46,656 nucleotides of DNA from Pseudomonadota bacterium (GTDB lineage Bacteria > Desulfobacterota > Desulfobulbia > Desulfobulbales > Desulfocapsaceae), in assembly GCA_018817385.1 (NCBI GenBank), contig JAHIUA010000071.1, positions 1 to 46,656 on the forward strand. The letters are read 5' to 3'. Made by a program: the position numbers and the translations under genes. The stretch's first letter is position 1; every line of letters begins with the position of its first letter. A model generated the notes under the pieces. The model was not told the origin of the DNA. It ran no database searches and saw only the letters and a program-made list of their open reading frames with translations. Positions 1-46,656 of the stretch are shown in pieces.

Positions 1-40
1 GGTGGGGGGGCGGGGTCGGACCAAGGCAACTATCTGAACT

Positions 41-833
41 TTAATGATTAATCCCTGAAAAATAGGGATTTTCTAGGCTTACAGCGCCATTTTTGGTACC
101 AGAAACAGTGTTGTAAGGAGAGTGAGGCTCTTTAAGAACCATGGCTCTATTGCTGGTGCGCACTGAACACCCGACACATTTTCCAGCAATTCTCTTCTGT
201 ATGTCTTTTATAGAACTCTCTGCACCTGCCGCTACTGTTTCACTCCAGTGAGGTATGCGCTTTGGGAGGATTCTCTTTTTCCATTCTGTTTTAGCCCAGG
301 CACGGTGCTCATTTCGAAAACGTTCTTCTTCCTTTATCAAACAAAGTTCCGTAAGGGCTGTTCTGTCGATTATAGAATAGCGTGGTGGAGGAATTTGAAT
401 TTCATTATATCCGCTAAATCCATAAGCTGAAGGGGGCTGAGCTACCCCTGCCTGTAGCATGTTGAGGTCTCTATGTACCCAAAATATTTTACTAAGTATT
501 TATCGGTCTGGACTGCAGTTGCATGGTATCGCTCTTCCCAAAAGGCTCCCTTTCGTTTGTTACCTAGATTGAATTGCTGGCAGTCCATCCTGCTATTCAT
601 TGCAGGCTTTTTGAAATTACCTCTTCACCGGTGTCTACAGCGAGCAGATGAATATGATTGGAAGTCTCTATGTAATTAAGGAAGCAAAGGCCATATCTTT
701 TTTGGGCCTGGTAAAGCCAATGCCGCTAATGCCTTTTGTCTTTGTCAAATTTCAATAGAAACTCATGCTGATGGCATCGATGGGTGATGTGCCAAACGCA
801 ACCTGGAATAGAATGTCTATTGGCTCGCGGCAT
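41..833 (-). pseudogene. Decayed Y1/REP-associated transposase
   Basis: This is a broken transposase of the Y1_Tnp / REP-associated (RAYT-like) family, single-strand DNA transposases with an HUH motif and a catalytic tyrosine. Read on the minus strand from an ATG at 833, the translation begins MPRANRHSIPGCVWHITHRC and continues to NYIETSNHIHLLAVDTGEE, which carries the HxH metal-binding motif. It resumes as RKGAFWEERYHATAVQTDKY and runs to the family C-terminus (HWSETVAAGAE, then YNTVSGTKNGAVSLENPYF) with its stop at 41. It is disrupted by a TAG near 726-728, a TGA near 597-599 and a frameshift near 570-590. Only the last 139 codons remain open. The order of segments matches the family from my recall; no search was run. 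It is almost certainly inactive. Confidence 0.8.
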
Positions 834-1106
834 TGAAAGGATTTTCTTAAAATGTTTTTTCAGGCCCCAAAAGGGGTTTTTAAGAGCGAAAACGGCTCGT
901 TATCGACAAATGCATACTATAAAAACAAGGTGTTGACAGGGTCCGCTCCCGTGTCGACCGTGTTCACAGCAAGAGATAAATATGTACGTCCGGTAGCAAG
1001 TGGTTGTCCGAAATGCGGGATAAAATCGAGCCAACTGGTCAACAGCCGAGGCCAGGTCTGGCCTTTTGCAGTTTCGTCAACATTTCCTCGTGGCTAACCA
1101 AGAACG

Positions 1107-1649
1107 TTAAACGCCGAATGGGAGTTTGGAGGCCATCATCTTCTTCCTGTCAATCTTGCGCCCGTCAACAATGAATGTTCCGTCGCCAACAGCATGAACC
1201 GTGCGCTTCTCCTTGTGCGTGGTATCGATGTATGCGGCAACTCCCTCTAACACGATAATGTTGTGTTTTTTAACGATGTCGATGACCTTGCACTCTATGT
1301 TGGCGAGGCACTCCTTGATCAAGGGCGACTTGACGACTTTGCCTTGCACAGGTGTGAGTTTGAATTTTGCAAACTTGTCTGTGTCTTTTCCAGAGCACGT
1401 CCCTATACCGACCACCTTATCCAGCATGTCAACCGTGGGAATGGCAATGACGCACCCCCCATTTTTTCGCAACGCCGCGAAAGAGTGATTCCATTCACCC
1501 GTGGTGATGGCAAACACTGGAGTGAAATCCATCACCATGGTCCAGGAGATAGTCATGATGTTGTCTTTCTGCCCATCATGGGTTGTCACAAGGACAACAG
1601 GTCCTGATTCGATTAGGGTAAAGGCCTTGTTCAGTTTCAACTCACGCAT
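1107..1649 (-). CDS. Flavin reductase-like FMN-binding split-barrel protein
   Basis: This is a cytoplasmic protein of the flavin reductase-like family (FMN-binding split barrel, flavoredoxin type). Such proteins bind FMN non-covalently and pass electrons between NAD(P)H or redox proteins and acceptors. The 180 residues fit a single complete domain. The N-terminal strand GPVVLVTTHDGQKDNIMTIS and the following WTMVMDFTPVFAITTGEW are typical of the flavin-binding face. The C-terminal HAVGDGTFIVDGRKID resembles the end of related proteins. No signal peptide or membrane segment is visible. It stands alone, flanked by transposase remnants on both sides, so context says nothing about its partner. 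Whether it acts as a reductase, a flavoredoxin or only an FMN carrier cannot be told from sequence. Confidence 0.75.
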   Translation of the reverse strand: MRELKLNKAFTLIESGPVVLVTTHDGQKDNIMTISWTMVMDFTPVFAITTGEWNHSFAALRKNGGCVIAIPTVDMLDKVVGIGTCSGKDTDKFAKFKLTPVQGKVVKSPLIKECLANIECKVIDIVKKHNIIVLEGVAAYIDTTHKEKRTVHAVGDGTFIVDGRKIDRKKMMASKLPFGV

Positions 1650-1692
1650 GAGAGCATCTCTGGGGATTCCTTTGTCCGATTGTCAGGCATGA

Positions 1693-1872
1693 TTACTTAG
1701 ACATGAGGTAGCAGACGGAAACCTGGAGAGTAAACATCTCAATGGTTTCCTGAAGAACGGTAATGAAAAGTTCATAGTCATTGAACGAGAAGAATATCTT
1801 CTCTCTTCGCCTGTCCCGGTTCATAACGTGATACCAGGTGCCTGGATATTCTATGCGTAGTGGTCTGAACAT
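1693..1872 (-). pseudogene. Truncated Y1 transposase N-terminus (copy A)
   Basis: This is a 5' fragment of a Y1_Tnp transposase. It starts MFRPLRIEYPGTWYHVMNRD, the standard opening of one RAYT-like subgroup, and continues through ETIEMFTLQVSVCYLMSK. It stops exactly where the family continues into the HxH motif (SNHYHLL), so the catalytic domain is missing. About 165 bp of this DNA is repeated at 4650-4812 with roughly 90 percent identity; there the same gene continues further. The break lies about 45 bp upstream of the flavin reductase gene. A hairpin of REP type precedes the start codon (1904-1923). Confidence 0.75.
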
Positions 1873-1903
1873 ATTTTTCTCTACCACACACATTCACCAC
1901 AAA

Positions 1904-1923
1904 GGTCAAGGGAAGACTTGACC
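1904..1923. repeat. REP-like hairpin next to transposase fragment
   Basis: GGTCAAG, a 6-base spacer and CTTGACC form a perfect 7-bp inverted repeat about 30 bp upstream of the transposase fragment start. Short palindromes flanking RAYT-like genes are their usual substrates. A related GC-rich palindromic motif (GGTCGGACC) lies at the left edge of the window near 15-23, close to the first transposase remnant. That these are true REP units is inference. Confidence 0.4.
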
Positions 1924-2105
1924 CCATGTTGTGCGTGTTGTGTTCGGCGGCTTTTGTCATATGATCCCTAACCAATAGTAGTCCCAAGATCGACAATACG
2001 GTCTAATAATATCAAGTGCTTGTGCAACACGCAATCAGTTGTTGTTTCATTGTGTCAATTGGTTATAGTGTCCAGCCCCCATCTTCTTGTTATTCGTCGT
2101 CTTTC

Positions 2106-3635
2106 TTATTTGAGCCACTTTGTGGCATACAAATCTGACCTGCGGCTTTCCAGATTTCGAACACTTCCATGTTGCTGAATCTCTTTCAGAAGGTCAAGGT
2201 CCAAATCTGCCAGCAGTGTCATTTCTGTGTTTGGGGTTGCCTCGGCAGCTACTGCATCATGGGGAAATGCGAAATCGGACGGAGTAAAAATGGCCGCCTG
2301 TGAATACTGGATGTCCATGTTTTCCACCTTTGGTAGATTACCTACACTGCCAGTGATGACCACATAGCATTCATTCTCAATAGCTCTAGCTTGCGCGCAA
2401 CGCCGGACCCTCAGGTAGGCATTTTTGGTGTCTGTCCAATATGGTACCAATAATATTCTCATACCTTTTTCGGCAAGAATGCGGGAAAGCTCTGGAAATT
2501 CGACATCGAAACAGACAAGGATGCCTATTTTGCCAATATCCGTGTTGAATACCTGCAAATGATTTCCTCCCTGAAATCCCCACCACTCAGATTCGTCTGG
2601 AGTAATATGAAGTTTGTATTGCGAATCCCAAGTACCATCACGGCGGCAAAGGAATGAGACGTTGAACAGCTTTTCCTCCTCATACACAGGAAGGCTGCCT
2701 GTAACGATATTAATGTTGTATTTCATTGCCATTTGCAATATGGCTTCCCGCAGGTCTTCGGTTATCTCAGCAAGTAAGCGCATGGCCACCGCAGGCTTTT
2801 TCTGGTCATAATGAGCGAGAAGCGGGGCATTAAACATTTCGGGGAAAAGAAGCAGGTCTGCTTTGTAACCGGATACCGCATCGACAAAAAATTCTATCTG
2901 TTGAAGGAGATCATCAATCCCTTTAAACGAACGCATTTGCCACTGAACCGTGGCTATTCGTGCATTTGATTTTCTTCCCCAGATAATCTTCTTCTTGCTT
3001 TCATAAAAAATATTATTCCATTCTAGTAAAACGGCATAACTTTTCGAACGACTGTCCTCTGGAATGTAGTTTCGAATCGCTCTTTTGGGGTGAAAATCAT
3101 TGGATAGTTGAAACGTTAAGACCTGGTCAATGATCTCTCGATTTTTGACTTTTTCGATGTACTGGTCGGGTGATAACTCCTGTGCATACTTAGCATATCC
3201 CGGGATTCTTCCACCAACAATAATCCCTTTTAGATTTAATTTTTCACACAACTCTTTTCGGGCGTCGTAAATCCTCCTTCCAAGCCGCATGCCCCGGTAA
3301 TCTTTGTGAACAAAAACATCAATTCCGTACAAATAATCCCCTTCAGAATCATTTTTACTGAACTTTCCATTGTCAACGATATCTTCATATGAGTGGTTAT
3401 TCTCTATTTTCGAGTAATCAACTATAAGGGTTAACGCAGCACAAACCACTCGACCGTTGTCTTCAATGCAGATTTGACCATCCGGAAATAGTGTCAGGAG
3501 TCTCAAAATTTCCTCTTTACTCCATGCTCCACCCATTCCTGAATACGCCTGCTGCATAATGGCTTCAATATCAGAATAGTCGGAGAGCCTCAAACTCCTA
3601 ATTTCAAGTTTATGTTCAACGGGGTCGGTATCCAC
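2106..3635 (-). CDS. GNAT acetyltransferase-nitrilase fusion (YhcX-like)
   Basis: This two-domain enzyme has an N-terminal GNAT acetyltransferase domain (about residues 10-200) and a C-terminal carbon-nitrogen hydrolase of the nitrilase superfamily (about 220-500). The architecture matches Bacillus YhcX-type proteins. The GNAT part shows DVFVHKDYRGMRLGRRIYD, the acetyl-CoA loop region. The nitrilase part carries the three catalytic signatures: Glu in LLLFPEMF, Lys in SQYKLHITPDE and Cys in GILVCFDVEFPELSR. The start chosen is a GTG at 3635, preceded by AAGGAG at ideal spacing. The frame stays open upstream to a TTG at 3707, but that has no ribosome site. No signal peptide is seen. The substrate is unknown; an amide or nitrile hydrolysed in cooperation with acetylation is a guess. 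It stands alone between transposon debris. Confidence 0.85.
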   Translation of the reverse strand: MDTDPVEHKLEIRSLRLSDYSDIEAIMQQAYSGMGGAWSKEEILRLLTLFPDGQICIEDNGRVVCAALTLIVDYSKIENNHSYEDIVDNGKFSKNDSEGDYLYGIDVFVHKDYRGMRLGRRIYDARKELCEKLNLKGIIVGGRIPGYAKYAQELSPDQYIEKVKNREIIDQVLTFQLSNDFHPKRAIRNYIPEDSRSKSYAVLLEWNNIFYESKKKIIWGRKSNARIATVQWQMRSFKGIDDLLQQIEFFVDAVSGYKADLLLFPEMFNAPLLAHYDQKKPAVAMRLLAEITEDLREAILQMAMKYNINIVTGSLPVYEEEKLFNVSFLCRRDGTWDSQYKLHITPDESEWWGFQGGNHLQVFNTDIGKIGILVCFDVEFPELSRILAEKGMRILLVPYWTDTKNAYLRVRRCAQARAIENECYVVITGSVGNLPKVENMDIQYSQAAIFTPSDFAFPHDAVAAEATPNTEMTLLADLDLDLLKEIQQHGSVRNLESRRSDLYATKWLK

Positions 3636-4008
3636 AGTATCTCCTTTTTCTATTTTTTGAGCCAAGCTTGAAATATAATAATGCTGTTTACGTGTACGTT
3701 GCGGCAATGAAAGATGAATTTAATATGACTTAACCATATCGTTTTTTTGCTCTAAAAAAACCATCGAAGTCATCTCCTGTTATCTTATATCAAGTTAAGC
3801 AGGAACTCCTGCTTCGGGTGTCATTTAGTCAGGAATAGAATGTTGTTGGGCTCTGGGACTACGATATTCAAACATCCTATGTTTTCGTTTTTACATTAAA
3901 TATTCCATTGTTTCCCTTGGAAAAGTCTGTGTTTAATGATGATTTTTCATGTTTTCTGCCAGGTAGCGCGGCCCGACCCCGATTGTTAATACCCGATTGT
4001 TACGGTTG

Positions 4009-4160
4009 TCCTGGAATAATTTTTCCCTCGTTCTATGTGTCCACGAAAGGATCGCTTTTAAATAAAGATTAATGCTTGTCTAATTTGTCTCTAAAAACCT
4101 CATCGTTATGGCTGTAGCTAATGAAAATTTTGTCATTTTTTTGGGCATATGTTTTCTTGT
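4009..4160 (-). pseudogene. TIR-domain gene remnant
   Basis: On the minus strand this stretch translates to KIFISYSHNDEVFRDKLDKH, stop, SLFKSDPFVDT, stop, NEGKIIPG. This is the opening third of a bacterial TIR domain: the FISYSHND motif of strand A, then the D-WNE-KI-PG segment. Two in-frame stops (about 4066 and 4033) and a frameshift just before KIF, next to a run of seven A on the minus strand, destroy it. Nothing recognisable follows the IIPG point. Bacterial TIR proteins are NAD-cleaving or scaffold proteins, often in anti-phage systems. This copy cannot be functional. The assignment rests on the motif alone, over about 45 codons. Confidence 0.6.
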
Positions 4161-4479
4161 AGGGCCAACTAGTTATAAATTCTCATGACTATGTTTGCAG
4201 ATGCTCTGTATGAATAGCTCTCTCAGGACTATCTTCCTTGCTGAGCATTTATTGGCTTGTGTACGCACTGCAAGGGCGTGAACTCATGGCGTTAAAGCCC
4301 CCTGTAAGTGTTCCCTTTAACGCTCCGAAACGTAACATAAATTATTAGCTGATGGCAAGGGCGTTAGCGTGAGGTGGGTAAGTCAGCACAACATGATTAC
4401 GAAAGAAATGGGCTAACGCCATAGATCAAATCTCCTTTTGACCTATGTTGAGTTTGATAGAGGAATGTAGCGAACAGCA

Positions 4480-4995
4480 CACCTCAAGAAGATGATTGTC
4501 GTTATCCACAACCACCGTCTTGAATCGTCAGCGGAACAACTGTCCTTCGTTTTTGTGCGCCCGATTGAAGCGCTGGGTATATACGCCGTTAATGTGCCTT
4601 ATGCAGCGGGAAATGTTGCCGTTTGGGGTATGGATTAGCAGATGGTAATGGTCAGACCTGAGGCAGCAGGCGGAACCGTTGAGAGTAAACATCTCAACGG
4701 TTTTCTGAAAAACGGTAATGAAAAGTTCATAGTCATTGAACGAGAAGAATATCTTCTCTCTTCGCCTGTTCGGTTCATAAGGCGATAGCAGGTGCCTGGA
4801 TATTCTATGCCTAGGAGTCTGTCGGATTTAGAGAATCGTAGCGAAAATTAGAGAAATCGAGACCAGATTTTCATGGATTTGAGGCGAATAGCAGGCCTAT
4901 TTAACGAAAAGCCATGGAAATATGGGCCGATTTGTCAAATTTGCAGCAGATTTATGTCTAAGTCCGACAGGCTCCTAGGGCCCCACCTCAGGCAT
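4480..4995 (-). pseudogene. Y1 transposase pseudogene (copy B), split by MITE
   Basis: This is a second relative of the 1693-1872 fragment. It starts at an ATG at 4995 behind a strong GGAGGAGGT. A 160-bp element at 4815-4974 interrupts it directly after the first codons. On the far side it continues with IEYPGTCYRLMN, a frameshift near 4768, VEMFTLNGSACCL, then SDHYHLLIHTPNGNISRCIR, HINGVYTQRFNRAHKNEGQ and, after a TGA, RFKTVVVDNDNHLLEV. The HYH motif and the NGVYTQRFN block are family hallmarks. Beyond about 4480 no further similarity is seen, so the C-terminus is gone. A one-base loss near the element junction also breaks the frame. It is inactive. Confidence 0.75.
4815..4974. mobile_element. 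160-bp MITE-like element, copy 1, with CTAG target repeats
   Basis: This non-coding element has terminal inverted repeats of about 19 bp: GAGTCTGTCGGATTTAGA at the left, and the complement of GAGCCTGTCGGACTTAGA at the right, two mismatches. It is bracketed by CTAG on both sides (4811-4814 and 4975-4978), which reads as a 4-bp target duplication. A second copy starts at 46521, also after CTAG, with only about two differences over the 136 bp visible. It carries no gene. A short open frame across it (4873-5079) has no ribosome site and is not a gene. The parent transposase is unknown; a CTAG target is used by IS5-type elements, but the family is not established. Confidence 0.75.
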
Positions 4996-5156
4996 ACCTC
5001 CTCCATGCCCGCAAAATCGACATGCTCCTCTATGAGGATTTATACAAGGTCTGAGGCTATGGTCCCGCAAAAAAGGTAGCAAAAAGAAGGCCCTGTTGTT
5101 CAGGGTGCCTCTGTCCTCAGCCATCCATCTGCTATTCACTCAGATGTTAAATAATG

Positions 5157-5195
5157 AAAAAGGGTGATAGAGTTTTCCTCCATCACCCTTTTTTT
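5157..5195 (-). terminator. Rho-independent terminator of the panC-panD operon
   Basis: AAAAAGGGTGAT and its complement form a stem of about 12 bp or more with a loop around TTTTCC, bordered by A and T runs on either side. It lies 11 bp after the stop of the aminotransferase gene and closes the minus-strand operon. The symmetric A/T tracts would let it work in both directions. Confidence 0.85.
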
Positions 5196-5206
5196 ATGGT
5201 TTCGAA

Positions 5207-6409
5207 TCAGGCTTTTGCTGCTTTTTCCAGGGCCTGGCAAATTTTATTCAACTGTTCTTCACTCATCTTGATAGACACCGGATAAACCAGGGTCCTGGAC
5301 ATGAGATCCGCAGACTTTGGTAAGGCTTGAGGATCGTAGACGACCCTTCGTTTTCCACCAGGCTCAGCAAAGGGCCAGCCGCTTGCGGCCGTGGTGGAGC
5401 CTTTGAGCAGGTGTTCCCATTTGGGATAGAAATGCCAGGTGTTCTCACTGAAATTAATAGCTCCTACTCCTTCGCCTGCCAGGACACTATTCACCTTTCG
5501 ACACTGTTCGCTGGACTCCAGGATAAAGGCGAAAAAGGTCGCAGTGTCACCGGCCTCATCCACTAACGTCCGGAATTTCACCCCGGGAATGGCCGATGCT
5601 GCATCACGCAGGCGCTTCTTGTTTGCCTTCTGGGCTACGATCATTGAATCGAGTTTTGCCAGCTGCGCAATCCCCATGGCTCCCTGCAGCTCCATCATCC
5701 GGTAATTGAAACCGATGAAACTGCGACTCTCTCCACCACGTCCACCAGGATTGACAACATGGTCATGGCCATGATCATGGTACTCGGACATGGTGCGCCA
5801 CATCTTTTCATCATTGGTAATGATCATACCACCTTCACCGGTGGTCATGGTCTTTACCGAATCAAAAGAAAAGGTTCCACACTGACCAAAGGTACCCAGG
5901 TGCTGACCATTTATCCTTCCTCCGGCAGACTGGGCAGTATCTTCAAGAACAGGGATATTATGTTTTTGGGCAATTTCGACTATCTCTGCAATGCGTGCCT
6001 GAGCACCAAGCATATGAACAGGGATGATACACCGAGTTTTATCCGTAATTTTTGTGGCAAGATCGGCAGGATCCATGTTCAGAGTCTCATCGACCTCGGT
6101 AAAAACAGGGATGGCACCGATATCGAGAATAGCTTCCCAGGTGGCAACGAAGGTGAAGCCCTGAGTAATAACTTCATCACCCGGTCCAACCCCTAAAGCC
6201 GCCAGGGCAACTTTGAGGGCAGCAGTCCCGGAAGTGACTGCCTGAGCAAAACCAGCCCCACAGTAACCTGCAAATTTCTTTTCAAAATCCAGAACCTTAT
6301 AAACACCCTGGCGCTGAGCACCAAATTCATAGCGAAAGAGGATCCCTGTTTCCAGAACATCCATAATTTCTTTCTTTTCTTCATCTCCAAAAACTTCAAA
6401 GCCTGGCAT
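5207..6409 (-). CDS. kdnA: DegT-family PLP aminotransferase, KdnA-like (8-amino-Kdo pathway)
   Basis: This PLP-dependent sugar aminotransferase belongs to the DegT/DnrJ/EryC1/StrS family. The 400 residues begin MPGFEVFGDEEK and contain FRYEFGAQRQG, SFDSVKTMTTGEGG (the Lys is the PLP Schiff base), YHDHGHDH and, near the end, LPKSADLMSRTL. From memory these blocks match Shewanella KdnA, which aminates an oxidised Kdo to 8-amino-3,8-dideoxy-octulosonate (Kdo8N) for lipopolysaccharide. The start is the ATG at 6409 with TAGGAG six bases upstream; an in-frame TTG at 6415 is less likely. It is last in the operon after panD. The partner oxidase KdnB is not in the window, so the substrate remains an inference. 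Family assignment is sure; the KdnA role is moderately sure. Confidence 0.75.
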   Translation of the reverse strand: MPGFEVFGDEEKKEIMDVLETGILFRYEFGAQRQGVYKVLDFEKKFAGYCGAGFAQAVTSGTAALKVALAALGVGPGDEVITQGFTFVATWEAILDIGAIPVFTEVDETLNMDPADLATKITDKTRCIIPVHMLGAQARIAEIVEIAQKHNIPVLEDTAQSAGGRINGQHLGTFGQCGTFSFDSVKTMTTGEGGMIITNDEKMWRTMSEYHDHGHDHVVNPGGRGGESRSFIGFNYRMMELQGAMGIAQLAKLDSMIVAQKANKKRLRDAASAIPGVKFRTLVDEAGDTATFFAFILESSEQCRKVNSVLAGEGVGAINFSENTWHFYPKWEHLLKGSTTAASGWPFAEPGGKRRVVYDPQALPKSADLMSRTLVYPVSIKMSEEQLNKICQALEKAAKA

Positions 6410-6520
6410 GTACAACTCCTAATTATAAATTATCTGGTACTACTAATAAAACTCAACAAACAGCTGGGGGTGGTGAGGTATGCCAACCACGTCCAGACTG
6501 GTATTGAGACTCATACAACA

Positions 6521-6883
6521 CTATCTGGTAAGCATTTTTTTTATCTTATTTTTCTCATCGAGCAGGGCAATATCGGGGTGATAGCCCTCAAGCTCACTGT
6601 CGGGATAAAATCCATAGGTCACAATGATAACAAGGTCTCCAACCATCCCTTTTCGGGCAGCAGCACCATTAAGACCGATAACACCGGATCCGGCCTCTCC
6701 TGGGATGGCATAGGTGTCGAAGCGTTCCCCGTTATTAATATTATAGATCTTTACTCGTTCAAAGGGAATCATCCCCACAGCATTAAGTAAATCTTTGTCA
6801 ATTGTCAAGCTCCCCTCATAATCGAGGTTTGCTTGGGTAATGGTGGCCCGGTGAAGCTTGGCCTTGAGCATTTGGCGTAGCAT
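6521..6883 (-). CDS. panD: Aspartate 1-decarboxylase
   Basis: It makes beta-alanine from L-aspartate for pantothenate and coenzyme A synthesis in the cytoplasm. The 120 residues are full length for PanD. The self-cleavage site is YEGSLTID: the chain splits at Gly24-Ser25 and Ser25 becomes the pyruvoyl cofactor. The catalytic-site stretch [16 protein letters not shown] and [14 protein letters not shown] are also present. It lies 69 bp downstream of panC and 111 bp upstream of the KdnA-like gene, all on the minus strand, which fits a pantothenate operon: PanC uses the beta-alanine made here. Confidence 0.95.
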
Positions 6884-6952
6884 ATCTGTTACCTGTTATG
6901 GTTTTATGGCCTCATAGCTATCTGACCATTTTGTGAGTTTATTTTTTTCTAA

Positions 6953-7801
6953 TTATAGTAATGCTGAATTATCCAGCAACCGAATGCGCTGATTTATGTT
7001 AACGGCAAGAACCAGCATACTTTCGGAGCTGATCCGCTCACAAGGCTGCAGGGAAGTTCGATCAACGATTTCAACGTAATCTATAATGCACTGCGGATGG
7101 CTGACAATGAGCCCTGAAACCGCCTCTTTGATCTGCTCCGGAGAAGGTCTTTCTGCTTGTTTTACCATCTTTTTGGCATGGGTTATGGCCTTTGACAGGG
7201 AATGGGCCGCATCCATTTCATCTTCTTTGAGATAGGTGTTACGAGAGCTCATGGCCAGCCCGCTTTGTTCGCGAACGATTGGGTGACCAATGATCTCTAT
7301 GGGAAAATTCAGGTCTCTGACCATCTGCCGGATCACGGCCAGCTGCTGGAAATCTTTTTCTCCGAAGACAGCACTATGCGGCAAGGTCAGGTTAAAGAGT
7401 TTGGCAACCACTGTTGTCACACCGTCGAAATGCCCTGGCCTGCTGGCCCCGCACAAACCTGCAGTCAGTCCATCGACATGGATGCGGGTTGTACACCCCT
7501 CAGGATACATGAGAGCGACATCTGGAGCGTAGAGAACAGCAACGCCCTCTGCCTCGGCAAGTCTGCGATCTCTTTCAAGGTCATGAGGGTAGTTGTCCAG
7601 GTCCTCAGTGGGACCGAATTGTATGGGGTTGACAAAAAGACTGACAACAACCCTGTCTGTAACTGTACGGGCCTTACGCATCAGGGCAAGATGGCCGGCA
7701 TGAAACCAGCCCATGGTCGGAACCAGGCCAATTTTCAGCCCATCTCGTCTCCAGGTCAGAGCCAAGGCCTGCATTTCCTTAGGGGTAGTGACTACTTGCA
7801 T
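6953..7801 (-). CDS. panC: Pantothenate synthetase
   Basis: It joins pantoate and beta-alanine with ATP to form pantothenate, through a pantoyl-adenylate. The 282 residues are full length. Visible signatures are the nucleotidyltransferase block LVPTMGWFHAGHLALM (HxGH), FGEKDFQQLAVIRQMVRDL (pantoate and ATP site) and AMSSRNTYL (KMSKS-like loop). The start ATG at 7801 shares one base with the TAA of the TPR gene upstream (TAATG), so the two are translationally coupled. panD follows; together they supply two of the four steps of vitamin B5 synthesis. Confidence 0.95.
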   Translation of the reverse strand: MQVVTTPKEMQALALTWRRDGLKIGLVPTMGWFHAGHLALMRKARTVTDRVVVSLFVNPIQFGPTEDLDNYPHDLERDRRLAEAEGVAVLYAPDVALMYPEGCTTRIHVDGLTAGLCGASRPGHFDGVTTVVAKLFNLTLPHSAVFGEKDFQQLAVIRQMVRDLNFPIEIIGHPIVREQSGLAMSSRNTYLKEDEMDAAHSLSKAITHAKKMVKQAERPSPEQIKEAVSGLIVSHPQCIIDYVEIVDRTSLQPCERISSESMLVLAVNINQRIRLLDNSALL

Positions 7802-8493
7802 TACTTCACACGAAGTCGAGTAATTTTTTCCATGATCATTGCCTTATTCTCATCATTTTGCATCTCTCCAAGAAAGGTCCCCAGATACTCTTCGTAAACT
7901 TCCAGAGCTTTATTAGTCTGGCCCTGTGCTTCAAAGACACGGGCCATACCTCTATAGGCCTGATCTTTGAATCCGTCTATATTTTTGAGACTGGCGTAGG
8001 CAGAAGCAGCGGCTTCATAGTTTTTTGCAGCCTCATTGGCCTGAGCAAGGCCATAATTAACCAGATAATACATCGGGTTTGAACTGCTTATTTTTTCCTG
8101 TACCTGTGAATACTGTTTGATGGCCTCTGCATAGAGACTGTCTCTCATGGCCTGATGACCAAGCTCTATCCTTGCCCAGCTGGCTGAAGGAGTGCCTGAA
8201 AAATCAGCTGCCACTTGCTGCAGACTCTTCACTCTGGCATCACCTTCTGCCTCAAGTGCAAGAGCCAGGCTACTCGCTCCATTTTCAAAACGAGTGGTGC
8301 GATAGCTTCTGTAGAGCGAACCAGCAATGACCAGAAAAATTATGACAGCCGCCGTTATCTGAATCGCCTTTTGGTTTTGTCTTATAAAACGTATTGTTCC
8401 GGGCGGAAGATTAAGCTGGTCCAGTAATCCGCTGGTTTGGCTGTAGGCCTGTTCTGCCACTACTTTTTGATTAAACGCACTCTGTTCACTCAT
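7801..8493 (-). CDS. Membrane-anchored TPR protein, YfgM-like
   Basis: This 230-residue protein has a cytoplasmic N-tail of about 45 residues, one membrane segment (about 46-66, ITAAVIIFLVIAGSLY) and a long alpha-helical tetratricopeptide region outside the membrane. Repeats are visible in SWARIELGHQAMRDSLYAEA and in YGLAQANEAAKNYEAAASAY. Topology and length resemble YfgM, a periplasmic-facing ancillary subunit of the Sec translocon, but such proteins diverge widely. It is first in the panC-panD operon and overlaps panC by one base. A role in protein export is inferred from the fold only; no functional link with pantothenate is evident. Confidence 0.7.
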   Translation of the reverse strand: MSEQSAFNQKVVAEQAYSQTSGLLDQLNLPPGTIRFIRQNQKAIQITAAVIIFLVIAGSLYRSYRTTRFENGASSLALALEAEGDARVKSLQQVAADFSGTPSASWARIELGHQAMRDSLYAEAIKQYSQVQEKISSSNPMYYLVNYGLAQANEAAKNYEAAASAYASLKNIDGFKDQAYRGMARVFEAQGQTNKALEVYEEYLGTFLGEMQNDENKAMIMEKITRLRVK

Positions 8494-8909
8494 CCTTTTC
8501 TCCCCTACCCTTTTTTCATTACCTATGCGTTAGACATTGTGGTAATATCTTTCTCATTCATTGAACACTGAATGCATGTACCAACTCTGAACATTAAAAT
8601 AAACCGTGTATTTTACTCTATCCTGGCAATCATGTCTATTCTCAAACCCAATTCCCTTACAAAAACTAAAAAGTTCAGATAACAAAGTAGAAAAACTACT
8701 CTACTCAAAGAGGACTCTTTTGAGTACCTCATTAAGGGATACAGACTCCGTTTTTGCCAAAAAACCATCCGGCAAAGGTAGTCATAGGCAAATGGTACCT
8801 CAGCGAAGCAGATAGAAAAGTTTCAGCCGAAAGGGCATCCCTATAAGCTCAGCAAGCCCCTATTATCGTATTTTTTCTTCCGATAGCAACCCTTTTTCCA
8901 CAATCAGTC
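8494..8909. other. Divergent intergenic region, 416 bp
   Basis: This lies between the start of the TPR gene (minus) and xseA (plus), so it should hold both promoters. A hairpin is visible at 8702-8726 (TACTCAAAGAG paired with CTCTTTTGAGTA, one bulged T). Read on the minus strand it is followed a few bases later by five T, so it may be a weak terminator. No convincing gene or RNA was recognised. The one short open frame (8606-8815) has no ribosome site or domain. Confidence 0.5.
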
Positions 8910-10271
8910 ATGATACCCAGTGAACCTTCACATGTCTATTCAGTCAGTTCGTTAACCAGAGAGTTAAAAAATCTGCTTGAAGACAAATTCCGTTTCATTC
9001 GAGTACAGGGGGAGATATCCAATCTCAAACGTCCTTTTTCCGGACACTCCTATTTTACGCTCAAGGATGATGGGGCACAGCTGCGGGCTGTGTTATTTAA
9101 AGGACAGCTGCGCTACCTGGAAAAAGATATTGCAGATGGTCAGCAGGTTGTCTGTCACGGACGTATTTCAGTCTATGAGCCACGTGGTGATTACCAGATC
9201 ATTATCGATACCATTGAGTTTCATGGCAGTGGCCTCCTGCAACTGCGTTTTGAAAAGTTAAAGAACCTGCTGGCGGCAGAAGGACTTTTCGCCAGAGAAA
9301 AAAAACAGGCCATTCCTTCTTTTCCAAAAGAGATAGTCCTTATCACATCGCCAAGTGGTGCAGCAGTACACGATTTTCTTAAGGTGTGGAGAAAAAGAGG
9401 TTTTCCCACCGACATAAAGATATTCCCGGTTCGAGTACAGGGAGCGGCTGCGGCAGAAGAGATTGCTGCAGCCATGACAACGGTCAATCTGAAAATGGAA
9501 ACGGCAGACGCCATAGTCCTCTGCCGCGGTGGTGGTTCACTTGAGGATTTATGGGCCTTTAACGAAGAAATCCTTGCCAGGGCGATAGCAGCTTCACGAT
9601 TGCCCGTGGTTTCCGCCATTGGCCATGAGGTGGATTTTACCATCAGCGATTTCTGTGCAGATTTGAGAGCAGCAACACCCACGGCAGCTGCTGAGCAAAT
9701 TTTTCCCGATGTCGCGGAACTGAAAAAACAGATATCTCACCTGCTGGAGAAGATGGCGTACACGACATGGGACCGCCTGGACAACTATGAGAAGCGCATT
9801 AATCAGAATCGTCGTCTTCTGGGAGACATGCGGTTTCTCTTCACCCATGGCACCCTCCGCCTCGATCATGCCTATGAAAGCCTCTGTGCGCGCATGCGCA
9901 AGAGACTGGAAACATGGCAGGCACAATGTGAGGAACTGGCTTTCCGCTTACATAGCCATTCCCCTGTTGCCAAGGTCCTTATCCAGGAACAGCGGCTCCA
10001 CTTTGCCAGCCAAAAGCTGATATACCTGCTGCGGCAAAACCTGGACAACAAAAAGATGGCGCTCGGGAGACAGGCAGCACTACTCGACGCAGTCAGTCCC
10101 CTCGCCACCCTGGCAAGGGGCTATGCCATTGCCAGCAAGCTAGACCCTGAAACAGGAAAACCAACACTCCTCAGAGAGAGCAGGCAGGTTGAGAAGGGTG
10201 ATAGAATTGAAATTCGTTTGCACCAGGGAAGATTGGAATGCGGAGTTGTTGAGGTGATAGACCAAAATTAA
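8910..10271 (+). CDS. xseA: Exodeoxyribonuclease VII large subunit
   Basis: This is the large, catalytic subunit of exonuclease VII, which digests single-stranded DNA in both directions to short acid-soluble oligonucleotides and works in repair. The 453 residues are full length. An N-terminal OB-fold (about 10-105; FRFIRVQGEISNLKRPFSGH, YFTLKDDGAQLRAVLF) is followed by the catalytic core (VLITSPSGAAVHDFLKVWRKR, VLCRGGGSLEDLWAFNEE, PVVSAIGHEVDFTISDFCAD, RAATPTAAAE). A coiled-coil stretch and the C-terminal LARGYAIASKLDPETGKPTL complete it. The small subunit XseB is not next to it. It is transcribed alone, divergent from the TPR-pan operon. Confidence 0.95.
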   Translation: MIPSEPSHVYSVSSLTRELKNLLEDKFRFIRVQGEISNLKRPFSGHSYFTLKDDGAQLRAVLFKGQLRYLEKDIADGQQVVCHGRISVYEPRGDYQIIIDTIEFHGSGLLQLRFEKLKNLLAAEGLFAREKKQAIPSFPKEIVLITSPSGAAVHDFLKVWRKRGFPTDIKIFPVRVQGAAAAEEIAAAMTTVNLKMETADAIVLCRGGGSLEDLWAFNEEILARAIAASRLPVVSAIGHEVDFTISDFCADLRAATPTAAAEQIFPDVAELKKQISHLLEKMAYTTWDRLDNYEKRINQNRRLLGDMRFLFTHGTLRLDHAYESLCARMRKRLETWQAQCEELAFRLHSHSPVAKVLIQEQRLHFASQKLIYLLRQNLDNKKMALGRQAALLDAVSPLATLARGYAIASKLDPETGKPTLLRESRQVEKGDRIEIRLHQGRLECGVVEVIDQN

Positions 10272-10400
10272 TTCGTCACCATTCAGTAACCCACTCAGGT
10301 CTTCTCAAATGGCATAACTCTGCTTCGACGAAGTCCTCACTGAACAGATATAACGGACTGATAAAGAGTGACAGAGCGGTTGGTTGTCAATTTATTGGGG
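10272..10400 (-). repeat. Dispersed non-coding repeat, family 2, copy A
   Basis: Read on the minus strand, this stretch is about 70 percent identical to 43697-43813 on the plus strand. Shared blocks include TTGACAACCAACCGCT versus TTGGCAACCAAGCGCT, GTTCAGTGAGGACTTCG versus GTTCACTTAGGACTTCG, and GAGAAGACCTGA versus GAAAAGACCTGA. It fills the gap between xseA and the exported protein gene. Frames through it are broken by stops. Function unknown. Confidence 0.6.
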
Positions 10401-10418
10401 AACGGCCTGAAAGGTACA

Positions 10419-10916
10419 TTAATTCAATGTCAAAAGGGTATCAACTTCGTATTCAATGGAGTGGATCACCGAGGCTATCTGGGTTGATGAACTCGCCACT
10501 GCCCTGCGGAGCTGGTCTCCCCACTCTTTGAGCATCTCGGTGGATATCTTACGGATTTCGTTATTCTTGCACCACTCACTGCCGATTTTATCACCAAGGA
10601 CCTGCAAGGTCACCTTGGTCTTTATCTTCTCTTCCTCAGGAACTTTGGCGACCACATCTTTGCTGATTTCCTGCCAGCCATCAAAGAAAAGTCCACCTTT
10701 CTGAAATTTATTGTACCACTTTTTTTCTTCGCCATTCAGCTTTCCCGTACTGGTCGTCCTGTATATGGATAAGCGTTTTTCTATTGAGGCAAGATTTGCC
10801 GCATGCTCGCAATCATTAAGATCGGCTGACAGAACAATTCCAGTGTTGCCATCTGCGAGAAGCAGAGACAAAGCCAGGAGAACAGCTGAAGACGTCAATC
10901 TTTTTTTCAGAAACAT
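10419..10916 (-). CDS. Exported protein of unknown function
   Basis: This 165-residue protein was not recognised. It begins with a clear Sec signal peptide: MFLKKR, then a hydrophobic core (SSAVLLALSLLLA), with likely cleavage before about residue 32 (VLSADLND). The mature part is hydrophilic and mostly helical in character, with two Cys (DCEHAAN and SEWCKNNE) that could form a disulfide in the periplasm. No domain family is evident. It lies 79 bp downstream of the cbiC stop on the same strand, so read-through from the cobalamin operon is possible, but nothing ties it to cobalamin. It could be a small periplasmic stress or adaptor protein. Confidence 0.6.
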   Translation of the reverse strand: MFLKKRLTSSAVLLALSLLLADGNTGIVLSADLNDCEHAANLASIEKRLSIYRTTSTGKLNGEEKKWYNKFQKGGLFFDGWQEISKDVVAKVPEEEKIKTKVTLQVLGDKIGSEWCKNNEIRKISTEMLKEWGDQLRRAVASSSTQIASVIHSIEYEVDTLLTLN

Positions 10917-10995
10917 AGAGAACCTGTTTAGATAATGGAGTGTAGTGTTATAAGATAATATCTTTCTTGTTCAGCAAAGTCAAGCCCCTGCTCTT

Positions 10996-11634
10996 TCACA
11001 AAAGACGCAGCAGGGCATTAACGATAGCCACTGAAACAGCAGTTCCCCCTTTTCGGCCCAGCGAGGTGATATAAGGGTAATCCTGCTCATGAAGAATTTC
11101 TTTTGATTCTTCTGCATTAACAAAGCCCACCGGCACCCCAATAATCAGGTCGGGATGGGCTCGACCCTCTTTAATAAGTTTCATGACTGCCAGCAGGGCT
11201 GTGGGTGCATTGCCGATGGCAACGATTCCCACATTTTCCATAATTCCTTCCTCAACAGCTGTCTCTGACCGGGTTTTTCCCTTCATCCTGGCCAGTTCAG
11301 CAATCGCTGTCTCAGCCACCCTGCAGATGATTTTTCCGCCATAGGGGGCCAGGAGGGAGCGACTGATACCAGCACTTGCCATGTTAACATCTGTGAGGAT
11401 ATTTTTCCCGGAACGGATGGCAGCCAGACCAGCTTCGATGGCACGATCATGAAAACGAAAGCTTGCAGCAAAAGAAAAATCACCAGTGGCATGAATTGCC
11501 CGTCGTATAACAGCAAACTGCTTCGGATCAAGACTGCCAGGATTCTTCCCTGTCCGCTCTTCAAACTCCTCGGCAATGATACGAAAACTCTCCGCCTCTA
11601 TTTCCTGGGGCCTTATCTTGACTATTCTTTCCAT
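10996..11634 (-). CDS. cbiC: Cobalt-precorrin-8 methylmutase
   Basis: It moves a methyl group from C-11 to C-12 of the corrin ring, turning (cobalt-)precorrin-8 into (cobyrinic) hydrogenobyrinic acid. Signatures include the catalytic His in RRAIHATGDFSFA, the substrate loop ILTDVNMASAGISR, and IAIGNAPTALLAVM and GVPVGFVNAEESKE. The start chosen is the ATG at 11634 (MERIVKIRPQEIE), where homologues begin and which has GGAAGCGG upstream. An in-frame ATG at 11667 would add 11 residues. It is last in the cobalamin operon, 41 bp or less after cbiA. Confidence 0.93.
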   Translation of the reverse strand: MERIVKIRPQEIEAESFRIIAEEFEERTGKNPGSLDPKQFAVIRRAIHATGDFSFAASFRFHDRAIEAGLAAIRSGKNILTDVNMASAGISRSLLAPYGGKIICRVAETAIAELARMKGKTRSETAVEEGIMENVGIVAIGNAPTALLAVMKLIKEGRAHPDLIIGVPVGFVNAEESKEILHEQDYPYITSLGRKGGTAVSVAIVNALLRLL

Positions 11635-11675
11635 ATTTTTTCCGCTTCCAGTTAGATTGACAATCATATGAGCGA

Positions 11676-13034
11676 CTAGCGGCTGATTACCGAAGCCTCG
11701 CTCAGATAGTGGATAAAATTTGTCACATTAGTGCCGCTTCTGCCAAAGTGAAGGTGGATATAGCCAGCGATGACATTGAGATGCTGGTACCCTTCCCTGC
11801 GGCCGTCTTCGAATTCATAGAGGGTGTCGACATCTTCCAGGATCTCCACAAGCTCTGAATAATGAAATTCATGCCCGTGCAGCCACTCTCCCTTCTTGCC
11901 GAGAAAGCAGTCCTTCTCCAGTCGCGGCCTGCGGTAGCCCAGTCGGGAAAAACGTGTTTTCATCCGCACCTGGAAGGGAAAGATTGCGCACATGGCATAA
12001 GATGCATGCTCAATGGTGCTGAGCTGCTCACAGAGATACATGAAGCCACCGCATTCGGCATAGATGATCCCCCCCGAAAGTCCAAATTGGTGAACGGAGG
12101 CCAGCATCTCATGATTTGCACTGAGCGGTCCTGCATGGAGTTCCGGATAACCGCCGCCAAAATAGACACCATGACATCCGGCAGGCAAGGCACGATCTGT
12201 CAGCGGACTGAAAAAGACCAGCTCGGCCCCCGCTTCTTCCAGAAGGCGAAGATTATCCTGGTAATAGAAGCAGAAGGCCCGGTCCCGGGCAACGGCCAAA
12301 CGTACCCTTGGTGCGACCTTCCCGACAGGGGACTTGCTCTTTGGCAGAGAAGCGAGCGGTCTCTTGCTGAGCTGCAGCAGTTGCGCAAGATCGATATGCT
12401 GCTCCACCTTCTCGATAAGAGCTGTCAGTTGGCCACTGTTCAGAGGGTTTTCTTCGCCCATATGCAGACCGAGATGACGATCAGGAATCTCAAAACTGAG
12501 ATCACGGGGGAAATAACCAAGGATACGGCTTTTACAGTGCGACTGGGCCGCCTGTTCAATGAGTTCCAGGTGCCGGGACGAACCCACTCGATTGAAGATG
12601 ACTCCACAGATGTCGACTTCCGGAGAGTACTCTTCAAAACCCTTGACCACGGCAGCGACACTCTCTCCAGCGGATCGGGCATCGACAACGAGCACCACAG
12701 GAAGGTGAAGGACAGAGGCCAGGGAGGCAGAACTGGCATCGCCGCCATCAAAGAGACCCATGACCCCTTCCACCACCGCAACGTCTTTTCCTGCCACACG
12801 GTCACTGAACAGGTCAGTGCAAAAGGATTTTCCACACATCCTGAGATCCAGGTTGGAAGAGACAAGGCCCGTGACCATTTTATGGAGGCTGGGGTCGATA
12901 AAGTCAGGGCCACACTTGAAAGGTTGGACCTGCAAGCCCCTGGCTTTGAGAGCGGCCATAATGCCAAGGGTCAAGGTGGTCTTCCCGGAACCGCTGGCGG
13001 TTCCACCTATGAGAAAAGCCGATAAGGTATTCAT
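11676..13034 (-). CDS. cbiA: Cobyrinate a,c-diamide synthase
   Basis: It amidates the a and c carboxylates of cobyrinate with glutamine and ATP. Residues about 1-200 form the dethiobiotin-synthetase-like ATPase (FLIGGTASGSGKTTLTLGIM, P-loop; KCGPDFIDPSLH). The C-terminal half is a type I glutamine amidotransferase with the nucleophile Cys in IIYAECGGFMYL and the partner His in HGHEFHYSE. The start is the ATG at 13034, which overlaps the cbiB stop as ATGA and gives a 452-residue product. Its position after cbiB and before cbiC matches operon logic. Confidence 0.95.
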   Translation of the reverse strand: MNTLSAFLIGGTASGSGKTTLTLGIMAALKARGLQVQPFKCGPDFIDPSLHKMVTGLVSSNLDLRMCGKSFCTDLFSDRVAGKDVAVVEGVMGLFDGGDASSASLASVLHLPVVLVVDARSAGESVAAVVKGFEEYSPEVDICGVIFNRVGSSRHLELIEQAAQSHCKSRILGYFPRDLSFEIPDRHLGLHMGEENPLNSGQLTALIEKVEQHIDLAQLLQLSKRPLASLPKSKSPVGKVAPRVRLAVARDRAFCFYYQDNLRLLEEAGAELVFFSPLTDRALPAGCHGVYFGGGYPELHAGPLSANHEMLASVHQFGLSGGIIYAECGGFMYLCEQLSTIEHASYAMCAIFPFQVRMKTRFSRLGYRRPRLEKDCFLGKKGEWLHGHEFHYSELVEILEDVDTLYEFEDGRREGYQHLNVIAGYIHLHFGRSGTNVTNFIHYLSEASVISR

Positions 13035-14038
13035 ATAGAATGACAAAGAAAGGCTCTGCGTAATAAGAGCATCAGGAGTAGAAAGAGCAAAGACCCCAGG
13101 AGCATGAGTCTATTGGTCAGCAGGATATCCCTGGCCACTATCTCACGGTTGGACTGTCCGATAAGGGGTTTGCTCACCGCTTTTCCAAAATAGTCTGAGA
13201 CGCCACCAAGCTGAATGCCAAGGGCCCCAGCCACCGCAGCTTCCGGATGTCCAGCATTTGGGCTTGCATGGGCCAACCTGTCATTGCCAAATACCCTGAA
13301 GGCCCCCTGCCAGTCCAGACCAAGAAAGAGTGCTGCCGGCACCAGAAGCAGGCCGCTGATCCGGGCCGGAAGAAAATTGACCAGGTCATCCAGGCGGGCT
13401 GCGCACCTACCAAAAAGGAAATAGCGATCATTTTTATAGCCGATCATGGAATCCATAGTATTCACCGCCTTGTAGCCCAGGGCTCCTAAAGCGGCCAGGA
13501 GTATGGGGTCTATTCCAGTCACCGGGGCCAGTAATGACAAAACAATAGCGTAAAAAAGCGGTGCCGTTACCCCATCGACCATATTCTCGGCCACAGTTTC
13601 CACACAGGCTCGAATAATTCCTGCCCTGTTCAGGGCTGCGGTGTCTCTCCCCACAATACATGAAACAGCACGGCGAGCCGGCTCAAGGGAGTTTTCATCC
13701 TTTAATGCCAGATAGACTGTTTTCGAGTGGACCACAAGATCTCGGGCAGCAATGGAGGTGTAAAGGAAGAAAACAGCAAGGGCCTGGGCCAAGAGAGAAG
13801 AGACCAATGAGGCGCCGAAAAGAAGCAGTGCCGACAGGCCAAGGGTCAAGGCCAGAACGGAGGCAACCGTTAACGCCCCTGCCAGGAGTTTGAACGGAAC
13901 AAGACGCCGCCAGCCTCCTTCCCACCAGGTGCAGAACAGGCCTATAATTCGTACCGGATGAGGGAACCAGCGAGGATCTCCACAAAGGAGGTCAAGGAGC
14001 ACTGCCGTCCAGAGCTGGAATTCAAATATATAGTCCAT
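13031..14038 (-). CDS. cbiB: Adenosylcobinamide-phosphate synthase
   Basis: This integral membrane enzyme attaches (R)-1-amino-2-propanol phosphate to adenosylcobyric acid. Family blocks seen are LDLLCGDPRWFPHPVRIIG, VSCIVGRDTAALNRAGIIRA with VETVAENMVDGVTAPLFYA, GYKAVNTMDSMIGYKNDRY, and SPNAGHPEAAVAGALGIQLG. Four or five hydrophobic segments are visible. The start is uncertain: a TTG at 14047 sits right after the stop of the upstream fusion gene and an ATG at 14038 gives 335 residues; the ATG is used here. It uses the aminopropanol phosphate made by the CobD half of the preceding gene and overlaps cbiA by 4 bp. Confidence 0.95.
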   Translation of the reverse strand: MDYIFEFQLWTAVLLDLLCGDPRWFPHPVRIIGLFCTWWEGGWRRLVPFKLLAGALTVASVLALTLGLSALLLFGASLVSSLLAQALAVFFLYTSIAARDLVVHSKTVYLALKDENSLEPARRAVSCIVGRDTAALNRAGIIRACVETVAENMVDGVTAPLFYAIVLSLLAPVTGIDPILLAALGALGYKAVNTMDSMIGYKNDRYFLFGRCAARLDDLVNFLPARISGLLLVPAALFLGLDWQGAFRVFGNDRLAHASPNAGHPEAAVAGALGIQLGGVSDYFGKAVSKPLIGQSNREIVARDILLTNRLMLLGSLLFLLLMLLLRRAFLCHSI

Positions 14039-14047
14039 AACAGACAA

Positions 14048-16663
14048 TCAAAGGCGGAGTAATTGGTAAACTCTGTCCATATCCATTCCCCTGCGTACCA
14101 CCTCTGCCAGGCGGTCAAAGGCAGGTTCCAGGTTATAGGGACAGAGGGGCCCTCCATAGGCTGTCAGTCCTTTGCGCTGCCGCGCTCGATCGATAAACCA
14201 GCGCCGAAAGAGATCTGCATCAAAGATGCCGTGGAGATAACTCCCCCAGATGAGTCCATCCTCTGAAGCAGTGCCGCATGAAGAATGGTCCTCATAGGAA
14301 AAAAGAGGACTTGTGCCGGTACGGGTCAATCCATGATGGATCTCGTAACCGACAACATCCTGCCCGGAAGGAATATGGACGCCTTCCTTGCGCATCAGGA
14401 TCTTGGCGGGAGCCAAAAAGGTGTGCATGGCAAGAAGAGCAAGCCCCTCTATTGACTGGTCAGTGGACTCAATTCCGTGCCGGTCTTCTATACTGCTCCC
14501 GAGCATCTGATAACCACCGCAGATACCAACCACCTCGCACCCCTGCTCTGCCCTCTTGCGAATCTCGGCGGCAAGTCCTGAATGGAATAGAGAGTGAAGA
14601 TCACCAATCACATTCTTGGAACCAGGCAGGATGATCACGTCGGGTGAGCCAAGATCGGCGGCCTGGGAAACCACACGCAGATAGACATCCGCTTCTTCGA
14701 TAAAGGGTTCAAGATCGGTGAAATTTGAGATGTGCGGCAGGTTGATCAAGGCAATCTCAATGTGTTCCTGAGCAGGCTCCTTTCCCTGGAAAAGTCCATC
14801 TTTGAAGGAAACAGAATCTTCTTCCGGGATACCGTGATTGGCAAGAAAGGGAATCACCCCCAGGACTTCCTTGCCGGTGTGGCCAAGCACATAGTCGTGG
14901 GCATCCTGAAGCAGCGAGCTCTTTCCCCGAAAACGGTTTACGAGAAACCCTGCTACCAGTCTGCGTTCCCACTGATTCAGCACCTCCATGGTACCGACAA
15001 AGGATGCATAAACCCCACCTCTATCGATGTCACCCACCAGGATCACCGGTGATTCTGCATAACGGGCCATGCGCATGTTGACAATGTCATGACGCTTAAG
15101 ATTGACTTCGCCCGGCGAGCCGGCTCCCTCCAGGACGATGGCCTGATACTCCGCAGCCAATTCATCGTAACAGTGACAGGCCTCCTGCATGGCCTTTTCC
15201 TTGTAATGCACATATTCCATGACGCTCATGTTTCCCACTGGCCTTCCCTTAACAATGACCTGGCTACCGGTATCAGAGTTGGGCTTGAGCAGTATGGGGT
15301 TCATACGCACATCCGGATCCAGGCGTGCGGCCTGGGCCTGTACCACCTGAGCCCTGCCCATCTCCAGACCGTCACGGGTAACAAAGGAGTTGAGAGACAT
15401 GTTCTGAGACTTAAACGGCGCTACCCGAACCCCGTCCTGAAGGAGAATGCGACACAGGGCAGCAGTAAGAACTGATTTCCCGGCATTGGAAGAGGTTCCC
15501 TGGAACATGATGGCCGCTGTCTTTTTGGCTCTTGCCTTTTTTCTCTTCACTATTGCAGAAGATGGCAGGATTTCCGACAGGGCATCAAGGAACTGGCGAT
15601 TTTCCCGGGGACTGCGCACCGCCACCCGGAAATACCCTGGCCCCAGGCCTCGATAGTTGGCGCAGTCCCTGATCAGGATATTCTGTTCTGCCAGTTGCCT
15701 CTGTAACTCGCTGACCGTGAGTCTGCCATTGAGACGAAGGAAGAGATAATTGGCTGCAGAGGGGAAGAGTTTAAGATCAGGCCAGGCGGCCAGGCTCTCT
15801 TGAAAAGAATCCCGGCACTGGCGACAATATTTTCTCGATTCCTGCCAATATTCATGATCCAGAAGGGCCCGCTCTCCCACCTTCTGGGCCAGGCTGTTGA
15901 CGGTCCAGGGAGGCAGCAGCCGTCGCAGCCTGTTGGCAAGATCGACAGGAAAGATGGCGAAGCCAAGGCGTAGCCCGGGAATGGCATAAAATTTGGTCAG
16001 GGAATGGAGGGTGAGAATATTGGGGGCAGCAGCAGCCACGCTCTGTCCATCCTGAACAAAGTCGAGAAAGGCCTCATCAATGAGAAAGAGGACCTGAGGA
16101 TGGGCCACTGCCAGTCGAACAATGGCAGGCGCAGGCAGGCAACTGCCGGTGGGATTGTTTGGGGTGCCGAGAATAAGGAGATCTCCTGGGCTGAGAATGT
16201 CACTGATAAGCTCCAGGTCCGGCCTGAAATCCTGCTCAGGATCTAAAGGGAGAGTGTGGACTGGGATTCCGGCAAGTTCCATCACCTTGATATAATCAAT
16301 ATAACAGGGAACAGGGATGACAGCCCTTTTGCAGTCAAGGACCCGGGGCAGCTGGTAGAGGAGTTCGGTCGATCCATTGGCCACCAGCACTGTTTCCAGG
16401 GGAACCCCGTACCTCTCACTTATGATCCTGGCAAGTTCCGAGGCAGAGGGGTCGGGATAATGGAGGAGGGATTCCATCTCCCTGCTCAGACAGGGGCGAA
16501 GCCACTCCGGTGGCCCCAGGGGATTAATGTTGGCGCTGAAATCGTGGATGGCTTCAAGTGCCACTCCTTTGGCTCTGGACACGGCATGGACATTGCCTCC
16601 ATGTCCGTATGAGGAGTCTCCTGTTTTCATATTCTCAGCTTGCTCTACAAATGATGGCGTCAT
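14048..16663 (-). CDS. CobD-CbiP fusion: threonine-phosphate decarboxylase / cobyric acid synthase
   Basis: This 871-residue bifunctional protein joins two consecutive players of cobalamin synthesis. Residues about 10-370 are a PLP enzyme of the histidinol-phosphate aminotransferase fold (YGHGGN, DFSANINPLGPP, GTPNNPTGSC, LTLHSLTKFYAIPGLRLGF with the PLP Lys), as in L-threonine-O-3-phosphate decarboxylase CobD. Residues about 385-870 are cobyric acid synthase CbiP/CobQ: ATPase part (MFQGTSSNAGKSVLTAALCR, KSQNMSLNSFVTRDG) and glutamine amidotransferase part (VVGICGGYQMLG, Cys nucleophile; GYEIHHG). A short basic linker (KRKKARAKK) separates them. The start at 16663 has no clear ribosome site; the ATG at 16630 is an alternative. 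The downstream gene cbiB uses both products. Confidence 0.92.
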   Translation of the reverse strand: MTPSFVEQAENMKTGDSSYGHGGNVHAVSRAKGVALEAIHDFSANINPLGPPEWLRPCLSREMESLLHYPDPSASELARIISERYGVPLETVLVANGSTELLYQLPRVLDCKRAVIPVPCYIDYIKVMELAGIPVHTLPLDPEQDFRPDLELISDILSPGDLLILGTPNNPTGSCLPAPAIVRLAVAHPQVLFLIDEAFLDFVQDGQSVAAAAPNILTLHSLTKFYAIPGLRLGFAIFPVDLANRLRRLLPPWTVNSLAQKVGERALLDHEYWQESRKYCRQCRDSFQESLAAWPDLKLFPSAANYLFLRLNGRLTVSELQRQLAEQNILIRDCANYRGLGPGYFRVAVRSPRENRQFLDALSEILPSSAIVKRKKARAKKTAAIMFQGTSSNAGKSVLTAALCRILLQDGVRVAPFKSQNMSLNSFVTRDGLEMGRAQVVQAQAARLDPDVRMNPILLKPNSDTGSQVIVKGRPVGNMSVMEYVHYKEKAMQEACHCYDELAAEYQAIVLEGAGSPGEVNLKRHDIVNMRMARYAESPVILVGDIDRGGVYASFVGTMEVLNQWERRLVAGFLVNRFRGKSSLLQDAHDYVLGHTGKEVLGVIPFLANHGIPEEDSVSFKDGLFQGKEPAQEHIEIALINLPHISNFTDLEPFIEEADVYLRVVSQAADLGSPDVIILPGSKNVIGDLHSLFHSGLAAEIRKRAEQGCEVVGICGGYQMLGSSIEDRHGIESTDQSIEGLALLAMHTFLAPAKILMRKEGVHIPSGQDVVGYEIHHGLTRTGTSPLFSYEDHSSCGTASEDGLIWGSYLHGIFDADLFRRWFIDRARQRKGLTAYGGPLCPYNLEPAFDRLAEVVRRGMDMDRVYQLLRL

Positions 16664-16703
16664 AAAAAATCTTTATCTGAAGGTCTGCGCTGTTATGATC
16701 TTG

Positions 16704-17498
16704 TCAAAAAGTAAGGGTAAAGCCAACGGCAGTGGCCAGTTCCGTGAGCTCACAGACGGCACCCAGGGTATCTCCGGTGGCCCCGCCAATTTTACGAAAA
16801 CACCAGCAAGAAAAGAGGGCAACCGTCAGCAGGATTGCCGCCAGCAACAGGAAAGCAAGCTTCCAGGAAAAGAAGAGTGCCACCAGGGCGTAGAAGAACA
16901 CTGTTGCCAGGCCCAGGATGCGACTGTCTGCAGAATAGAAAAGACGACCAAGTCCTTCGCCTGTTCGCGCATAGGGGAGGACCGCCATGGTGAGCAAAAT
17001 GGCGGTCCTCCCGGCCAGCGGCATGAGAAAGACGGCAGTGACCATACTGCCGACGGGCAGGGCAGAGAGGGCAGCATATTTGCCAAGGAGGACAAAAATG
17101 AGGACAATTACCCCCATGGCCCCACTGCGACTGTCGCGCATGATATCCAGGGCCTGTTGACGCGGCCGGGCGCTGAGCAGGCCATCACCACTGTCTGCCA
17201 GGCCGTCCAGGTGCAGACAGCCGGATATCCCTGCGAGAAAGACTATTGCCAGCACCGCGACCAGGGTTGAGGGCAGCATCATGGTGCTCAGAAAGACAAC
17301 AGGTGCTGCCATTGTCCCGATCAGCAATCCAACCACGGGAAACCAGATCAAACTGGCCTGAAAAAAGCGACCATCTTCTTTGCTTCTCCAGGAAATGGGA
17401 AGGATAGTGAGAAAGCGCAGGGCAGTGAGCAGGGAGGAAAGAGGGAAACGGAGACCAGACCTCAAACCATTCTCATGCCCGGTAGCGTCACCACCCAT
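16704..17498 (-). CDS. cobS: Adenosylcobinamide-GDP ribazoletransferase (cobalamin synthase)
   Basis: This membrane enzyme performs the last joining step: adenosylcobinamide-GDP plus alpha-ribazole (phosphate) gives cobalamin (phosphate). Family motifs are LTALRFLTILP near the N-terminus, SGCLHLDGLADSGDGLLSA (metal-binding acidic motif), IMRDSRSGAMGVIVL and FRKIGGATGDTLGAVCELTE near the C-terminus. About six hydrophobic helices are visible. The start chosen is the ATG at 17498, one base after the cobT stop (TAGGATG), for 264 residues. The frame is open upstream to 17561 inside cobT, which would give an implausible N-tail. Confidence 0.93.
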   Translation of the reverse strand: MGGDATGHENGLRSGLRFPLSSLLTALRFLTILPISWRSKEDGRFFQASLIWFPVVGLLIGTMAAPVVFLSTMMLPSTLVAVLAIVFLAGISGCLHLDGLADSGDGLLSARPRQQALDIMRDSRSGAMGVIVLIFVLLGKYAALSALPVGSMVTAVFLMPLAGRTAILLTMAVLPYARTGEGLGRLFYSADSRILGLATVFFYALVALFFSWKLAFLLLAAILLTVALFSCWCFRKIGGATGDTLGAVCELTELATAVGFTLTF

Positions 17499-17499
17499 C

Positions 17500-18564
17500 C
17501 TATTTGTCGGATCCGGCAATAGCGGCCTCTTCAAAGGTCGCCACTTCTGTGAGCACAGCAACAGCGGCCTCCACCAGATTCATGGCAAGTGCTGCACCTG
17601 TCCCCTCACCGAGACGAAGATTTAGATCGAGCAAGGGGCGACAGCCAATTTTCTCCTGCATGTAACGATGTCCCGGTTCCATGGAACGATGAGCACAGAT
17701 GATATAATCCCGGACAAAGGGCTCAATGGTAATGGCAATGAGTGCGCCTGCTGTAGAGATAAAGCCGTCTACCACTACTGGTTTTCGCAATGCAGCAGCC
17801 CCAAGGATAAGACCTGCTATGCCGCCGATTTCAAAGCCGCCGACTTTGGCCAGGATATCGATGCCATTTTTAGGATCCGGATTATTACAGGCCAGGATCC
17901 GCTCGATCACCTCCTGTTTGTGCGCCAGCTGCTCATCATCGAGGCCGGTTCCCCGGCCTGTGAGTTCCTTGACGGATTTCCCGGTTATGACCGCTGCTAT
18001 GGCAGTGGAAGGCGTGGTGTTGCCGATACCCATATCACCGGTACCAAAAATATCCACCCGATCTGCCAGTTCATTGGCGATATCTATCCCCGATTCCAGG
18101 GCCCGGATGGCCATGGCACGGCTCATGGCCGGTCCCTGGGCGATGTTGTCTGTACCCAATCCTACTTTTTTATTGATAATTTTTCCCTGCCTGGCAAGAT
18201 CATTGAGGTCTGCGGCCACTCCCATATCCACCACCACCACTTCTGCACCGGCCTGCCTGGCCAGGGCATTGATCCCTGCCCCACCATTGACGAAGTTATA
18301 AACCATCTGCGGGGTTACTTCCTGGGGAAACTTGGACACCCCCTCGACAACCACCCCATGGTCACCTGCCATGGTGACTATGGCCTTATTGGCCACCGGC
18401 GGGGCCATGGAACAGGTCATGCCGGCAAGATCAATAGCCAGATCCAGCAGATCCCCTAAGGCCCAGTGTGGCATGGCTAGCTGATCCAGTCGCTCTTTGG
18501 CACGATCTCGAAATTCGCTATCCTGGGGGAAAATATCTTTCAGTGTTCGTTCAAGTAGACTCAT
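17500..18564 (-). CDS. cobT: Nicotinate-nucleotide-dimethylbenzimidazole phosphoribosyltransferase
   Basis: It activates the lower-ligand base (dimethylbenzimidazole or another benzimidazole) to its alpha-ribotide using nicotinate mononucleotide. Recognisable blocks are MAGDHGVVVEGVSKFPQEVT, NFVNGGAGINALARQAGAE, VDIFGTGDMGIGNTTPSTAI, VGGFEIGGIAGLILGAAA and GCRPLLDLNLRLGEGTGAAL with the catalytic Glu. Length is full (354 residues). The start at 18564 (MSLLERTL) is preceded by AAAGGA; an in-frame ATG at 18573 is an alternative. A dispersed repeat fills the gap to cobU upstream. Confidence 0.95.
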   Translation of the reverse strand: MSLLERTLKDIFPQDSEFRDRAKERLDQLAMPHWALGDLLDLAIDLAGMTCSMAPPVANKAIVTMAGDHGVVVEGVSKFPQEVTPQMVYNFVNGGAGINALARQAGAEVVVVDMGVAADLNDLARQGKIINKKVGLGTDNIAQGPAMSRAMAIRALESGIDIANELADRVDIFGTGDMGIGNTTPSTAIAAVITGKSVKELTGRGTGLDDEQLAHKQEVIERILACNNPDPKNGIDILAKVGGFEIGGIAGLILGAAALRKPVVVDGFISTAGALIAITIEPFVRDYIICAHRSMEPGHRYMQEKIGCRPLLDLNLRLGEGTGAALAMNLVEAAVAVLTEVATFEEAAIAGSDK

Positions 18565-18601
18565 AGTGTACATCCTTTGCGATATCGGTATGTTAAAAAT
18601 T

Positions 18602-18713
18602 GTTCAGGAGCCGTTAGAAAATAACTTTGGCCATTTCTATCCATGGTGTTACGGACCTTATGCCGTCCCGAGCATTGCTCTGACCATGTTATTTTTGACA
18701 ACAGCTTGGTACG
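18602..18713 (+). repeat. Dispersed non-coding repeat, family 1, copy 1
   Basis: This aligns with 27009-27125 in the same orientation at roughly 75-80 percent identity over about 110 bp. Conserved blocks are GTTCAGGA, CTTATGCCGT, CGAGCATT and CCATGTTATTTTT. It fills the gap between cobU and cobT, the only wide gap in the first half of the operon, so it was probably inserted there. No frame through it is open in both copies. Confidence 0.65.
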
Positions 18714-18729
18714 AAAGTTCAGAGTATGG

Positions 18730-19281
18730 TTATTCATCTGCGGATTTTTTCAAAAAAAGCGGCAAGCCGCAACTGACAAGAATCACTTCATTGGCAGCCT
18801 CAGCCAATATTCTGTTACAACGGCCCACCAAATCACGGTATACCCTGGCCGCAGCATTATCGGGTACAATTCCCATACCTACCTCATTGGAAACACAAAT
18901 CAAGGTCCCCCGATAGTTGTCAGCGGCGTGAATCAAGGCTTCAGCCCTTGCCTGTATCTCAGGCTCACCGAAACACATGTTCGTTTTTTCAGCAAGATAC
19001 AATAGATTGTTCACCCAAAGGGTCAGACAGTCAATAAGGCAGACCGAAGGAGATTCCAAGGAGCTGATGGTGGCAGCCAGCTCAAGTTCTTCTTCTATGG
19101 TCTGCCACCTTCCATTTTTCCGATCAGCCTTGTGGCGGGCGATGCGATCATCCATCTCTGAATCGATGACCGGACAGGTAGCCAGAAAGAAATGGGGTCC
19201 GGACAGGGCCTGGGCCCGAGTCAGAGCATAATCACTTTTGCCGCTCCTGGCTCCTCCTGTTACAAGGATCAATCTCCCCAT
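18730..19281 (-). CDS. cobU: Adenosylcobinamide kinase / guanylyltransferase
   Basis: This bifunctional nucleotide-loop assembly enzyme phosphorylates adenosylcobinamide and then transfers GMP from GTP to give adenosylcobinamide-GDP, the substrate of CobS. The P-loop is LVTGGARSGKSDYAL. The guanylylated His is in RIARHKADR. CLIDCLTLWVNNLL and ICVSNEVGMGIVPDN complete the family pattern. At 183 residues it is full length. The first codons overlap the end of cobC by 13 bp. A long gap (157 bp) with a repeat follows before cobT. Confidence 0.95.
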   Translation of the reverse strand: MGRLILVTGGARSGKSDYALTRAQALSGPHFFLATCPVIDSEMDDRIARHKADRKNGRWQTIEEELELAATISSLESPSVCLIDCLTLWVNNLLYLAEKTNMCFGEPEIQARAEALIHAADNYRGTLICVSNEVGMGIVPDNAAARVYRDLVGRCNRILAEAANEVILVSCGLPLFLKKSADE

Positions 19282-19868
19282 GCGCTAGCCCCTAAATTAA
19301 GACCGGTGAGAACGCCTCCCTCTTTGAAGAGGTTCAGGGTGGCAAACCTGCCCTTATCTATTTGGAAGAGGAGAAAATCACTTGGCACAAGTTTCAGGAA
19401 ATAACAGAGAAGGGTACGAATAACACCACCGTGTGAAATCAAGAGGGTCGTTTTTTCACGAGAAGCACTCAACTGTTCCCCAACAGTGTGAATTCGATTT
19501 AGAAAGCTGCCGATACGTTCGCCCTGAGGAAAACAAAAATCACGTGACCAGGTGGCCCACTGATCGACCAGACCAGGATCGGCCTTTTTTATTTCGGCAA
19601 AGCTCAGGCCTTCCCAGTGACCAAAATCGATCTCACGCAACGCGTTATCATAGCGGATAGAACGTTCAGGAAAGAGGATTTCAGCGCATTGCCGACAACG
19701 CTCCATGGGACTGGAGATGATCAGATCGATATCCTGATCCTGGAAAATCGTCTTCAGATCCCTGAGTTGGGAAACCCCTGCAGAGGAAAGCGGGACGTCA
19801 GTGGAACCGATATAGCGGTCCGGAAACCCTGTTTCACCGTGTCTCAGCAGGATGAGTCGCCGATTCAT
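19269..19868 (-). CDS. cobC: Alpha-ribazole phosphatase-like histidine phosphatase
   Basis: This is a histidine-phosphatase (phosphoglycerate-mutase-like) enzyme. In a cobalamin operon it is most likely alpha-ribazole-5'-phosphate phosphatase CobC, removing phosphate before or after CobS. The phosphohistidine motif is LILLRHGETG at residues 5-14. ISSPMERCRQCAEIL, LREIDFGHWEGLSFAEI and the second catalytic His in LLISHGGVIRTLL are present. It overlaps cbiH by 4 bp (ATGA) and cobU by 13 bp. Assignment as CobC instead of a general phosphatase rests on context. Confidence 0.88.
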   Translation of the reverse strand: MNRRLILLRHGETGFPDRYIGSTDVPLSSAGVSQLRDLKTIFQDQDIDLIISSPMERCRQCAEILFPERSIRYDNALREIDFGHWEGLSFAEIKKADPGLVDQWATWSRDFCFPQGERIGSFLNRIHTVGEQLSASREKTTLLISHGGVIRTLLCYFLKLVPSDFLLFQIDKGRFATLNLFKEGGVLTGLNLGASAWGD

Positions 19869-20683
19869 TCGCCCATACCCGCCTTTTCAGCACGTCCCAA
19901 TTCATACTTCTCTTTATAGCCCCTGGGAGTAATCATATAGCCGTTCCAGGAAAAAGTTGTTGAATTCCCTATGATAACTGTAGACTGCATGTTGATTTCT
20001 GCGTCGAGCATGTGCTCAAGAGTGGTGAGACAGATCGATTCATTCTCCCGGCTGGCAGCGGTAACGATACCAACCGGTGTCTTGGCATCTCGATGGCGAA
20101 GGATGATCTCCCTGGCCTTGACGATATGTTCGGTACGTTTTTTAGACTTGGGGTTATAGAGGGCAATCACAAAATCAGCAGAGGCAGCAGCAGCAAGTCG
20201 TTTTTCTATCACCTGCCAGGGGGTAAGGAGATCGGAAAGACTGATAGCGGCAAAGTCATGCATGAGCGGAGCCCCCAGTCGTGCGGCACAACCGTTGACT
20301 GCAGCGATCCCGGGAATCACTTCGATTTTGACCCGACTGTCTGCCTTGGCAGCGATCTCAAAGACCAGACCAGCCATGGCATAGATCCCCGGATCTCCAC
20401 CTGAGACCAGGGCGACACGTTTACCCGCCCCGGCAAGCTCAAAAGATGCGTTGCAGCGATCCACCTCCTGCATCATCGCAGAGGAGAGTATCTCTTTTCC
20501 CGCGAGCAGTTCCGGAATAAGATCGAGATAGGTCTTATAGCCAATAATGATATCGGCCCTGTTGAGGGCACTGACCGCCTGTGGCGTCATATTCTCTCTA
20601 CTTCCGGTCCCGGTGCCGACTACACTGATCAGGCCAAGAGCCGGATCTGCTTCGTGGCGACTGCTGCTGTTACATCTTTCCAT
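19865..20683 (-). CDS. cbiH: (Cobalt-)precorrin-3B C17-methyltransferase
   Basis: This SAM-dependent tetrapyrrole methyltransferase methylates C-17 and contracts the ring. Signatures are ISVVGTGTGSRENMTPQAV, ADIIIGYKTYLDLI, VALVSGGDPGIYAMAGLVFE (SAM-binding GDPG), VIPGIAAVNGCAARLGAPLMHDFAAISL and DFVIALYNPKSKKRTEHI. The 272 residues include an extra N-terminal tail of about 15 residues overlapping cbiG by 55 bp. The true start could be slightly later, but no better codon is seen. The partner CbiG upstream acts on the lactone formed by this enzyme, so the pair marks the anaerobic (early cobalt) pathway. Confidence 0.93.
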   Translation of the reverse strand: MERCNSSSRHEADPALGLISVVGTGTGSRENMTPQAVSALNRADIIIGYKTYLDLIPELLAGKEILSSAMMQEVDRCNASFELAGAGKRVALVSGGDPGIYAMAGLVFEIAAKADSRVKIEVIPGIAAVNGCAARLGAPLMHDFAAISLSDLLTPWQVIEKRLAAAASADFVIALYNPKSKKRTEHIVKAREIILRHRDAKTPVGIVTAASRENESICLTTLEHMLDAEINMQSTVIIGNSTTFSWNGYMITPRGYKEKYELGRAEKAGMGE

Positions 20684-21621
20684 TTCTTTTTCCTTACAAT
20701 CAGTTGGCCTGGGCCGAGATCTGTTTCCGCACCAAGAACTGCGGCCGGTTCGGCCACCCCTTTGGCACCAGTAGCTGCTAAAACTGCTGCCGAAGTGGAA
20801 ACGCCTTGAACTGCGTTTAACTGTTCCTTGGTGTAAAAGCGCAGAGGAATTCCTTCAGCAAGGGCAAAATCGAGCAAGCCCTGCTCATCATTTTTCAGGT
20901 CAATGGAGGCAAAACTACAAATTGCCGTACGCGCCAGACCTTCATCTTGACAGAGTTCATCGAGAGCTGCTTGGAAATCCTCTTTTTTGCACCCTCTATT
21001 GCATCCCAGCCCCACCGTGAGTGTGCGAGGTTGTAAGAGAAGTCCACGGCAGTCCGGATACGCCCGGTGGGCAACGATGATATCAGCGTTGGACGGGGTC
21101 GGGACAAGGTGAAAATCATCGGGCAAAGACACATTTTCATATTCTGAAAAGAGTTGCAGCCATCCTTCGTTGACCAGTTTGGCCGACATTGCGGTCAGTT
21201 TTTTTCTGTTCTCTACAAAGAGATTGTTCTTTTCTGCCCAGAGATCAAGAGCAGTATGGCCAGTCACATCCGAGGCCGTAGTGATAACAGCTTGTCCTCC
21301 TAGCTTCCGGGCAAGCTCAATGGCGAGTCTGTTTCCTCCTCCAAGATGTCCGGAAAGGAGACTGATAACAAAACGTCCTTTCTCATCAAGGACCAGTACA
21401 CACGGATCATTTTTTTTGTTCTGACAGAGTGGGACGAGACCGCGGACCACAATTGCTGCAGCCATCACGCAGATCAGGCAATCCACCTCCTGCCACAGTT
21501 CAGCCATTTTGGTAAAGACCGGTACCGTTCTGGTATCCATAAAACAATCAGGCTGCAGACGACAAATATTTTTCGCCAGTTTCTTCCCCCCTCTGGTCAG
21601 TGCGATAACGGCTATTTTCAT
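20629..21621 (-). CDS. cbiG: Cobalt-precorrin-5A hydrolase
   Basis: CbiG opens the ring-A lactone of cobalt-precorrin-5A and releases acetaldehyde, a step specific to the anaerobic pathway. The N-terminal domain contains MKIAVIALTRGGKKLAKNI and DCLICVMAAAIVVRGLVPL. The middle has VISLLSGHLGGGNRLAIELA and VITTASDVTGHTALD. The C-terminal domain has LTVGLGCNRGCKKEDFQAAL, ICSFASIDLKNDEQGLLDFA and VQGVSTSAAVLAATGAKGVA. All three family domains are present over 330 residues. It is the first gene of the operon; about 300 bp of divergent intergenic DNA lies upstream, in which I could not recognise a cobalamin riboswitch. Confidence 0.95.
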   Translation of the reverse strand: MKIAVIALTRGGKKLAKNICRLQPDCFMDTRTVPVFTKMAELWQEVDCLICVMAAAIVVRGLVPLCQNKKNDPCVLVLDEKGRFVISLLSGHLGGGNRLAIELARKLGGQAVITTASDVTGHTALDLWAEKNNLFVENRKKLTAMSAKLVNEGWLQLFSEYENVSLPDDFHLVPTPSNADIIVAHRAYPDCRGLLLQPRTLTVGLGCNRGCKKEDFQAALDELCQDEGLARTAICSFASIDLKNDEQGLLDFALAEGIPLRFYTKEQLNAVQGVSTSAAVLAATGAKGVAEPAAVLGAETDLGPGQLIVRKKKWKDVTAAVATKQIRLLA

Positions 21622-21926
21622 GGCAGATTATATGTTGAGGAATGAGGTAACGTTCTCGGATGCAAGGTTGGAGAACCTAGCATAGAGAGTGAATGAATGC
21701 AAGGACGAGGTGAGGATGCAAAGAGCAAGGTGCATTTTTTACAACCCATCTTTTTTTCATGGACCAGGCAATGGTTTCCTGATCAGCGAAAATTTACTGT
21801 TTCTTCCTTTATCGATATGATAATATGATTTTTTTTGCTGTTTCTCCATATGTTCAGAGCTGCAGCACTCCCCCCCTATCCAAAAAACGACTGATCCAAC
21901 TCACTCACCTGCGAAGGAGTTTTTAC
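21622..21926. other. Divergent intergenic region before cobalamin operon
   Basis: These 305 bp separate cbiG (minus) from the receiver-kinase gene (plus). The cbiG-proximal half holds several imperfect short repeats of GATGCAAGG or ATGCAAAG type (about 21660-21735). I looked on the minus strand for a cobalamin riboswitch core (the conserved B12 box and multi-stem leader) and could not find one by eye. The far half holds a plausible promoter for the kinase gene. Confidence 0.45.
21793..21821 (+). promoter_or_regulatory. Possible sigma-70 promoter of receiver-kinase gene
   Basis: TTTACT (21793-21798), a 17-bp spacer and TATGAT (21816-21821) resemble -35 and -10 boxes, about 105 bp before the gene start. 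This is weak evidence from consensus match alone. Confidence 0.3.
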
Positions 21927-22991
21927 ATGGTTAGCAAGGTCCTCATTGTGGACGATGAACCCATTAATGTTAAGCTGATTGAAGAAATTCTTGAATATGA
22001 AAATGATTTCATCTGCAAAACGGCAAGCAACGGAGAAGAGGCCCTGTCCATTCTGGACGATTACCACCCGGACATTATTCTTCTAGATATCATGATGCCA
22101 GGAATAAGCGGCTATGAGGTATGCCGCAAGATAAAAAATGACAAAAGATATAAATTTGCCAAGGTCCTGATGGTCAGCGGCAAGGCCATGGTTGAAGAGC
22201 GTTTGCAAGGCTATGAAGCAGGAGCTGACGACTATATTACCAAGCCATTCATAGACGATGAACTCCTTGCCAAACTGAAGGTTTTTTCCAAATTGAAGAA
22301 GACTGAAGAAATCGATGAGTTAAAGACCTCCATCCTCCAACTTTTCTCTCACGAAACCAAAACCCCGCTCAACGGTATCCTCCTCGGCAGCCAACTCATC
22401 CTAGACAGCCCCTCATTACCTGAAAAAATAACCGATTACGCAAGACTGATCAAGCTTTCCGGCGAAAGAATCCATAACCTTGTCCGGAAAATTCTTCTTC
22501 TCAGCAGTCTGAGAAACGACAGGAAATTGAGTTACAAGAGCCAATCCGTGCAAGGATACCTGGAGGAACTCGTCCACCAGGCATCCCAAAACAACCAAAA
22601 AAATTGCGCCATAAGGGTTCACTGCCCAACGGATTTTAACATGAATGTGGACTGGAAACTTTTTCATGTAGCCTTTTATGCGGTTGTCGACAATGCGATA
22701 AAATATTCCCCAAGTGAAGAACATATTGAAATAGAAGCCTTCTCTAAGGAATCAGGTCCATTCTTTCGCGTCACTGACCATGGTGACGGCTTAGACCCAG
22801 CCGCAAAAGAGAAGATATTTGATGAATTCTACTCCAAAAATATCGAAAACCACTCCAAAGGAACAGCCCTCAGTCTTGCTATTGCCAGGGAAATAATAAA
22901 TCTGCATCTTGGTAGATTAACGGTAGAAAGTAACCTTGGCCAAGGTGCCAGCTTTCTTTTTACCCTTCCCCCAAATACAGTATCGACCTGA
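21927..22991 (+). CDS. Response-regulator/histidine-kinase hybrid
   Basis: This 354-residue soluble signalling protein has an N-terminal receiver domain (residues 1-120: VLIVDDEP, phospho-acceptor Asp54 in IILLDIMMPG, Thr/Lys in YITKPF) followed directly by a histidine kinase core. The phospho-donor His142 sits in LQLFSHETKTPLNGIL. The ATPase domain shows YAVVDNAIKYSP (N box), VTDHGDGLDP and an end resembling LAIAREIINLHLGRLTVES. The G2 glycine loop is reduced (GTALSLAI). The start is ATG 21927 with AAGGAG upstream; an in-frame ATG at 21825 lacks a ribosome site. The next gene, a membrane sensor kinase, starts 11 bp after this stop, so the two probably act in one phosphorelay. No DNA-binding output domain is present. 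Confidence 0.88.
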   Translation: MVSKVLIVDDEPINVKLIEEILEYENDFICKTASNGEEALSILDDYHPDIILLDIMMPGISGYEVCRKIKNDKRYKFAKVLMVSGKAMVEERLQGYEAGADDYITKPFIDDELLAKLKVFSKLKKTEEIDELKTSILQLFSHETKTPLNGILLGSQLILDSPSLPEKITDYARLIKLSGERIHNLVRKILLLSSLRNDRKLSYKSQSVQGYLEELVHQASQNNQKNCAIRVHCPTDFNMNVDWKLFHVAFYAVVDNAIKYSPSEEHIEIEAFSKESGPFFRVTDHGDGLDPAAKEKIFDEFYSKNIENHSKGTALSLAIAREIINLHLGRLTVESNLGQGASFLFTLPPNTVST

Positions 22992-23001
22992 GATCCAGTC
23001 T

Positions 23002-25269
23002 ATGTTCTTCCTCCACGAACTTGATCGTTACCGACACAACCTGGCAAAAGAATTTACCGCTGAGGAACATGCGGCAATGACCATCCATGCAATTCGCGAC
23101 CTCAGAGACCGGTCCATAGCCGGAACCGTTATAGTTCCTCTTTGCTATCTCCTGGGCAGCTTTATTACTGACTACGCCTCCGAACATTGGCAGCTCTTTT
23201 TATCCCTTGGTACCCTGTTCTTTATTGCCCTTGTCTTGCGTATACTGGCCATCAGGGCCTTTTCCCGTAAAGAATTAAGGGGAGATCGCTATTGGCAAAC
23301 AACCTATTTTGGGGCCAACCTATTTATGGGTCTCATCTTTGGTTGTTTTGTCGGCAGCGCCGTCATTTTTTATCATGATTCCCTGTCTCTCGCTCTGATC
23401 ATCATACTCCTGGCCGGAATCGGTGGTGGATCCCTGGCCAGTTACTGTATCTGGCGACTGCTCTCCTACAGCTATCTCCTGTGCATTCTTCTTCCTGCTA
23501 TTGGAGCAGGATTTTATATAGGAAACAGCGTAACTGTTCCCATTGCCATCGCATTCTCTTTTTTTCTGATCTTCAACCTTGTCCAGACTAAGCAGTGGAA
23601 TGAGAATTACTGGCAATCGGTCATTAATATTTTCCTGTTAGAAAAAAACTCACTGGAACTGAAGAAGGTCAATAGCCAGCTGGCTGTGGAAATTATCGAC
23701 CATAAAAACACTTCCCGCAATATTGCTATCAGTCGTCAAAAACTTCAGGACCTCTATAATGCCGCCCATGATGCCATCTTGATATTTAATCTCGATGGAC
23801 AGGTTATCGATGTCAATAATACAATGCTTAAAATGTTTGAAGCAGACCGGCAGGAGGTCCTCAAGTTGGATATCACCAACCGTCCAGCCAGCAGGTTGAA
23901 TCCACAACTGGACCTGAAAAAGATCTGGCAGGAGACCCTGCAGGGTAAAGATCAGGAATTTGAATGGCTGGCAAAAAAAGAGGTAAAAAATGAACGGTTT
24001 TATGTCCAGGTCAATATGCGAAAGACCAAATGGGGAGAAGACACGGTGGTTATTGCCACTGTCCGTGATATCGATGCCAGAAAACGTTCAGAAGAACGAG
24101 AGCTGCAGGCCCGTCAGTCCCTTGCCAAGACAGAGGGCTATCTGCTCTCTATTCTGGAATATGCCAATCTCCCCATTTGCTGCAAAGACTCCTCTTTCAA
24201 TTATATCCTTGTCAATAGGGAGTTCGAACGACTGGCGGGTATAGAAGGGATAGAGAACCAGGAATTAAAATCAAAATCAGATTTTGACATTTTCCCCGGG
24301 TCTTGGGCTGAAGAATTCAGAAAACAGGATGAGGAGGTTAAAGAAAAAGGTATTCCCATGGAATTCCAGACAAAACTTCTTTTCGCCGATGGCGAACATG
24401 TCTTTACCAGTGCCAAATTCCCCCTTCGTGACCAGGAAAACAAGGTTTACGGTATTGGTTCTATCTGTACAGACATCACCCCCCAGATACAGGCAATGCA
24501 AGCTGCCCAGGCTGCCAGCCAGGCCAAATCTGAATTCCTGGCCAACATCTCCCATGAACTGCGCACTCCAATGCACGGAATACTGGGCTATGCCCGTCTG
24601 GGTCAAAAACGGACTGATATAGTGTCAAAGGCAAAACTCAATGAATATTTTTCTGTGATTAGTGAATCCGGCTCAAGACTCATGGACCTGCTCAACAATC
24701 TCCTCGATTTTTCCAGGTTGGAAGTGGGGAAAATGCGCTATACGATGAGCCAAAAGGACCTACTCTCGCGAATTCATCAGCTGGTCTATGAATTGACTCC
24801 CCTGGCTGCAGAAAAACATCTCACTTTCCAGGTAACGAGTGAGAGTGGCAAAATTTCTGCATTTTGTGACCAGGAAAAAATCGTCCAGGTCCTTCGCAAC
24901 CTCATATCCAATGCCATAAAATTTAGCTTTAAAGACACCGTAATTACAATCAGTTGCAAAACAATACACGATAAAAATGATTTTCCCCGGCAACAAATCA
25001 GTGTCCACAATGTTGGGGTTGCGATTCCAGAAAATGAACTGACAACCATTTTTGAAAAGTTCATCCAGTCATCGGCCACTAAAAGCGGTGCAGGAGGGAC
25101 AGGACTTGGCCTGGCTATCTGCAAACAGCTTCTGGATGATCATAAGAGCAAGATATGGGCCGAGAACCTTCAGGGCGGAATAACTGTCTTTCGTTTTTGG
25201 CTGCCTGTAGCTGAGGAGCGACTCGTTAGAGGCAATACGCTCCAGGCCGTCTCCCCGCCAATCTCTTAG
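23002..25269 (+). CDS. Membrane PAS-domain sensor histidine kinase
   Basis: This is a sensor kinase of about 755 residues. The N-terminal third holds five or six membrane segments (for example GTVIVPLCYLLGSFI, LFFIALVLRILAI, LALIIILLAGIGGGSLASY). A coiled coil follows, then two PAS domains (first at LQDLYNAAHDAILIFNLDGQ, second at LLSILEYANLPICCKDSSF), then HisKA with His518 in ANISHELRTPMHGILG, and a full ATPase domain (LRNLISNAIKF, TGLGLAICKQLL). The start at 23002 avoids overlap with the upstream gene; an in-frame ATG at 22936 lies inside it. Second-PAS Cys-Cys (PICCK) might sense redox, but that is a guess. It overlaps the convergent Sel1 gene by 4 bp at the stops. Confidence 0.88.
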   Translation: MFFLHELDRYRHNLAKEFTAEEHAAMTIHAIRDLRDRSIAGTVIVPLCYLLGSFITDYASEHWQLFLSLGTLFFIALVLRILAIRAFSRKELRGDRYWQTTYFGANLFMGLIFGCFVGSAVIFYHDSLSLALIIILLAGIGGGSLASYCIWRLLSYSYLLCILLPAIGAGFYIGNSVTVPIAIAFSFFLIFNLVQTKQWNENYWQSVINIFLLEKNSLELKKVNSQLAVEIIDHKNTSRNIAISRQKLQDLYNAAHDAILIFNLDGQVIDVNNTMLKMFEADRQEVLKLDITNRPASRLNPQLDLKKIWQETLQGKDQEFEWLAKKEVKNERFYVQVNMRKTKWGEDTVVIATVRDIDARKRSEERELQARQSLAKTEGYLLSILEYANLPICCKDSSFNYILVNREFERLAGIEGIENQELKSKSDFDIFPGSWAEEFRKQDEEVKEKGIPMEFQTKLLFADGEHVFTSAKFPLRDQENKVYGIGSICTDITPQIQAMQAAQAASQAKSEFLANISHELRTPMHGILGYARLGQKRTDIVSKAKLNEYFSVISESGSRLMDLLNNLLDFSRLEVGKMRYTMSQKDLLSRIHQLVYELTPLAAEKHLTFQVTSESGKISAFCDQEKIVQVLRNLISNAIKFSFKDTVITISCKTIHDKNDFPRQQISVHNVGVAIPENELTTIFEKFIQSSATKSGAGGTGLGLAICKQLLDDHKSKIWAENLQGGITVFRFWLPVAEERLVRGNTLQAVSPPIS

Positions 25270-26063
25270 GGAGTCAATTTCATCGTCTCTATTTCCCTAT
25301 AGAGACGAACGGATAATTCCTGAGCCTGTCTCAATTCATCTTTATTAAGCCGGGTTTCCAAAAAATTCTTGGCTATTTCTCCGTCACCATGCCCGTTTGC
25401 CGCTGCCAGACTGAACCAGGCATAGGCCTGGACTGGATCTATGCCAGAAACACCATTTCCAGTATACCAGAGAATACCAATATTATACTGGCCAAGTGGA
25501 TATCCTTTTTCTGCGGCTCGTTTAAACCAGTAGTACGCCTTTTCGTAATCCCTTTCTACTCGTTTTCCGATAAAATAATGATATGCCAGTTCATTCTGGG
25601 CCTCGACATCCCCGTTTTGGGCAGCAAGTTCATACCACTGCATGGCCTCGCTATAATTGCGGGGTACTCCTTGACCGGTGAGAAAAAATTCGCCAAGGAT
25701 TTTTTGCGATTCTTTAGAGCTACGGCCATGAATAGCCGCATCATAGAGCCATTTAAAGGCCTCAGTCCTGTTTACCTCAGTTCCCTGGCCTTTCATATAG
25801 AGGCCACCGACTATGAACATGGCATCCGCATCGCCCTGCTCTGCGGCTTTGCGATAAAGACGAAAGGCGTGATTGAGATTTTTGGGAACACCAAGTCCGT
25901 AATAATATCTCAGGGCCTTGGATTTCAATATCTCAGTAGATTCAGCCGTCAGGCCGGAATCTGAAAAAAGAGTCAGGAAAACAATCACACACAACAGGCC
26001 TGTTACGGAGGAACAAAGAAAAGGAATCTTCTTTCTCAGTCCCCCAGCCAAAAAAAATCTCAT
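25266..26063 (-). CDS. Exported Sel1-repeat (TPR-like) protein
   Basis: This 265-residue protein has an N-terminal signal (about 15-38: FLCSSVTGLLCVIVFLTLFS) followed by five or six Sel1-like repeats of about 36 residues. Repeat units include LRYYYGLGVPKNLNHAFRLY, MFIVGGLYMKGQGTEVNRTE, LGEFFLTGQGVPRNYSEAMQ and LAYHYFIGKRVERDYEKAYY. Such proteins are scaffolds for protein contacts in the periplasm or at the membrane, often in signalling or envelope assembly. It converges on the sensor kinase gene, stop to stop. The partner is unknown. Confidence 0.85.
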   Translation of the reverse strand: MRFFLAGGLRKKIPFLCSSVTGLLCVIVFLTLFSDSGLTAESTEILKSKALRYYYGLGVPKNLNHAFRLYRKAAEQGDADAMFIVGGLYMKGQGTEVNRTEAFKWLYDAAIHGRSSKESQKILGEFFLTGQGVPRNYSEAMQWYELAAQNGDVEAQNELAYHYFIGKRVERDYEKAYYWFKRAAEKGYPLGQYNIGILWYTGNGVSGIDPVQAYAWFSLAAANGHGDGEIAKNFLETRLNKDELRQAQELSVRLYREIETMKLTP

Positions 26064-26303
26064 TTTCCCCCCTCCCGTTACTGAGTGTTTCCACTGCCAG
26101 CCACATATGGTGACGAAACGTCCTTTTTTCTGACACCATATCTTTTTTTCTTTTCCCTATCAAGCAAAGCTTCCTGCTAAAGTATTTAGAAGGAATACTC
26201 TCCAACCTGTTTGACTTCAAAAACCAATAATGCTATATAAGAGTGCACGATCCAAAAAATTATCCACTAAGAGAGTCTTCTCACAAAACAGACATTTTTT
26301 ACT

Positions 26304-26771
26304 ATGAATACAACTACTCGTTACTCACGCATCCATAAGACTATTTCCACAACCGTATCCCTTTTTCTTCTCCTTCCTGGTCTGGCCCTCGGCGCCCAGG
26401 AAGTCAGTGTATCAACAGATGGCGTCAATGTCCGTATCGGTCCTGGAACAGATTTTCCGGTCTACATGGAGCTCTTTCAGGGCTACCCCCTGAAAGTGAT
26501 AGAAAAGAAGGGTGATTGGCTCAAGATATCTGACTTTGAAAATGACAACGGCTGGATATATGCTTCCTTAGTCGCTCCTGGTACCACAGTAATTGTCAAT
26601 GCCGAGAAATCCATCAATATGCGAGCAAAACCGAGCACAAGCGCCCCGATAATCGCTACAGTTGACCGCGGAGTGGTACTCACCAAGCTCTCTAGTCAGG
26701 GACAATGGACGGAGGTCAAACACAGCCAGGGCACAATCGGCTGGATTTACAGCCCCCTGCTCTGGCCCTGA
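26304..26771 (+). CDS. Exported protein with two SH3-like domains
   Basis: This 155-residue protein has a signal peptide (about 12-30, TTVSLFLLLPGLALGAQ) and two tandem bacterial SH3 (SH3b) domains. The first carries VNVRIGPGTDFPVYMELFQG and ends GWIYASLV; the second carries INMRAKPSTSAPIIATVDRG and ends IGWIYSPLLW. SH3b domains often bind peptidoglycan or act in envelope sensing. No enzyme domain is attached. It stands alone with about 400 bp of non-coding DNA after it. Confidence 0.85.
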   Translation: MNTTTRYSRIHKTISTTVSLFLLLPGLALGAQEVSVSTDGVNVRIGPGTDFPVYMELFQGYPLKVIEKKGDWLKISDFENDNGWIYASLVAPGTTVIVNAEKSINMRAKPSTSAPIIATVDRGVVLTKLSSQGQWTEVKHSQGTIGWIYSPLLWP

Positions 26772-26962
26772 TTCCTGAAGCCATGTCCTCATGCCAACAC
26801 CACCTCCATTCGTTCCAGAGCAGGTGCAGCCTTCGTTTTTTTTGACGGTTAGCGACATGCACCTGACTGCCACAGTGGAATGCAGGATAGCCTGAGGAAA
26901 GAGCGGGGAAAAAAAACTTGTCCTTACTCTGAAAAAGCAGAGATATCCGTGCCCAAGGATAC

Positions 26963-26999
26963 CTGCAGTTGCAGGCGGAATCACAGCCGGCAACTGCAG
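26963..26999. other. Perfect 10-bp stem-loop in non-coding region 26772-27179
   Basis: CTGCAGTTGC and GCAACTGCAG pair perfectly around a 17-base loop. No T-run follows, so it is not a classic terminator. It sits just ahead of the dispersed repeat at 27009. The rest of 26772-27179 (408 bp between the SH3 gene and the helicase stop) shows no gene. Confidence 0.5.
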
Positions 27000-27008
27000 A
27001 TCATGGCT

Positions 27009-27125
27009 GTTCAGGATGCGTTACGAAAAGACCTGGCCATTTTCATCCATTCGGTTACGGATCCTTATGCCGTTTCGAGCATTACTCCGGCCATGTTATT
27101 TTTTACTGATCGCTTAGTTATCCAG
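27009..27125 (+). repeat. Dispersed non-coding repeat, family 1, copy 2
   Basis: This is the partner of 18602-18713 (about 75-80 percent identical, same orientation; shared CTTATGCCGT, CGAGCATT, CCATGTTATTTTT). The first part (GTTCAGGA...GCGTTACGAAAAGACCTG) also resembles a block of family 2 at 43745-43800, so both families may be parts of one longer repeat. It is intergenic, between the SH3 gene and the helicase. Confidence 0.65.
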
Positions 27126-27179
27126 GGAAAGTACTCTTGGGGAAAGACAGCACCATGTTCTCACTGAGGAGGCGCATTT

Positions 27180-30167
27180 TCAAATTTTGAGGGCTGCGGC
27201 AATCTCCCTGCCCAGATCCACAGGCAGGCGAACCACCTTTCCTGCCTTATTCTGAAAAAGAAAGTACCCATATTCCAGGCCGTGAAAAAGAAGGTCTCTG
27301 GTAATGGCAACATCTTTTCGACAGTAGCGGCAAATTTTTTCAATCTCTCCCTCACGATACCATTTCAGGGCCTGGAGTCCATCAGCTGACTTTTTTGTCC
27401 CCAGAGTATGCTGGGCAAGCCGGTCCAGACTGAGACGATACCCCAACCTCTGCTGCACAACTTCCAAAAGATCAAGAAGTGGCATCTCTGAAAGATCGAG
27501 AGAGGTATACCCCGCAAGGACCCTGTTGTCGAATCGACGATTGTTGAAGCCGATGACCAACTCCAACCGATTCAAATGATCAAGTAAACGATCCGTTTCC
27601 TCCTCCAGGTAGGTCACAAAGTCATCCAACTTGGAATCATAGACAACAGCCACGGAAATCCCCATCTTATGCGCGTTGTGCCAGCCCCCTACCTCCTCGG
27701 CTGAATATTTTGTTTCCAGATCAAATACGCCGAAGTGGGGAGGCAAGAGTGAAAGGATATCGGCCGAAGTTGCAAACAGTTCTGGAGTTCTGCCAGGGCA
27801 TGTCATGTTCTGCTCTGCTTCCTCAGTATCCCTTGGCAAAATCTCCTTAAATCCCTGGCCGACAAAACGTTCCTCTCCAGGGGCACGCAGGAGTTTCGCA
27901 AGAACAAGACAGGCTGCCTTATCAATTGGCCTGTTTCCTGAACCGCATTTCGGGGAATGGACACAGGAAGGGCAGCCTGTCTCGCAGCCACAGGCAGCCA
28001 CTGTTTTATCTGTCTGGACCAGGAGTTCATCAATACGTGAAAAGGCCTCTGTACAGAGACCAATACCACCTGGATATCCATCATAGATAAACACTGCTGC
28101 CCCTGCGGTCTGGTGATGGACAGGACAGGAGATGCCTCCGATATCATTGCGATCACAGAGAATAAGAAGGGGAAACATGCCGATCATTGCATGTTCCAGG
28201 GCATGTATGGCTCCCATAAAATGAAGATGTTTCTCTTCCATCTCCACCTGAGTGACCCCGGGTATTTCCAGCCACAAACCCACGGTCTCAAAACTCTGTT
28301 CAGGAAGCTCAAGGACAAGCGTTGCAATGAGCTTATTGCTCCCCTTGTTTTTCTTCTGATATCCGGTAACCTGCTCCCGTACCAGGAGTCGCCCTAAAGA
28401 AACTCCATATCCGCGAAATATTTTCCTCTCGAAGACCTCTAGAATTTCCGTGTGCTTCTCACTCATAGGCCGGGTGTAGTAGCTTCCTGTAAAAGGAGTG
28501 ACAAGAACCTCCTGACTCTCAAGATCGGCTTTTTTCACCAGCCAGGTAGTGGCAGAATGCAGATACACTGCCCCTGGGTGACATTCTTTCAAGGCCCGTT
28601 GACTGTCGATCTCCCCCAGAATTTCACCACTTTCTTCTCTGATGATCTGTAGTCGTTTGCCTCCCCCGCGCAGATGAACGAGGCGCTGGGGAAATTTTCG
28701 AGTAGCAAACCACTCTTCACCGTTGCTCGACTGGAGGAGGGTTCCCTGCTCGGTCAAGGACTTGACAGTCAAGATGACCTGGCTCTGCCAGCCATTGACC
28801 TCCTTTTGGGTCAACGTCAGTTCAGCTGCAGCACAGTGCAGATGTTTAGCCATAATTTCAGGATTGAGTGGATTGAGGACTGCAGATTCCATCTCTCTCT
28901 TGAAAAAATCTTCAGGATTTCGCATAAAATACTGATCAAGGGCATCTTCCTGGGCGATAAGAACAACTGCTGATTCCCGCATTCCTCTGCCCACGCGCCC
29001 CCCTCGCTGCCAGGAAGCCATGATGGAACCTGGATAGCCCACCAGTAGACAGAGGTCGAGGTCGCCGATATCAATTCCCAGTTCCAGGGCCGAGGTGGAG
29101 ATCACTCCCAGGAGATCACCCTGGGAGAGTTTCTGCTCTATGTCACGTCGTTCCTCAGGGAGAAAACCTGAGCGATACGAGCGCACCTTTTCAGCCAACT
29201 CACCAAGTCGCGGCCTGGTCCACATGGTGATTAACTCCGTCATTTTTCGGGACTGGGTGTAGACTATAGTCCTGAGTCCCCTTTTCAACGCGGCTTCCAG
29301 AAGTTGACTGGCAGTATGGGCTGCACTGTCCCAAGGATTAAGAAAGAGCATGTGCCGCTTTGCCCGAGGGGCTCCACTCCTTGTAATGGCTACCACCGGT
29401 CTTCCGATTAGCATTTGTCCAAGCTCCCCCGGATTTCCGATGGTGGCAGAAAGAAGGATAAATGTTGGCCTGGCACCATAGAGAGCAAGTATCCGTTGCA
29501 AACGGCGCAGAACCCAAGCCATGTGCGAACCGAACACCCCCCGATAGGTATGCACTTCGTCAATTACTATATAACGAAGCTGCTGGAAAAAAATCCTCCA
29601 GGTAGCATGATAGGGAAGCAGGGAAAGGTGGAGCATATCCGGATTGGTGATCAGGATATTGGGGAGATTGGCACGAATCTTCTTTCTCTGCCAGGCCGAG
29701 GTATCCCCATCATAGATGGCCGCCAGAGGAACTTGCGGCCCCATTTTCTCCCGGGCCAGAAAATCTTCAAACTGCCTCAAGACACGGAACTGATCCTGGG
29801 CCAGGGCCTTTAAGGGAAAGAGATAGAGCCCTCTGGCCTCATTATCAGCGAGAATAGCCTCCAGCATCGGCAGATTATAGATCATACTTTTCCCAGATGC
29901 TGTGGGAGTTGCGGTCAAAAAATCTTTCCCCTCCTGCACCAACTCCAGGGCCCTTGCCTGATGCTCATAGAGGTCGGATATGCCGAAATGGTGGAGACAG
30001 CTTGTGAGTTTTTGCGACAGATTCGATGACAAGGACAGCACCCGAGCATTCTCTTCAGGAAAGGATTTGTGGCAGACCACCTGGGGCCCATATTTGCGAG
30101 ATCCTTTCAGGGCCTGCAAATATTCAGGAACAGAACCCTCTTGGGTAGATGGTGGAAGACGCTTCAT
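27180..30167 (-). CDS. MrfA-MrfB-like helicase-exonuclease fusion
   Basis: This 995-residue protein joins a DEAD/DEAH superfamily 2 helicase to a DEDD-type exonuclease. Helicase motifs: TPTASGKS (87-94), DEVH (203-206), SAT (240-242), and VISTSALELGIDIGDLDLC with QRGGRVGRG in the second RecA domain. A DUF1998-type C-terminal module has a four-Cys metal site (CGCETGCPSCVHSPKCGSG). Residues about 800-990 are an RNase H-like exonuclease with FGVFDLETK (Asp, Glu), LVIGFNNRRFDNRVL and CRYCRKDVAIT (final Asp). In Bacillus the two halves are separate proteins, MrfA (YprA) and MrfB (YprB), a nucleotide-excision-independent repair pair for mitomycin-type damage. Their fusion here supports direct cooperation. 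It is transcribed alone, with a large inverted repeat at the start side. Confidence 0.9.
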   Translation of the reverse strand: MKRLPPSTQEGSVPEYLQALKGSRKYGPQVVCHKSFPEENARVLSLSSNLSQKLTSCLHHFGISDLYEHQARALELVQEGKDFLTATPTASGKSMIYNLPMLEAILADNEARGLYLFPLKALAQDQFRVLRQFEDFLAREKMGPQVPLAAIYDGDTSAWQRKKIRANLPNILITNPDMLHLSLLPYHATWRIFFQQLRYIVIDEVHTYRGVFGSHMAWVLRRLQRILALYGARPTFILLSATIGNPGELGQMLIGRPVVAITRSGAPRAKRHMLFLNPWDSAAHTASQLLEAALKRGLRTIVYTQSRKMTELITMWTRPRLGELAEKVRSYRSGFLPEERRDIEQKLSQGDLLGVISTSALELGIDIGDLDLCLLVGYPGSIMASWQRGGRVGRGMRESAVVLIAQEDALDQYFMRNPEDFFKREMESAVLNPLNPEIMAKHLHCAAAELTLTQKEVNGWQSQVILTVKSLTEQGTLLQSSNGEEWFATRKFPQRLVHLRGGGKRLQIIREESGEILGEIDSQRALKECHPGAVYLHSATTWLVKKADLESQEVLVTPFTGSYYTRPMSEKHTEILEVFERKIFRGYGVSLGRLLVREQVTGYQKKNKGSNKLIATLVLELPEQSFETVGLWLEIPGVTQVEMEEKHLHFMGAIHALEHAMIGMFPLLILCDRNDIGGISCPVHHQTAGAAVFIYDGYPGGIGLCTEAFSRIDELLVQTDKTVAACGCETGCPSCVHSPKCGSGNRPIDKAACLVLAKLLRAPGEERFVGQGFKEILPRDTEEAEQNMTCPGRTPELFATSADILSLLPPHFGVFDLETKYSAEEVGGWHNAHKMGISVAVVYDSKLDDFVTYLEEETDRLLDHLNRLELVIGFNNRRFDNRVLAGYTSLDLSEMPLLDLLEVVQQRLGYRLSLDRLAQHTLGTKKSADGLQALKWYREGEIEKICRYCRKDVAITRDLLFHGLEYGYFLFQNKAGKVVRLPVDLGREIAAALKI

Positions 30168-30200
30168 TTTAACTAACTGCTCGAAAGAGAATGGAATACC

Positions 30201-30380
30201 AGCTCAAGGCAAATCGATTTGCCGCAGGTAAAGAAGTAACAGTGCAAGAGAGCGTCGGATTCTGACGATCAGGACTGGTGCGTCATAGTACATCTCTGAC
30301 ACCTGTCCTGATCAGTAAAACATAGCCTGCTGCGCCACTGTTACTATTTTTTTGCTGCGATGGCTTGCCTAATCAGGACA
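30201..30380. repeat. Large imperfect inverted repeat (~180 bp)
   Basis: The gap between the divergent helicase and prephenate genes is mostly one imperfect palindrome. The inner arms GATCAGGACTGGTG (30267-30280) and CACCTGTCCTGATC (30300-30313) pair with one mismatch around about 19 bases. The outer arms include AGTAACAGTG (30235-30244) and CACTGTTACT (30336-30345), continuing with weaker pairing to about 30210 and 30370. AATCAGGACAG recurs at 30371-30381. It could be a MITE-like element or a regulatory structure; no ORF lies in it. Confidence 0.6.
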
Positions 30381-30444
30381 GAGTGTGTATTTTGCGACCA
30401 GAGAAAATTTTAAGAAAAACAAACGCATCTTACCTCGACAGACA

Positions 30445-32130
30445 ATGATCAGCATAGCAACACTAGGCCCCCAGGGTTCGGATGGATACAGGGCAGCACT
30501 CCAGTATGCACCGGATGCTGAGCTCCACCTTTACAACCGTGTCCCTGATATAATCAATGCCTTTCTTCAGGAAGAGGTTGATTACGCCTTTATCCCCATT
30601 TACAACACCCGCGAGGGCGAAATCAAAGAATATTTTCGCCTCATGGAACTGCTTCGCCAGGGTTACTGGGTTGACAATCTGGTCCTCCCCATCCACCTCT
30701 CTTTTGGCTCTCTGCATCAGGGGAATGAATCCATCATCCCTAAAGTCATTATAGGCCGGGGTTCTGTGTTTAAACAGTGCGAAGATTATATCTGTGAACA
30801 TTATCCCAATGCTACACTGATGACTGTTCCCGACATCGGGAAGGCCATGCAGGAGATAAAAAGCGAAAAACGACTTGATTATGGGGTAGTCGATTCCGAA
30901 GAACTCCTCCTGGAATATGGTTTTGAGATAAAAGACCGGGAAATCGCAGCCCACAACCGTACCCGCTTTGCCATCATCGGCGCAAATCTCAGTGGTGAAA
31001 CGGGTTACGATGCCACAGCTGTTATCACCAAGCCCTTAAAAGATCGGGTAGGTATGCTGGTAGACATCTTAGGAGAGTTCACCAGAAGAGGTATCAATAT
31101 CCTTGACCTTCGCTCTGAAAACGATATCAAATCTCAGAAACTGCAGATCTACCTCGAGGTTGAAGGGCATATAGGAAACGACTTGCTGCAGGAGGCCCTG
31201 AAGTGCATTGAAGAGGAAATAATACAAGAAGATGACTGTTTGCGCCTTCTTGGTTCTTTTCCCCGGGTTGATATGCGTATCAAAAAGATACGCGCCTTTG
31301 GTTTTATCGGTTCAGGTGACATGAGTGTCTGGTTTGCCGAACGCCTGGAAAATGAAGGGTACCAGACCTTCATGACCGGTCGTTCCTCAACCCTTCGCCC
31401 CGAGGAGATGATTGCTCAAGTAGATGTGGTGATCATTTGCGTGCCCATCTCTGTCACTGTTCAAACTATTCGTCAATACGGTCCATTACTACGGGACGGT
31501 CAGGCACTGATTCTCCTGGCCGGAGAATCAGAACAGACTCTGCAGGCGGCGACGAACGTGACAAGCCAGGGGGTTGAACTGATGTTGGTCCATAATCTCT
31601 GGGGGCCGCAGGCCCTGAGCATGAAAGACAAGAATGCTGCGGTGGTGCGCACCCCGCGTAGCGGGAGCTTTTGCTCAGAGTTTGAGGCCTTCCTCTATAA
31701 GCATGGCGCGGACATCTCCCAGGATAGCCCCAGTCAGCACGACCTGCTCATGGGCGTGGGCCAAAAACTGCCGACAACCATCTCTGTGGCCCTGGCCATG
31801 ACCCTGCAACAGCATGCAATTGACTGTGATGATATCGGTACCCACTCTACCTTGACCTCCCTGTACGGGATCCTGGCCATGGCCAGGATCCACAACCAGA
31901 ATTCTCGCACCTATGCCGAAATTATGGCAACAGGCGGTGACGGTCAAAAAATAGTCCGCAGTTTTGCTGAAAACCTTTTCAAGGTAATAGATATGGCAGA
32001 ATCACAAAAAATCCCGGAGCTCTGTGATCTCATGGAAAAAAACCGTTCTTCTCTTACCCAGGATTTTTTAAATTTTCGCATGAAACAGTCCAGGGCAGTA
32101 GATACTGTCCTGAGTCAGTCACTCAAGTAA
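30445..32130 (+). CDS. Prephenate dehydratase-ACT-prephenate dehydrogenase fusion
   Basis: This protein of about 561 residues joins both branch enzymes after prephenate. Residues about 1-175 are prephenate dehydratase-like (ISIATLGPQGSDGYRAA, DYAFIPIYNTREGEI, LDYGVVDSEELL, NRTRFAIIG), leading to phenylpyruvate. Residues about 190-275 are an ACT regulatory domain (DRVGMLVDILGEFTRRGINI, LDLRSENDI), likely binding Phe or Tyr. Residues about 285-560 are a TyrA-type NAD(P) dehydrogenase (AFGFIGSGDMSVWFAERL with a Rossmann loop, VVIICVPISVT, MLVHNLWGP, HDLLMGVGQKLPTTISVAL), leading to 4-hydroxyphenylpyruvate. The start is ATG 30445, where the dehydratase fold begins; an in-frame ATG at 30385 adds 20 residues. 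The usual dehydratase core motif (THR/TRF) is present as NRTRF. Confidence 0.9.
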   Translation: MISIATLGPQGSDGYRAALQYAPDAELHLYNRVPDIINAFLQEEVDYAFIPIYNTREGEIKEYFRLMELLRQGYWVDNLVLPIHLSFGSLHQGNESIIPKVIIGRGSVFKQCEDYICEHYPNATLMTVPDIGKAMQEIKSEKRLDYGVVDSEELLLEYGFEIKDREIAAHNRTRFAIIGANLSGETGYDATAVITKPLKDRVGMLVDILGEFTRRGINILDLRSENDIKSQKLQIYLEVEGHIGNDLLQEALKCIEEEIIQEDDCLRLLGSFPRVDMRIKKIRAFGFIGSGDMSVWFAERLENEGYQTFMTGRSSTLRPEEMIAQVDVVIICVPISVTVQTIRQYGPLLRDGQALILLAGESEQTLQAATNVTSQGVELMLVHNLWGPQALSMKDKNAAVVRTPRSGSFCSEFEAFLYKHGADISQDSPSQHDLLMGVGQKLPTTISVALAMTLQQHAIDCDDIGTHSTLTSLYGILAMARIHNQNSRTYAEIMATGGDGQKIVRSFAENLFKVIDMAESQKIPELCDLMEKNRSSLTQDFLNFRMKQSRAVDTVLSQSLK

Positions 32131-32143
32131 CCGTCTGATCAGA

Positions 32144-32275
32144 ATGGAAGAAAAATACAATCAGAGTCAGGGGGGCAAGAGGAAAAAGTTACCCGCTAGC
32201 ATCCCCCTGGTCATTATCATGGTATGCTGGCTGATTTTTTATATCTACATTAGCATTCACGGAGGAACTGGCTGA
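32144..32275 (+). CDS. Small single-pass membrane protein (43 aa)
   Basis: A 44-codon frame starts 14 bp after the prephenate fusion gene. It begins MEEKYNQSQGGKRKKLP and has one strong membrane segment (about 20-38: IPLVIIMVCWLIFYIYISI), then a short tail ending in TG. The basic stretch before the segment predicts an inside N-terminus. No clear ribosome site is seen, so translation may be coupled to the upstream gene. No family recognised. Composition looks like real protein, but the evidence is thin. Confidence 0.45.
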   Translation: MEEKYNQSQGGKRKKLPASIPLVIIMVCWLIFYIYISIHGGTG

Positions 32276-32419
32276 GGCCCTTCACTCTTTCGGTCGGAAG
32301 AAACTCAATGTGATCTGCCAGAAAACTTTCGATCCGATTCATAGGCTGTTCCCAACTAAGATTTAATAAGAATTGCTGCCTTGGTTCTGACCCCTGCAGC
32401 TCAACAAAGGAGTGTTACA

Positions 32420-33070
32420 ATGAATATTCAAAACCTCAGTGTTCTCGATGAAGAACATATCTGCCCGACCTGTAAGACCATAATGTCCTGCTGCGAGGTA
32501 CCACCCGTTCATGTCGGTGATGGTCTTGGCTGGGGCTCTGAGGTTCTTTTTATCTGCCTCAACAACGACTGCCCCACCTTTCGTAACGGCTGGGATAAGG
32601 TTGATGTCGAATACGGGCACAAAGCCTCTTTCAGGAATATGCAACTTCCCGGCAGTACAGAAGAAAATGTAATGATGGTCGCCAGCGAACTTGCCTTTAC
32701 GGGAAGCATTATAGACCCAAAGGAGATGCGTGAGCAGAACGAACGCTATATGGCCGAGAAAAAGGCCCTGGCAGCCCTTGAAACCTGTCTTCAAGACAAG
32801 GACATCACTCCTGTCATGACCCTCATTCTCGACGAAGCCGCCAACATCAGCAGCCGCCAGCAAGCAATCGACCTGCTGATAGAATTCAATGATCTTTCCT
32901 GCATCGACGCCATCAGAAATCATACCTTCAACAAGACAGACCTTGAACAGAAATGCAAGCTGATTATTTCCCAGCTGCTCAAAGACAATTTCAAAAAGGA
33001 ATGTCCCCACTGCGCCGAACTAATCAAGGCCCAAGCCAAAAAATGTATGCACTGCAATACAGATCTATAG
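32420..33070 (+). CDS. Zinc-ribbon protein of unknown function
   Basis: This 216-residue cytoplasmic protein starts at ATG 32420 behind AAAGGAG (an earlier in-frame ATG at 32381 has no such site). It has Cys clusters at both ends: ICPTCKTIMSCCEVPP and CLNNDCP near the N-terminus, and CPHCAELIKAQAKKCMHC at the C-terminus, a classic four-Cys zinc ribbon. The middle is helical (ALAALETCLQDKDITPVMTL) and may contain a HEAT-like repeat. No enzyme motif seen. It lies just before tRNA-His, on the same strand. Function is not inferred. Confidence 0.7.
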   Translation: MNIQNLSVLDEEHICPTCKTIMSCCEVPPVHVGDGLGWGSEVLFICLNNDCPTFRNGWDKVDVEYGHKASFRNMQLPGSTEENVMMVASELAFTGSIIDPKEMREQNERYMAEKKALAALETCLQDKDITPVMTLILDEAANISSRQQAIDLLIEFNDLSCIDAIRNHTFNKTDLEQKCKLIISQLLKDNFKKECPHCAELIKAQAKKCMHCNTDL

Positions 33071-33081
33071 AAACTTTGCTC

Positions 33082-33110
33082 TTGCTAATTAATAAAGTAA
33101 CGGGTATACA
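33082..33110 (+). promoter_or_regulatory. Likely sigma-70 promoter of tRNA-His
   Basis: TTGCTA (33082-33087), 17 bp, TATACA (33105-33110) match -35 and -10 boxes and end 20 bp before the tRNA. Spacing is ideal; the sequences are moderate matches. Confidence 0.5.
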
Positions 33111-33130
33111 GACAGCGAAAATTCATATGC

Positions 33131-33208
33131 GGTGGGTGTAGCTCAGCTGGTGGTAGCACCTGGTTGTGGCCCAGGAGGTCGTGGGTTCAAGTCCCATCAC
33201 TCACCCCA
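33131..33208 (+). tRNA. tRNA-His (GTG)
   Basis: The cloverleaf folds fully. The acceptor stem GTGGGTG pairs with CACTCAC (one G-U), with the extra G(-1) at 33131 opposite C73, the identity mark of tRNA-His. The D-arm is GCTC...GAGC-like. The anticodon stem is CCTGG/CCAGG with loop TTGTGGC (anticodon GTG). The T-arm is GTGGGTTCAAGTCCCAT. CCA is encoded at 33206-33208. A promoter precedes it and a strong terminator follows. Confidence 0.97.
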
Positions 33209-33212
33209 AATT

Positions 33213-33254
33213 AAAAAGAGTTTCAGACCTTACGGTCTGAAACTCTTTTTTTTT
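33213..33254 (+). terminator. Rho-independent terminator after tRNA-His
   Basis: AAAGAGTTTCAGACC and GGTCTGAAACTCTTT form a perfect 15-bp stem with a loop of about 4 bases, followed by nine T. It begins four bases after the tRNA CCA. Confidence 0.93.
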
Positions 33255-33272
33255 CAACAGTACCAATCCGTT

Positions 33273-33896
33273 ATGCGATATAATCACACATTTTTTTCTC
33301 TTCTCCTTGTCACCCTCCTTGTCACCTCCTGCTCTGCAAACAAACTGCTCTTCAGCTGGACAGATAAATCCCTTGATCAATATCGCCTGAGAAAAATCTT
33401 GGTTATTGGTGTGGCAAAGGATGAGACCAAACGTCGAATCTATGAAGATACCTTTGTCTCAAGTCTGACTAAAATCGAGGTCCCGGCAGTTCCCAGCTAC
33501 ACTGTCTCTAAAGAGGCGATTAAACCAAGCACTGAAGGCTTGCAGGAGATAATCAAAAGAAGCGAAGCAGGTGCAGTTCTCATCACCCATCTCGTGGGAA
33601 AAAATGAAGAAGACGCCCTCCCCCCTTCTCTCGGCCTCAACGCCATTAACACCCGTTTTCCCTATGGTCTCTATGGGTATTACCCCGTTATTTACCACGC
33701 GGTCTATAGCATCGGAAACTATTCCGACAACACCAAAGTGGTTCTTGAAACAAATCTTTATGATGTGCGGACAGAAAAGCTGATCTGGTCAGCCCGTTCC
33801 CAATCCATTGATCCGGTGATGACAAGAAAATATTATCAGCAACTGATTAATCTTTTCCTCAGTGACCTTGAAAAACAAAACATCATCTTTCCCTGA
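33273..33896 (+). CDS. Lipoprotein of unknown function
   Basis: This 207-residue protein begins MRYNHTFFSLLLVTLLVTSCSAN: a signal peptide ending in the lipobox VTSC, so it should be lipidated at that Cys and held in the inner or outer membrane. The mature part has ILVIGVAKDETKRRIYEDTF and AGAVLITHLVGKNEEDA, and the end VLETNLYDVRTEKLIWSARS resembles other small lipoproteins that look like DUF4136-type or GNA1162-like. The frame is open further upstream through the tRNA, which is chance. The start ATG 33273 follows the tRNA terminator, so it needs its own promoter or read-through. Confidence 0.75.
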   Translation: MRYNHTFFSLLLVTLLVTSCSANKLLFSWTDKSLDQYRLRKILVIGVAKDETKRRIYEDTFVSSLTKIEVPAVPSYTVSKEAIKPSTEGLQEIIKRSEAGAVLITHLVGKNEEDALPPSLGLNAINTRFPYGLYGYYPVIYHAVYSIGNYSDNTKVVLETNLYDVRTEKLIWSARSQSIDPVMTRKYYQQLINLFLSDLEKQNIIFP

Positions 33897-33967
33897 CAAA
33901 CTCTCTTTCATACTCTTTGGGAGACAATAACCACCATCCCAGGTACAAGGGAAGGAAGACTACGGCA

Positions 33968-34168
33968 ATGACTTTTCACTGTAAAAATTACGATATAGTC
34001 AAAGACAAATGCAAGCGACTGCATGGGGAGTGTGTACCGGGAAGACGGGGCTGCGTAGTGGAGGGCCGCGTGGCACTCAGTGAAGAATTGGAAGAAAAAA
34101 TCAAGGCGCTGGATGAAACGATTTCTCAAGAACTCCTCAATTCTCTGCATAGCAACAACAACCCGTAA
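33968..34168 (+). CDS. Small Cys-containing cytoplasmic protein (66 aa)
   Basis: A 66-residue protein beginning MTFHCKNYDIVKDKCKRLHG, then ECVPGRRGCVVEGRV, ending in a helix (SEELEEKIKALDETISQEL). Four Cys spaced C-x9-C-x5-C-x6-C suggest a metal site or redox centre. GGAAGGAAG lies about 10 bases upstream of the ATG at 33968; the frame is open from 33917, which lacks one. The N-terminal pattern looks like a short conserved family of deltaproteobacteria, from recall only. No function known. Confidence 0.55.
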   Translation: MTFHCKNYDIVKDKCKRLHGECVPGRRGCVVEGRVALSEELEEKIKALDETISQELLNSLHSNNNP

Positions 34169-34237
34169 CGACAGCAACATTTTATGGTGGAAGGGTTCCT
34201 GGGCAATTAGAAAGCCTCCTCATCTCATCCTTCTCCC

Positions 34238-35161
34238 TCAGACTGTACCTTCTTTCTGCCTCTGTTTCTTGGCAAAATTAGCGGCTTCCATGCCAGCTAC
34301 GCACCCTTCTCCCACAGCTTTGGCCATCTGATAGGGATGCCCGGTGATATCCCCTGCCGCATAGACACCGGCCACATTGGTCTCTGCCTTCTTATTGGTC
34401 TCTATGTGACTCATGGTATCCATGTCCAGCTGTATACCAATCTCCAAGGCCAACTCCATTGCCCCTTTGGCACCAAGCTCAATAAAGACGCCTTCCAGGC
34501 TTAACTCGTTGCCACTTTCCAGGAGGATACTTTGCACAGCGCCATCTCCCTGTATTGCGCTGACCCAGGTACCAGGGACACTCTCGACTGTCGATTCTGC
34601 AAGTTTTTTTAAGAGATCAGGAGAAGCGACGAGATTCCGACTCACCAGATACACCTTTGAGGCATAGCCAGTCAGGGTCAGGGCTCCGTCGATGGCTGCA
34701 CTGGCATTACCAACAACCGCTACAACGGCATTTCTGTAAAAGTTGGCATCACAATCCACACAGTAGGAAACCCCTCTGCCGAAGAATTCCTTTTCTCCCG
34801 GGACCTTCAGTTTTTTTCGAGAAGTACCGTTGGCAAAGATGACGGTCCTGGTAATAACAGTCGATCCCCCCTCAAGATCCAGGGAAAACCCCCCATCTTT
34901 TTCCTCATGGATTTTCAGGACATCCTCATCCATCACGGTCGCACCAAAATTTCTGACCTGGGAAATCCCTGCCTCCAGAAGTTCCTGACCCGAAGTAATA
35001 CCAGCAACACAGGCATAATTTTCCACATGCGCAGTGTAGAGGGCACTCCTTTCAATTCGTCCCAGCAGCAGGACATCACATTTCTTACGAACGGCATGGA
35101 TGGCAGCCTGAATCCCTGCGGGTCCTGCACCAATAATCACAACATCTTTCATTTCTTTCAT
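34238..35161 (-). CDS. Thioredoxin-reductase-like FAD/NAD(P) oxidoreductase
   Basis: This 307-residue flavoprotein has the thioredoxin reductase fold. The FAD domain starts VVIIGAGPAGIQAAIHAVRK. The NAD(P) domain has VAVVGNASAAIDGALTLTGY. A redox-active CVDCDANF (CxxC) is present, as in bacterial TrxB, and the C-terminal GVYAAGDITGHPYQMAKAVG closes the FAD site. It should pass NAD(P)H electrons to thioredoxin or a related protein. The NADPH-specific HRR motif of classical TrxB is not evident (VYLVSRNLVA follows the loop), so cofactor and partner may differ. The start overlaps a possible small upstream frame by one base (TAATG). It is divergent from the lipid cluster. Confidence 0.85.
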   Translation of the reverse strand: MKEMKDVVIIGAGPAGIQAAIHAVRKKCDVLLLGRIERSALYTAHVENYACVAGITSGQELLEAGISQVRNFGATVMDEDVLKIHEEKDGGFSLDLEGGSTVITRTVIFANGTSRKKLKVPGEKEFFGRGVSYCVDCDANFYRNAVVAVVGNASAAIDGALTLTGYASKVYLVSRNLVASPDLLKKLAESTVESVPGTWVSAIQGDGAVQSILLESGNELSLEGVFIELGAKGAMELALEIGIQLDMDTMSHIETNKKAETNVAGVYAAGDITGHPYQMAKAVGEGCVAGMEAANFAKKQRQKEGTV

Positions 35162-35391
35162 TACCTCTCTCCATCCCCGGATATTTTCCGATAAAAAGGC
35201 TCCAATTGGAGCTCCGATTCTAATAAATGGTGCATTGCCCTTGAATTTTTCATAAATTTATCATAAGAGTTATCCTTTGCTGTATACAGAATCAAAGGAC
35301 AATCAAAGGATATAGTTTCTCTTCTGCGGCGATCTAACATGAATATTTCAGGCCTCTCCAGAAGAAAATTACTATAATAAGCTCCATTCAT
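35161..35391 (-). CDS. Possible small gene upstream of flavoprotein (76 aa)
   Basis: This 76-codon frame ends in TAATG with the thioredoxin-reductase-like start, and GGAGAGAGG for that start lies in its last codons. The sequence begins MNGAYYSNFLLERPEIFMLD and is very basic in the middle (DRRRRE). No domain recognised, and no ribosome site is visible before its own start. It may be only a leader. It is reported because of the overlap, which often marks real coupled genes. Confidence 0.3.
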   Translation of the reverse strand: MNGAYYSNFLLERPEIFMLDRRRRETISFDCPLILYTAKDNSYDKFMKNSRAMHHLLESELQLEPFYRKISGDGER

Positions 35392-35408
35392 TTCGTCAAT
35401 CTACTACC

Positions 35409-36647
35409 ATGGATATACAACAACACAGGATCGTAATTACCGGTGTCGGCCTTGCCGCGCCAAATGCCGACAATCTTATCGATTTTCGAAAGAAGTTGTT
35501 GGCAGGCAGCAGTGGAATAACAGAGGTGGACCTTCGCTACTTCGGCAAAGCCCCTGCCGGCATCTGCAACTTCCCCGAAACCAAATATAGGAAAAAGAAG
35601 GAAAACAAACGGGGAACCCGTGCCGGTTGCTTTGGCGTTTATTGCGCCAACGAAGCGCTGGTAGACGGAAATCTTTCCATTGAACACTATTCCCCTTCCC
35701 GGATAGGTGTCTATATAGGACTCACTGAACATGGGACCGTGGAAACGGAAAACGAGGTCTACAACATCAGCCAATACGGCTATAACGTTGATTATTGGAC
35801 CCATCATCACAATCCAAGAACCGTACTCAATAACCCGGCTGGTGAAATCACCATGAATCTGGGGATCACCGGACCGCACTATGCCATCGGGGCAGCCTGT
35901 GCGGCCGGCAATGCTTCTCTGATTCAGGGAGTGCAGATGATGCGCCTGGGAGAGGTGGACATGGCCCTTGCCGGAGGGATATCCGAATCAACCGGCTCAT
36001 TTGGTATCTTTGCCAGTTTTCAGGCCCAGGGCGCTCTTGGTTCTGCTCCGGACCCGAAACAGGCCTGCAGACCCTTTGACATGTCCCGTAACGGTATTGT
36101 CGTTTCGGAAGGTGCTTGTATCTATGTCCTTGAACGCCTGGATAATGCTTTAGCCCGGGGAGCGAAGATTTATGCGGAGATCGTTGGCTATGCCATGAAC
36201 TCAGATGCTCGTGACTTTGTCCTGCCCTATGATGTCCGGCAGGCAGAATGTATGGAACTGGCCCTGAAGAGAGCAGGACTGCAGCCTGAGGATATCGATA
36301 TTATCAACACCCATGCCACCGGGACAAGGCAGGGAGACATCGAGGAATGCAAGGCCATCCGTAAGGTCTTTGCCAATGCGCCTGCGACCTACATCAACAA
36401 CACCAAAAGTATTATTGGTCATGCCATGGGGGCAGCCGGTGTTCTGGAACTTGCAGGAAATCTTCCTGCCTTTGAAGATAATCTTGTCCACCCCACCATC
36501 AACGTTACAGATCTTGACCCTGAGTGTCGACTGCACAATATGGTTATTGATCAGCCGGTTCAGCTTGATTCGGTACAAACTATCCTCAACAACTCCTTTG
36601 GCATGGTAGGAATCAACTCGGTGGTCATTGCAAAAAAGTACAATTAA
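35409..36647 (+). CDS. Beta-ketoacyl-ACP synthase (FabF-like)
   Basis: This condensing enzyme of 412 residues has the KAS II type Cys-His-His triad: Cys164 in AIGAACAAGNASL, His302 in INTHATGTRQGD and His338 in SIIGHAMGAAG. It elongates acyl chains with malonyl-ACP. The N-terminal RIVITGVGLAAPN and C-terminal NNSFGMVGIN are typical. It starts a plus-strand cluster (ACP, two CrtI-like oxidoreductases, FabG, FabZ) and is not a normal fab operon (no fabD, fabH, plsX or acpP beside it), so a special acyl chain is likely. It is transcribed divergently from the thioredoxin-reductase-like gene. A gap of 167 AT-rich bases separates it from the ACP. Confidence 0.92.
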   Translation: MDIQQHRIVITGVGLAAPNADNLIDFRKKLLAGSSGITEVDLRYFGKAPAGICNFPETKYRKKKENKRGTRAGCFGVYCANEALVDGNLSIEHYSPSRIGVYIGLTEHGTVETENEVYNISQYGYNVDYWTHHHNPRTVLNNPAGEITMNLGITGPHYAIGAACAAGNASLIQGVQMMRLGEVDMALAGGISESTGSFGIFASFQAQGALGSAPDPKQACRPFDMSRNGIVVSEGACIYVLERLDNALARGAKIYAEIVGYAMNSDARDFVLPYDVRQAECMELALKRAGLQPEDIDIINTHATGTRQGDIEECKAIRKVFANAPATYINNTKSIIGHAMGAAGVLELAGNLPAFEDNLVHPTINVTDLDPECRLHNMVIDQPVQLDSVQTILNNSFGMVGINSVVIAKKYN

Positions 36648-36814
36648 ACAGCTCATTGTAGTAAAATAAGATATTTTTAAAAATAATTATAAAAAAGTCA
36701 TTCCAGGTATGGTATAAAGAGCAGTTTTCCTGACGCATCTGGACCTATTACTGTTTTATTTTATACTGATATAATATCTTCAAATGAAGATTCAGGCCAT
36801 GGCCGGAGAATGAT

Positions 36815-37066
36815 ATGACACGTGACGAAATAAAAGACCTTATTCTGGAAATCATAGAAGACATTGATGAAGATGCCGATTTTGATGCCCTCCAGGCAGA
36901 CAAACCCTTGCGCGATCAACTCGATCTCGACTCAATGGATTTTCTGGATATCGTGATGGAATTGCGCAAGCGCCACAAGCTGCAGATCCCTGAAGAGGAT
37001 TACCCCCAGCTTGCCACCCTTGACTCCTGCGTGAACTACCTGGAGCCTCTTCTCACTGACGCGTAA
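36815..37066 (+). CDS. Acyl carrier protein of the lipid cluster
   Basis: This 83-residue acidic carrier protein has a phosphopantetheine attachment Ser40 in LDLDSMDFLDIVMEL, in place of the usual DSL. The four-helix pattern is complete (ILEIIEDIDEDADFD first helix, LQIPEEDYPQL third). DSMDF instead of DSLD marks it as a dedicated ACP, not the housekeeping one. TAA is followed three bases later by the GTG of the next gene. TATAAT upstream (about 36771) may be a promoter. Confidence 0.92.
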   Translation: MTRDEIKDLILEIIEDIDEDADFDALQADKPLRDQLDLDSMDFLDIVMELRKRHKLQIPEEDYPQLATLDSCVNYLEPLLTDA

Positions 37067-37068
37067 AA

Positions 37069-38454
37069 GTGCATGTACCCTTTCTGATTATCGGCGGCGG
37101 TCTTTCCGGACTTGCCGCCGCTCTTCGTTTTGCCCGTTTTCTTCCCGACGTCCTGCTCCTGGAAAAACACTCTCGTGTGGGTGGCCTCAATTCCTATTAC
37201 TACCGGAATAACAGGCTGTTTGAGACAGGTCTGCATGCCATCACCAATTACGCTCCAGCCGAGATAAAAAACGCACCCTTGAATCGCCTCCTGCGCCAGT
37301 TAAAGATCAAGCGCAGAGAACTGGACCTCCATCAACAGATTGGAAGCGAAGTCCGCTTTATGGGCCGTGAATCCCTGCTCTTCTCCAATGATTTTGGCCT
37401 CCTGGACACAGAAATCGCCAGCAAATTTCCTGGCTCCTACAATCGTTGGCAGCACCTCCTGCAACTGATAGAGGAGTACGACCCTTTTCGTCCCGCGCCC
37501 TTTCTTTCAGCGAAAAAAGTCCTCCGTGAAACCCTTGCCGACAATCTCCTGACAGATATGCTCCTCTGCCCACTGATGTACTATGGATCTTCCCTGGAAA
37601 ATGATATGGACCTGGGTCAATTTGTTATCATGTTCCGGGCCATCTTCCTGGAAGGGATGTTCCGGCCAGGAGGCACGATCAAAGATATCCTCGACCTCCT
37701 CCTTTCTCATTACCAGGCACACGGCGGCAAGATCCGAACCAAGGCCGCAGTCTCCCGTATCATCAGTTCCGGTAAGAGAGTACAGGGTGTCGTCTTGACG
37801 AGCGGAGAGGAGATAAGTTGTGATTACCTCCTCTCCACCATCGGCTCAGAAGAGACCTTTGCCCTCCTCCATAAGCCTTGTCCCCTTGAATCTCTGCCAA
37901 GACTTGGTTTTGTTGAGACCATCTTTGAGCTTCGTCCCGAGACTTCCCTGCCGCGTTCCGAAAACCGTACAATCATCTTCTATAATACTACGGCCACATT
38001 TTCCTATCAGCAGCCCCAGACGCTCGTTGATTTTAACAGCGGAGTCATCTGCCTGCCGCAGAATTTTCAGGACCTTTCGCCTTCTCCTTTCAAAGAGGTG
38101 CGTACCACCCATCTGGCAAGTTATGAACAGTGGCACACCCTTGGCGATGGTCAGTCTGCTTATAATTCTGCCAAAGAAGACACAGCCCTTGCCTCACGTG
38201 AAGTCGCTGAGAAAATCCTTGGTAATTTTGCCGAAAACATTGTATATCGTGATACTTTCACACCACTGACCATTGAGCGTTTTACCGCAAAAAAACAAGG
38301 GGCCATTTATGGCAACCCAGTAAAAATCAAAGATGGCGACATTGGATATAACAACCTCTTTCTAGCAGGGACAGACCAAGGATTTTTGGGAATCGTAGGC
38401 GCCATGTTGAGTGGTGTCTCTATTGTCAACCAGCATATACTTCCCCGCCTCTAA
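37069..38454 (+). CDS. CrtI/phytoene-desaturase-like FAD oxidoreductase 1
   Basis: This 461-residue FAD-dependent oxidoreductase belongs to the phytoene desaturase / retinol saturase superfamily. The dinucleotide-binding motif is LIIGGGLSGLAAALRFARF, then LLLEKHSRVGGLNSYYY; the end has LFLAGTDQGFLGIVGAMLSG. It begins with GTG at 37069, three bases after the ACP stop. Such enzymes desaturate or isomerise hydrophobic chains, normally isoprenoids; next to an ACP and ketosynthase the substrate is likely an acyl chain. It is clearly different from the second copy downstream. No carotenoid genes (crtB, crtE) lie nearby, so a carotenoid role is unlikely. Confidence 0.88.
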   Translation: MHVPFLIIGGGLSGLAAALRFARFLPDVLLLEKHSRVGGLNSYYYRNNRLFETGLHAITNYAPAEIKNAPLNRLLRQLKIKRRELDLHQQIGSEVRFMGRESLLFSNDFGLLDTEIASKFPGSYNRWQHLLQLIEEYDPFRPAPFLSAKKVLRETLADNLLTDMLLCPLMYYGSSLENDMDLGQFVIMFRAIFLEGMFRPGGTIKDILDLLLSHYQAHGGKIRTKAAVSRIISSGKRVQGVVLTSGEEISCDYLLSTIGSEETFALLHKPCPLESLPRLGFVETIFELRPETSLPRSENRTIIFYNTTATFSYQQPQTLVDFNSGVICLPQNFQDLSPSPFKEVRTTHLASYEQWHTLGDGQSAYNSAKEDTALASREVAEKILGNFAENIVYRDTFTPLTIERFTAKKQGAIYGNPVKIKDGDIGYNNLFLAGTDQGFLGIVGAMLSGVSIVNQHILPRL

Positions 38455-38494
38455 GCCCAAATACACACCTCCATCTTCACCAAAAAATATCATT

Positions 38495-39904
38495 ATGCCA
38501 GTTCCATTTGCCCAAACAACTGATAAATATGATGTGATTGTAATCGGTTCAGGTCTTGGCGGACTGACCTCTGCTAATCGTCTTGCTTATTGCGGCTACA
38601 AAGTCCTGCTCCTCGAATATCACAGCCAGCTGGGAGGACTTGCCACCTGGTTTAAACGAAAGGGTCATATCTTTGATGTCTCCCTGCACGGTTTTCCTTA
38701 TGGGATGGTCAAGACCTGTAAGAAATATTGGAACCGGGAAATCATGAACTCCATTGTTCAACTCAAAAATATCATTTTTGATAACCCACAGTTTCACCTG
38801 AAAACCACCTTTGACCGCATAGACTTTACTGAAAAACTGATTTCCCACTTCAAGATCCCGCAATCAACCATAGATGCCTTTTTTACCCGAGTGGCGGGGA
38901 TGAATTTCTATGACGATCAAACCATGACCACCAGGGAACTTTTTGATGAGTACTTTCCTGGCCGCAGCGATGTCCATCGCCTGCTCATGGAACCCATCAG
39001 CTATGCCAACGGTTCCACCCTGGATGATCCGGCCATCACCTATGGAATCGTCTTTTCAAATTTTATGAGCAAGGGGGTATTCACCTTTGAGGGCGGGACC
39101 GACAAGCTGATCGGAATGATGGCCAGCGAGCTTGAAAAAAATGGGGTGACCATCTGTACCAACTGCAAGGTCGACCGCATCGTCGTCGATAAAGGCCAGG
39201 TCCGAGGCGTTGAATGCAGAGGAAAAATGATCTCCGCTCCCAGTGTGGTCTCCAATTCGGGTATCACCAATACTATCTATAATCTGGCCGGTAAAGAAGC
39301 CTTCTCCGACACCTTCATGGAAAAGGCTGACAAGGTACGGGTCAACAACTCATCCTGCCAGGTTTACATGGGCATCAAGAAGGAAGAATCCTTTGCTGAT
39401 ATAGGTGATCTCCTCTTTACCTCCACGGCCCCTGAATTTAACGCCACCGAGCTCTGCGACCTCCATACCCGTTCAAAGACATTCTCCGTCTACTATCCAA
39501 AGACTCGGCCTGGCCATAATCGTTACACCATCGTGGCCTCCATGAACGCCAACTACGATGACTGGAAAAAATTCGACAAAAAGCAGTATGCACTTGAGAA
39601 AGAAGCTCTCATAGAGCGAACCCTTACTGACCTTGAGCGCTATCTCCCGGAAGTCAGAGAGAAGATAGATTGGGTAGAGGCTGCCACTCCCAGCACTTTC
39701 AACCGCTACACCCTTCATACCCGAGGCACTTCTTTTGGCACCAAGTTCGAAGGGCTCGATGTCTCTCGCTCTATATTCAAAGAGGTGGATGGACTCTTTC
39801 ATGTGGGCTCAGTTGGGATTATCATGTCTGGCTGGCTGGGGGCCATCAATTATGGCGTCATTGCCTCCAACGATGTAGACGCATTCATGCGCAGCAGGGA
39901 TTAA
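38495..39904 (+). CDS. CrtI/phytoene-desaturase-like FAD oxidoreductase 2
   Basis: This is a second, diverged member of the phytoene desaturase-like family (469 residues). FAD site: YDVIVIGSGLGGLTSANRLA and LLLEYHSQLGGLATWFKRK. C-terminal FAD closure: LFHVGSVGIIMSGWLGAINY. The start is ATG 38495 (MPVPFAQTTDKYD), 40 bp after the first copy; an upstream in-frame ATG at 38411 lies inside that gene. Two distinct paralogues in one cluster suggest successive desaturation or isomerisation steps. The fabG-like gene follows 6 bp later. Confidence 0.88.
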   Translation: MPVPFAQTTDKYDVIVIGSGLGGLTSANRLAYCGYKVLLLEYHSQLGGLATWFKRKGHIFDVSLHGFPYGMVKTCKKYWNREIMNSIVQLKNIIFDNPQFHLKTTFDRIDFTEKLISHFKIPQSTIDAFFTRVAGMNFYDDQTMTTRELFDEYFPGRSDVHRLLMEPISYANGSTLDDPAITYGIVFSNFMSKGVFTFEGGTDKLIGMMASELEKNGVTICTNCKVDRIVVDKGQVRGVECRGKMISAPSVVSNSGITNTIYNLAGKEAFSDTFMEKADKVRVNNSSCQVYMGIKKEESFADIGDLLFTSTAPEFNATELCDLHTRSKTFSVYYPKTRPGHNRYTIVASMNANYDDWKKFDKKQYALEKEALIERTLTDLERYLPEVREKIDWVEAATPSTFNRYTLHTRGTSFGTKFEGLDVSRSIFKEVDGLFHVGSVGIIMSGWLGAINYGVIASNDVDAFMRSRD

Positions 39905-39910
39905 GCAAGC

Positions 39911-40651
39911 ATGCAAGATTTCACAGGACAAAAAGTTGTCATCAGTGGTGCCAGCCGAGGTATTGGCAAGGGCATAGCTCGGGCCTTTCTGGAGCAAGGC
40001 GCCACGGTTATCGGTGTCTATGGCGGGAACCGGGAAGCAGCCGATAAGCTTCGAGAAGAATGTATTGCCTTTGGTGACCGGCTCCAGCTCCATCAATGCG
40101 ATGTTTCCAAGCCCTCCCAGGTGGAGAGCTTTTTCCAACAAGTTGAAGATGAATTTGACACCATTGATATCCTCATCAACAATGCAGGTATCCGCCGTGA
40201 CAAACTCCTGGCCCTGATGGATATGGAAAGCTGGCAACAGGTGCTTGATATAAACCTGACCGGTACCTTTATCATGTCACAACGGGCAGTCTTATTGATG
40301 CTTAAGCAGAAATATGGCCGTATCATCAACATCACCTCTCCTGTTGCCAGCATGGGTTTGGCTGGCCAGACAAACTATGGCGCTTCCAAAGCAGGTCAGA
40401 TAGGACTGATGAGGAGTCTTTGCAAAGAGACTGCCAGAAAGAAAATCACCGTCAACTGCATCTCTCCCGGATTCATCGATACCGATCTCCTGGACGACCT
40501 TTCTGAGGAGCAGATCAAGGCCTACAAAAGAATGGTTCCCATGCGGCGATTTGGCAAGGTTGAAGAAGTCGCAGCTGCTGTACTTTTCCTTGCCTCAAAA
40601 AATGCCGCCTATATAACCGGCACGGTACTTGATATTAATGGGGGGCTCTGA
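39911..40651 (+). CDS. 3-oxoacyl-ACP reductase (FabG-like SDR)
   Basis: This classical short-chain dehydrogenase of 246 residues has NADP-binding ISGASRGIGKGIA, NNAG at about residues 92-95, catalytic Ser in ITSPVASMG and YGASKAG (Tyr, Lys). PGFIDTDLLDDL and TGTVLDINGG are typical FabG endings. It would reduce the 3-keto group made by the cluster ketosynthase. Its stop is 3 bp before the dehydratase GTG, so both are co-translated. Confidence 0.92.
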   Translation: MQDFTGQKVVISGASRGIGKGIARAFLEQGATVIGVYGGNREAADKLREECIAFGDRLQLHQCDVSKPSQVESFFQQVEDEFDTIDILINNAGIRRDKLLALMDMESWQQVLDINLTGTFIMSQRAVLLMLKQKYGRIINITSPVASMGLAGQTNYGASKAGQIGLMRSLCKETARKKITVNCISPGFIDTDLLDDLSEEQIKAYKRMVPMRRFGKVEEVAAAVLFLASKNAAYITGTVLDINGGL

Positions 40652-40654
40652 TCA

Positions 40655-41095
40655 GTGATTCAGGATATTTCAATTACCGATCTTATTCCACACCGTCCTC
40701 CGTTTCTCTGGGTCGACACGTTGCTGGAGTATGATTCCTCATCACTGCTAGCAGAAAAACATATCCCGGAAACACTTGACATCTTCCAGGGACACTACCC
40801 CGATCATCCCATCCTTCCCGGTGTCCTTCTCTGCGAGGCCCTCTTCCAGACCGGTGCCATACTCATCGCCCTCCTCCTCAAAGAGAACAACGATACACGT
40901 TCAGGAGTACCTGTGCTGACCCGCATAGAAGGAGCACGGTTCAAACGTGCCGTAGGGCCTGGGGACACCATACGTATGCATGTCCGTATCAAAGAAAATC
41001 TTGGCGGGGCCTGGTTTTTGAAAGGAACGCTGCGCGTCAGGGAAAAGGTGGCGGTCAGCGTGAACTTTTCCTGTACCCTTGCTGAACTGCAATGA
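40655..41095 (+). CDS. 3-hydroxyacyl-ACP dehydratase (FabZ-like hotdog)
   Basis: This 146-residue hotdog-fold protein has the FabZ catalytic pair His47 and Glu61 in FQGHYPDHPILPGVLLCEAL. IPHRPPFLWVD opens the fold as in FabZ. It would remove water from the 3-hydroxyacyl-ACP. It starts with GTG, 3 bp after the fabG-like stop. Its stop TGA overlaps the ATG of a small Cys-rich frame (ATGA). No enoyl reductase is present in the window, so dehydration could leave the double bond in place. Confidence 0.92.
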   Translation: MIQDISITDLIPHRPPFLWVDTLLEYDSSSLLAEKHIPETLDIFQGHYPDHPILPGVLLCEALFQTGAILIALLLKENNDTRSGVPVLTRIEGARFKRAVGPGDTIRMHVRIKENLGGAWFLKGTLRVREKVAVSVNFSCTLAELQ

Positions 41096-41292
41096 CAAAT
41101 GGTTCAGAACAAGAAGGACTCGAACCTCTTTTCACCTGCATCTTCTGTGGCGAGCAGAGTGGTCACCTGCATGGGTGTTGACACAACGCCACCATTATCT
41201 GCACGGCGTGCGGAATGGAAACTGCGGCATCTGACTACGACGACCAACTTCAGGATTATATTAACCATCTTTGCCGGCTGGCTGGAGATTGA
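41092..41292 (+). CDS. Candidate selenoprotein or UGA-broken Cys-rich protein (66 codons)
   Basis: The ATG overlaps the fabZ stop as ATGA. The frame reads MTNGSEQEGLEPLFTCIFCG, then EQSGHLHGC, UGA (41179-41181), HNATIICTACGMETAASDYD and on to a UGA at 41290-41292. Without the first UGA it would be a 66-residue protein with two CxxC motifs (CIFC and CTAC), a zinc-ribbon-like layout; the UGA follows a Cys, giving Cys-Sec if read as selenocysteine. A stem-loop after the UGA fits bacterial SECIS rules (separate entry). Start coupling, and Cys codons on both sides, favour a real gene. The alternative is a nonsense mutation of TGG or CGA. Another frame (from 41099) is open without stops but encodes no Cys pattern. 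Confidence 0.5.
41198..41214 (+). promoter_or_regulatory. Candidate bacterial SECIS stem-loop
   Basis: T198-CTGCAC (41198-41204) pairs with GTGCGGA (41208-41214), seven pairs including one G-U, around a GGC loop at 41205-41207. The loop starts 23 bases after the UGA and its first base is G. Published bacterial SECIS rules ask for a G in the first two loop bases and 16-37 bases of spacing. A competing stem, CGCC with GGCG, is possible. Unverified. Confidence 0.35.
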
Positions 41293-41543
41293 CCTTTTGT
41301 AAAAATAAATATATACAAAAGAAGAAATAATGATTCAGGTATTCAGTCAAGGGTTTGGAGAAAAAGACACCAGGTATTAGATGAAATGATTAATTATTTT
41401 TCGCCGGGAAGGTTACCCTGCAGCCAGAGCATGAAAGCCTTCACCTTGCAGTGCATGCCCCTGAACAGTTCCATTACAAATCAGTCAACCAAAATCCGTC
41501 CGGGCTCCAATAACGGAACAACCTTTACGAGGGAATACAGATA

Positions 41544-42245
41544 GTGCAGCTCTCAATTTCCAACATGATTATGCATGCCGGTCCCATGGGACAAATGGTA
41601 ATGCTCACCCTCCTGATTTTTTCTCTTGCCTCCTGGTCCATCGTCTTCATGAAGGTCAGACTGTTTAAAAAAGCAGGGAGGGAAAGCGGTCAATTCCTCG
41701 ATGCCTTCTGGTCTTCCAGTACCCTGAGTGATGCTGCTGCCTCTGCTGAGCGCTACCCAGCAAGTCCAGAAGCCATGATCTTCACCTCGGGCTATATAGA
41801 ACTGCAGAAAATAAACAAAATCCGTAACCGTAAAGAAGGGAGACAAGGGCCTGAAACCCTGGAGATGCAACTGGCCACCATGGACAACCTGAAACGGGCC
41901 ATACGCCGTGCCGAATCCCAGGAATTAAACGAACTTGGCAGGTCTCTTCCTTTTCTTGCTACCACTGGCTCTGCTGCACCTTTCATCGGACTCTTCGGAA
42001 CAGTCTGGGGAATCATGGCCTCATTTCATGATATCGGTCTTCGTGGTTCTGCATCCCTGGCAGTCGTCGCTCCCGGTATTTCTGAGGCCCTTGTTGCTAC
42101 TGCAGCAGGCCTCGCTGTAGCTATTCCTGCTGTCATCGCCTACAATTTTTTTTCCAACAAACTGACCGAGATTGAGAATGAAATGGAAAACTTTTCCACT
42201 GATTTTCTCAACCTGGTGGAAAGAGACATGCTGAGCAAGATTTGA
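41544..42245 (+). CDS. tolQ: TolQ, proton channel subunit of the Tol-Pal system
   Basis: TolQ is an inner-membrane protein that, with TolR, uses the proton gradient to drive TolA and keeps the outer membrane constricted at division. The 233 residues have three membrane segments: about 17-36 (QMVMLTLLIFSLASWSIVFM), about 137-158 (LPFLATTGSAAPFIGLFGTV), and about 174-200 (VAPGISEALVATAAGLAVAI). The GSAAPFIGLFGTVWGIM motif is characteristic. It begins with GTG at 41544 behind GAGGGA. It opens the tolQRA-B-cpoB block. Confidence 0.95.
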   Translation: MQLSISNMIMHAGPMGQMVMLTLLIFSLASWSIVFMKVRLFKKAGRESGQFLDAFWSSSTLSDAAASAERYPASPEAMIFTSGYIELQKINKIRNRKEGRQGPETLEMQLATMDNLKRAIRRAESQELNELGRSLPFLATTGSAAPFIGLFGTVWGIMASFHDIGLRGSASLAVVAPGISEALVATAAGLAVAIPAVIAYNFFSNKLTEIENEMENFSTDFLNLVERDMLSKI

Positions 42246-42287
42246 CCAGGTTCTCATAAATTAATATTTTTCAGATGGCTAACTAAA

Positions 42288-42707
42288 ATGGGATTCAGTT
42301 CAGGAAAAGGACGTCGAGGCCTGGTTTCAGAGATCAATGTCACCCCCATGGTGGATGTGATGCTGGTACTGCTTATCATCTTCATGGTCACAGCTCCTAT
42401 GATGACTCAAGGCTTAGAGGTGGACCTGCCTGAGACAACCGCCCGCTCCCTTGTCCAGGAAGACGAACCAATTGTGATCACCCTGGATAAAGAGGGAAAA
42501 ATCACTGTTGGCAAGCTGGAGGTTGTGAAGGCCCTGTTGCGACAGGAGCTGCAAAAAGAGTACACCAAAAATAAGGACCAACCTATCTTTCTCAAGGCAG
42601 ACAAACAGGTGCCCTACGGTCTGGTAGTTTCCATTATGTCTGAAGTAAAGGCTGCCGGATTTGACAAATTAGGGATGATTACTCAACAAAAAGAAGAAAC
42701 CCGCTGA
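42288..42707 (+). CDS. tolR: TolR, proton-driven partner of TolQ
   Basis: This is a 139-residue ExbD/TolR family protein. One membrane helix follows the typical EINVTPMVDVMLVLLIIFMV, whose Asp is the proton-binding residue; the periplasmic part (TQGLEVDLPETT, IFLKADKQVPYGLVVSIMSE) is complete. It couples proton flow through TolQ to TolA. It sits 42 bp after tolQ and 1 bp before tolA. Confidence 0.95.
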   Translation: MGFSSGKGRRGLVSEINVTPMVDVMLVLLIIFMVTAPMMTQGLEVDLPETTARSLVQEDEPIVITLDKEGKITVGKLEVVKALLRQELQKEYTKNKDQPIFLKADKQVPYGLVVSIMSEVKAAGFDKLGMITQQKEETR

Positions 42708-42708
42708 T

Positions 42709-43638
42709 ATGGTCTATAAAGAATACCGCATGACCGCAACATCCTCCCCGTCCTGGAAACTGCCTTTCAACCTGGCAATTCTTTTACACATCCTTATTCT
42801 CTCATCTGCCATTCTTCTCCCCAAATATCTCCACAAAAACCGGATGATTCAAGACACATATACTGTTGACCTGATCTCCATTGCAGAGCCCCCTGCTGCA
42901 GCCCCTTCTCCGCCTGCGGCAGCCCCTCCAGCACCAGCACCAGCACCAGCACCGCCTGCTGTTAAAATCGCACAACCTAAGGAGGTGGCAGTAAAAAAAA
43001 TAGTTCCCATTCCGGCACCGATCAGCGAAGCAGTGAAGCCAGAACCGGTACAGGCTATTTCCATCAAGCCTCTGAAACAAAAGCTTAAAAACAAGAACAT
43101 TCCTGATCTCCTCGCCCAGCAGGCCAGAGAACAACGAGAACTAGAGAAAAAGCGCGAGCAACGTGCGTTACAACAGCAACTGATTGCAGAGGCCAGGCGA
43201 CAACAGGCCCTGGCCGACGCTGAGGCAAAGATCGCTGCCAGCGAGGCAGTCAATGCTCTCAAACAAATGCTCCAAGCCGATGCAATAGCTTCTTCCACAA
43301 AAGCCGGGCAGCAATCTTCTGCCAGATCCGCAAGAAATACATCAAATGCCATAGAATCCCAATATCAGGCCAACATTGCTGGTCGCCTCCATCAATTCTG
43401 GGCCTTGCCTGATATTAAACCCTGGGATTCTGATCTTACTGCTGTGGTCATTATTGTCATTTCCCAAAATGGACAAATTATCAGCCACAGCTTCGAGAAA
43501 AGATCAGGAGACAGGGTGTTTGACCAGTTTGTTAGTCGCACAATTCAAGATGCTAATCCGTTGCCACCGATTCCCGGTGCATTAAAAAGACAGCAATACA
43601 CCATTGGGCTCCACTTTAAGCCCGGTGAAATCCTTTAA
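42709..43638 (+). CDS. tolA: TolA-like trans-envelope protein (TonB C-terminal)
   Basis: This 309-residue protein spans the envelope. An N-terminal membrane helix (about 20-42, LAILLHILILSSAILLPKYL) is followed by a Pro/Ala-rich stretch (about 60-90), a long charged helical domain (AREQRELEKKREQRALQQQL), and a C-terminal TonB/TolA-type domain (AVVIIVISQNGQIISHSFEK, LPPIPGALKRQ). It links TolQR in the inner membrane to Pal/TolB. The start at 42709 is one base after tolR; an ATG at 42730 is possible. Low-complexity sequence is expected in TolA. Confidence 0.9.
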   Translation: MVYKEYRMTATSSPSWKLPFNLAILLHILILSSAILLPKYLHKNRMIQDTYTVDLISIAEPPAAAPSPPAAAPPAPAPAPAPPAVKIAQPKEVAVKKIVPIPAPISEAVKPEPVQAISIKPLKQKLKNKNIPDLLAQQAREQRELEKKREQRALQQQLIAEARRQQALADAEAKIAASEAVNALKQMLQADAIASSTKAGQQSSARSARNTSNAIESQYQANIAGRLHQFWALPDIKPWDSDLTAVVIIVISQNGQIISHSFEKRSGDRVFDQFVSRTIQDANPLPPIPGALKRQQYTIGLHFKPGEIL

Positions 43639-43696
43639 GCCGGTACCCCATCTTTTCTTGGGACAATGGTATGTTACCGGTAACTGTCCAGTTAGT

Positions 43697-43813
43697 GCCC
43701 ATTAATTGGCAACCAAGCGCTTTGTAACCTGTTCAGCAGTGTTTTATATTCGTTCACTTAGGACTTCGAAGCATACGAGTGCTATTCGAAAAGACCTGAA
43801 TGAACGAAGATGA
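43697..43813 (+). repeat. Dispersed non-coding repeat, family 2, copy B
   Basis: This is the plus-strand partner of the minus-strand copy at 10272-10400 (about 70 percent identical over about 115 bp). It lies in the 376-bp gap between tolA and tolB (43639-44014). The rest of that gap shows no gene. A short minus frame (43744-43941) overlaps the repeat and looks spurious. Confidence 0.6.
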
Positions 43814-44014
43814 AGTGCTGCCCAATAGTTACTTTTGCCGCTAAAAAGGTTGACTGCTTTCAGGAACCTTTTATAATTAGCATATTGTCTTTTTTCCTTT
43901 CTCAAGCAGCATAAGTCCTTGGGTGATTTGAGCACCTTCACAACAAAGAGACACTCGGTAAAGGTTTTAATTTTTTATTATCATAAGCGATAAAATCAGC
44001 ATAAAGGCCCAACA

Positions 44015-45307
44015 ATGCAACCCTTGATCACCCGTTTTTTCTTGTTCTTTTTTCTTCTTCTTGCCCTGCTTCCCCACTCACTCCAGGCACAGGATATAGT
44101 TTATCTTGATATAACGTCACCTGAAGCGCGTAAGATAAACATCGCAGTCCCCTGGTTTATTAATAAAGGACAACCAGAACAGTTGCAGCCCTTTGGCCGT
44201 GAACTTGCCAAAACACTCTCCGACACCCTTATCTTTCACGGAATCTTCGCCCTCATCGATGAAGAGAAATACGGTAGGCGGCAAGATGCTGACTGGAAAT
44301 CGCTTGGGGCCGATTTTGTTATGCTCGGGAGCTACAACGTCTCTGGCAGCGGTATCCAGTTAGAACTCCGCCTCCTTGATGTGGCCGGTGGCGATATGCT
44401 GATGGGAAAAAGATATAATGGAATCAGAGAACAGCAACAGGACATGCTGTTCAAGTTTTCTGATGCCGTCATCCTGGAGCTGACCGGAAATCCCGGCATT
44501 TCCTCCTCCCAGATCGCCTTTGTATCCGATCGCAGCGGCCATAAAGAAGTCTATCTCACCGATATCCTTGGCAGGGAGGAAAGACAGGTAACACGTCATA
44601 AAAATCTGGCTGTTTCACCTCGTTTCGTCCCTGGCGGCAGGTTCCTCACCTATACCTCCTATCATGCCGGAAACCAGAATCTGTATATTACCGACCTTCA
44701 GCAGAGCCAGACCACTCGTCCCCTGTCCCGGAGAAAAGGAATGAACCTTGCCCCTGCCTGGTCATCTGATGGGGACAAGATGATCCTTACCCTGAGCAAA
44801 GATGGAAACCCCGATCTCTTTCTCATGAACCGAAAAGGAGAGGTTCTGAAACAACTGACCAGCCGTTCCGGAATTAATGTCTCTCCCTCATATTCACCAG
44901 ATAACAAAATGCTGGCCTTTGTCTCTGACAGGAGCGGACGGCCTCAGGTCTATCTTATGGAACTCAACAGCGGCAAGGCGCAGCGTCTCACCTTCAAAGG
45001 GTCTGAAAACGCAGAGCCTTGCTGGTCGCCCCAGGGAGATTTGATCGCCTATTCCAGTCTTATCGATGGCTCGTATCAGATATTCACCATTGCCCCTGAA
45101 CCTGGTGCCACACCAAACCAGGTCACCAATGGGCCTGGCCACCATGAATCTCCATCCTGGTCACCGGATGGAAAGCAGATCCTCTTTTCTCTGCGCAACG
45201 GACAGGGGCAGAAGATCCATGCAATCTTGAAAAACGGCAGCAACCAACGTCAACTCTTTAATTTTCCAGGAAATCAAACCTATCCTCGCTGGTCAAACAT
45301 TCAATAA
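44015..45307 (+). CDS. tolB: TolB, periplasmic beta-propeller of the Tol-Pal system
   Basis: This is a 430-residue periplasmic protein. Signal peptide about 1-24 (FFLFFFLLLALLPHSLQAQD). The N-terminal domain is followed by a six-bladed propeller made of repeats such as QIAFVSDRSGHKEVYLTDI, LAPAWSSDGDKMILTLSKDG, VSPSYSPDNKMLAFVSDRSG and PSWSPDGKQILFSLRNGQ. It binds Pal, and TolA in other bacteria. It is encoded about 375 bp after tolA with a repeat between them, so it may have its own promoter. No pal gene follows directly. Confidence 0.95.
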   Translation: MQPLITRFFLFFFLLLALLPHSLQAQDIVYLDITSPEARKINIAVPWFINKGQPEQLQPFGRELAKTLSDTLIFHGIFALIDEEKYGRRQDADWKSLGADFVMLGSYNVSGSGIQLELRLLDVAGGDMLMGKRYNGIREQQQDMLFKFSDAVILELTGNPGISSSQIAFVSDRSGHKEVYLTDILGREERQVTRHKNLAVSPRFVPGGRFLTYTSYHAGNQNLYITDLQQSQTTRPLSRRKGMNLAPAWSSDGDKMILTLSKDGNPDLFLMNRKGEVLKQLTSRSGINVSPSYSPDNKMLAFVSDRSGRPQVYLMELNSGKAQRLTFKGSENAEPCWSPQGDLIAYSSLIDGSYQIFTIAPEPGATPNQVTNGPGHHESPSWSPDGKQILFSLRNGQGQKIHAILKNGSNQRQLFNFPGNQTYPRWSNIQ

Positions 45308-45503
45308 AAGTGTTCCAGTTCAAGGGGAAAAAACTAACGGCAGGAGGCAAGAAAATCCAAATTGAACTTCATTGTTCTACTTAAATGAAAACCAATAATT
45401 ATTCCATTTGAAACCTATTATTTTTTTCTTCAGCCTTCAACCCTTTGCCTGAGCACCTGAATAGTTACACATTCCTTACGATACTCCACATAGAGGCAGT
45501 TTC

Positions 45504-46520
45504 ATGAAAAAACGATATCTTACTTCATTATTACTCCTTGGCATCATGCCCTTTCTCACCAACTGTGCTACCCAGGATGATGTAAATTCTCTCAATTACA
45601 ATGTTCGCGCACTGAATAAAAAAGTCGAAGACATGAAAGACAATACTGTTGGTCAGATGCAACAGCGACAGGCAAGTTCTTCAGGTCTGATGGATCAGCT
45701 ACAGGCCGATATTCTTCAGCTCAAAAGTCAACTCGACGAAAACAATCATACCAATCGTATGCTCCAGGAACAAAACAAGGAACTGGAACTGGCCATATTG
45801 AACCTGAAAGAAAAACAGGCACAGGAGCTCAGTGCCAAGCTCGCTGAACAGGACGACAAAATCAAACGCCAGGAAGATTCTCTGGCCTCTATCCGCCAGG
45901 CACGAATAGATGAGGCCGAAAGGCGTTCCAAAGCAGCAGCAATGGCAGCAGAAGCTGCCATGCGCAAGGCAAAAGAGGCAAGTGCTTCCCAGGCAAGCAC
46001 TTACCAGCCGAGCAACAGTCACATTACTGCAACTTCGCAAAAAAAAGTCCACACTCGTGCCGCTTCAACTCCGCAGCCTGCTGCAAAACCTGAGATACAA
46101 GCCGTCGTAGCACCCAGTTCAGCAGAACCTTCTGTCACCAAGACAGCCACAGCCACTGTTGACTTTTTTTCCCAGGGCCAGGAGAAGTACAACAAAGGCC
46201 AATATGATGAAGCCTATGCTCTTTTTGAAAAGCAGATAGAAAAAGAGGGGGTAAAGCAGTCCACAATCTCTGCCCGTTATATGATGGGTGAATGTCTCTT
46301 TAAAAAGGGCGAATATGATCAGGCCATCATTCAATATCAGCAGATTATCTCTAATTTTCCCGGAAATCCGCAGGCAGCCAAGGCCCTGTTGAAACAGGGA
46401 GAAGCATTTGAGCAACTCTCTGACAATGAGACCGCCAAAATCATCTACAAGAAAGTAACGGCCTCTTATGGCTCCACGCCCGAAGCTGAAATCGCCAGAA
46501 AACGTATATCATCACTCTAG
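45504..46520 (+). CDS. CpoB/YbgF-like lipoprotein with coiled coil and TPR
   Basis: This 338-residue protein begins with a lipoprotein signal (LLLLGIMPFLTNCATQ, lipobox LTNC). A long coiled coil follows (about 30-160; KNKVEDM-like and ELELAILNLKEKQAQELSAK). The Ala/Pro/Thr-rich linker (about 160-220) leads to a C-terminal TPR domain (FFSQGQEKYNKGQYDEAYAL, SARYMMGECLFKKGEYDQAI, KALLKQGEAFEQLSDNETAK). This matches CpoB (YbgF), which ties Tol to peptidoglycan synthesis; lipidation is unlike the soluble E. coli CpoB. The stop codon TAG is part of the CTAG that precedes the second MITE-like copy. Confidence 0.88.
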   Translation: MKKRYLTSLLLLGIMPFLTNCATQDDVNSLNYNVRALNKKVEDMKDNTVGQMQQRQASSSGLMDQLQADILQLKSQLDENNHTNRMLQEQNKELELAILNLKEKQAQELSAKLAEQDDKIKRQEDSLASIRQARIDEAERRSKAAAMAAEAAMRKAKEASASQASTYQPSNSHITATSQKKVHTRAASTPQPAAKPEIQAVVAPSSAEPSVTKTATATVDFFSQGQEKYNKGQYDEAYALFEKQIEKEGVKQSTISARYMMGECLFKKGEYDQAIIQYQQIISNFPGNPQAAKALLKQGEAFEQLSDNETAKIIYKKVTASYGSTPEAEIARKRISSL

Positions 46521-46656
46521 GAGTCTGTCGGATTTAGAGAATCGTAGCGAAAATTAGAGAAATCGAGACCAGATTTTCATGGATTTGAGGCGAATAGCAG
46601 GCCTATTTAACGAAAATCTATGGAAATATGGGCCGATTTGTCAAATTTGCAGCAGA
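46521..46656. mobile_element. MITE-like element, copy 2 (truncated by window end)
   Basis: From 46521 the sequence matches 4815-4950 almost exactly; about two of 136 bases differ (GAAAAGCCATGG versus GAAAATCTATGG). CTAG precedes it, as at copy 1. The right end lies beyond the window, so whether it is another 160-bp copy or the end of a full insertion sequence is not known. It lands exactly on the cpoB stop; the duplicated CTAG supplies or preserves the TAG. Confidence 0.8.

Follow-up and report, generated by a model that had tools for sequence, protein, structure and literature searches.

A run of six genes in a Desulfocapsa-like genome of the order Desulfobulbales probably encodes a discrete (type II), oxygen-independent and Pfa-independent polyunsaturated fatty-acid synthase that feeds OleA, with a C31:9-type hydrocarbon as its product. 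The run lies in the window, by which we mean the whole 46,656-nucleotide stretch of DNA that was analysed. An initial annotation of the window had described a private acyl line with a probably polyunsaturated product, and it was right on this point. Its interpretation stands only in part, since it missed the main clue, the linkage of oleABCD and FabI to the set in related genomes, which is invisible from the window. This linkage points to polyunsaturated chains joined head to head into a hydrocarbon, not to a fatty acid with rings.

The six open reading frames are confirmed on the forward strand where they had been placed (Table 1). The gaps between them are 2-6 bases, except for KS-ACP (167) and Ox1-Ox2 (40), and it was therefore fair to describe the genes as mostly a few bases apart. 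The open frame of Ox2 extends back to 38411. The end first given for the cluster, 41292, takes in a seventh small frame with an in-frame TGA at 41179-41181. The numbers of promoters (11 found, 7.7 in shuffled sequence) and terminators (5 and 6.5) are near the shuffled level. The ACP motif DSMDF had been read correctly, and it is invariant in all 76 aligned ACPs.

Table 1. The acyl gene set and its neighbours, in window positions; domain matches are Pfam families unless a cut-off is given.
Feature	Position	Strand	Description	Match or proposed role
KS	35409..36647	+	beta-ketoacyl-ACP synthase, FabF-like but divergent; chain elongation	ketoacyl-synt N and C (ketoacyl-synt 120.3 bits)
ACP	36815..37066	+	dedicated acyl carrier protein, DSMDF	PP-binding (31.5 bits)
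Ox1	37069..38454	+	CrtI/CrtISO-like FAD protein, GTG start	Amino_oxidase (59.8 bits); proposed double-bond isomerase (or desaturase)
Ox2	38495..39904	+	second CrtI-like FAD protein, ATG start	Amino_oxidase (47.2 bits); proposed double-bond isomerase (or desaturase)
FabG	39911..40651	+	FabG-like 3-ketoacyl-ACP reductase	adh_short_C2 (223.8 bits)
FabZ	40655..41095	+	FabZ-like 3-hydroxyacyl-ACP dehydratase	FabA-like (62.8 bits)
UGA gene, 66 aa, CxxC...U...CxxC	41092..41292	+	selenoprotein candidate; 4-base overlap with FabZ; neighbour	
Thioredoxin-reductase-like flavoprotein	34238..35161	-	divergent neighbour	TRX_reduct 226.4 bits (cut-off 343.45)
tolQ-tolR-tolA-tolB-ybgF-type neighbours	41544..46520	+	outside the pathway	MotA/TolQ/ExbB, ExbD/TolR, TonB_2, TolB_N, TPR

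Related loci preserve this arrangement. From 327 loci found, 80 were kept as named loci, a sample that includes neither Desulfotalea psychrophila nor anammox bacteria. All six genes occur in the same order on one strand in 58 of the 63 named loci with enough flanking sequence, so the arrangement is not due to chance. Cultured carriers of the set include Desulfopila aestuarii DSM 18488, Desulfosediminicola flagellatus, Desulforhopalus singaporensis DSM 12130 and Desulfofustis glycolicus DSM 9705. A TolQ homologue is present in 53 of the 80. Among 21 loci that lack tol genes and have at least 4.8 kb of downstream sequence, FabZ is followed on the same strand by FabI and then OleA in 17, and OleB, OleC and OleD are found in 16, 15 and 12, respectively; four of the 21 are without FabI or OleA. 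In the window's own family, FabI or OleA is linked to the set in none of the 38 long tol-type loci. The OleA of one locus (L120) matches the '3-oxoacyl-ACP synthase III' model NF006720 above its cut-off (443.9 bits), a type that we take to be OleA. The same locus matches models for olefin beta-lactone synthetase (534.5 bits) and 2-alkyl-3-oxoalkanoate reductase (405.9 bits), and its FabI, OleB, OleC and OleD fall short of the specific cut-offs of their models. An independent arrangement, KS-ACP-Ox1-OleA-OleB-OleC-OleD-Ox2-FabG-FabZ-FabI, with the ole genes inside the set, is seen in three genomes of a distant family. Three further genomes (G212, G249 and G284, the last with three copies of Ox2) keep Ox1-Ox2-FabG without OleA, and the acyl line can therefore serve another end. 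A literature search limited to open-licence papers found no earlier description of the ole-linked set.

The same association is seen at the level of whole genomes. Of 193 genomes sampled from the order, 139 have both Ox2 and OleA, 5 have Ox2 alone, 6 have OleA alone and 43 have neither (Fisher p = 1e-30, uncorrected for shared descent). Outside the order, OleA is present in 6 of 11 genomes with Ox2, the other five having no OleA match, and in 24 of 368 others (p = 5e-5). The genome that contains the window has oleA, oleB, oleC and oleD as well, although their linkage to the acyl genes is seen in relatives and is absent from the window. OleA lies at C82:178881-179912 (66%), and OleB, OleC and OleD are on contig C29 (55.6, 58.0 and 59.1% by blastp). 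A FabI-like reductase is encoded at C82:138565-139371 (74% identical). The initial annotation had noted the lack of an enoyl reductase and of isoprenoid genes; this holds within the six-gene run, but in relatives a FabI-like reductase follows FabZ, and one is also found elsewhere in this genome. A PfaA model has no match in the genome at E 1e-100. With two first-look candidates scored per genome and controls that include no known Pfa carrier, PfaA exceeds its cut-off in 1 of the 193 genomes of the order and matches partially in 25. A separate cluster on contig C10 (locus L167) combines a KS, an acyltransferase, a B12-radical-SAM protein, a radical-SAM protein and a CrtI-like protein.

In the proposed pathway, the KS would elongate the chain on its dedicated ACP, FabG would reduce it and FabZ would dehydrate it to trans-2-enoyl-ACP. 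This intermediate could then be saturated by the FabI-like reductase, have its double bond shifted to cis-3 by one CrtI-like flavoprotein, or have it converted to cis-2 by the other. When the chemistry is worked through, the sole programme that gives 16:4n-3 uses exactly these three fates (reduction, a shift to C3, or retention at C2). The line would end in 16:4n-3-ACP, which is most likely its end product in this organism. OleA may then condense two 16:4n-3 chains, and OleBCD, whose genes lie on another part of the genome, would complete a C31:9-type hydrocarbon, for which joining two such chains gives a computed formula of C31H46. OleA acts on 16:4n-3 to give 31:9 in Shewanella (Allemann 2019, PMC6463001), and in that study pfa combined with oleA yielded a 31:8-type ketone. 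It counts against the proposed pathway that all C31:9 producers known to one review also make EPA or DHA (PMC4882568).

The roles of the two flavoproteins are less certain than the pathway itself. Neither reaches the curated cut-offs of the carotenoid CrtI, CrtD and CrtISO families; the top NCBIfam model is carot_isom for Ox1 (58.6 bits, cut-off 586.9) and desat_CrtD for Ox2 (113.6 bits, cut-off 549.7). The AlphaFold models (pLDDT 91.9 for Ox1 and 84.7 for Ox2) both have the carotenoid desaturase 4rep as their closest PDB fold, and in fold alignments with 4rep, 4dgk and 5mog, all carotenoid enzymes, identity is 13-19%. Ox2 is more conserved in 38 relatives (71-95% identity) than Ox1 (48-87%). 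We tentatively propose that Ox1 and Ox2 are isomerases of trans-2-enoyl-ACP that set cis bonds, a role that falls a little short of even odds. Comparisons of sequence, fold and PDB profile for Ox1 and Ox2 did not discriminate between an isomerase and a desaturase.

Somewhat unlikely, and the closest contender, is that both proteins are true desaturases. The chain would first be made by FAS II, hydrogen would then be removed from acyl-ACP, with electrons passing perhaps to quinone, and the Ole enzymes would join the result; this gives the same product by other chemistry, close to the view of Rattray 2009 (PMC2649909). The authors of that paper take their isotope data to point to monounsaturated acids as precursors of the polyunsaturated hydrocarbons, which favours desaturation, as does the best fold match of both proteins. 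A post-synthetic route, however, could do without a KS, ACP, FabG, FabZ and FabI of its own, and these are co-conserved. CrtI-type enzymes act beside existing double bonds and yield conjugation, whereas 16:4n-3 is methylene-interrupted.

The remaining four proteins resemble known enzymes of fatty-acid synthesis and keep their catalytic residues. The KS scores 308.5 bits with the fabF model, below the cut-off of 493.75, and the Cys, two His and Lys that we presume to fill the roles of its active-site motif are invariant in all 73 aligned sequences. FabG falls just under the 3oxo_ACP_reduc cut-off (292.6 bits, cut-off 297.75), with Ser, Tyr and Lys invariant in 82/82, and FabZ just under that of the FabZ model (112.6 bits, cut-off 113), with His and Glu invariant in 79/79. 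FabG also scores well with the flexirubin FlxB model (244.4 bits, cut-off 340), which would fit a conjugated polyene or aryl-polyene-like chain made in the style of a type II PKS for flexirubin or cinnamoyl chains, in which the CrtI-like enzymes would act late, as oxidases. A conjugated polyene would be the default product of KS, KR and DH without an adjacent reductase, as in the window, and in cinnamoyl clusters KS, KR and DH are joined by an isomerase and a desaturation (PMC6510318). Such a product is nonetheless improbable here, as the set in relatives includes a FabI reductase, the single KS has no chain-length-factor partner among the six, and the set is linked to ole genes.

The initial annotation had also rightly drawn a link to Desulfotalea-like bacteria. 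In D. psychrophila, C31:8 and C31:9 were measured but ladderanes were absent, and DP2405 and DP2406 of this species are named among phytoene-dehydrogenase-like genes in fatty-acid clusters (Rattray 2009, PMC2649909). The D. psychrophila locus with these two consecutively numbered genes is probably the same set as here. The comparison with ladderanes that had been made alongside is only partly apt. Clusters of FAS and phytoene-dehydrogenase genes were noted in both anammox bacteria and Desulfotalea in Rattray 2009, but the radical-SAM enzymes and phenylacetyl-CoA ligase that tie the two together in that paper are absent from the run, and the comparison as such is unsupported. Synthesis of a ladderane or other ring-containing fatty acid was rejected as the lead reading and is very improbable, given a set without radical-SAM genes and the lack of ladderanes in D. 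psychrophila reported there. The FabZ comparison points the same way. The window FabZ is closer to 3d6x (90.7 bits), which we take to be the Campylobacter enzyme, than to 7qv0 (67.3 bits), presumably the anammox enzyme. Least probable of all is that the pair are carotenoid genes that have diverged and been left next to genes of fatty-acid synthesis: despite the CrtI-family similarity of Ox1 and Ox2, their scores are far below the family cut-offs, their order with Fab and Ole genes is fixed across families, and the carotenoid operon that was to be looked for in close relatives was rejected, since 30 further window proteins and 20 representatives of recurrent neighbour families include no phytoene synthase, no prenyl synthase and no other gene of the carotenoid pathway.

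The 66-residue protein encoded directly after FabZ is a strong selenoprotein candidate, with Sec predicted at residue 30. Its gene occurs in 78 of the 193 genomes of the order, with an in-frame TGA in 77; the presence of TGA was counted in all 78 and its position confirmed in 22 sequences. The exception is genome G002, whose named copy L050 has Arg at this position and a diverging end. Third codon positions vary most on both sides of the UGA, and no Cys-containing homologue is found among the 78 matches within the order. The window's genome contains Sec machinery, with tRNA-Sec at 75.8 bits (cut-off 47) and SelB at 373.1 bits (cut-off 242.25). A conserved hairpin of 6 pairs about 17 bases after the UGA, considered as a possible SECIS element, has 93.9% of cells paired, with no covariation and folding z-scores of -1.3 to +0.8 in four members. 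The thioredoxin-reductase-like gene goes with the UGA gene: of the 22 named loci with the UGA gene, 20 have both. The UGA protein was rejected as a pathway component because 28 of the 78 carriers have neither Ox2 nor OleA.

The route to C31:9 hydrocarbons in an anaerobe reported to lack Pfa genes is a question that has stood since 2009, and it bears on the origin of oxygen-free polyene chains, perhaps including ladderane precursors. The gene linkage offers a pathway that can be tested, with about eleven separate enzymes, and that could be transferred to E. coli. Since Ox2 is present in 144 of the 193 genomes, such lipids may be common in the habitats of these bacteria. Should the flavoproteins prove to be isomerases, they would add a new reaction to the carotenoid enzyme family and provide a compact route to polyunsaturated chains of the methylene-interrupted kind. 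It is conceivable, with slightly less than an even chance, that the set is the first polyunsaturated fatty-acid synthase of the discrete (type II) kind, with OleA at the end of the line, and that Ox1 and Ox2 work as redox-neutral isomerases of enoyl-ACP (trans-2/cis-3 and trans-2/cis-2) and not as desaturases.

Several known systems share parts of this arrangement. The carotenoid enzymes CrtI, CrtISO and CrtD have the fold and FAD domain of Ox1 and Ox2, which differ in scoring far below the family cut-offs, in their acyl-ACP setting and in the lack of isoprenoid genes. FabX of Helicobacter pylori, FabA and FabM likewise place cis bonds on trans-2-enoyl-ACP during elongation, and with FabX there is a known case of a flavoprotein that sets cis bonds (PMC8626469). 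However, FabX is from a different flavoprotein family, begins with a dehydrogenation and uses oxygen, whereas many bonds per chain would be set here. For the FAS II and phytoene-dehydrogenase-like clusters of D. psychrophila and Kuenenia, the idea of polyunsaturated fatty acids and hydrocarbons was already voiced in Rattray 2009, which proposes desaturation and radical-SAM steps instead; a term count gave neither 'oleA' nor 'oleABCD' for that text. New relative to that work are the linkage to ole genes and FabI, the conserved unit and the specific programme. A further parallel is the Pfa synthase with OleABCD of Shewanella, Photobacterium and Geobacter bemidjiensis, which make the 31:9 hydrocarbon. 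Both systems have a PUFA-type acyl line tied physically or functionally to OleABCD, a predicted 16:4n-3 intermediate and independence from oxygen. A Pfa-type synthase is recognized by a multidomain PfaA with tandem ACPs and a PfaC with FabA-like DH domains; the PfaA search gave no match in this genome. In place of the giant PfaA-D there are separate type II enzymes that share a single small ACP, with FabI for PfaD and, as proposed, two CrtI-like flavoproteins for the FabA-like dehydratase domains. If the isomerase assignment is correct, Ox1 and Ox2 might, though we would not quite wager on it, do in anaerobes the job of those FabA-like domains.

The six genes lie at the positions reported in the initial annotation. 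They match a divergent FabF-like ketosynthase (KS), a small ACP with a DSMDF motif, two Amino_oxidase/CrtI-like flavoproteins (Ox1 and Ox2), FabG and FabZ. Residues that we take to have active-site roles are kept in every aligned sequence: KS Cys-His-Lys-His (73/73), ACP Ser (76/76), FabG Ser-Tyr-Lys (82/82) and FabZ His-Glu (79/79). Shortened and stop-containing sequences were removed before alignment, and 3 to 10 sequences per gene come from outside the order Desulfobulbales. Ox1 and Ox2 share 23% identity and, with an hhalign probability of 99.8, are related proteins. Both structures are predicted with good confidence (mean pLDDT 91.9 for Ox1 and 84.7 for Ox2). Their top fold match is the solved carotenoid desaturase 4rep at 18-19% identity, and the models also resemble amine oxidases and other members of the same fold.

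The six genes form one unit. A scan of named genomes retained the best 80 of 327 relatives, of which 63 loci have enough flank, and 58 of these carry KS-ACP-Ox1-Ox2-FabG-FabZ in this order on a single strand. The exceptions are L078 (FabG not found), L107 (FabZ not found), L115, L126 and L128. As in the window, TolQ lies downstream of the set in 53 of the best 80. Ox2 is separated from its partners, or other ORFs interrupt the set, in L116, L126 and L128, the last from a record titled Candidatus Electrothrix gigas. A divergent set in genome G023 (L031; KS 63%, ACP 62%, Ox1 40%, FabZ 39%) has Ox2 absent from its locus map.

Features of the window and of a second contig (C10) of the same genome
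Feature	Position	Strand	Remark
Cobalamin synthesis genes	about 10996-21621	-	window
tRNA-His	33132-33208	+	window
Thioredoxin-reductase-like gene	34238-35161	-	divergent from KS gene
Six-gene set	35409-41095	+	window
66-aa CxxC...U...CxxC ORF	41092-41292	+	overlaps FabZ stop; TGA at 41179-41181
Second acyl cluster (L167, G000:C10)	6789-13055		KS, acyltransferase, B12-radical-SAM, radical-SAM/SPASM, CrtI-like protein

The genome (G000) comprises 5.38 Mb, and the window is one complete contig (C18, 46,656 bases). Within the best 80 of 327 relatives, Desulfocapsa MAGs are among its closest named relatives and the best Ox2 match is 95% identical. Because of the tRNA-His gene, the ORF listed from 33132 probably starts further downstream. 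The cobalamin genes encode CbiC, a CbiA-type protein, CobD/CbiB, a CobQ-type protein fused to an aminotransferase, CobS, a phosphoribosyltransferase, CobU, a tetrapyrrole methylase and CbiG.

Relatives link the set to FabI and to the head-to-head hydrocarbon (ole) genes in two arrangements. We surveyed 86 loci, the 80 named ones and 6 from other families of the order, of which 21 lack tol genes and extend at least 4.8 kb past Ox2. FabI and OleA continue the set on the same strand in 17 of these 21, with OleB (16), OleC (15) and OleD (12) beyond, some stretches ending early; this continuation is absent from the remaining four (L116, L126, L128 and L027). Gene names were checked by model scores on L120. 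Its OleA scores above cut-off (443.9 bits) for '3-oxoacyl-ACP synthase III' NF006720, presumably the model to which OleA belongs, and its OleC does so for 'fatty acid CoA ligase family protein'. Scores below cut-off were obtained for FabI (FabI-like SDR, 161.4 bits against 362), OleB (haloalkane-dehalogenase-type hydrolase, 164.3 against 241), OleC as olefin beta-lactone synthetase (534.5 against 850) and OleD (2-alkyl-3-oxoalkanoate reductase, 405.9 against 580). The second, different arrangement places the ole genes within the set: in a distant family, three genomes (L153, L154 and L155; Ox2 56-57% identical) read KS-ACP-Ox1-OleA-OleB-OleC-OleD-Ox2-FabG-FabZ-FabI. Among the 38 tol-containing loci whose downstream stretch reaches at least 8.9 kb, OleD lies past the tol genes on the opposite strand in 19, and FabI or OleA in none. 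G000 encodes OleB-C-D on contig C29 and both OleA and a FabI-like gene on C82.

Ox2 and OleA also co-occur across genomes. At E at most 1e-60, 144 of the 193 genomes of the order have Ox2 and 145 have OleA; 139 have both, 43 neither, five Ox2 without OleA (G074, G092, G096, G099, G179) and six OleA without Ox2 (G025, G077, G087, G129, G190, G192). Shared descent inflates the significance of this association (Fisher p about 1e-30), and several genomes are incomplete. A phylum sample of 395 genomes includes 16 in the order, as far as its listing shows; in the other 379, OleA occurs in 6 of 11 genomes with Ox2 vs 24 of 368 without it (p = 5e-5), counts that rest on only four and five first-look candidates scored per genome. 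The five Ox2 genomes outside the order with no OleA match are G204, G212, G249, G284 and G556. Ox1-Ox2-FabG is kept in G212 (L160), G249 (L164) and G284 (L161-L163, with KS and FabI also kept in L161), so the acyl line may have another outlet or product in this lineage. Up to three Ox2 copies occur there.

The set probably makes a polyunsaturated acyl chain for OleA. In Shewanella, two 16:4n-3 chains from a Pfa synthase are described as being condensed by OleA and converted to 31:9 via OleBCD, and E. coli with pfa and oleA as making a 31:8 ketone (Allemann 2019, PMC6463001; PMC4882568). With two candidates scored per genome, the cut-off of the PfaA model is exceeded in 1 of 193 genomes of the order and the model is matched at E 1e-100 in 25, with no match at that level in G000; 0 of 14 control genomes matched, so the search had no positive control among them. 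An exhaustive enumeration covered every programme of seven cycles of two carbons each, with three possible fates for the trans-2 bond formed in a cycle: reduction (S), retention at C2 (A) or a shift to C3 (B). The sole programme yielding 16:4n-3 is S-B-A-S-B-A-S, and none with just one of A or B does so. Head-to-head joining of two of these chains was computed to give 3,6,9,12,15,19,22,25,28-C31H46. Since this programme is unique, the machinery must combine a reductase with two different bond-setting outcomes. FabI and two flavoproteins are present in the conserved set, so we propose that FabI would be the reductase and that Ox1 and Ox2 would carry out the two bond-setting steps. Cis bonds in PUFA synthases are described as introduced by FabA-like dehydratase domains (PMC9667614). 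FabX is a flavoprotein precedent for cis-3-enoyl-ACP formation and is reported to require oxygen (PMC8626469). One of the two steps might instead fall to FabZ. Desaturation rather than isomerisation by Ox1 and Ox2 is a serious rival, and a novel anaerobic PUFA route via desaturation was proposed by Rattray 2009 (PMC2649909), with radical-SAM enzymes suggested for pre- or post-processing.

The small ORF that follows FabZ is a neighbour outside the lipid pathway and a candidate, from its sequence, for a new selenoprotein family. Two CxxC pairs flank its TGA, which is at the same place in 23 of 24 sequences (an Arg codon in L050). Matches occur in 78 of the 193 genomes of the order, 77 with an in-frame TGA; G015 also has a TAG, G002 is the sole match without TGA, and no cysteine form was found among the 193. 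Ox2 is present in 48 of the 78; another 28 lack both Ox2 and OleA. In an alignment of 22 sequences (the window and 21 loci), third codon positions are most variable on both sides of the TGA, less clearly downstream; single-base codon differences are 861 synonymous and 531 non-synonymous upstream, 1151 and 1308 downstream. G000 has tRNA-Sec and SelB, and a hairpin 3' of the UGA is conserved without covariation. Pfam gave weak zinc-ribbon hints, none above cut-off. Neither the word zinc nor the word ribbon occurs in the deep-Sep paper (PMC12013277), which describes new bacterial selenoproteins, among them the hypothetical families DG, DW and DF. The thioredoxin-reductase-like gene occurs in 27 of the best 80 of 327 relatives and in 20 of the 22 named loci with the UGA gene, so the two products may work together; the stretches of the other two, L067 and L080, start at or close to the six-gene set.

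The lipid extract of D. psychrophila is reported to contain C31:8 (4%) and C31:9 (1%), ladderanes not being found, and DP2405/DP2406 are listed among the phytoene-dehydrogenase-like genes of its fatty-acid clusters (Rattray 2009, PMC2649909). A reviewer comment printed with that paper states that this organism lacks polyketide-type PUFA genes. The lipid finding of Rattray 2009 sits ill with a later review, where every C31:9 producer known there is said also to make EPA or DHA (PMC4882568). Javidpour 2016 (PMC4790861) reported that no lycopene was obtained in E. coli from the anammox proteins kuste3336 and kuste3607. A link between pfa-like clusters and ole genes was drawn by Shulse and Allen 2011 (PMC3098273), with Desulfotalea absent from the main text. 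In its gene content, the second acyl cluster of G000 resembles the Kuenenia/Desulfotalea clusters of Rattray 2009 more closely. The Ole pathway is already known and the pathway idea was voiced earlier; new here are the linkage of ole genes and FabI to the set in two arrangements, the co-occurrence of Ox2 with OleA, and a programme that assigns the steps.
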